From: a virus
IMG/VR virus record: IMGVR_UViG_3300020595_000200
Location: 1 to 23,565 of that record
DNA: 23,565 nucleotides
Reading direction: 5' to 3' (one strand)
Shown: piece by piece, positions 1-23,565 of the stretch
Position numbering within the stretch: the stretch's first letter is position 1
Layout of the letters: every line of letters begins with the position of its first letter
Notes under the pieces: generated by a model
Database searches by the model: none
What the model was told of the DNA's origin: nothing
Seen by the model: the letters and a program-made list of their open reading frames with translations, nothing else
Position numbers and translations under genes: made by a program

Positions 1-79
1 CAAGGTTCCGGTAGAAACTACAAAATTCGCAGACGCATTGGATCACCATGAGATAATGCAGAAAGGTATCGTCAGATAA
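1..79 (+). CDS. C-terminal end of an unidentified protein (5' truncated)
   Basis: An open frame enters from the left edge (first full codon at position 2) and ends at a TAA at 77-79, giving about 25 residues that end in QKGIVR. The stop shares its last base with the ATG of the next gene (TAATG), an overlap seen repeatedly in this window, so the frame is probably real and translationally coupled. Too little is visible to name the product. Confidence 0.55.
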   Translation, partial: KVPVETTKFADALDHHEIMQKGIVR

Positions 80-336
80 TGATAGAAGGACTACAATTAA
101 AAAGCATAGACCAGATCTATGAGGACATGACGGACGCCTACAGCAAGGGCGACTACCTGGATGGATACACCCAGGATGGCGATGACGCATTGATGGGACC
201 GAAGAAGTTTGGAGAGAGATTCCATAGCATCTGCCTAGGCTTCGGATACAGGGAGTCAGAGATCATACCCTTGAAGATGGAGATTGAGGAGTGGTGTCAG
301 GAGCACCTATCACACATAGAAAGCAAGTTTAGATGA
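79..336 (+). CDS. Small hypothetical phage protein, 85 aa
   Basis: The product is an acidic, soluble-looking protein of 85 residues with no recognised domain, signal peptide or membrane segment. It starts on the TAATG overlap with the upstream gene and ends in an ATGA overlap with the next one, so it belongs to a tightly packed plus-strand operon of four genes (1-760). I do not recognise it. The coding call rests on uninterrupted coupling with its neighbours and a normal amino-acid composition. Confidence 0.7.
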   Translation: MIEGLQLKSIDQIYEDMTDAYSKGDYLDGYTQDGDDALMGPKKFGERFHSICLGFGYRESEIIPLKMEIEEWCQEHLSHIESKFR

Positions 337-530
337 TTGTTGAAACGATTGCAGGAATTGTTTTAAACATCATGGTGGCCGGTAGTGCCACAGGACAGGA
401 CATCATCAAAGGTGTCTTCACCTACAATAAAATTGAACACATGAAAAAAGATGATAGGTGGAAGGCGAGCCTACACGAGGAGTCATATCAAATTTTGAAA
501 GATGCAATTAGGGAGGCAGGAAAACAATGA
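333..530 (+). CDS. Small hypothetical protein with hydrophobic N-terminus, 65 aa
   Basis: The start overlaps the previous stop by ATGA. Residues 1-20 (IVETIAGIVLNIMVAG) are hydrophobic and could form a weak signal anchor or the core of a small helix. The C-terminal two thirds is charged and helical in character. No family is recognised. It is probably translated by re-initiation after the 79-336 gene and has the same relation to the 527-760 gene. Membrane association is only a possibility. Confidence 0.6.
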   Translation: MIVETIAGIVLNIMVAGSATGQDIIKGVFTYNKIEHMKKDDRWKASLHEESYQILKDAIREAGKQ

Positions 531-760
531 CAACGGAAACACATAAACACCATTTCCAGGTTGCAGACATAGGTGACTGGGATTTGGACCAAGACAGAAG
601 TATCGTACCAAGCATCCATTCTGCCCTAAAGCGACAGGGCATAGAGGGAGTGGTAGATGGAGACGAGATGAACAATGCTTCATTCATCGTTTGGACATAC
701 TCACCGAGAGTTGTGGTGCAAGAGGCCCTAGAGGCCGATGGTATCGAACTAGAAGATTAA
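527..760 (+). CDS. Small acidic hypothetical protein, 77 aa
   Basis: This is the last gene of the leading plus-strand cluster. It starts in an ATGA overlap at 527 and stops one base before the stop of the convergent basic-protein gene. The product has 77 residues, with a His-containing N-terminus and an acidic C-terminus ending in ELED. No known domain was recognised. There is no obvious terminator between it and the convergent gene, so transcripts from the two sides may overlap. Confidence 0.65.
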   Translation: MTTETHKHHFQVADIGDWDLDQDRSIVPSIHSALKRQGIEGVVDGDEMNNASFIVWTYSPRVVVQEALEADGIELED

Positions 761-1282
761 TTACTTCTTAGGCTTTACAATTTTAGATTTGACTGGTGCT
801 CTGGCACCTATTCTTTTGGCGACTGACTTGCCCTTGTTCTTGGCCTTTTTGATCTGTGCACCTTTCAACCTCAATGATGCCATTCCTGATCTCTTGGTCT
901 GTGCCATTTTCTTGCCTGCTATCTTGGCCTTGGCCTGCCTCTTCGCCCTGATCTTGGCACCCTTGACTGGATCTCTTTTCGCGAAACAGGTGCTGGGTTT
1001 GGCCACAATACGACCCTTCCTAGGACCGGATGAGCATCTGAAACCTTGCTTCACAGAGCCCTTCTTGGCACGCCTTAATATCTGGCTCACACCTTCTGCT
1101 ATCGCTGAATGGTCTGGATGTTCCTCGATGGTGTCAACCTCCAGTGCCGAAATATTTTCTGACACAACATCTTGTGGCACTACATTTTGTATCTGATGGC
1201 CTTGGGTGGCACTAGATGTTGTGGCACTAGATTTAGTATCTTGTGATTTGGTTGGCACTAGGGTAAGTTCTGTGATCTTCAT
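761..1282 (-). CDS. Highly basic, Lys/Arg-rich phage protein, 173 aa
   Basis: The N-terminal 65 residues are Ser/Thr-rich and then acidic. From about residue 68 onward the protein is strongly Lys/Arg/Ala-rich, like histone H1-type tails. A compact motif with two cysteines lies at residues 80-105 (C83 and C99, around RCSSGPRKGRIV and PSTCF). From memory this motif recurs in small proteins of marine T4-like phages, but I cannot name a function. Nucleic-acid binding or head packaging is plausible from the charge. A perfect T4 late box (TATAAATA) ends 5 nt upstream of the ATG, so late, near-leaderless expression is predicted. The antisense frame on the plus strand is a shadow. Confidence 0.8.
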   Translation of the reverse strand: MKITELTLVPTKSQDTKSSATTSSATQGHQIQNVVPQDVVSENISALEVDTIEEHPDHSAIAEGVSQILRRAKKGSVKQGFRCSSGPRKGRIVAKPSTCFAKRDPVKGAKIRAKRQAKAKIAGKKMAQTKRSGMASLRLKGAQIKKAKNKGKSVAKRIGARAPVKSKIVKPKK

Positions 1283-1295
1283 ACAGGTATTTATA
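1283..1295 (-). promoter_or_regulatory. T4-type late promoter, near-leaderless
   Basis: Read on the minus strand, the sequence is TATAAATACCTGT followed directly by the ATG of the basic-protein gene. TATAAATA is the consensus T4 late promoter, read by gp55 with the gp33/gp45 coactivators. The same 16-mer, including ATG, occurs again at 17901-17916 on the plus strand. With the usual start about 6 nt after the box, the transcript would begin at or within a base or two of the ATG. Confidence 0.75.
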
Positions 1296-1323
1296 GGCCT
1301 AACACCTAACGCTCCTAAACTGA

Positions 1324-1365
1324 CTTATGCTTATGCTTATGCTTACACTTGTGCTTGTGCTTAAA
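1324..1365 (+). repeat. Hexamer array (CTTNNN)7 flanked by 9-bp direct repeats
   Basis: Seven consecutive hexamers read CTTATG x3, CTTACA, CTTGTG x2 and CTTAAA. The array is flanked by direct repeats AACACCTAA at 1301-1309 and 1364-1372, and lies in the 122-bp gap between two divergent genes for basic proteins. It could be a slippage-generated microsatellite or a set of phased binding sites. No CRISPR architecture is present. Confidence 0.75.
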
Positions 1366-1404
1366 CACCTAAACTAATAACGCATTGTTACGAGGTGCTA
1401 CACT

Positions 1405-1689
1405 ATGAACAAGATCAACTTGACATGGATGGATGTGTTAAATACACGTGAGATGAAGATATTCGAGATATACAACACAGATGAGAACATAGGTCCAGCA
1501 CCACGTGGTGCCTGCAACAAACCTGCTTCTCAACTGCCTGCATCATGGGTGTCTAGTTGCAAGAGCAAGGGCAGGATGAAACGTACAGGAAATCGAAATG
1601 AGAAGATAGGTGGACGTACACAGAAAGTTGCCGGCAAGCGGATCAAGGGTCAGAAGTACGGCGGGCCTCTTCCAGACTACTCAAAATAA
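1405..1689 (+). CDS. Small basic phage protein, 94 aa
   Basis: The N-terminal 30 residues are ordinary. From residue 34 the protein is rich in Lys/Arg/Gly, with two cysteines (C37 and C52) and a C-terminal stretch ending KYGGPLPDYSK. That tail resembles small conserved proteins of marine T4-like phages that I have no function for. The chosen ATG follows GAGGT with good spacing (position 1392 region). An in-frame alternative, M17 at 1453, is preceded by GTTAAATA (1437-1444) with an 8-nt gap, so a late near-leaderless shorter form is conceivable. DNA or RNA binding is inferred from charge only. Confidence 0.7.
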   Translation: MNKINLTWMDVLNTREMKIFEIYNTDENIGPAPRGACNKPASQLPASWVSSCKSKGRMKRTGNRNEKIGGRTQKVAGKRIKGQKYGGPLPDYSK

Positions 1690-1709
1690 TACGAAAATAC
1701 GAGAACCTA

Positions 1710-1731
1710 ATAGCGAGCCAATAGCGAGCCA
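1710..1731 (+). repeat. Two tandem 11-bp repeats
   Basis: ATAGCGAGCCA is repeated exactly twice head to tail in the short gap after the 1405-1689 gene, next to the left border of the glycan-enzyme island. No dyad or T-run makes it a terminator. Confidence 0.65.
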
Positions 1732-1738
1732 ACCGCTG

Positions 1739-2326
1739 TTACTGTAGCTCTAGATCACTAATGTCGGAATAAGGTTTATATTCGTGTTCAAACTTGCCTG
1801 TTGTGATGTAGGCATCTAGTAATTTGGAGGCACTTTCACACTCCTCGTATCTCATCATGTAGTGGAATCCCTGTTTGAAAACTTTCTGATCTTTCATGTT
1901 GTTGTACGAACTATCCCTGCCGTCGTAACTCATGCTCTTCAATTGTTTGTAGTGTTTTTCATTGTCCAACAGTATGGCACCGCCCCTTACATTGTCAAGC
2001 GGTTTGGTGTGTCCAAAGCTCAGGCACTGATATTGTCTGCTCCTATACATGTTTGGCTTAAGACATCTAGCACTGTCCCACACAGGAGTTCCCAGGAACT
2101 GGTACTCATCACGCCAGGGTGTCATGGAGAACTCGTACTCCACACCTAGCAATTTCATTGTCATGGGAACACTGATGTAGGTGTGTGCCGAGAACCTACA
2201 GGTCTTTATTTGCAACAATCTGAAGCAGAGCTCTATGGCATGTGTGCAACAGTCCGTGGTCACCACGTAAGGTGCACCGGTGAAAGTTGCCAATTCCTGT
2301 TCGAACTTCCTAACTGATTCTGTCAT
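1739..2326 (-). CDS. Short DegT/DnrJ/EryC1-type aminotransferase, 195 aa
   Basis: The sequence matches the PLP-binding large domain of sugar aminotransferases. It has a TTDCCTHAIELC segment (residues 23-34) where the family has its cofactor-phosphate helix, the Asp of a WDSARC motif (D84), and the Schiff-base lysine in SFGHTK (K108), followed by RGGAI. These enzymes transfer an amino group, usually from glutamate, to a keto-sugar or keto-cyclitol. The family is normally about 360-400 residues. This protein ends near residue 195, after the GFHYMMRYEECE segment, so the C-terminal small domain is missing. A paralogue at 7873-8496 is truncated at the same place, which argues against a frameshift. 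It overlaps the end of the SGNH gene by 17 nt on the same strand. Confidence 0.8.
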   Translation of the reverse strand: MTESVRKFEQELATFTGAPYVVTTDCCTHAIELCFRLLQIKTCRFSAHTYISVPMTMKLLGVEYEFSMTPWRDEYQFLGTPVWDSARCLKPNMYRSRQYQCLSFGHTKPLDNVRGGAILLDNEKHYKQLKSMSYDGRDSSYNNMKDQKVFKQGFHYMMRYEECESASKLLDAYITTGKFEHEYKPYSDISDLELQ

Positions 2327-2909
2327 GTACCTTGTCAGCCCACTGTTGGTTTTGTTCTGCTGTCATATGATTTATTGTACCTATACCCCAGTTGTCCTTG
2401 CCTCCACTGAAGGCATACAAACTTTCATCTATAAACTTTCCTGCTGTGAGTTCTATGCCTGCGTCCTTGCCTGCAGTCTCGAAAGGCCTGAAACTCCACA
2501 TCTGCACGATCTCACTGCCGACCTTTGACAGTATGTTCTGATCGTAATGTTTCAATGCGTACTCGTAGGAGATCTCATCTTTTTCATAGTTGTGCAGATG
2601 GATCCAATAGTCGTCCAGTGCCTTATAGATATTTGGATCGACTCCATCCAATGGTTGTGTGTTGGCACTCAATACATGTTCGGGGTGATACAGTCTGTAA
2701 GGTTCTGTCCAACAGAATATGGATATGTCTGGCACAGCATTCTGCTCGATTAGTTTATTGTACTCAAAGAACACACTCCATATGCTCCTGCCTGGATTAC
2801 CAAAGTATCTTATCCTGTCTGCTCCTAGTTTGCGTTGCAGGATGTTGCACCAACTCTCAGGTTGATTACTTGCACAGAAACTGTCTCCGAAAAATCCTAT
2901 CGTCTTCAT
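2310..2909 (-). CDS. SGNH/GDSL-like hydrolase, 199 aa
   Basis: The start at MKTIGFFGDSF places the catalytic block I (GDS, S10) at the N-terminus as usual; the longer frame beginning at 2945 would overlap the divergent gene. A block II-like GNPGRS (37-42) follows, and a late NH (N180-H181 in INHMTAEQN) fits block V. The block III Asn is not evident (CWTEP), so the fold is more certain than the activity. Family members are esterases or O-acetyl hydrolases/transferases that often act on glycans. The neighbours (aminotransferase, hydroxylase, glycosyltransferase-like) suggest removal or transfer of acyl groups on a surface sugar. No signal peptide is visible. Confidence 0.75.
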   Translation of the reverse strand: MKTIGFFGDSFCASNQPESWCNILQRKLGADRIRYFGNPGRSIWSVFFEYNKLIEQNAVPDISIFCWTEPYRLYHPEHVLSANTQPLDGVDPNIYKALDDYWIHLHNYEKDEISYEYALKHYDQNILSKVGSEIVQMWSFRPFETAGKDAGIELTAGKFIDESLYAFSGGKDNWGIGTINHMTAEQNQQWADKVHDRIS

Positions 2910-2934
2910 ATACTGATAATTATCTACATATATT

Positions 2935-3483
2935 ATGAAATACACATACTCTGATTGGAATCACAAGCAAGGCACGTTGCCAGTAAACTGGAAAGCCAAA
3001 GACTACGAAAGTTTGCCGTGGTACGAGAACCCCGACAAAAATCAAGGCTTTACAACAGCAGAAGAAAACTACAGCATTTACAAGGAGCGGGTAGGATGCC
3101 TCATACCCAAGTTCGAACAGGTTGGCAAAGGTGTCTTCGTTCCCGATGATGTTGACAAGATTTTTGGCTACGTGATTGATTTTTTCGATCTCACAGACAC
3201 AGTGTACGCCTTTGCGAAGTACACGCCCGGCCTTATACTGCCGTGGCACAAGGACAACTACCCAACATACGCAAGAAACAAGAAAGCCAAAGTGGAAGAC
3301 ATAGTGAGGATAATGGTATTCCTACACGACCCCTCTCCAGGCCACCAGTTATGGATCGAAGATCAGTATTGCACAGGAACAGCAGGCACATGGTTCAGTT
3401 GGCAAGGTGCAACCAAGCACATGGCGGCCAATCTGGGAGAAACCGACAGATACATGATACAAATCACGGGAAAGATTAATTAG
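2935..3483 (+). CDS. 2OG-Fe(II) hydroxylase, aspartyl/asparaginyl beta-hydroxylase-like, 182 aa
   Basis: The protein carries the double-stranded beta-helix signature of 2-oxoglutarate/Fe(II) oxygenases: HKD (H105, D107) as the first two metal ligands, a distal His in KHMAANLGETDRY (H162), and R172 as the likely 2OG-binding residue. It is closely related to the minus-strand gene at 9473-9964 (shared LPW, GHQLWI, CTG and HMAANLG blocks). The substrate is unknown; relatives hydroxylate Asp/Asn side chains or small amino acids. It sits 25 nt from the divergent SGNH gene, and its stop overlaps the convergent stop of the next gene by 4 nt. Confidence 0.82.
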   Translation: MKYTYSDWNHKQGTLPVNWKAKDYESLPWYENPDKNQGFTTAEENYSIYKERVGCLIPKFEQVGKGVFVPDDVDKIFGYVIDFFDLTDTVYAFAKYTPGLILPWHKDNYPTYARNKKAKVEDIVRIMVFLHDPSPGHQLWIEDQYCTGTAGTWFSWQGATKHMAANLGETDRYMIQITGKIN

Positions 3484-4652
3484 TAATTAGGTTTTAATAT
3501 TGTGTGACATCGCCAACTCCGGCCCCCTGGAGAACGTGCCATTCCACCTTTACGTTTCAGTCTACCTTGATACCACGCCGCCTGCAGTTCTTCATTCCAA
3601 GCATGTTTGTAGAAGTGATAGTGATTGTGTTCTAGCACAGGCATTAACTTTTGGTATACTTTTACTGGATCCTCTTGTGACAACTTCAGCATCGAGTCCA
3701 ACAACATATTAACCCTTTTTTCAAAATCAGGTTCTTGATCGTATGATTCATCGATCACCGGTGAGAAGGTCTTGAATCCTAAATCTCTGAATGCCTTGAG
3801 GTGGTGCATGGTCCCAACTATGACGAATGGTCTTTTGGCCACTATTGGTTTGGCCTCCTTTTCGCTGAACATGGACATGCGATTGTCTGATGGTATGACT
3901 GTTTCCACCACACACGAATAATGGGACTGGTTGTATATGCTAGGGTCGATTAGGTCACTGCATCGAAGATTATGATCTTCTGCTATCGATTGGGCACCTG
4001 ACTTGCTGTCATTGGGACTCACAACATCTGGTCCCCAATGGGTTATTCCTAATGCATGACAGGTTGAAAAAGTAACTGGGTCTACCGGATGCTGTTTCAA
4101 TATTCCATATAGTCTTTTGTTATGACTACACATCAGTTCCCATTGATATTTCTTATCGAATGATTGTGACAGTTTTGTCAACAACGACCTACAGATGGGA
4201 AAGGTACGATAGATGTCATTGCCTTGGAAAAACATGTCATTCAAGTAGTGCATCGGACGGTTAAGGGGTACATGAGATATTAAATTGGCAAAGAATGTGA
4301 CCGGATCATCTTTTGAGAACCTGTTGATGAAATCATCTGTGTAATAGTAAGGTCCTTCTGCGATTTTGTTTTGATAATCCCAACCGTGCTTGGGGTCTTT
4401 GTAGAACAACAAAGGCTCTCCAAGGCCCACGTACACATGATCTGACAATGACATGTGAGTCCTTATCCTGTCTTCTAGTGCGGCCAGAGATTCTAATGAG
4501 TGAAGTCCATCAAAATCCTGTAGATATGAATACTTCATGTCACAACTTGCTCTAGTGAACGAATCTAGATCAGTATATAATGTATCCGTCACATGGCGAT
4601 CACGCACACACAAATGATGCCATTTTTGATCAATGTATCTTGCTAACTTCAT
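3480..4652 (-). CDS. Glycosyltransferase-like protein, 390 aa
   Basis: The C-terminal region has a block at residues 262-280 (FSEKEAKPIVAKRPFVIVG) followed by LGFKTFSPVIDESYDQEPD. The same block occurs in the proteins at 9961-10992 and 16851-17894. Its S/TEK...KPI...PFV..G pattern resembles the nucleotide-sugar side of GT10 fucosyltransferases and exostosin-like GT-B enzymes. I therefore infer a glycosyltransferase fold; donor and acceptor are unknown. The N-terminal 250 residues are divergent and may be acceptor-specific. The C-terminus (from about 365) is Arg/Gly-rich and unlike its paralogues. The gene lies head to head with the amidinotransferase operon, 38 nt apart. Confidence 0.65.
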   Translation of the reverse strand: MKLARYIDQKWHHLCVRDRHVTDTLYTDLDSFTRASCDMKYSYLQDFDGLHSLESLAALEDRIRTHMSLSDHVYVGLGEPLLFYKDPKHGWDYQNKIAEGPYYYTDDFINRFSKDDPVTFFANLISHVPLNRPMHYLNDMFFQGNDIYRTFPICRSLLTKLSQSFDKKYQWELMCSHNKRLYGILKQHPVDPVTFSTCHALGITHWGPDVVSPNDSKSGAQSIAEDHNLRCSDLIDPSIYNQSHYSCVVETVIPSDNRMSMFSEKEAKPIVAKRPFVIVGTMHHLKAFRDLGFKTFSPVIDESYDQEPDFEKRVNMLLDSMLKLSQEDPVKVYQKLMPVLEHNHYHFYKHAWNEELQAAWYQGRLKRKGGMARSPGGRSWRCHTILKPNY

Positions 4653-4678
4653 TTTGTCTACTTATCGTTATAGTAGCA

Positions 4679-4686
4679 CTTAAATA
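4679..4686 (+). promoter_or_regulatory. T4-type late promoter of the amidinotransferase operon
   Basis: CTTAAATA is followed by CCTT and then a GTG in the frame of the first amidinotransferase. The same CTTAAATACCT string precedes the gene at 15373. The 4-nt distance fits the near-leaderless pattern in the window and helps fix the GTG at 4691 as the start codon. Confidence 0.6.
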
Positions 4687-4690
4687 CCTT

Positions 4691-5605
4691 GTGCATATAT
4701 CTACCAAAAATGAATACGGAGAGTTGAAATCGATCATAGTCGGAAGTGTGGAAAACTTCGAGTGGCCAGAAAATGACAAAGAGTTTGATCAAGGAATTGC
4801 TCGATCCACTTATCACCAAACGCTCCACAGAGGCAAACCGCCACAGCATGTTTTGGATGATGCCAGCAGAGACTTGGATCTGTTGTCAGCAATTTTAGAA
4901 TACAGAGGCATTCAGGTCTACAGACCTGAGATAGTTAAACCTCATTGGGCCTACTCTGCCAGAGACATATTGTTGACAGTGGGAAACAAAGTCATTCAGT
5001 GTCCGACTCCATTTTCCAGTCGTGCTAACGAATTGGATTTGTATCCTTTCCTAGAAAATACACAATGTGAAATTATCAAGGCCCCTAGACCTAGCTCACA
5101 AGAAGATCCAATCTTTGATGCGGCCAACGTCTTAAAGATGGATGACAGGCTGTTGTATTCTCTTTCGCACTCGGCCAACGAAGCAGGCGCAGACTGGTTA
5201 CAACAACAGGTGGGAACCGAGTTTGAGGTAGTGAAATGGCAAGTGGTTGATCATGAAATCACACACATCGATTCAACTCTGGCCTCATTGGCCAAAAACA
5301 TTGTATTGATAAATTCATCTAGAGTAAAAGACGACCAACTACCAAACTTCATGCAGGACTACACTAAGATATGGGTTGACGACGTGACTGCTGGTACCTT
5401 CCATAACTTTCCATACGCTTCCAAATGGATAGGGATGAATGTCCTCTCACTAGATCCAGAAACAGTGGTGGTTGATGAGATTCAGACACAGTTGATAGAA
5501 AATTTAGAGGCTCATGGATTCAAGATAATTACTACATCAATGAGACAATCAAGAACACTTGGCGGTGGTTTCCACTGTGTGACCTGTGACATGGAAAGAA
5601 AATAA
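4691..5605 (+). CDS. Amidinotransferase (glycine/inosamine amidinotransferase family), 304 aa
   Basis: With a GTG start the protein begins MHISTKNEYGELKSIIVG, which aligns with the start of the paralogue at 8493-9479. The frame stays open upstream to an ATG at 4580, but that would add a hydrophobic stretch and cross the promoter and divergent gene. The family's catalytic triad is present: Asp in FDAANVLK (D143), His in THIDST (H192) and the nucleophilic Cys in GGFHCVTCD (C296). Members move an amidino group from arginine onto an amine (GATM, StrB). The likely acceptor here is an amino-sugar or cyclitol made with the nearby aminotransferases. Its stop shares an A with the next start (TAATG), so it is the head of a four-gene operon. 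Confidence 0.85.
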   Translation: MHISTKNEYGELKSIIVGSVENFEWPENDKEFDQGIARSTYHQTLHRGKPPQHVLDDASRDLDLLSAILEYRGIQVYRPEIVKPHWAYSARDILLTVGNKVIQCPTPFSSRANELDLYPFLENTQCEIIKAPRPSSQEDPIFDAANVLKMDDRLLYSLSHSANEAGADWLQQQVGTEFEVVKWQVVDHEITHIDSTLASLAKNIVLINSSRVKDDQLPNFMQDYTKIWVDDVTAGTFHNFPYASKWIGMNVLSLDPETVVVDEIQTQLIENLEAHGFKIITTSMRQSRTLGGGFHCVTCDMERK

Positions 5606-6702
5606 TGTTTAAAGTGACTCACCAATGGAATAAACTTAAAACATGTGTAGTAGGCAGTGCCTATCCCCCAGAACTGTTTGACTTCATCAAAGATGTAAAT
5701 TTAAGACAAATCTTTGAAACATTGGCAATAGAGACTGAGGAAGACATAAAAAAACTTGTGACTTTCCTCGAAAAATTTGGGATAAATGTGGTAAGGCCAA
5801 CCATGCCAAAAACCTTTAACGAATTCAAGATATCAAATGGATACATAGCACCCCCAATATCTGCTAGAGACTTCATGGCCATGATAGACGATAAACTTTA
5901 CTATCCTGGATTGCCTAATTTAAATCATGCCTGGATGGAGTTTGCTGGCACGAGAAAGATCAAGTCAAAAGATGCTCTACAGGATAAACAATTGAATCAA
6001 CAATGGTTGGAGTTTCAAAAGCAAGACAAATACATTTTTGACCAGAAGATTAGGTTCTATAAAGACATCTTCACCCTTGCACTGCAACAAGGAAATGAAG
6101 TTGTTGCCAGCCCAATAGATTACATGAACTCATCATTCATTACGAGGTTAGGCGATAGAATGATAGTGGGAACGCAGAATTATCATGACAATAATGACAG
6201 TATCAAGGATACATTTTCTCAGATGTTTCCAGACAAGGCCATATATGTGGCATCGAGTGAAGGCCACTCGGATGGATGTTTTACTCCCATATCCGAAGAT
6301 CTTATAATATCAGCCTACGACACGATAGATTACAACAAGATATTTCCTAATGCAGAAGTAATCTCGGTTCCAGCGGAGATAACTTTGAAAGACGATAAAT
6401 TCAAAAAACAGATGATGACTGCAGAACACAAATGGTTCTTGAAGGGCATGGAGAACAACAAGGATCTAGTGGAAATGGTTGATTACTACTTTAATACTTG
6501 GATCGGTAACGTCAAAGAAACAGCATTTATGGTCAACATATTGATGCTGGACGAAAAGAATGCAGTTTGTTCCACAGATAACAAGCAGGTCAGAGAAGCC
6601 ATGCACAGACACGGCGTTGAATTACACGTTACACCTTTTAGACACAGATGGTTCTGGGACACTGGAATACATTGCCTTACCCAGGATTTGGACAGAGAAT
6701 AA
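5605..6702 (+). CDS. Divergent amidinotransferase-family protein, 365 aa
   Basis: The N-terminus (WNKLKTCVVGSAY) and C-terminus (DTGIHCLTQDLDRE, C357) match the amidinotransferase fold, and a His is present in GHSDGCFTP (H221). The segment aligned with the catalytic FDAAN of its neighbour reads MNSSFITRLGDR, so the expected Asp appears to be N175. It is also longer, with an insertion around residues 105-160. It may act on a different substrate, act as a hydrolase, or be a non-catalytic partner. It is coupled on both sides by TAATG overlaps, so equimolar expression with the upstream enzyme and the dehydrogenase is likely. Confidence 0.78.
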   Translation: MFKVTHQWNKLKTCVVGSAYPPELFDFIKDVNLRQIFETLAIETEEDIKKLVTFLEKFGINVVRPTMPKTFNEFKISNGYIAPPISARDFMAMIDDKLYYPGLPNLNHAWMEFAGTRKIKSKDALQDKQLNQQWLEFQKQDKYIFDQKIRFYKDIFTLALQQGNEVVASPIDYMNSSFITRLGDRMIVGTQNYHDNNDSIKDTFSQMFPDKAIYVASSEGHSDGCFTPISEDLIISAYDTIDYNKIFPNAEVISVPAEITLKDDKFKKQMMTAEHKWFLKGMENNKDLVEMVDYYFNTWIGNVKETAFMVNILMLDEKNAVCSTDNKQVREAMHRHGVELHVTPFRHRWFWDTGIHCLTQDLDRE

Positions 6703-7883
6703 TGTTTGACATTTTTAACACAAATAAAATTATATATGCAACAAAGATAGGCTTCATAGGTCTGGGCAAACTAGGAATGCCGTGTGCAGAAGCGATACGA
6801 AAAAAAGGTTTCCATGTTGCAGGATATGACATCGCACGTAAAAGCAGTGACCTAGTAGAGATCAGGGATTCCATAGAAGACGTGTGTCGTGACAGAGACA
6901 TTGTGTTCGTGGCCACACCAACACCACACGAGGACGGCTACGACGGAAGGACTCCTACAAGTCATTTGCCTGTGAAAGATTTTAACTATGATGCGGTCAA
7001 GAATGTGCTGTCCAAATGCGACAAACACATGGGACCGAATGATACCCTAGTGCTTATTTCTACTGTACTTCCAGGTACGATAAGAAGAGAATTACAACCG
7101 TTAGTAACAAACACCAAACTAATGTATAACCCATATCTCATAGCCATGGGCACAGTGGCCGATGACATGATCAATCCCGAGATGATAATGATAGGTTCTA
7201 AAAACGGAATGGCAGGCAAAACTTGCAAGGTCAGGTCAGAACTTTTGGAGAGTTTTTATAACCAAGTGTGTGACAACTTCCCACGCATGGAGTTTGGCAC
7301 ATTCGAGGAAGTGGAGTCGATGAAGATATTCTACAATACATTCATCAGCAATAAAGTAGCATTGGTCAATATGATACAGGATGTGGCACACAAACTAGGA
7401 CACATGAACGTGGATGTGGTTACAGGGGCCTTAGCAAAGAGCACTAAACGTCTTGTAAGTCCTGCCTACATGAAAGCAGGAATGGGTGATGGCGGAGCGT
7501 GCCACCCAAGAGACAACATCGCACTGCGTTGGTTGGCCAAAGAACTGTCATTGGGATATGATATGTTTGAATCAATAATGACTGCACGTGAAAAACAAGC
7601 GGAGACAATGGCCATAGCAATTTTAAAACATGGAAAGAATATCGCTTTCACTTCAGACAGTTACAAGCCAGGGACAAATCTAGTAGACGGTTCCAGCTCT
7701 CTGCTCTTACAACACTATGTGAAAAAACATGGTGGTATAATAGTTGACGGCGTGGACGAACCTGTAGAGGTAATAGTGAGGATACACGAGTCTGACCAAG
7801 TTACGGCGGACAATAACACAATAATTTTTGATCCATGGAGATCATACCCCGAAGCGGAGAACGTTGTACACTATGGCAAATAA
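6702..7883 (+). CDS. UDP-glucose/GDP-mannose dehydrogenase family enzyme, 393 aa
   Basis: The domain order is typical. An NAD-binding Rossmann motif GFIGLGKLG lies near residues 17-25. The central domain has the lysine and asparagine of ESMKIFYNTF (K208, N212). The thiohemiacetal cysteine is in GDGGACHPRDN (C267, D271). The C-terminal domain has SYKPGTN (320-326). Members oxidise a nucleotide-sugar C6 alcohol to a uronic acid in two NAD-dependent steps. The length is close to the family norm of about 400-440. The ATG at 6702 overlaps the previous stop (TAATG); the longer frame from 6648 is rejected because it lies inside the upstream gene. The sugar cannot be predicted. It probably supplies an acidic sugar nucleotide to the same pathway as the amidinotransferases. 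Confidence 0.88.
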   Translation: MFDIFNTNKIIYATKIGFIGLGKLGMPCAEAIRKKGFHVAGYDIARKSSDLVEIRDSIEDVCRDRDIVFVATPTPHEDGYDGRTPTSHLPVKDFNYDAVKNVLSKCDKHMGPNDTLVLISTVLPGTIRRELQPLVTNTKLMYNPYLIAMGTVADDMINPEMIMIGSKNGMAGKTCKVRSELLESFYNQVCDNFPRMEFGTFEEVESMKIFYNTFISNKVALVNMIQDVAHKLGHMNVDVVTGALAKSTKRLVSPAYMKAGMGDGGACHPRDNIALRWLAKELSLGYDMFESIMTAREKQAETMAIAILKHGKNIAFTSDSYKPGTNLVDGSSSLLLQHYVKKHGGIIVDGVDEPVEVIVRIHESDQVTADNNTIIFDPWRSYPEAENVVHYGK

Positions 7884-8496
7884 AAAAATTGGCATGGACA
7901 CAGTGGAGCAATTCGAAAAAGAAATTGCAAACTTCTACGATGCACCCTATGCCGTTGCAACAGACAGTTGCACACACGCAATAGAACTTTGTCTAAGGCA
8001 CAGGCCACCAGCACCGGGCATAGAGTTGTCTGTACCTGCAAGGACCTACATCAGTATTCCTTTCACTTTGATGAAATTGGATCTCCGATGGAATTTCGTT
8101 GATCAGGTGTGGCAAGATTATTATTACATCGGCGGCACAAACATCATAGACGCCGCGGTGTTCTTCCAAAGAGGCGGATACATCAGAGGAAACTATATGT
8201 GTCTAAGTTTCCAATTCAAAAAGTCATTGAGCCTAGGACGCGGTGGCGCAATACTATGCGACAATCTAGCCGACTACGAGCAATTGAAGATGATGAGTCA
8301 TGATGGCAGGAAAATTGATGCTCCATGGCGTGATCAAAACATAGCAGGAATTGGATACCATTATTACATGACTCCTGAAACGGCAGATCTAGGTATAAAC
8401 AAACTCCAAGACGCTGTCCCAAAACCAACACAGGGCAGTGACGATTATCCATATCTTCCAAACATGGATGTATTCAAATACAATAATAAAAATTAA
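7873..8496 (+). CDS. Short DegT/DnrJ/EryC1-type aminotransferase, 207 aa
   Basis: This is a paralogue of the 1739-2326 protein. It has TDSCTHAIELCLR (30-42), an IDAAV Asp (D93), the PLP lysine in SFQFKK (K117 by alignment), RGGAI (123-127), and a terminal GYHYYMTPETADLG block. The C-terminal domain of full-length family members is absent, as in its paralogue. The ATG at 7873 overlaps the dehydrogenase end by 11 nt. A second ATG at 7894 aligns better with the paralogue's start and is a real alternative. As the last gene of the amidinotransferase operon it could provide the amine that is then guanidinylated, if the truncated form is active alone or as part of a complex. Confidence 0.82.
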   Translation: MANKKIGMDTVEQFEKEIANFYDAPYAVATDSCTHAIELCLRHRPPAPGIELSVPARTYISIPFTLMKLDLRWNFVDQVWQDYYYIGGTNIIDAAVFFQRGGYIRGNYMCLSFQFKKSLSLGRGGAILCDNLADYEQLKMMSHDGRKIDAPWRDQNIAGIGYHYYMTPETADLGINKLQDAVPKPTQGSDDYPYLPNMDVFKYNNKN

Positions 8497-9479
8497 ATAT
8501 TTTTTCGTTCTACATCAACAGTAATACAATGGAAACAGCCACCCAGTGTCCGAGCATGTCTCATGGGTAGCATGGCAGAATCTATATTGTATCTTGCCAA
8601 CTCTTTCCTAAGATTTTGTTGATTTTCTTCTAGCACCACTAAACTTTCATTGATAGAAAGAAGATTTACGTTGATCCATGGGCTGGCATTACAGTGGACT
8701 GGGTGATGTCCTATGTCAACAGGCTCCGGTGCATTAATTATATCCCAATTACGCAATGGCAAAGGTAACTGTGACTTGTCCTTAATCCGCGAGGGATTTA
8801 CTAATAAGAGTCCTTCCCTGAGAAAAGCAATGGTGCTGTCCAAATGCATATAGGAATACACGTCTTCGATGGCATGTACTCTAGTAGACTGTCCCATTAT
8901 CTCCTGTAAAGTATCAGCGCCTTTACGATTACCACTGTTGCTCACAAGGTAATACAGATCATCATTGTGTTTTAGAATGTTGGCGGCGTCAAAGCAAGGT
9001 TCTGTTTCGTTCAAGGCAAGCACCTTAGGGTTGCCTACGCATCCAAAATTATACAAACTGTCTTCACGTTCTATAGTGATGTGATGCCTAACTGCATCGT
9101 ATCCATCAAAGAGTTTGTCATATGCCCGATGTTCATTGGCCCTCGCCCTTAAAGACATTGGTGTATAGACCACATTGTTGCCATGCACAAGCACTGTGTC
9201 TCTTGGACAGTATGTGTAATATTCCGGATCATGATCTTTATCTGGCCTCAACACCTTTATTTTTTCACCTTTTAAAAAATCAATAAAGATATCAATGTCT
9301 TCATTCGCTTCATCAATCACCTGCTGTGGATACAGGCCTGGCATTGGCAGGTCGCTGTCTTTCGGCCTGTCAGCGTAATTCACACACCTCAGGCTGATGT
9401 CATTGATTGGTATCTTGGCTCCTGTGGCATCTCCCACGATCACTGTCTTAAGTTGGCCGTATTCGTTCCTGCTTAACAT
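8493..9479 (-). CDS. Amidinotransferase, 328 aa
   Basis: The start at MLSRNEYGQLKTVIVGD is chosen because it aligns with the paralogue at 4691 and overlaps the upstream gene by only 7 nt; the frame is open to 9587 inside that gene. The catalytic residues are intact: D164 in CFDAANILK, H212 in MHLDST and C318 in GCFHCITVD. It shares RTLGG, DTLQ/DWLQ-type and PSRIKD blocks with the 4691 enzyme, so the two are real paralogues on opposite strands. The expected reaction is transfer of an amidino group from arginine to an amine. It is the last gene of a minus-strand operon with a glycosyltransferase-like protein and a hydroxylase. Its stop overlaps the convergent aminotransferase stop by 4 nt. Confidence 0.85.
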   Translation of the reverse strand: MLSRNEYGQLKTVIVGDATGAKIPINDISLRCVNYADRPKDSDLPMPGLYPQQVIDEANEDIDIFIDFLKGEKIKVLRPDKDHDPEYYTYCPRDTVLVHGNNVVYTPMSLRARANEHRAYDKLFDGYDAVRHHITIEREDSLYNFGCVGNPKVLALNETEPCFDAANILKHNDDLYYLVSNSGNRKGADTLQEIMGQSTRVHAIEDVYSYMHLDSTIAFLREGLLLVNPSRIKDKSQLPLPLRNWDIINAPEPVDIGHHPVHCNASPWINVNLLSINESLVVLEENQQNLRKELARYNIDSAMLPMRHARTLGGCFHCITVDVERKNI

Positions 9480-9964
9480 TTCAATCCAGTGACTTGTAAA
9501 ATATATCGATCTGCATTTCCTAGGTTTGCGGCCATGTGTTCCACACCATATCCCCACCCAAAGTAACTTCCGGCCGAGCCTGTGCATATTTGATCCTGTA
9601 TCCAGAGCTGATGTCCGGCCTTTTGATCATGCAGAAAGACAATGAATCTTTGTATATCTTGAACTTGCTCTTTTTTGATCTGATTCCTTGTGATGTAGGT
9701 AGTATACTTGTCGGTATGGTAGGGTAAAACTTTTCCAGGTTCCAGTTTATTGACAGCAACAACTTTTTTTGTGAGTGGTAAATCTTTAACAGCATCATAG
9801 AAAACGCTCAATAACTTTTCTTGGAAGCACATGGATACTCCAACGTTATAATTGGTTGTGTCGACTACCGCATTGAATTTTTCTTCATGACGATCGTTCT
9901 CGAACCATGGCAGGCCTGTGTAATTTTGTTCCGTCCATGTGACTGGAATTTTGCCTTTGATCAT
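9473..9964 (-). CDS. 2OG-Fe(II) hydroxylase, 163 aa
   Basis: This is a paralogue of the 2935-3483 enzyme, with metal ligands H83 and D85 (YHTD) and H143 (EHMAANLG) and the 2OG arginine R153 (DRY). The N-terminus is about 15 residues shorter than its paralogue, and the loop after the LPWFEN block differs. It couples to the upstream glycosyltransferase-like gene through an ATGA overlap at 9961-9964 and to the downstream amidinotransferase by a 7-nt overlap. The operon therefore pairs a hydroxylase with an amidinotransferase. The substrate could be arginine-, Asp- or sugar-linked; nothing in the sequence decides this. Confidence 0.82.
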   Translation of the reverse strand: MIKGKIPVTWTEQNYTGLPWFENDRHEEKFNAVVDTTNYNVGVSMCFQEKLLSVFYDAVKDLPLTKKVVAVNKLEPGKVLPYHTDKYTTYITRNQIKKEQVQDIQRFIVFLHDQKAGHQLWIQDQICTGSAGSYFGWGYGVEHMAANLGNADRYILQVTGLKC

Positions 9965-10992
9965 TTGCCACTTACCCCTGTATCGTGATTGTTGGTCAAT
10001 CTCGGATTGAAGTCTGAATTGTCTACGTGACGTTGTATGCTGATGCGATCAGCACCCATGAACCATCCAGATGAGACCGATATTGGCAACTGTATTGGAA
10101 TAGATCTCTTGGCAAAGAAAGTGTTTCTGTTGTGTTGCCTGATTTCAGCAGTTTGATCGTAGAAGTCTTTGGTGCTTACCGCGAGGAAGTCTTTACAGCA
10201 TTGAACTATTTTATCTATCCTTCGATGGTTGTCTGGTTCTTGGTCGTAACTCTCATCAATCCATTTGTCAAACGTAAGGTAACCCTGGGATCGCATGTAT
10301 ACTAGGTACCCAGGTGGCCCAAACACCACGAAAGGATGCTCAGCCATCAAAGGTTTATAAATTTTCTCACTTAACTGGTATGATCCTTTACCGGTGTTGG
10401 TTTCCATGACCACGCTCAACTTTGAGTTCCTGAAGTGGGGTTCATGAGCTACCAAGCAAAGTTCACGAGGATTATCTTCGTAGCCCTCTATGTCATCTTC
10501 TATTTCGTACATACAATTATTGTCCGGTGATTTGACACTGACGTAACTTTTTCCTAACAATGAATGTTTCTCCAAAGCCCGTATCATATCTATTCTTTCA
10601 GGATGGTCACGTCCGGTGTATATCAGGAAGTCCTTGCTTTTGACAGAATGATCTATCCTTCGAAGATCTTTATTGATCAGTTGGATCTCCATGCAGTAGT
10701 TGTTGTGCTGTCTGTATGCAAAAGGGAATTTATCATCATCGCCCTCTGCCAACACCAATACTTTTTCTTGATTGTTGCGGATTAATTTTACGAAATCCTT
10801 ATTGAACCAATTGTGGAATGACATGTTTTCATTGTGGACCACGACGATCATTTCATTTTGTTTGAGCAGGTTTCTTAATCTCTCAAGATTGTCATGCATC
10901 TGGCTGGTGGTGTTCATTAGATCAATGTAGTGTTCGGTCTGTATAATAGGTATGTGTTTTTGCCGTGGAGTTTTGACAAGATTGTTAAACAT
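9961..10992 (-). CDS. Glycosyltransferase-like protein, 343 aa
   Basis: Residues 207-225 (LSEKIYKPLMAEHPFVVFG) and 238-253 (YLTFDKWIDESYDQEP) give the same C-terminal block as the proteins at 3480-4652 and 16851-17894. An upstream FLIYTGRDHPERIDMIRAL segment (122-140) resembles the hinge-region pattern (FLxLN...R.HR...L) seen in the 16851 paralogue. A GT-B-like glycosyltransferase is inferred. The ATG at 10992 is used, but M26 is possible. It is the first gene of a three-gene minus-strand operon and lies 21 nt from the divergent tandem-paralogue cluster. Confidence 0.65.
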   Translation of the reverse strand: MFNNLVKTPRQKHIPIIQTEHYIDLMNTTSQMHDNLERLRNLLKQNEMIVVVHNENMSFHNWFNKDFVKLIRNNQEKVLVLAEGDDDKFPFAYRQHNNYCMEIQLINKDLRRIDHSVKSKDFLIYTGRDHPERIDMIRALEKHSLLGKSYVSVKSPDNNCMYEIEDDIEGYEDNPRELCLVAHEPHFRNSKLSVVMETNTGKGSYQLSEKIYKPLMAEHPFVVFGPPGYLVYMRSQGYLTFDKWIDESYDQEPDNHRRIDKIVQCCKDFLAVSTKDFYDQTAEIRQHNRNTFFAKRSIPIQLPISVSSGWFMGADRISIQRHVDNSDFNPRLTNNHDTGVSGK

Positions 10993-10997
10993 AAATA
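10990..10997 (+). promoter_or_regulatory. T4-type late promoter before the tandem paralogue cluster
   Basis: CATAAATA matches the NATAAATA late consensus reported for marine T4-like phages. It lies 16 nt before the ATG at 11014 and partly overlaps the divergent start region at 10992. Confidence 0.55.
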
Positions 10998-11013
10998 TAC
11001 GTACTTAATCAGA

Positions 11014-11373
11014 ATGGCAACAGAATTCACACATCATGAACGTTTCAAAAGAAGGCTCGACGACGGATCGATGTACAAATTTACCAATATAGCAGATGCC
11101 CAGACCAAGTGTGCATTCCATGATACTTTTCTTACCAGTAATGACCCCACAGTGACCTATGCATTGGAGGACAAAAACGAAACGTTGAAGGTGACACTGG
11201 AGTTTGATACCAGTGATGCCCAACAGGCCTGGTGGATTGCCGTGTCAGATCTAAACAAAAATGGCATCAATTACTGTTCAAACGACATCAAATGGCAAGG
11301 AGCGGAAAAGCCAGAAACACTTCAAAAATTTGTTAGAGATCATGTGCCCGGCACCGCTGGCTTTGTTGGATAA
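11014..11373 (+). CDS. Tandem small paralogue 1 (uncharacterised, probable virion protein), 119 aa
   Basis: The ATG at 11014 (MATEFTHHERFKRRL) is chosen because it aligns with the starts of the two following genes and follows a late box; the frame opens earlier at 10930 inside the divergent gene. The shared framework is an aromatic/basic N-terminus, then a FTNIADAQTK segment, TYALEDKNETLKVTLEFDT, and an Asp-rich C-terminal half. This copy is the most divergent of the three and has unique Cys and Trp residues. No enzyme motif is seen. Late expression and a beta-rich look favour a small virion or fibre-associated protein. Confidence 0.75.
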   Translation: MATEFTHHERFKRRLDDGSMYKFTNIADAQTKCAFHDTFLTSNDPTVTYALEDKNETLKVTLEFDTSDAQQAWWIAVSDLNKNGINYCSNDIKWQGAEKPETLQKFVRDHVPGTAGFVG

Positions 11374-11376
11374 ATA
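11369..11376 (+). promoter_or_regulatory. T4-type late promoter overlapping a stop codon
   Basis: GATAAATA includes the TAA stop of the 11014 gene and lies 22 nt upstream of the ATG at 11399. A stop codon followed by ATA can make this string by chance, so confidence is moderate. Confidence 0.45.
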
Positions 11377-11398
11377 AAACTGTTTACAGGTAACAAAT

Positions 11399-11755
11399 AT
11401 GGCAAATGCATACAAACACAAAAAGTATTTCAGGTTAAGGGGATCAGACAGTAGTCTTGTCACTTTCAGCTCAACATCTGATGCCAAAACCAAGATAGGT
11501 TTCACAAGTGCATTTGACACAAGTACTCCCACGAAGACGGAAGCCTTAGAAGACACAGACACCACCTTGGTTGTGACTTACGAGTTCGACACAAACGACG
11601 AACAGACGGCATTCCAGGATGCACTCGATGACGCATGGACAACCAGCCCCCACACTCCATTCAATCCTGCTGATGCGACGGACACAGTGGAACATTTCAA
11701 GACCGAGTGGTTGACCGAAGACGGCCCAGTAGGTACAACAGAGACTCTGATATAA
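11399..11755 (+). CDS. Tandem small paralogue 2 (uncharacterised, probable virion protein), 118 aa
   Basis: This copy is very similar to the next gene at both protein and DNA level: HKKYFR at the start, SDSSLVTFSS, DAKTKIGFTS, SPTKTEAL-like and VVTYEF blocks, and EHFKTEWL near the end. Two long blocks, one in the first 110 nt and one near the 3' end, are almost identical in DNA, so the duplication is recent or kept alike by recombination. The protein is acidic, Thr/Ser-rich and predicted beta-rich, with no cysteine. The function is unknown; a decoration or fibre-tip protein is a guess from its late promoter and composition. Confidence 0.78.
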   Translation: MANAYKHKKYFRLRGSDSSLVTFSSTSDAKTKIGFTSAFDTSTPTKTEALEDTDTTLVVTYEFDTNDEQTAFQDALDDAWTTSPHTPFNPADATDTVEHFKTEWLTEDGPVGTTETLI

Positions 11756-11757
11756 TC

Positions 11758-12108
11758 ATGGCGGCAGAATACAGACACAAAAGGTATTTCAGGGTAAGGG
11801 TATCAGACAGTAGCCTTGATACTTTCAGTTCAACAGCAGATGCCAACACCAAGATTGGTTTCACATCTGTATACAGCACTTCATCACCAACGAAGACGGA
11901 AGCATTGGCGGACAGTGACAAGACACTTGTGGTAACATACGAGTTCAATGACGAATCTGAACAGACAGCATTCAAGAGTGCCGTGGACGGCGCCTACAGT
12001 GACAGCACATCACCGTTCAACCCTGCAGACGGAACCGACAGAGCGGAACATTTCAAGACCGAGTGGTTAAACAAAGACGGATCTATATCTAACACAACAA
12101 ATTTATAA
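11758..12108 (+). CDS. Tandem small paralogue 3 (uncharacterised, probable virion protein), 116 aa
   Basis: The ATG at 11758 lies 2 nt after the previous stop and aligns with MANAYKHKKYF of copy 2; the longer frame from 11707 is inside that gene. It keeps the HKRYFR, SDSSLDTFSS, DANTKIGFTS, LVVTYEFND and EHFKTEWL blocks. Differences cluster in the loop around residues 38-55 and in the C-terminal 10 residues, as expected for surface-exposed variable parts. It is followed by a hairpin that can terminate transcription from both sides. Confidence 0.78.
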   Translation: MAAEYRHKRYFRVRVSDSSLDTFSSTADANTKIGFTSVYSTSSPTKTEALADSDKTLVVTYEFNDESEQTAFKSAVDGAYSDSTSPFNPADGTDRAEHFKTEWLNKDGSISNTTNL

Positions 12109-12115
12109 CAGTCAC

Positions 12116-12149
12116 AAAAAAAGGGCGACACAATTAAGCACCGCCCCTT
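12116..12149 (-). terminator. Rho-independent terminator, best on the minus strand
   Basis: Read on the minus strand, AAGGGGCG and CGCCCTTT form a stem with one G-T pair around a loop of about 15 nt, followed by a run of T (complement of 12116-12122). It serves the gene at 12163-12534. On the plus strand the same dyad could also slow transcription from the 11014-12108 cluster, but the T tail there is weak. Confidence 0.75.
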
Positions 12150-12162
12150 AGAATAGATTTAA

Positions 12163-12534
12163 TTACGCAGAGTAATTAATTACTTTTCTTCCTGATTTCT
12201 TTAATAAAGAAATGATGTTTGACTTCATAGTCAAAGCAGATGACTTAGGTGCTGTACCTAAAACTTCTACTGTAAAGTCCAAACCTTTTGATAACAACTT
12301 GTTAGTCGCTGTTTTTCTTGCAGTGTTTTTTACTGCTAGGTTTTTGAACTTGATTTTACCACCGTGTACTTCACCATTTACTTTGTAAGTTGAAGCCGGT
12401 TCCGCAAATACACCAATTTGCTTCGCTCTTGATTTGAAGTTTCTTGTGTATACAACGTATTGTGTTGAGTTTGCCATGGTTTTTGTTTCCTTCTTAGTAG
12501 ATGGAAAAAGTGTATTGAACATACTTGTTAGCAT
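12163..12534 (-). CDS. Basic hypothetical protein from an independent transcription unit, 123 aa
   Basis: The product is Lys-rich (many K in residues 14-75 and 98-118), has no cysteine, and carries alternating hydrophobic segments that suggest a small alpha/beta nucleic-acid-binding fold; I do not recognise it. The ATG at 12534 follows AAGGAAACAAT with good spacing. An internal ATG at 12477 (MANSTQYVVY) also has an AAGGA about 10 nt upstream and may be the true start. The gene has its own sigma70-type promoter and its own terminator. Its codons favour T/A-ending synonyms more than its neighbours do, consistent with strong early or constitutive expression. Confidence 0.8.
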   Translation of the reverse strand: MLTSMFNTLFPSTKKETKTMANSTQYVVYTRNFKSRAKQIGVFAEPASTYKVNGEVHGGKIKFKNLAVKNTARKTATNKLLSKGLDFTVEVLGTAPKSSALTMKSNIISLLKKSGRKVINYSA

Positions 12535-12618
12535 ATTGTTTCCTTTTCCTTTATTGTTGTTATATGGTTACGTAACTCTGGAGTTTCATTCTCTGTTATC
12601 CTACGTTCCATGTTTACA

Positions 12619-12647
12619 ATTATATACTACAAAGTGTATTAAGTCAA
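12619..12647 (-). promoter_or_regulatory. Sigma70-type promoter (TTGACT-17-TATAAT)
   Basis: On the minus strand, TTGACT (complement of 12642-12647) is separated by 17 nt from a perfect TATAAT (complement of 12619-12624). A leader of about 80 nt then runs to the ATG at 12534. This is the clearest host-type promoter in the window and contrasts with the phage late boxes around it. Confidence 0.8.
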
Positions 12648-12675
12648 CCTGCTGGAAAATGCAGTGTTTATGCTG

Positions 12676-13575
12676 TTAATCCTGTCTCCTTGTTCCACAA
12701 GTTTCTGCACATACTTTGTTACATGAGTCTGAATCCCACGTGCTCCTCAATTCCTCGAAACTTTCCAGATGTACTTTAGGTCTGTCAATGTGGCCAAAAC
12801 CATGGTAACAACAAGGGTATATTTCTCCCGAACTGTCCACATACACACTGTTGTTGACAATAGTATCACAGGTAATTTTTGTACCCTTATAGGACTCTTC
12901 TGGTAAATCATAGGGTTCATAACGCATCTTCAAATATTCGTCAACATCAAACTCACGTGGTGTGGCATCCTTGTCTGGCGGTAGTATCCAGTGACTGATA
13001 GACTTGTCTGGTTGTATAGCGGGCATGTCATTTCTGCCTTCGTCACGCACGACAAACTTGTTGAATCCCAATGATTGGCTTAGTTTCCTCGCTTCTTCTT
13101 CCTGGTGCATGTTGTGTTGGAATTTGATAAACTGCCATACTGCATCTCCGCCTGCCTCCGTGAATGCTTTCACACGTGATATCAGTTTGTCCCAATTCAC
13201 TCCTTGCCTGTATAGGTGATTGGTGTCTTCAAGTCCGTCTATTCCAAAAATTATTCGGGTTCCCTTCTTTGTGGCCAACTCTCTGTATGTTTCCACCTTG
13301 CCTATGCCTCCGTTTGTTGCTATCTCCACTTCGATATTGTCCATGGCAGACATTTCAGCAATGTTTGGATTCATCATGGGATCACCGTGATTACCACAAT
13401 AGAGAATCTTTCTAACATCTTTATATGTGTTTAAGAGTTGGTGTAATTGCTCTACACCAAGATTTTTCTCTTTGAAAAAACCCTCTAATGGATATCCATA
13501 ACCATTACGTGGACATCCAGGACACCGTGCATTACAGTAACTAGATGCTTCTATGTGTAGATGTTCTATTATCAT
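12676..13575 (-). CDS. Radical SAM protein with SPASM/twitch-type C-terminus, 299 aa
   Basis: The CNARCPGC motif (C14, C18, C21) is the CxxxCxxC signature that binds the 4Fe-4S cluster cleaving S-adenosylmethionine. CGNHGDP (60-66) fits the SAM-binding GGE-type strand. The C-terminus has further cysteines (C236, C255, C256, C285, C289, C293), typical of auxiliary-cluster SPASM/twitch domains. Such proteins modify peptides or catalyse sugar or cofactor chemistry. The gene follows a 2OG-Fe(II) oxygenase by 8 nt in the same operon, so two oxidative enzymes probably act on one substrate. The substrate is not evident. Confidence 0.88.
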   Translation of the reverse strand: MIIEHLHIEASSYCNARCPGCPRNGYGYPLEGFFKEKNLGVEQLHQLLNTYKDVRKILYCGNHGDPMMNPNIAEMSAMDNIEVEIATNGGIGKVETYRELATKKGTRIIFGIDGLEDTNHLYRQGVNWDKLISRVKAFTEAGGDAVWQFIKFQHNMHQEEEARKLSQSLGFNKFVVRDEGRNDMPAIQPDKSISHWILPPDKDATPREFDVDEYLKMRYEPYDLPEESYKGTKITCDTIVNNSVYVDSSGEIYPCCYHGFGHIDRPKVHLESFEELRSTWDSDSCNKVCAETCGTRRQD

Positions 13576-13583
13576 CGTGAATC

Positions 13584-14114
13584 TTATTTTCTTATCTGGA
13601 AGTAAGAGTAACTTGTTAATCTTTGCACGTTAGCAGAAACTTTATTCTCCATGCCATGCAGTTGTTCACTGTTGTTAAACATTATGTAGCCTGAATTTTT
13701 GGTAAAATTAAAGGCTTTCCGGACCTCATCCTTGTTGTAAAATACAGTTCCGAGTTGCTCAGGTGCATCTGATAGAAAAATCTGCATGACATAATCTACA
13801 CCATCGTTGTCTACATGCTTATGACAATCAAACCCTTCGTAGTCTAGCCAGAATCTTGTGTCAATCTGTGTGATATCTAATCCCACTGCTTTACCAATTA
13901 ATTCTTTTTTACTATTGTATTCCTGTTCTATGGATTCAAACACGGATCCAGGTAGAACGACGAGTCTTTTTCTTTTCCAATCCTCTTGCCATTCTTGTGT
14001 TGTATATGGCAGTGATTCCAATGCCTCACGTGAAAGACTCTCGATGGTTTCGGTATCTAGCACATCTGTGATCTGGAAAAGATCCACTCTTTCATCAACT
14101 GGGTTGATCTGCAT
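13584..14114 (-). CDS. 2OG-Fe(II) oxygenase (prolyl-hydroxylase-like), 176 aa
   Basis: It carries an HxD metal motif in CHKHVDNDG (H100, D102), a distal His in EQLHGMEN (H153) and an Arg in VQRLTSY (R165), as in 2OG-Fe(II) oxygenases of the P4H-like type common in T4-like marine phages. It is not closely similar to the two beta-hydroxylase-like paralogues in the island. Its ATG shares a base with the stop of the DUF1178 gene (TAATG), and the radical SAM gene follows 8 nt downstream. Peptide or protein hydroxylation is likely; the target is unknown. Confidence 0.8.
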   Translation of the reverse strand: MQINPVDERVDLFQITDVLDTETIESLSREALESLPYTTQEWQEDWKRKRLVVLPGSVFESIEQEYNSKKELIGKAVGLDITQIDTRFWLDYEGFDCHKHVDNDGVDYVMQIFLSDAPEQLGTVFYNKDEVRKAFNFTKNSGYIMFNNSEQLHGMENKVSANVQRLTSYSYFQIRK

Positions 14115-14527
14115 TAGTTGTCCTTGTAGTCAGGCACCGCGAACAGGTCTATGCCCTCGTCCAACAGTTTGTTGGTCTCTTCCTTGGTGGGCCTGCCATA
14201 GAACTTCTGATCACGTTTACCCTTGGCCGCCTTCCTGGCCTCCTTGGCAAAGTTCTTACCAACATCTTGGAAATCTTTCTTTATCTTCTTGTTGAGTCTA
14301 CGCAGTATCTGTTCAGCACTTTCTCCCATCACCATGTAGTCGTCTGGAATCTGCTTCTTCTTGGTGGTCTTTACATTGGGTGCCATGATGGCCTTGTCAA
14401 CGTCTGTGCTGTCACACATGGGACACTGGATCATTCCTCTTTTCTTTTGCCTGGTGTACTCTTTACTGCTAGGAAACCAACCTTCGAACTCGTGTTGGCA
14501 TCTGCATCTCAGTTGATATTTGATCAT
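14114..14527 (-). CDS. DUF1178 family zinc-ribbon protein, 137 aa
   Basis: The protein begins MIKYQLRCRCQHEFEGWF and has paired cysteines (C8/C10 and C35/C38), a KAIMAP block and a C-terminal DVGKNFAKEARKAAKG...YGRPTKEE...LLDEGID region. All of this follows the known DUF1178 layout of cellular proteobacterial proteins, at about the usual length. The function of DUF1178 is unknown; the four cysteines suggest a zinc ribbon. The ATG at 14527 is chosen by family alignment and because a TGTAAATA late box ends 5 nt before it; the frame extends to 14632 without support. In a phage it is probably a host-derived gene. Confidence 0.85.
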   Translation of the reverse strand: MIKYQLRCRCQHEFEGWFPSSKEYTRQKKRGMIQCPMCDSTDVDKAIMAPNVKTTKKKQIPDDYMVMGESAEQILRRLNKKIKKDFQDVGKNFAKEARKAAKGKRDQKFYGRPTKEETNKLLDEGIDLFAVPDYKDN

Positions 14528-14532
14528 ATTAT

Positions 14533-14540
14533 TATTTACA
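14533..14540 (-). promoter_or_regulatory. T4-type late promoter before the DUF1178 operon
   Basis: On the minus strand TGTAAATA is followed by ATAAT and the ATG at 14527. The 5-nt gap is the same as at 1283, 17901 and 20587. Confidence 0.5.
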
Positions 14541-14548
14541 TTATATAC

Positions 14549-14577
14549 TTGACTATCAACACTGTCTACTATATTAT
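14549..14577 (+). promoter_or_regulatory. Possible sigma70-like promoter(s) in the divergent gap
   Basis: On the plus strand TTGACT (14549-14554) lies 17 nt from TATTAT (14572-14577), just before the ATG at 14584. On the minus strand TAGACA and TATAAT are also 17 nt apart in the same gap. In AT-rich DNA such matches arise easily, so this is a weak call. Confidence 0.35.
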
Positions 14578-14583
14578 AATGAT

Positions 14584-14721
14584 ATGATAAACGTTTCAGG
14601 ATACACAAAAGGTAAACCCAAGAAGACTTCACAGGGCAAGAACAAGAGCAGGATCAAGATGAGCTCAATGAACAAGTCCAAGAAGAGAAGTCACAAGGCT
14701 TACAATGGCCAGGGAAAATAA
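14584..14721 (+). CDS. Very basic small protein, 45 aa
   Basis: The protein starts MINVSGYTKGKPKKTSQGKN and ends SHKAYNGQGK; more than a third of the residues are Lys or Arg. Small proteins with a GYTKGK start and a GQGK/GQGR end are, from memory, widespread in marine T4-like phages without an assigned role. It overlaps the next gene by 17 nt in another frame. Nucleic-acid binding is inferred from charge. Confidence 0.7.
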   Translation: MINVSGYTKGKPKKTSQGKNKSRIKMSSMNKSKKRSHKAYNGQGK

Positions 14722-14875
14722 CGTCAAGTTATTGAAAGCACAGATAGGCAACCTCGAAGTTCAGGTGGCAGACTATCAACAGATAGTCAAAGAACTATCA
14801 GACAAATTGAAGTTGTACGAGCAAAAACACGGCACAGTGTTCAAGCGATCTAGAAATATCTCAAACCAAAGATAA
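14705..14875 (+). CDS. Small coiled-coil protein, 56 aa
   Basis: The protein starts MARENNVKLLKAQIGNLEVQ and shows a regular heptad pattern over residues 7-40 (L, I, L, V, Y, I, L, L positions), followed by a KHGTVFKRS tail. It is too short for an enzyme and is probably a small structural or scaffold-type coiled coil. It starts inside the preceding gene and overlaps the convergent membrane-protein gene end by 26 nt, so all three ends are compressed together. Confidence 0.68.
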   Translation: MARENNVKLLKAQIGNLEVQVADYQQIVKELSDKLKLYEQKHGTVFKRSRNISNQR

Positions 14876-15299
14876 CAGCATCTTTCTTCCTACGGAACTT
14901 GATGTGTTCGAAGTCAATGATGTGTACATTTATTGGACCACCATGCTGTTGCATTATTCTTTCAACGTCTGTAGGTCTTATTGTGATCCTGTCTTCGTCT
15001 GGCAGTTTGGCCTGGTAACCCCAAAACATTGGCCACCAGTGCAATGGGTTCAGTGAATCGTATTTCTCTTTCATTATGAGCAAGAACACCACCGGTGCTA
15101 TTGTGAATGGTTCTGCCCACCATGGGATCACGTTCAACGTGGCCCAATCTATAAAATGCACAATACCGGTCCACACACAAATAATGGCAAATAGTATGCC
15201 CATTATGGGCCAGAATTCGTCCTCAAAATCAGAATCGTGATCGTGTGGTCCTGGTGCATGTGAATACAATCTCATCTTTTGTTGTCTATTCAACTTCAT
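14850..15299 (-). CDS. Small membrane protein with two predicted TM segments, 149 aa
   Basis: After a His/Asp-rich N-terminus (residues 13-28, HAPGPHDHDSDFEDEF) come two hydrophobic segments at about 31-50 and 58-76, then a Trp-rich turn (LHWWPMFWGYQ) and a soluble, basic C-terminal tail. It is not holin-like enough to call as one. The His/Asp cluster could bind a metal. Between this start and the divergent gene at 15373 lies a 73-nt AT-rich gap; TATATA 8-9 nt before the ATG may serve as a degenerate late box. Confidence 0.75.
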   Translation of the reverse strand: MKLNRQQKMRLYSHAPGPHDHDSDFEDEFWPIMGILFAIICVWTGIVHFIDWATLNVIPWWAEPFTIAPVVFLLIMKEKYDSLNPLHWWPMFWGYQAKLPDEDRITIRPTDVERIMQQHGGPINVHIIDFEHIKFRRKKDAVIFGLRYF

Positions 15300-15358
15300 G
15301 TGTAAAGTATATATGTTTGTATCCAGTAGACTTTAACTATAATTCTGCTATAATAAGA

Positions 15359-15366
15359 CTTAAATA
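15359..15366 (+). promoter_or_regulatory. T4-type late promoter, near-leaderless
   Basis: CTTAAATA is followed by CCTACA and the ATG at 15373 (6-nt gap). The 11-mer CTTAAATACCT is shared with the promoter at 4679. Confidence 0.65.
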
Positions 15367-15372
15367 CCTACA

Positions 15373-15672
15373 ATGCAAAAACGTACAAGAAGTTTATTAG
15401 AAGAATTGAGCTCGATGCCCCTTAAAAGAGACAAGGAAGAGGTGGTTGAGAGCAGGGCATCACATATCCTCGAGTCGACTATAAGATTGATCACGTACAT
15501 CAGAGAGAACTTCGATCAGGACACAGCATTCAAACTTGAGAAGAAGTTCAATTCAGCGATCAAGAACATGGACGCATCCAAGTTCAGCAAAGGTGTTGCT
15601 CGTATCAAAGAGAACAGAGACGTAAAAGAAAACCTACTGAAAATCAAAGACGGCGAATACAAAGAGGACTAA
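15373..15672 (+). CDS. Conserved-looking helical phage protein, 99 aa
   Basis: The protein starts MQKRTRSLLEELSSM and is helical throughout, with SRASHILESTIRLITYIRE and FKLEKKFNSAIKNMDASKF blocks. This pattern, directly upstream of the 405-residue KWDG protein, recalls a gene pair in marine T4-like phages; the function is unknown to me. It has a late box immediately upstream and no Shine-Dalgarno site, while the following gene, 2 nt after its stop, has a GAGGA ribosome site inside this gene's end. Confidence 0.75.
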   Translation: MQKRTRSLLEELSSMPLKRDKEEVVESRASHILESTIRLITYIRENFDQDTAFKLEKKFNSAIKNMDASKFSKGVARIKENRDVKENLLKIKDGEYKED

Positions 15673-15674
15673 TC

Positions 15675-16892
15675 ATGTTGATAGAAGATGTCCTAACAGA
15701 ATTTAAAAGGACACACCTTGAACACATCGAGGACATCGTAATAACCGACGGCTACGAAGGTGGCAAGGCAGTTCTTGAATATTTCAGAGGATTGTTACTT
15801 ACTCTCAAAGGCACAAGCTCAGAAGCAATGAGTGTGTCAGTCAAGTGGGATGGTGCACCTGCCGTGGTATGTGGGATCAACCCAGACAACGGCAAGTTCT
15901 TCGTGGGCACAAAGTCAGTTTTCAATCCAGGAACTCCAAAGATCAATTACACAAAGAAAGACATAGCAAACAATCACGGCACGGACGATCTAGGACAGAA
16001 ACTTTTAAAGTGTCTTGTGCATATTAAGAAACTGAACATACAAGGTGTTGTACAAGGAGACTTGTTGTACACAGACGAGGACATCACAAGGAAGAACATC
16101 GATGGAAAGCCTCACTTGACGTTCACTCCAAACACAATAACATACGCTGTACCAGAAGGTGGTGAGTTGGCAAAACAGATAGACAGAGCCAAGGTAGGGA
16201 TCATATTCCATACAACATACAACGGCGACACACTGGCAGACATGACAGCATCGGGTGGAGCGGATGTAAGTTCGTTCGCCAAAAGCAATGATGTGTTCTT
16301 TGACAATGCAACATACAAGGACGTGTCAGGCAGTGCCAAGTTCACTGACGATGAAACAAAAAATTTCTACAATGGTATTGAGAAACTAGAAACACTGTTG
16401 AATGCTGTTCCTAGAGACCTAGCAAGTGTGTTGGGACAGAATGCAGACTTCGTGCCCACGTTCATGATCTACATAAACGCAATGGTCAAGCAAGGCCAAC
16501 TGCCAAGTAACGTCAATCAGTTCCTACAAGGATTCAAAAAGTTCTATGCAGACAGAATGCAACAGCAGATGTCAGGCCTAAAAGCACAGAAGGCGTTGGC
16601 GTTGAGACAGGACAAGATCAAACAGATGCCAGTGTTCCTTAACAGGGCCAAGAAACCATTACAGGCAATGCTGACTTTCTACAAAGCGGTACAGACCATG
16701 AAAGCCTTTGTTCTTAAGAAGATGAATCAAGCACAGGCAATAGGATCATTTCAACAAACAGATGGCGGACTACAAGTGACAGAACCAGAGGGTTTCGTTG
16801 CCGTTGACAAGTCAGGAAGTGCTGTTAAGTTGGTAGATAGGTTGGGATTCTCAAGAAGGAATTTGACGGGTATCAGCAAATTCAAGAAATAG
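15675..16892 (+). CDS. DUF6267-like KWDG protein, possible covalent nucleotidyltransferase, 405 aa
   Basis: Residues 57-63 read KWDGAPA, matching the KxDG motif I of ATP/NAD-dependent ligases and capping enzymes, where the Lys takes the nucleotide. A VVQGDLLY segment lies where motif III would be, and the C-terminus has EGFVAVD (E372, G373) and VKLVDR (K385), which fit motifs IV and V. The GKFFVGTKSVFN and KINYTKKDI blocks match, from memory, a protein family of T4-like marine phages (DUF6267). A long Gln/Lys-rich helical insertion (about 280-355) separates the motifs. A role in nucleic-acid end sealing or adenylylation is inference. GAGGA gives it a good ribosome site. Confidence 0.75.
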   Translation: MLIEDVLTEFKRTHLEHIEDIVITDGYEGGKAVLEYFRGLLLTLKGTSSEAMSVSVKWDGAPAVVCGINPDNGKFFVGTKSVFNPGTPKINYTKKDIANNHGTDDLGQKLLKCLVHIKKLNIQGVVQGDLLYTDEDITRKNIDGKPHLTFTPNTITYAVPEGGELAKQIDRAKVGIIFHTTYNGDTLADMTASGGADVSSFAKSNDVFFDNATYKDVSGSAKFTDDETKNFYNGIEKLETLLNAVPRDLASVLGQNADFVPTFMIYINAMVKQGQLPSNVNQFLQGFKKFYADRMQQQMSGLKAQKALALRQDKIKQMPVFLNRAKKPLQAMLTFYKAVQTMKAFVLKKMNQAQAIGSFQQTDGGLQVTEPEGFVAVDKSGSAVKLVDRLGFSRRNLTGISKFKK

Positions 16893-17894
16893 ATCCAAGG
16901 TTTTATTAATTTCTAAACTTAATTTTTCTTTATTGAACATGGTATCGCAGTTGTGTTTTCTCAACGCTTTGGTCTGCAGGTAAATGTCTTGCCACGGAGC
17001 GTCACGTAATCTATCACACACATCAACAATAGTGTTTATTCTCACATCAGGATCTCTATCGAGGTCGTACACTTCCTCGAAATAGTTGTTGAAAGTCCTG
17101 AAACCCATTTCTTTTAATTTCTGTAGATACAAATAGTTTCCATGTACTACGAAAAGGTGTTGTGCCATGATCGGTTTCCATAACTTCTCTGTTATGAAAA
17201 CTTCAAAGTCATTGTCATTGGTCTCGGACACAATACTACAGGCCGTGTCATTGTAAGGTTTCTCGTATATTTCTTGGTCCATGCCATACTGTGGATAGTC
17301 TTGAGCCCACGGTAGTTCATATTCGGCAGGCAGTTTCTTCTCTGGCCAATGTGTGTGTAAACTATTTTCTAGTATTCCGTTCTTTGACAACTTGTTGTAA
17401 AGTTTTTCTCTGTGTGGCCTGTGCGTCTTGTTGAGATATAGGAAATCGTATTTTTTGTTAGAGTGATCAAAGTTGAAAGTTTTTCCCTCGTGTAGTTTGT
17501 ACATGTAATACCAAAACCAAGTGGCACCACCTGTCCACTTGATGTGATCCACATCAATATTGGGGCATGTATATTCTGGATGATTTCTTATGTTTTCTAG
17601 TGATTCCCATGGGTTTGCTTTAATGAAAACGAATCCTTGGCTCTTAAGCAGATCTACTCTCCTGTGCAGTTCGTCCATGAATTCTGGGTTGTCCTTCAAT
17701 CGATCATTGGCAGAACGTGTGTCGATAATGGCGAACCTCCTGTCATAGGAGTCAAGATTGTAGTCGTGCAGGGTATAGTACTCTCCGGTCATATCGAATG
17801 ACTGTCCCTCCATGGAGTGCATCGAAATGTAACTCTCCAACTCCGGATGATTTCCGGTCTTCATGACATCGGTTAGAATAAAGTTTCGTTGCAT
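16851..17894 (-). CDS. Glycosyltransferase-like protein, 347 aa
   Basis: This is the clearest of the three glycosyltransferase-like paralogues. It has KYDFLYLNKTHRPHREKL (148-165), the pattern FLxLN...R.HR seen in GT-B-like phage enzymes, and FITEKLWKPIMAQHLFVVHG (233-252), closely matching the TEKLW motif of GT10/exostosin-type enzymes. It then has FRTFNNYFEEVYD (265-277). Donor and acceptor are unknown. It lies outside the main island, convergent with the KWDG gene (42-nt overlap of 3' ends) and divergent from the 17914 gene, with only 19 nt between starts. Confidence 0.7.
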   Translation of the reverse strand: MQRNFILTDVMKTGNHPELESYISMHSMEGQSFDMTGEYYTLHDYNLDSYDRRFAIIDTRSANDRLKDNPEFMDELHRRVDLLKSQGFVFIKANPWESLENIRNHPEYTCPNIDVDHIKWTGGATWFWYYMYKLHEGKTFNFDHSNKKYDFLYLNKTHRPHREKLYNKLSKNGILENSLHTHWPEKKLPAEYELPWAQDYPQYGMDQEIYEKPYNDTACSIVSETNDNDFEVFITEKLWKPIMAQHLFVVHGNYLYLQKLKEMGFRTFNNYFEEVYDLDRDPDVRINTIVDVCDRLRDAPWQDIYLQTKALRKHNCDTMFNKEKLSLEINKTLDLFLEFADTRQIPS

Positions 17895-17900
17895 ATAGCC

Positions 17901-17908
17901 TATAAATA
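17901..17908 (+). promoter_or_regulatory. T4 consensus late promoter, near-leaderless
   Basis: TATAAATA is followed by CCTGT and the ATG at 17914. The 16-mer including ATG is identical to that in front of the minus-strand gene at 1282. No Shine-Dalgarno site fits in the space. Confidence 0.75.
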
Positions 17909-17913
17909 CCTGT

Positions 17914-18474
17914 ATGTTAACACCATTTTTAAAGTATGTATCAGAGGGAAAAGTGATAAGACGACATAGTGATTTGCAACGTTTTTCATTCCCAGAGGTA
18001 GCAGAAAGAATATATCTCAGTTTCTTAGCACTTGCCCTAATGAGTCAGAACAAAGACACAGAAGGATTCGTTAGATCATACGCCAGACAGACCATGGCCA
18101 AGGGCACATTCGACCAGGTGAGGATGATTAACAATGACCTAGCAAACATGCTGGCCATAGTGGCCGGAGATCCTGAGATAACCAAAAAGCTCAAGAACAA
18201 AAATCAAGCACAGGCCATGAGGCAAAGACTGCCAGTGCCTGTGATGGCGCTGAGGAGATACCTGAGGACGTGGGAAAATCATTACAGCAACCTTACACAG
18301 TTGGAGAGATCCCTGGGAATACAAGATGGCAACCTCAGGAACATTAGACGAGCGGTTGCCGATTACAACAAGTTGAATACAAGGATGAAGTTGCAGACCC
18401 TACACAGACTGCAACAGCAATTACACTCTAAACTGCCCAACACTGACATATTAAAGAAATTCAAGGAACTGTAA
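17914..18474 (+). CDS. Hypothetical helical phage protein, 186 aa
   Basis: The protein is basic and all-helical in look, with a hydrophobic FPEVAERIYLSFLALALM helix (27-44), a QAMRQRLPVPVMALRRYL region, and a Gln/Leu-rich C-terminal coiled coil (about 155-186). No known domain is recognised. The late box sits 5 nt upstream. The next gene starts 1 nt after its stop, so the three genes to 19175 form one operon. Confidence 0.72.
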   Translation: MLTPFLKYVSEGKVIRRHSDLQRFSFPEVAERIYLSFLALALMSQNKDTEGFVRSYARQTMAKGTFDQVRMINNDLANMLAIVAGDPEITKKLKNKNQAQAMRQRLPVPVMALRRYLRTWENHYSNLTQLERSLGIQDGNLRNIRRAVADYNKLNTRMKLQTLHRLQQQLHSKLPNTDILKKFKEL

Positions 18475-18475
18475 A

Positions 18476-18592
18476 ATGATAAAATCGATTTGCGAATTGT
18501 GTGGATGCGAACAGCACTGTAGACAATCCTGTGCAGAATGCAGGGACTGTCCCGATTGTGCATGTAAAGAGTGCAATGCCGGGCCCAAATAG
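18476..18592 (+). CDS. Cysteine-rich mini-protein, 38 aa, probable zinc binder
   Basis: Ten cysteines occur among 38 residues (6, 9, 11, 15, 19, 22, 25, 28, 30, 33), in a CxxCxC-x3-C-x3-C-x2-C-x2-C-x2-CxC-x2-C layout resembling metallothioneins or small multi-zinc knuckles. It starts one base after the upstream stop and overlaps the FkbM start by 17 nt, so it is placed as a normal operon gene. Metal binding is a strong inference from composition; the biological role is unknown. Confidence 0.72.
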   Translation: MIKSICELCGCEQHCRQSCAECRDCPDCACKECNAGPK

Positions 18593-19175
18593 TTTCTGGG
18601 TACTTTACGGACAGCACACCAAACCCACTTACCTAGAAGATGCAGGCAATGGACAGCAGGCACAAAGAGATGCCGCTCTGCAATACATCAAGCAGTGGCG
18701 TGTGTGCCTGGACATAGGTAGCAACATAGGACAGTGGACGAGACCACTCTCTAAGAAGTTTGAAAGTGTGGTGTGCTTCGAACCAAATCCCAACTTCAGA
18801 GAATGCTTCGAGAAGAACATACAAGAGAAAAATGTATTGCTATGGCCTTACGGATTATCAGACAAAGAACACAAGGCAAAGCAAGACTTCAACTCAACTG
18901 TGTTACATGAAGAGGATGGAGACATAGACTGTAGGACACTTGACAGTTTCGGATTGACCAATGTAGACTTCGTTAAGATAGATGTTGACGGCTTTGAGAT
19001 ACCATTACTGAACGGAGCGAGGGAAACATTGAGCAAGAACGATCCCGTGATCAACATAGAGATGAAGAGGGACAAGAGGACGGATATTGTTGTGAAATGT
19101 GAGTCTATACTGAAAGATCTCGGCTACAAGTTCCAAAAACGCACAAAGAGTGACGAAGTGTGGCTTAAATCTTAA
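18576..19175 (+). CDS. FkbM-family methyltransferase, 199 aa
   Basis: The SAM-dependent methyltransferase motifs are in order: DIGSNIGQ (46-53, motif I), FEPNP (68-72, acidic strand end that binds the SAM ribose), a CRTLDSFG block (119-126) and KIDVDGFE (134-141), which are hallmarks of FkbM-type O-methyltransferases. Members often methylate sugars or polyketides. The ATG at 18576 overlaps the Cys-rich gene; a longer frame from 18501 lies wholly within it. It is a candidate tailoring enzyme for the glycan made by the island, although about 8 kb away. Confidence 0.85.
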   Translation: MPGPNSFWVLYGQHTKPTYLEDAGNGQQAQRDAALQYIKQWRVCLDIGSNIGQWTRPLSKKFESVVCFEPNPNFRECFEKNIQEKNVLLWPYGLSDKEHKAKQDFNSTVLHEEDGDIDCRTLDSFGLTNVDFVKIDVDGFEIPLLNGARETLSKNDPVINIEMKRDKRTDIVVKCESILKDLGYKFQKRTKSDEVWLKS

Positions 19176-19203
19176 TATTACAGCATAATTTACCAATCTT
19201 ACC

Positions 19204-19211
19204 AATAAATA
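19204..19211 (+). promoter_or_regulatory. T4-type late promoter of the strong-RBS gene trio
   Basis: AATAAATA lies 62 nt before the ATG at 19274. The predicted leader of about 55 nt contains the AGGAGG ribosome site, unlike the near-leaderless genes. Confidence 0.6.
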
Positions 19212-19260
19212 CTTGCAACTTGATTCCTGAGCGGGATCATAGTCATTTAAATCAGAAAAA

Positions 19261-19266
19261 AGGAGG
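19261..19266 (+). promoter_or_regulatory. Consensus Shine-Dalgarno site
   Basis: AGGAGG lies 7 nt before the ATG at 19274 and decides this start against the upstream in-frame ATG at 19220. The following two genes have AGGAGA at 19682-19687 and 20112-20117, each 8 nt before the start. Confidence 0.85.
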
Positions 19267-19273
19267 ATTAAAA

Positions 19274-19675
19274 ATGGCAACGGAAAACAACACGACATTC
19301 GTGGCGGGAACACAATCTTTTCTAGGAAAAGAACTTGAGTTCATCACGATTGATGCAGGTGAGGAATTAGCGAATCACCTGTTGAAAAACGAGACAGCAA
19401 ACGCGATCGAGAACACAGTCAGACAATACGGTAACATCGTAGGTTCAGGCCCGTTATTCGATACGAATGCTTCTAGAACATACATAGTTGAAGGTACAGA
19501 CATGTTCGTTGGTGCACCAGCATCAGCAGGCGGTTCTTTCACATTAACTGAATCAGGCTCAGACGGTTCGTCAGTAGGTACTCTTACTGCGGCACTGAAA
19601 GCACTTGGAACAGTTGATTCAATTGATCTAAACGACTCTGGCACAACTGCCAAGATCGAAGACTTAACGATATAA
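19274..19675 (+). CDS. Probable abundant virion protein, trio member 1, 133 aa
   Basis: The protein is acidic, rich in Gly/Ser/Thr/Ala, and has no cysteine, in the style of small capsid decoration or fibre proteins. It shares a loose pattern with the next two genes: a hydrophobic strand ending in Asp (EFITIDAG), then a helix, then a GSGPLFDTNASRTYIVEG strand-turn-strand. With a consensus Shine-Dalgarno site, a late promoter and a terminator after the third gene, strong late expression is predicted. The exact virion location cannot be given. Confidence 0.75.
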   Translation: MATENNTTFVAGTQSFLGKELEFITIDAGEELANHLLKNETANAIENTVRQYGNIVGSGPLFDTNASRTYIVEGTDMFVGAPASAGGSFTLTESGSDGSSVGTLTAALKALGTVDSIDLNDSGTTAKIEDLTI

Positions 19676-19695
19676 TAGGATAGGAGAATAAAATT

Positions 19696-20100
19696 ATGCC
19701 AATATCAAGAAATAACTTTACAGCTCTACCTGTTGAGGCAGAGCAAGAAGGAGTTGATGTATCATTCTTTACAGTAGACTTCATCAATGCAATGAACTCA
19801 GAGACTGGTGATCCACAAGCGGATTCAACAGCGGCTGGTTTAGCACTAGTACAAGCGGCTATCATGAACCTAGGAATCAACATCCTAGCAACTGGTCCGT
19901 TAGGAAACTCAAACACAGAACTTACATACATGGTGAGAGCTGACAGTTTGGACGTTGCTAACCACATCACTGCGAACGGTATCAGAGATGCGATCAGAGC
20001 TGTTGACACAAACGGAAGAGCGGCAAGTGCCACTCCAAGAAACACTGCCAACATCTCAGCGGCGACAGTAACGGCTAAAGACGTTTACATTGCTGTTTAA
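19696..20100 (+). CDS. Probable abundant virion protein, trio member 2, 134 aa
   Basis: AGGAGA 8 nt upstream supports the start. The core pattern is VSFFTVDFINAM, then an Ala-rich helix (AAGLALVQAAIMNLG), then ATGPLGNSNTELTYMVRAD, aligning with GSGPLFDTNASRTYIVEG in member 1. The protein is Ala/Thr/Asn-rich with no cysteine. The similarity among the three is low but ordered, consistent with old tandem duplication. No enzymatic motif is seen. Confidence 0.75.
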   Translation: MPISRNNFTALPVEAEQEGVDVSFFTVDFINAMNSETGDPQADSTAAGLALVQAAIMNLGINILATGPLGNSNTELTYMVRADSLDVANHITANGIRDAIRAVDTNGRAASATPRNTANISAATVTAKDVYIAV

Positions 20101-20125
20101 TAGTCTAGCATAGGAGATACAGACA

Positions 20126-20521
20126 ATGACAACTAAAGTAAACCCAACTAAAGCAAACACAACTGATCACCTTTCAGGTAAGACGATCACGGCTGTGACT
20201 GTAGACTTTGCAGTTAACGGTACAGACTTCTCTGACACTGAAATGGGACCATTGGGTGCGGTACAATTAGCGATAGCAAACCTTTCGCAAATTGGAACAC
20301 CACTTATCATCACTAAATTAAGAAGTGATGGTTCCAACGATGGTCAAGTTTTTGACATCATCTGGGAAGGTGAGTTCGGAACTGACACGTACGATGGTTC
20401 AAACAGCGAGACGTTAGCGGCGTACCTACAAACTGAGTTAAGACTGTTAACTTCAGTTGGTGCAGGTCCAGTTAACTTGAACTCGGCGACTGTTGTGGCG
20501 GCTACAGCGGCATCATTCTAA
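20126..20521 (+). CDS. Probable abundant virion protein, trio member 3, 131 aa
   Basis: AGGAGA 8 nt upstream sets the start. It shows the same order of elements: ITAVTVDFAV, an AVQLAIANLSQIG helix, and SDGSNDGQVFDIIWEGEF. The C-terminal quarter (VNLNSATVVAATAASF) is small-residue-rich, like the end of member 2. It ends 27 nt before a strong terminator hairpin that closes the unit. Confidence 0.75.
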   Translation: MTTKVNPTKANTTDHLSGKTITAVTVDFAVNGTDFSDTEMGPLGAVQLAIANLSQIGTPLIITKLRSDGSNDGQVFDIIWEGEFGTDTYDGSNSETLAAYLQTELRLLTSVGAGPVNLNSATVVAATAASF

Positions 20522-20547
20522 TCCAATTAGACTGATACACAATTACC

Positions 20548-20583
20548 AAAGGGCGGATCTATTTTTAGGTTCGCCCTTTTTTT
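20548..20583 (+). terminator. Strong rho-independent terminator
   Basis: AAAGGGCGGA (20548-20557) pairs with TTCGCCCTTT (20570-20579) as a 10-bp stem with one G-T pair and a 12-nt loop. A T run occupies 20577-20583. It ends the strong-RBS trio. Confidence 0.9.
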
Positions 20584-20586
20584 ACG

Positions 20587-20594
20587 AGTAAATA
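20587..20594 (+). promoter_or_regulatory. T4-type late promoter, near-leaderless
   Basis: AGTAAATA is followed by ATCAC and the ATG at 20600 (5-nt gap). It sits 3 nt after the terminator T run, as expected for the start of a new unit. Confidence 0.6.
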
Positions 20595-20599
20595 ATCAC

Positions 20600-21283
20600 A
20601 TGCCAACACATTTACAAGAAGCGATAAAGATAATATTGAGTGCAGATTCCAAACTGCGAGACAAGACCCCAAGGATCTACGCCATGCCCAAGGATGAACA
20701 CATGCCCAAGGCATTCACAAACCTCAAACGTATGCGATATTTGTCCCATGACCTCTGTGCGGGCAGGAACATCAAGAGATGGTTATGGAGGGATTACAAC
20801 CCGGAGATAATATTACAGCAACCACCCTTCGACCGGTACGAGGACCAGAGTGAGATCTTCACGCTGATACGTCATCCGGAAGAACGTTGGTGGTCAGGCA
20901 TCAAGGACATGTTCTATTTCATGCCATGGTACGGCTGGTGGGTCAACGACAAGATAATGGAACAGTGGCCACACTTCGGAAGAGGCACACTGAGGTATCA
21001 TGACATCATGCAAGATATCAAACCGCAACACCTTATCAAGTGTGACGCGGGACTCAATGACAGGATGATCAACTTTGCCAAGACACATGGACTACTTTGC
21101 TATGGCAACATTCCACACGAGAAGGCACTGCGACACAGCAAACCAGATATAAAGAGCCTCGAGGACAAGGGAGTCAGAGAACTCAAAGCCTGGTTGAGGG
21201 AGAACCCAGACAGGCAGAAACAACTAGACGACTACCTGGCACCAGACTGGCAGTACTGGGAGAAGGTAGAGTACCAAGACTGA
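20600..21283 (+). CDS. Sulfotransferase-like protein, 227 aa
   Basis: FTLIRHPEERWWSGIKDMF (R91, P93, R96, S99) matches the RxPxxRxxS motif that binds the 3'-phosphate of PAPS in sulfotransferases. The N-terminal 5'-phosphosulfate loop (normally PKSGTT-like) is not clear; YAMPKDEHMPKAFT (27-40) sits in the right place but lacks the usual Gly-Thr. Sulfotransferase ancestry is therefore likely while activity is uncertain. The region from 100 to 125 is unusually Trp/Tyr/Phe-rich. It couples by TGATG to the next gene. Confidence 0.6.
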   Translation: MPTHLQEAIKIILSADSKLRDKTPRIYAMPKDEHMPKAFTNLKRMRYLSHDLCAGRNIKRWLWRDYNPEIILQQPPFDRYEDQSEIFTLIRHPEERWWSGIKDMFYFMPWYGWWVNDKIMEQWPHFGRGTLRYHDIMQDIKPQHLIKCDAGLNDRMINFAKTHGLLCYGNIPHEKALRHSKPDIKSLEDKGVRELKAWLRENPDRQKQLDDYLAPDWQYWEKVEYQD

Positions 21284-21798
21284 TGCACGAGTACAGGCTA
21301 CACACACTGGTGGACATCACCAACAACGGTAACCTCAAACAACAGTTCCCGTTCACCACAGATGCGGGACATGACATACAAGACAAGCACACACTATCAA
21401 TAGCACGTGACCAGAATTCAAACTTCTCAACAATGTTGCAACTGCTACAAATGAGGGGTAACATCACGTGGGAAATGCCACCGCAGAGGGTAGAACTTCC
21501 AGACCTAGGAAATCATGCATTCGGGTCTTACTACGAAGGTGCACACTCCACATGGCACTTCCAGTTCTTCACGGAACAGTCAGGTGTTTATGGCGATATG
21601 GTTGATCCAACAGAGAACCTTGTGGAGGACTTCGGCCTTGTGCCAGTGATTGCTGAATGCACTAACACAGCACACTTGCCATTACATACTTTCGTCACAA
21701 AGGAAATGCAGGGCACTGAGAGACAGAAGATAATTGGTGCACTAGCAGGTGGCATTATAAACACGTACTTTTCATACGCCGGTCCCATCGATAAATAA
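21283..21798 (+). CDS. Conserved-looking phage protein (MHEYRLHTLVDIT type), 171 aa
   Basis: The ATG at 21283 shares two bases with the previous stop (TGATG); the longer frame from 21097 lies within the upstream gene and has a low-complexity, implausible N-terminus. The protein has an N-terminal YRLHTLVDITNNG block, a middle FSTMLQLLQMRGNI region and a C-terminal YFSYAGP. Proteins with this start recur, from memory, in T4-like cyanophages without a known role. It is soluble, with no enzyme motif recognised. Confidence 0.75.
   Translation: MHEYRLHTLVDITNNGNLKQQFPFTTDAGHDIQDKHTLSIARDQNSNFSTMLQLLQMRGNITWEMPPQRVELPDLGNHAFGSYYEGAHSTWHFQFFTEQSGVYGDMVDPTENLVEDFGLVPVIAECTNTAHLPLHTFVTKEMQGTERQKIIGALAGGIINTYFSYAGPIDK
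21790..21797 (+). promoter_or_regulatory. Possible T4-type late promoter
   Basis: GATAAATA overlaps the stop of the preceding gene and lies 48 nt upstream of the ATG at 21846. As at 11369, the stop codon contributes to the match. Confidence 0.4.
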
Positions 21799-21845
21799 CA
21801 GTACATTAAGGCACAAACTTTCTAATATTAAGGCACACACAGGCG

Positions 21846-22151
21846 ATGCAACAGGCTCATTTACAGGCTCTACTAACGGAGGTACAAATCCTCAAAAGAG
21901 ATTTAAGAAGATATATGAGTACAACAGAATTAGAAAAACAAAACCTTGAAGCACACGTGGACCTTTGTTCAGAGAGATACAAAGGATTACACGATAGACT
22001 TTCAGCGATAGAAGTAAGGTTGGCCAAGATGAATGAAGATATGTCGACCAGTCACAAGAGCAGTCAGAAGACAATCATAGCAACAGCAGGTACAGTGGTC
22101 GCAGGTTTACTATCAACGGTGGTAGTGATCCTGATGAAAATGCCAGGCTAA
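21846..22151 (+). CDS. Coiled-coil protein with C-terminal membrane anchor, 101 aa
   Basis: Residues 1-70 form a charged coiled coil, with heptads through EVQILKRDLRRY and RLSAIEVRLAKMNED. Residues 77-96 (IATAGTVVAGLLSTVVVILM) form a single membrane segment followed by KMPG, so the protein is tail-anchored with the bulk on one side. A second in-frame ATG (M24 at 21915) follows AAGAAGATAT and may be used. It could be a lysis or envelope-interaction accessory protein, but no specific family is recognised. Confidence 0.72.
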   Translation: MQQAHLQALLTEVQILKRDLRRYMSTTELEKQNLEAHVDLCSERYKGLHDRLSAIEVRLAKMNEDMSTSHKSSQKTIIATAGTVVAGLLSTVVVILMKMPG

Positions 22152-22163
22152 TATTACCAACAC

Positions 22164-22397
22164 ATGTTCATACAGATAGCACCCCGGGCCAAGGTCTACG
22201 TCACAGACACGGATGTAGAATTCATCCGGGCACACGCACTGGAGTCGTTCAGGAGTGACCAACTGTCACCGGAGGATGCCGACAGGGCCAAGAGATTAGC
22301 GGACAAGGCGGTGTTCGTTCGCAAGAAACTTGACACACACATGCAATATGCTTTAAATAGGAAGATAAAGTTTGTTGCAAATGACAGGAAAAAATAA
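22164..22397 (+). CDS. Small basic hypothetical protein, 77 aa
   Basis: The protein is soluble, with a helical AKRLADKAVFVRKKLD centre and a basic C-terminus ending NDRKK. It overlaps the next gene by 17 nt. No domain is recognised, and the start has no clear Shine-Dalgarno site (TAATATTACCAACAC precedes it). The conserved gene order and overlap support coding. Confidence 0.65.
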   Translation: MFIQIAPRAKVYVTDTDVEFIRAHALESFRSDQLSPEDADRAKRLADKAVFVRKKLDTHMQYALNRKIKFVANDRKK

Positions 22398-22884
22398 ATC
22401 AGAACTGGTAAAACAGATCGAGGCATACGGGCTGAAAGGCAAACTTGCGGACCTGGCACACAGAGAACAGGCACGTCAACCATTCCGACACCTACCCAAA
22501 CAGTTCTCAAAAGGTATCCTCATAGGCAACATAGCGATTGTACCCAAGAAACATACCGGCACTAGGTACGTGTATGTGATAGCGGACATGATGGAAGCCA
22601 AAATCTTACACGAAGACATCAACCTAAAACAGACCGCCATACTGGTGGCACACTACCTGGCGGACGGCAAGAATATACCCAACAACATATTGGATGTGGA
22701 TTCCAAACATGCCTCGCAACTGTTTGACATACAGAGTGCCAAACGCATGATAAAGGAAGCACAGAAGAACAAGGATGAACAGATGGAAGACGTGTATTGG
22801 GACAGATTGGATGTCGCTAACCGCCTAGCGGACGAGTGCAAGGCGAATATACAGCAGATCTTTAATGACACGTTCGGAGCATAG
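22381..22884 (+). CDS. Hypothetical phage protein, 167 aa
   Basis: The ATG at 22381 (MTGKNKSELVKQIEAYGLKG) is used; a TTG start at 22372 is possible. Upstream, inside the previous gene, TTTAAATA (22352-22359) lies 21 nt away with an AGGAAG after it, a possible internal late promoter and ribosome site. The protein has an ILIGNIAIVPKKHTGTRYVYVIADMM strand-rich centre and an acidic helical C-terminus. From memory it resembles proteins encoded near structural genes in marine T4-like phages; no function is known. Confidence 0.7.
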   Translation: MTGKNKSELVKQIEAYGLKGKLADLAHREQARQPFRHLPKQFSKGILIGNIAIVPKKHTGTRYVYVIADMMEAKILHEDINLKQTAILVAHYLADGKNIPNNILDVDSKHASQLFDIQSAKRMIKEAQKNKDEQMEDVYWDRLDVANRLADECKANIQQIFNDTFGA

Positions 22885-22886
22885 AT

Positions 22887-22894
22887 AATAAATA
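22887..22894 (+). promoter_or_regulatory. T4-type late promoter, short leader
   Basis: AATAAATA is followed by 8 nt and the ATG at 22903, giving a predicted leader of only a few nt. Confidence 0.55.
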
Positions 22895-22902
22895 AACACA
22901 GT

Positions 22903-23565
22903 ATGAAGAGCTTAGACCTTACAAAACCCATTACTACAGAATCATTACTGAAAGAATTTGAAAGTAGATTCAACATGACCATGGATCTTTCTCAGTTCAA
23001 TGAAGAAGAACTACAGGACTACGCCAATCACGTGAGAACAAAGATACATGAGATCACACAGAACACACACTTCGGACAAGAATTAACAAATGATGGCTAC
23101 CAGAAGAATCAAATGATGTTGGACATCATAAACCAAGCGATACAAGAGAGAAAACTTGCAGAGTACGGCGGTAGCATGTCAAATGATCCTATGACAAAAG
23201 GTGCAACAACAGCCATTTCAGCAAAAACAAAACTAGACAAAGGTCAAGCACTAGACCAAGACGAGAAGAAGGTTGTTAGCAGACTGATCCAAAAAGAAGG
23301 TGTTGAAGAACAATCAGAATTAATTTTAGCGGCCAAGGACATGATGGACAAGGTCACATCGTTCTTGGAAGACCTAGCGTCAATGAAGACGGAAGGTGCA
23401 CTAGAGCTAGTAGACAGAATCAGAGATGAGATGGGTGCCGAGAAGGCAGACGCATTCCTACAAAAAATCCAACCAGCGATTGAACAGGCGGAAGCCACTT
23501 TAACGACAACTAGACAAGAGCTAGACAACGGTGTAAGAATTTTGACCGGAGAAGAAGTAGCATCA
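22903..23565 (+). CDS. Probable virion or scaffold protein, N-terminal 221 aa (3' truncated by window end)
   Basis: The frame is open from the ATG at 22903 to the window end without a stop. The product is acidic, Gln/Glu/Lys-rich and almost entirely helical. It has an N-terminal ESRFNMTMDLSQFNEEEL region, a YQKNQMMLDIINQAIQER helix and a long coiled coil from about residue 115. The N-terminal pattern recalls structural proteins of marine T4-like phages, but I cannot assign a gp number. It is preceded by a late box 8 nt from the ATG. A prohead core/scaffold or tail-associated role is possible. Confidence 0.75.
   Translation, partial: MKSLDLTKPITTESLLKEFESRFNMTMDLSQFNEEELQDYANHVRTKIHEITQNTHFGQELTNDGYQKNQMMLDIINQAIQERKLAEYGGSMSNDPMTKGATTAISAKTKLDKGQALDQDEKKVVSRLIQKEGVEEQSELILAAKDMMDKVTSFLEDLASMKTEGALELVDRIRDEMGAEKADAFLQKIQPAIEQAEATLTTTRQELDNGVRILTGEEVAS

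Follow-up and report, generated by a model that had tools for sequence, protein, structure and literature searches.

In the streptidine pathway of streptomycin biosynthesis, an inositol dehydrogenase of the Gfo/Idh/MocA family supplies scyllo-inosose, the DegT-family aminotransferase StsC makes an amine, and the amidinotransferase StrB guanidinylates it. To our knowledge, guanidino sugars are rare and known mainly from antibiotics. Sugar and lipopolysaccharide gene clusters have been described in jumbo and T4-like cyanophages, in which sugar-nucleotide enzymes, glycosyltransferases (GTs), 2OG oxygenases and methyltransferases form variable, phage-borne sets (PMC7824862); the words amidino and aminotransferase are absent from the text of that review. 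For instance, the clusters of the phages Bellamy and HTVC008M share a dehydrogenase family with the locus described here; however, a carbamoyltransferase gene occurs there together with a NadE-like one, and neither an amidinotransferase nor a half-size DegT gene (mini-DegT, see below) is present. In the Campylobacter phages CP220 and CPt10, radical SAM genes and nucleotide-diphospho-sugar-transferase genes surround an amidinotransferase gene (PMC2853527), but its product is very divergent (24.6%) and no relative of the mini-DegT, the UGD-family dehydrogenase or the 2OG oxygenase was found in the 17 kb region. The Synechococcus phage S-SCSM2R (PQ898602) has an island at about 222-244 kb with a mini-DegT, a radical SAM protein, a 2OG enzyme, an amidinotransferase and several GTs, for which GenBank gives names only and no pathway description was found. 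Its mini-DegT and amidinotransferase match mini-DegT 2 and AT1 of our locus at 53% and 33.5%, respectively, whereas the GTs belong to other families and the genes are present in a single copy.

The window analysed here comprises 23,565 nucleotides of the IMG/VR virus record IMGVR_UViG_3300020595_000200, which derives from a marine phage. A first-pass annotation had listed 11 genes at positions 1739-10992, all of which were confirmed as open frames. The families of this island recur jointly near homologues on many different phage contigs, which is more than chance would give. The island is a variant of known phage sugar clusters, and no published description of such an island was found. As in the streptidine pathway, a StrB-like amidinotransferase with a full catalytic triad adjoins a DegT-family aminotransferase; in contrast to that pathway, the DegT proteins are half-size, the partners are UGD, 2OG and GT-like genes, and no member of the inositol-dehydrogenase family (Gfo/Idh/MocA) is present among the window proteins scanned, which counts against the cyclitol product that had been considered.

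Three amidinotransferase-family genes had been claimed, and two of them are StrB-like with the triad intact. AT1 (4691..5605, plus strand; phage clade B) probably starts at the GTG at 4691, giving 304 aa as in its relatives, and matches StrB1 (PDB 1bwd) with E=1.2e-45. AT3 (8493..9479, minus strand) falls into phage clade A in the tree. StrB1 is the best match among solved structures for both proteins, and a profile of AT3 relatives matched it with E=9.2e-84, as compared to E=8.6e-50 for AGAT. An Asp-His-Cys triad (Asp254, His303 and Cys407 in AGAT) is the catalytic triad of StrB/AGAT enzymes (PMC3684758). In the viral copies of the AT1/AT3 family, His and Cys are conserved in 129 of 129 sequences and Asp in 128. 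By sequence, both AT1 and AT3 qualify as true homologues of arginine amidinotransferases, their catalytic residues being intact. Acceptors across the superfamily include glycine, lysine and other amines (PMC3684758), so the likeness to StrB leaves the acceptor unfixed; moreover, the residues at AGAT positions 300 and 302 differ between the phage clades and fit no single characterised type. The third gene, AT2 (5605..6702, plus strand), does encode a member of the superfamily, but a divergent paralogue from a separate clade (support 100/97), in which the Asp of the FDAA motif is missing in 25 of 25 sequences. Three separate phage amidinotransferase clades are thus found together in this one island.

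The two DegT-type aminotransferases, mini-DegT 1 (1739..2326, minus strand; 195 aa) and mini-DegT 2 (7873..8496, plus strand; 207 aa), both score above the Pfam DegT cut-off (46.5 and 61.7 bits), which bears out the family assignment; their half size had been overlooked. Full-length DegT/DnrJ/EryC1/StrS proteins have about 360-400 aa, including a C-terminal small domain. The 191 open frames of the mini-DegT family span 198-239 aa from stop to stop (5-95% range), and the longest, with 266 aa, does not reach full DegT length. The PLP-binding Lys as well as the pyridine-N Asp and the Ser are invariant in 102 of 102 sequences, and an AlphaFold2 model of mini-DegT 2 (pLDDT 95) matched sugar aminotransferases in Foldseek (E=1.5e-10). 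The DegT proteins of the window form a distinct family of about 200 aa that retains the PLP lysine and is predicted to represent a PLP-type sugar-aminotransferase core lacking the C-terminal domain. We know of no precedent for a half-size DegT protein as an active transaminase. A gene for an SDR epimerase-like protein immediately precedes the mini-DegT gene in two jumbo phages and lies within about 2.6 kb of it in two others.

The gene at 6702..7883 (plus strand; probable start ATG 6702) encodes a nucleotide-sugar 6-dehydrogenase of the UGD family that passes the Pfam UDPG_MGDP_dh cut-offs, in agreement with its earlier description as a UDP-glucose/GDP-mannose dehydrogenase-type enzyme. The catalytic Cys, Lys, Asn and Thr are kept in 93 of 93 family members. 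However, Glu161 (human numbering; NPEFL motif) is replaced by Tyr and Glu165 by Met, each in 91 of the 93, and the loss of these residues makes a uronic-acid product uncertain. Due to the loss of Glu161, the enzyme could possibly halt at the 6-aldehyde, which would then be aminated by mini-DegT. In Bellamy as well as in HTVC008M, the neighbour of this same variant is the NadE-like gene, an amidating type; since it hints at a carboxylate, the 6-aldehyde reading was not adopted. An amidinotransferase is present in only four to five of 38 UGD-seeded loci; the dehydrogenase is thus a general sugar enzyme. Long dehydrogenase frames of 781 and 1039 aa were considered as inteins, which was ruled out because they are fusions to the GT-like domain.

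The two 2OG hydroxylases proposed earlier are 44% identical to each other: oxygenase 1 (2935..3483, plus strand; about 180 aa), which is Asp/Arg-hydroxylase-like, and oxygenase 2 (9473..9964, minus strand). The assignment is upheld by the HxD...H metal triad, which is present in 126 of 126 homologues, and the distal Arg is present in 122. Oxygenase 2 matches Pfam Asp_Arg_Hydrox below the cut-off (E=0.0026), Pfam and PHROG scans gave no match for oxygenase 1, and the best match among solved members, AtsK, is weak (E 0.016). The GT-like proteins a (3480..4652) and b (9961..10992), both encoded on the minus strand, belong to one family without a match in the Pfam and PHROG scans, and a profile of this family returned nothing useful from PDB sequences. 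The best Foldseek matches of the GT-like b model (AlphaFold2, pLDDT 80) are GT-B enzymes, with E=3e-3 at best, and fusions of the domain to the dehydrogenase and to the 2OG enzyme each occur in some phages. These weak fold matches and the fusions hint at a glycosyltransferase, and the label is kept provisionally. The same applies to the SGNH-hydrolase-like protein (2310..2909, minus strand), a possible sugar O-acetyl esterase, for which the label derives from motifs: the GDSF block and the C-terminal NHMT are invariant in seven homologues, and Pfam and PHROG gave no match.

Island-like genes continue beyond position 10992. A radical-SAM/SPASM protein identified by Pfam (12676..13575, minus strand) is a recurrent partner of the module, as its relatives adjoin mini-DegT and amidinotransferase genes in S-SCSM2R and other loci. 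A 2OG-like protein (13584..14114, minus strand) had no match in the family scan and recurs near a few modules; this loose association suggests that it is probably accessory. GT-like protein c (16851..17894, minus strand) belongs to the family of a and b and is conserved next to DUF6267 in relatives. An FkbM-type methyltransferase (18501..19175, plus strand; Pfam 54.2 bits) may act as a sugar O-methyltransferase; its weak mads_2 match was the sole exception in a PADLOC search that otherwise found nothing on the island.

Among the dereplicated viral loci with AT1 relatives (AT-B, n=48), 45 contain a 2OG oxygenase, 42 a GT-like gene and 38 a UGD gene; among those with AT3 relatives (AT-A, n=35), a mini-DegT is found in 30, a 2OG oxygenase in 29 and a GT-like gene in 26. 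The co-occurrence of these families in related phages, which had been suggested as a check, is thereby established, and so is the linkage of aminotransferase and amidinotransferase genes anticipated from streptidine biosynthesis. By contrast, none of 52 cellular amidinotransferase loci has any module partner. Most AT-B loci have no DegT gene within 10 kb, and amidinotransferases without partners, named by the first-pass annotation as a refuting case, were seen in two records of just 18 and 28 kb, which is a weak counter-example; a DegT protein is encoded somewhere in each of the 12 amidinotransferase-bearing phage records that reach 195 kb or more. The gene order is conserved (GT; UGD, 2OG, AT), a tail-fibre-like gene follows the amidinotransferase gene in 38 loci at a median distance of 766 bp, and many modules have fibre-like and virion genes at their borders. 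Taken together, these sequence comparisons identify the gene set as a real conserved phage module that is widespread in large phages and was not seen in the bacterial genomes examined. A DUF6267-seeded scan, intended to serve as a neutral control from viruses, instead yielded contigs closely related to the window phage and therefore shows within-lineage variability only: among 12 same-lineage contigs with the full 10 kb upstream flank, an amidinotransferase is present in three and a UGD gene in nine.

On balance, we favour, with somewhat more confidence than doubt, a phage-specific glycan-modification island that makes a guanidino sugar and attaches it. The sequence itself demonstrates the homology, the intactness of the active sites, the genetic linkage, the fusions and the restriction to phages; the order of the reactions, the acceptor, the product and the target are inferred. 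The island would comprise two interleaved copies of one pathway and a divergent third amidinotransferase. A nucleotide-linked hexose would be oxidised at C6 by the dehydrogenase, mini-DegT would transaminate a keto group of the sugar, and AT1 and AT3 would transfer the amidino group of host arginine to the sugar amine, so that ornithine is released and a guanidino sugar is formed. Hydroxylation of the acceptor or of an intermediate could be the task of the 2OG oxygenase, and transfer of the sugar that of the GT-like proteins, most likely to a virion surface protein (a tail fibre or decoration protein) or to an existing surface acceptor. The outcome would be a strongly basic, host-atypical glycan whose unusual, positively charged sugar chemically resembles a portion of streptomycin.

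The same chemistry could instead serve the remodelling of host lipopolysaccharide or capsule during infection, for instance to block superinfection. This is the published reading of jumbo-cyanophage sugar clusters (PMC7824862) and it agrees with the variability of the island among close relatives, but an initiating sugar-phosphate transferase (PF02397) or a Wzx flippase (PF01943) was found in none of 16 module records, of which 13 have at least 195 kb and for which the controls were positive, so that host machinery would be needed. Together with the fibre-like and virion genes around many modules, this makes attachment to virion proteins more likely than a new host polysaccharide, and we regard the host surface as an unlikely target. 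A slightly smaller chance is given to amidinotransferases that use small amines such as glycine, amino acids or polyamines and yield either guanidinoacetate-like compounds or some small secondary metabolite, with the sugar genes as mere neighbours. Indeed, AGAT, SxtG and HsvA belong to the same superfamily, surveys record GATM/GAMT encoded by viruses (PMC11360552, PMC8226683), and radical SAM, 2OG and halogenase-like neighbours resemble metabolite clusters (PMC7824862). However, the much better match to StrB1 than to AGAT and the tight linkage to UGD, GT-like and mini-DegT genes, none of which lie near cellular homologues, argue against it.

DNA had also been named as a decorated target, and a base that is aminated, guanidinylated or glycosylated could protect against restriction. 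Glycosylated phage DNA is known in some cases (PMC12619734), and the GT-like model weakly resembles the T4 DNA alpha-glucosyltransferase (TM 0.43). Yet a thymidylate-synthase/hydroxymethylase-family gene is present in only four of the 16 module records and absent from the complete S-SCSM2R genome, and the window is devoid of any recognised base-modifying gene, which makes DNA hypermodification highly improbable. A chance assembly of unrelated accessory genes, as they accumulate in phage genomes, would fit the variability within the lineage, but it is contradicted by the co-occurrence over dereplicated loci, the conserved order, the fusions and the invariant active sites, and is hardly credible.

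Returning to the virion guanidino sugar, we put forward, as possible rather than probable, that large phages have a dedicated pathway for it that is absent from the cells examined and combines a minimal 200-residue PLP sugar aminotransferase with StrB-like phage amidinotransferase clades. If so, mini-DegT would be an unusually small sugar transaminase, showing how little of the DegT fold catalysis needs, and the module could serve as an enzyme source for making basic sugars. If phages make guanidino sugars, the module would explain many entries of viral surveys that are annotated as "glycine amidinotransferase" or as a short "DegT", and arginine consumption would be predicted during infection. 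Such a new modification of the virion or envelope would affect adsorption, charge and the evasion of host defences and, if it is indeed the virion that is modified, would coat it with cationic glycans, a type of virion decoration that is as yet undescribed.

The virus fragment of 23,565 bases derives from a T4-like marine phage, because the relatives of its DUF6267 protein (15675-16892) are found chiefly in Synechococcus and other cyanophages, with Pelagibacter phage HTVC008M being the nearest (42%). All eleven genes that the first-pass annotation had assigned to a guanidino-sugar island (1739-10992) were found in the window, in the order mini-DegT1 (-), SGNH-like (-), 2OG-1 (+), GT-a (-), AT1 (+), AT2 (+), dehydrogenase (+), mini-DegT2 (+), AT3 (-), 2OG-2 (-) and GT-b (-), and most gene ends abut or overlap. 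The contig L001 carries a near copy of the island (identities of 93% for AT1, 89% for DegT1 and 82% for GT-a). Three tandem paralogous small proteins (10930-12108; about 120-145 aa) adjoin the island and are repeated in L001. Moreover, the region 20600-21283 looks by eye like a sulfotransferase (LIRHPEERWWSG motif), and family searches gave no match.

The co-occurrence that the earlier reading proposed to look for in related phages was confirmed by profile searches and dereplication by shared 4-mers. The best 80 loci per scan were taken, which biases the counts towards relatives of the query, and many loci are cut off by record ends. Of 48 anchors of AT-B, the clade of AT1, 45 have a 2OG oxygenase, 42 a GT-like, 38 a dehydrogenase and 5 a mini-DegT gene in their neighbourhood, with the recurrent order GT-like (-) followed by dehydrogenase, 2OG and AT (+). 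The 35 anchors of AT-A, the clade of AT3, were accompanied by mini-DegT (30), 2OG (29), GT (26) and dehydrogenase (23) genes, and the 60 mini-DegT anchors by any amidinotransferase in 29 and a 2OG gene in 33 cases. None of these partners lies near the 52 cellular amidinotransferase anchors. Judged from these neighbourhoods, the gene set is a module, and each amidinotransferase and mini-DegT query has relatives in more than 570 viral stretches. Although AT-B loci mostly lack a nearby DegT gene, the genomes carry one: 12 of the 26 records searched reach 195 kb or more, and every one of these has a DegT gene, which is of the mini type in 9 and exclusively full-length in 3. The contigs L172 and L173, assigned to MAGs of Verrucomicrobia and Bacteroidetes, carry module genes that branch among viral sequences and are probably misbinned phage contigs.

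Several other genes accompany the module. A UvdE-family protein (L046 12984-14015; Pfam 131 bits) follows the amidinotransferase at a median distance of 1.8 kb in 51 AT-B loci; it could serve UV repair or perhaps the pathway, as its TIM barrel fold also occurs in sugar isomerases. In three contigs (L136 3948-6218, L152 7737-9998, L154 7684-9903), the gene run of the dehydrogenase and mini-DegT also includes a large radical-SAM protein, whose N-terminal domain looks by eye to be of the cobalamin type. Proteins of 1455-1875 aa built of FDFSWHPDPTDPPYIYxWG-like repeats are encoded beside the module (L136 12044-16408, L152 14949-20573, L154 14835-19400), and a shorter relative (L261 10844-12472) lies among GT and AT2 genes. 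The 342-kb phage L261 combines an AT2-type gene with two FAD-dependent-halogenase-looking frames, an epimerase and a pair of full-length DegT genes (6383-18296), a further island of another kind, for an amino sugar or a metabolite.

Among proteins of solved structure, AT1 best matches the streptomycin-pathway enzyme StrB1 (PDB 1bwd; 1.2e-45), ahead of HsvA, SxtG and AGAT, and a profile of AT3 relatives likewise matched 1bwd (9.2e-84) better than AGAT (8.6e-50). The catalytic triad of AGAT, Asp254/His303/Cys407 (PMC3684758), is conserved in the viral sequences (128/129, 129/129 and 129/129, respectively). By contrast, the AT2 group retains His (24/25) and Cys (25/25) and lacks Asp in all 25 members; therefore, AT2 may have a different activity. 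A maximum-likelihood tree built from 95 sequences places the phage enzymes in clade B with AT1 (32 rows; support 99/99), clade A with AT3 (18 rows; 100/100) and the AT2 clade (100/97), and each clade has one member in the window. The cellular enzymes group together (90/88), and a few long-branched viral sequences lie outside the three clades.

DegT1 and DegT2 each comprise about 200 aa. As the longest of 191 viral open reading frames of the family does not exceed 266 aa from stop to stop, the mini-DegT proteins form a discrete half-size family rather than a truncation of one gene. The PLP-binding Lys, the pyridine Asp and the adjacent Ser are unchanged in 102/102 sequences. The AlphaFold2 model (pLDDT 95, pTM 0.91) matched the sugar aminotransferases GDP-perosamine synthase, ArnB and AHBA synthase at an E of about 1e-10, with TM-scores of about 0.7 when normalised to the length of the model and 0.4 when normalised to that of the matched enzymes. 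At E<=1e-12, genomes from the phyla to which Oscillatoria (292 genomes) and HTCC2080 (398 genomes) belong gave no match to the profile; viral records, the positive control, matched at 1e-67 to 1e-83. Where mini-DegT lies far from the amidinotransferase, an SDR epimerase-like gene immediately precedes it in two contigs (L258, L260) and is located within about 2.6 kb in two others (L257, L259), which fits a sugar substrate. The metagenomic huge-phage genomes LR756502 (L169, 642 kb) and LR756511 (595 kb) also encode mini-DegT, in the former 4-5 kb from a dehydrogenase. In a 329-kb phage, Gfo/Idh/MocA-like and zinc-alcohol-dehydrogenase-like frames (by eye; L256 3778-5554) precede mini-DegT by a few kb and would fit the supply of a keto-sugar or inosose.

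According to the alignment, the dehydrogenase (6702-7883) retains Cys276, Lys220, Asn224 and Thr131 (numbering of the human enzyme). However, 91 of 93 viral enzymes have Glu161 and Glu165 replaced by Tyr and Met, the motif NPEFLAEG being swapped for NPYLIAMG, which suggests an altered oxidation chemistry. Only 4-5 of 38 dehydrogenase-seeded loci contain an amidinotransferase, and thus the enzyme serves phage sugar metabolism in general; its neighbours in Bellamy and HTVC008M are carbamoyltransferase and NadE-like genes. In L133 (3080-4144; from 1625) and L131 (from 4780; from 3325), the gene is broken at the catalytic GGxC motif by an insert, possibly an intein. The 2OG family keeps HxD...H in 126/126 sequences, and its profile had no match at E<=1e-6 in the 398 genomes of the HTCC2080 phylum. 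Structure searches with the GT-like model (pLDDT 80) ranked GT-B enzymes at the top (PglA, GtfC, EXT1/2; best E=3e-3), with T4 alpha-glucosyltransferase further down. The glycosyltransferase assignment is supported, independently of the GT-B match, by fusions of this domain: to the dehydrogenase in L136 and L137 (781 aa) and L152 (1039 aa), and to the 2OG enzyme in L136, L145, L152 and L154 (583-611 aa).

Sugar clusters of jumbo cyanophages, and a cluster with a halogenase and a carbamoyltransferase, have been described without reference to amidino enzymes or aminotransferases (PMC7824862). In the clusters described from Campylobacter phages, a 'putative glycine amidinotransferase' accompanies radical SAM genes (PMC2853527), and viral surveys enter K00613 as an amino-acid gene (PMC8226683). 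Cyanophage S-SCSM2R has mini-DegT, radical SAM, GT, 2OG and AT genes side by side. A search of journal literature, few subscription titles among it, turned up no publication in which the module or a guanidino sugar of a phage is named.

In the proposed pathway, an NDP-hexose would be oxidised, aminated by mini-DegT, guanidinylated by the amidinotransferase from host arginine, hydroxylated by the 2OG enzyme and finally transferred by the GT-like protein. The presence of two gene sets in the window hints at a pair of related sugars or positions. Searches of 16 records that carry the module, 13 of them 195 kb or longer, revealed neither an initiating sugar-phosphate transferase nor a flippase, and controls gave matches. 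Furthermore, 38 AT-B loci encode a protein, starting a median of 766 bp after the amidinotransferase, whose sequence reads as coiled-coil-like at the N-terminus and fibre-like at the C-terminus; family searches gave no match. Together, these two observations make direct glycosylation of a virion protein more likely than the assembly of a new polysaccharide on the host. The island varies among close relatives of the phage (of 12 contigs with the full upstream flank, 3 have an AT and 9 a dehydrogenase gene), as would be expected of a surface chemistry under selection.

Follow-up and report, generated by a model that had tools for sequence, protein, structure and literature searches.

In a stretch of viral DNA of 23,565 nt (IMG/VR virus record IMGVR_UViG_3300020595_000200, positions 1-23,565; the whole stretch is called the window below), TAAATA boxes stand a few nucleotides before start codons, a placement that is enriched in the window and in related phages and is conserved in orthologous genes. 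Judged from the sequence, these boxes are very probably promoters that give leaderless or near-leaderless mRNAs, beside genes led by Shine-Dalgarno sites in the same genomes. According to the mechanism proposed here, the boxes would be -10-type promoter elements resembling T4 late promoters, transcription would begin with the A of the start codon or 1-3 nt upstream of it, and the resulting mRNAs would be translated through their 5'-terminal AUG without a Shine-Dalgarno site. Genes that are operon-internal, or that have the box about 15-30 nt upstream, would often carry Shine-Dalgarno sites. In the window's relatives, canonical sigma70-type promoters would obey the same rule, so that both promoter classes would feed leaderless initiation.

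The boxes of the window and the features around them are the following, the distance being the number of nucleotides between the end of the box and the inferred start codon.

1288-1295, minus strand: TATAAATA box, with the ATG of gene 761-1282(-) 5 nt on
1439-1444, plus strand: TAAATA box, with ATG 1453 8 nt on
4681-4686, plus strand: TAAATA box, with GTG 4691 4 nt on
14533-14538, minus strand: TAAATA box, with ATG 14527 5 nt on
15361-15366, plus strand: TAAATA box, with ATG 15373 6 nt on
17901-17908, plus strand: TATAAATA box in the gap between divergent genes, with ATG 17914 5 nt on
17914-18474, plus strand: gene (ORF) with a predicted leaderless mRNA, conserved in relatives
19262-19276, plus strand: Shine-Dalgarno GGAGG, 7 nt before ATG 19274, a longer-leader gene listed as a contrast case
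20551-20583, plus strand: intrinsic-terminator-like hairpin with a T run, just upstream of the 20589 box and also present in the relatives inspected
20589-20594, plus strand: TAAATA box, with ATG 20600 5 nt on
22889-22894, plus strand: TAAATA box, with ATG 22903 8 nt on, the gene being virion structural by PHROG match

The boxes and starts named in an earlier note on this DNA are all present, at 5 nt for 1282(-), 14527(-), 17914 and 20600, 6 nt for 15373, 8 nt for 22903 and 4 nt for the GTG at 4691; the box at 1439-1444 was absent from its list. The 16-mer TATAAATACCTGTATG, said there to occur twice, has exactly two copies in the window, at 1280-1295(-) and 17901-17916(+), and the Shine-Dalgarno site ascribed to the longer-leader 19274 gene is indeed the consensus, AAAGGAGG.

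The number of boxes in the window is close to that expected by chance, with 14 TAAATA against 12.45 in dinucleotide shuffles, and the two TATAAATA octamers (0.73 expected) were equalled in 18 of 100 shuffles. Their placement was scored as an ATG 4-8 nt beyond TAAATA that opens an ORF of 50 codons or more, occurrences of 14 other arrangements of the same six letters serving as the control. Such an ATG follows 7 of the 14 boxes and 9 of the 235 permuted hexamers (Fisher p 3e-6). An eighth box, at 4681-4686, precedes a GTG start instead of an ATG. This GTG sits within a longer ORF that opens at ATG 4580; the PHROG match starts at residue 38 of the longer ORF, corresponding to position 4691, and so makes GTG 4691 a plausible start; two sequences with an N-terminus similar to that of the 4691 gene have an ATG 5 nt after the box. 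The ORFs at 4691-5605, 5605-6702 and 8493-9587(-) all match phrog_25854, of unknown function, and form a local paralogue group.

When box-to-start spacing was mapped in related phages against permuted hexamers, the genome-wide enrichment expected in the earlier note was found across the clade contigs. A start lies 4-8 nt from TAAATA in 14/31 occurrences in G001, 8/30 in G002, 11/30 in G003, 11/28 in G004, 9/16 in G005, 8/17 in G006, 7/19 in G007, 31/92 in G010, 16/47 in G011 and 14/36 in G012, counts that are not independent because the contigs share gene content, for which weighting by gene family corrects only partly. The corresponding fraction for permuted hexamers is 0.02-0.05 (Fisher p 3e-4 to 3e-11 across clade contigs). 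The commonest near spacing is 5 nt in each of these larger contigs, and few boxes in the clade lie 4 nt or less from the start, which is what a need for the RNA to hold the entire AUG would predict. When every hexamer was ranked at every position ahead of ATGs that open an ORF, the pooled clade had TAAATA at 5 nt at the top (37 versus 3.0 per position, 1094 starts), followed by Shine-Dalgarno words. The same combination came first in Pelagibacter phage HTVC008M (12 versus 0.76); in G010 alone TATAAT at 6 nt led the scan, and TAAATA at 5 and 6 nt ranked third and fourth.

The near spacing is unevenly distributed among other phages. Nearer marine relatives have 82 of 197 boxes at 4-8 nt; the distant relatives (contigs L401-L460) peak mainly at about 17-30 nt, with a minor, sharp peak at 5 nt (18/582). 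HTVC008M is enriched, with 17/186 boxes at 4-8 nt, 12 of them at 5 nt, and Pelagibacter phage Mosig weakly so (10/241, p 0.09; six at 5 nt). No enrichment at 4-8 nt was seen in T4 (5/225), Melnitz-2 (4/113), Syn9 (1/132), P-HM2 (3/136), C48C1 (2/105) or S-PM2 (1/162), none of the 27 boxes of Cr30 has a start at that distance, and the jumbo phages Atu_ph07, Phosso, RaK2, PA5oct and Vibrio 2.275.O gave no such enrichment on reversed-pattern counts only. The boxes of T4 and three cyanophages lie mostly about 19-29 nt upstream of the start.

The box is retained gene by gene. In an orthologue set of 141 related IMG/VR loci and two window-derived loci, which are related and not independent sequences, the box stands at 5 nt in 82/82 upstream regions of gene 17914, 30/30 of gene 14527, 15/15 of gene 20600 and 4/4 of gene 1282(-), the family of the last having it at 5 nt in 10/10. 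It is present in 75/75 regions of gene 15373 (69 at 6 nt, six at 8 nt) and in 42/42 of gene 22903 (26 at 8 nt, ten at 5 nt, four at 7 nt, and two with boxes at both 11 and 5 nt), and the gene 1453 family (n=10) has it at 8 nt in nine members and at 6 nt in one. Gene 18501, which has no box in the window, has none in 47 orthologous upstream regions. All six box columns are invariant in each of the five gene families tested, where the mean conservation of 25 upstream columns is 0.74-0.86; in the gene 17914 family, 72 distinct sequences share six invariant box columns flanked by 25 columns with a mean of 0.82.

Transcription by bacterial RNA polymerase tends to start with a purine at +1 preceded by a pyrimidine at -1, and the geometry of the T4 late promoter indicates where these positions should fall. 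The first T of its 8-bp box is placed at -13 in the part of a review dealing with this promoter (PMC2988020); the box thus occupies -13 to -6, and the A of an AUG that follows after 5 nt falls on +1. At a spacing of 5 nt, a pyrimidine precedes the ATG in 63/66 box genes and in 51/87 controls. For spacings of 7-8 nt, a pyrimidine-purine step occupies the predicted -1/+1 in 29/31 against 45/161 (p 4e-12), and for 6 nt it does so in 13/23 against 19/111; at 9-12 nt the difference was not significant (5/13 against 77/312). Weighting by gene family gave the same picture at 5, 7 and 8 nt and a mixed one at 6 nt. An A directly before the ATG occurs in none of 37 box genes versus 54% of 239 Shine-Dalgarno genes. 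No conserved -35 element was detected, no column between -45 and -12 exceeding 0.45 for one base in 72 families; the core TAAATA is at the expected place, and the first two octamer positions (-13 and -12) are not conserved in the clade. The leaderless mRNAs predicted in the earlier note thus gain strong support from spacing, initiator and orthologues, but spacings of 6-8 nt predict leaders of 0-3 nt, not strictly none.

Shine-Dalgarno sites are scarcer where a box is near. In gene families with near boxes, a Shine-Dalgarno motif occurs in 16/457 sequences that have the near box versus 138/425 that lack it, a difference that is partly mechanical, as the box fills the space. In the gene 15675 family the motif is found in 72/72 sequences without a near box and in 0/10 with one. 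A Shine-Dalgarno motif comes after 23/49 of the clade boxes at 14-32 nt, and near boxes leave scant room for it. In one family of virion genes, 13 sequences carry the box at 5-9 nt and 26 carry it at 15-28 nt. With the start taken as the first candidate having a box within 45 nt, a choice that favours finding boxes, the gp3 box lies at 24, 22 and 21 nt in S-PM2, Melnitz-2 and C48C1 and at 5 nt in Mosig and HTVC008M; orthologues of T4 late genes with a box fall into two groups in HTVC008M (0, 5, 5, 5, 18, 19, 30 nt) and in Mosig (5, 5, 20, 20, 22, 25, 25 nt); and T4 late genes with a box have it at 9, 14, 24, 26, 27, 28, 28, 28 and 35 nt. HTVC008M and Mosig, both T4-like Pelagibacter phages with gp55 homologues, therefore hold near and far boxes side by side. 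That two translation modes coexist, as had been proposed, is strongly supported by the spacing enrichment, the initiator, the conservation in orthologues and the occurrence of the same genes with the box at 5-9 or 15-28 nt in different phages.

A fixed spacing to the start codon, at genes that have no Shine-Dalgarno site, would also be seen if TAAATA were a translation signal, an A/U-rich substitute for Shine-Dalgarno within a longer transcript. Some near boxes indeed stand at genes classed as operon-internal, for instance 14/136 in G010, a classing too crude to decide the matter. This reading is nevertheless improbable. The hexamer also occurs about 15-30 nt ahead of starts, frequently accompanied by a separate Shine-Dalgarno site, in T4, in cyanophages, in distant relatives and even in the same genes, and the pyrimidine-purine step keeps a fixed distance from the box and not from the ATG. 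Moreover, the terminator-like hairpin is directly upstream of the 20589 box, and sigma70 TTGACA-N17-TATAAT elements occur at the same spacing.

These sigma70-type elements extend the promoter reading beyond the TAAATA box. In G010, TATAAT is over-represented 5-7 nt before the ATG (13 of 37 within 0-49 nt, p 1e-7), most of the 13 having a TTGACA-like element 16-17 nt further upstream. Strict sites, defined by at most one mismatch to TTGACA plus TATAAT and scored if an ORF start is 3-59 nt away, have the start at 4-8 nt in 39/79 cases in the window and clade contigs versus 12/86 in nine other phages (summed). The window alone contributes 0/1, its one site having the start at 12 nt. The earlier note had presented the close placement as a trait of late boxes; since sigma70-type promoters of the relatives are placed likewise, the late box is not alone in this arrangement. 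Two such elements accompany boxes in the window:

14540-14568, minus strand: sigma70-like promoter TAGACA-N17-TATAAT, directly upstream of the 14533 box; this is the window's one strict site
15327-15354, plus strand: sigma70-like promoter TAGACT-N16-TATAAT, upstream of the 15361 box, with similar sequence in the relatives inspected

Together with the TAAATA boxes, these elements may form tandem early and late promoters for two genes. They bear on a second alternative, that the boxes are true late promoters whose main transcripts are longer and come from upstream promoters, the near box being minor for translation. Pairs of early and late promoters are described for cyanophages in the part of a published account that concerns them (PMC2984593). 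However, the two upstream elements would themselves give leaders of about 5-12 nt without a Shine-Dalgarno site, and a spacing kept in all orthologous regions of genes 17914 and 14527 (82/82 and 30/30) would need a reason, so that we regard this alternative as slightly less probable even than a translation signal. Chance, or an artefact of A/T-rich intergenic sequence and start-codon choice, is very improbable: the unexceptional number of boxes in the window would agree with it, but permuted hexamers of equal composition do not share the placement, the box columns are invariant in five gene families, and T4, with its low GC content, shows no enrichment of the near spacing.

Promoters of leaderless or near-leaderless mRNAs thus remain the preferred reading of the boxes, and the phage that carries them can be placed as follows. 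The clade shares nrdA, nrdB and several auxiliary genes with T4-like marine phages. The phage does not show the T4 virion gene set (gp23, gp20, gp17, gp18 and others): among 19 models of T4 late genes, gp9 alone gave a match in G010 (172 kb and perhaps incomplete); most of these models matched in nine isolate phages. Virion proteins of the window clade match those of the jumbo phages RaK2, Atu_ph07, Phosso and PA5oct. Judged by its virion genes, the window phage is not a T4 relative and is nearer the RaK2/Atu_ph07/PA5oct jumbo group. Jumbo phage CBB is a member of the wider group that these genes indicate.

Searches of the clade sequences, which are incomplete genomes, with T4 gp55 profiles, Pfam sigma70 region 2, two PHROG families and a RaK2-type model yielded no gp55-type sigma, and neither gp33 nor gp45 homologues were detected in these sequences. 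A gp55-type sigma was found in RaK2, Atu_ph07, HTVC008M and two of seven contigs of distant relatives of the clade. Contigs carrying the sigma of the distant relatives (best 80 of 588) proved not to be members of the window clade; their boxes are leadered, with 178 of 830 at 17-30 nt and 47 at 4-8 nt. The label 'T4 late' used in the earlier note is therefore an analogy: related phages carry a gp55-type sigma, but the virion genes are not T4-like and the clade has yielded no such factor. Late timing of the boxes, and their recognition by a gp55-like sigma, would follow by the same analogy. PHROG annotation of 59 distinct G010 proteins, out of 214 ORFs, gave no sigma factor, convincing terminase or major capsid gene, and G010 may thus be incomplete or too divergent; it has no terminal overlap. 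G010 also encodes, at L319:5236-7071, a protein related to one that carries the annotation adenylate/guanylate cyclase in phages of Pelagibacter and Methylophilales. Five clade contigs have tmRNA genes of the permuted, two-piece kind whose tag peptides are related, at L317:6051-6425, L327:765-1134, L331:3280-3649, L188:4734-5104(-) and L194:17427-17779(-).

The host was sought through thymidylate synthase in bacterial genomes, which pointed to two MAGs under the labels Rickettsiales and Candidatus Pelagibacter; the sequence retrieved from them consisted mostly of phage contigs of this or related lineages and gives only a weak hint of a SAR11-like host. The two MAGs hold contigs of this phage lineage (L363, L364 and stretches L368-L379) and look phage-contaminated. 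Strict sigma70 sites in 12 other genomes of the MAGs' family numbered five, in four genomes, too few to judge leaderless starts in the host.

As a tentative wider proposal, to which we give slightly less than an even chance, an entire lytic marine phage lineage has switched to leaderless initiation at its sigma70-type early and T4-late-type promoters alike, Shine-Dalgarno sites persisting mainly at genes that have leaders or lie within operons; SAR11 T4-like phages have moved likewise for part of their late genes. This would suggest a shared preference on the side of the host ribosome or a phage-driven change of initiation during infection. The boxes provide a testable, sequence-level claim on translation initiation in uncultured marine phages, and they offer natural experiments in which one gene has the same promoter box either 5 nt or about 25 nt from its start codon. 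HTVC008M and Mosig infect the cultured Candidatus Pelagibacter ubique HTCC1062, which makes 5'-end mapping feasible. If the claim is true, two initiation modes can serve a single T4-type late programme, and gene-calling programs that look for Shine-Dalgarno sites might set starts wrongly in such genomes.

No report of this arrangement, that is, of leaderless late transcripts in T4-like, marine or Pelagibacter phages, was found in the open-access literature searched. The nearest known system is the T4 late promoter, which depends on gp55, gp33 and gp45 and which, in the portion of the review that describes it, is similar in its TAAATA core, in having no conserved -35 and in a box geometry that would put +1 five nt beyond the box (PMC2988020). 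It differs in that T4 boxes are mostly 20-29 nt before the ATG, often with a Shine-Dalgarno site, against 5-8 nt here; in addition, the first two octamer positions are unconserved here and gp55 was not found in the incomplete genomes of the clade. In CBB, the ATAAATA motif upstream of structural genes is the same as that of the clade boxes, and a gp55-like sigma is present, with gp33 and gp45 not detected; leaderless spacing is not among the features given for the motif in the section of the CBB report that describes it (PMC5259590). A survey of TA-led genes took a -10-type element lying about 10-12 nt ahead of the start codon as evidence of leaderless mRNA; in the portion that sets out this criterion it dealt with bacterial and archaeal genomes and a sigma70-like TANNNT, whereas the promoters described here belong to phages and include a T4-late-type box (PMC3160421). 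Phage transcripts are often leaderless according to a passing remark in one article (PMC5312081). The lambda cI mRNA, in the passage of a published account devoted to it, is likewise a phage mRNA that begins at its own AUG, but it represents one regulatory gene of a temperate phage (PMC9031893), while the arrangement described here extends over tens of gene families in one phage lineage.
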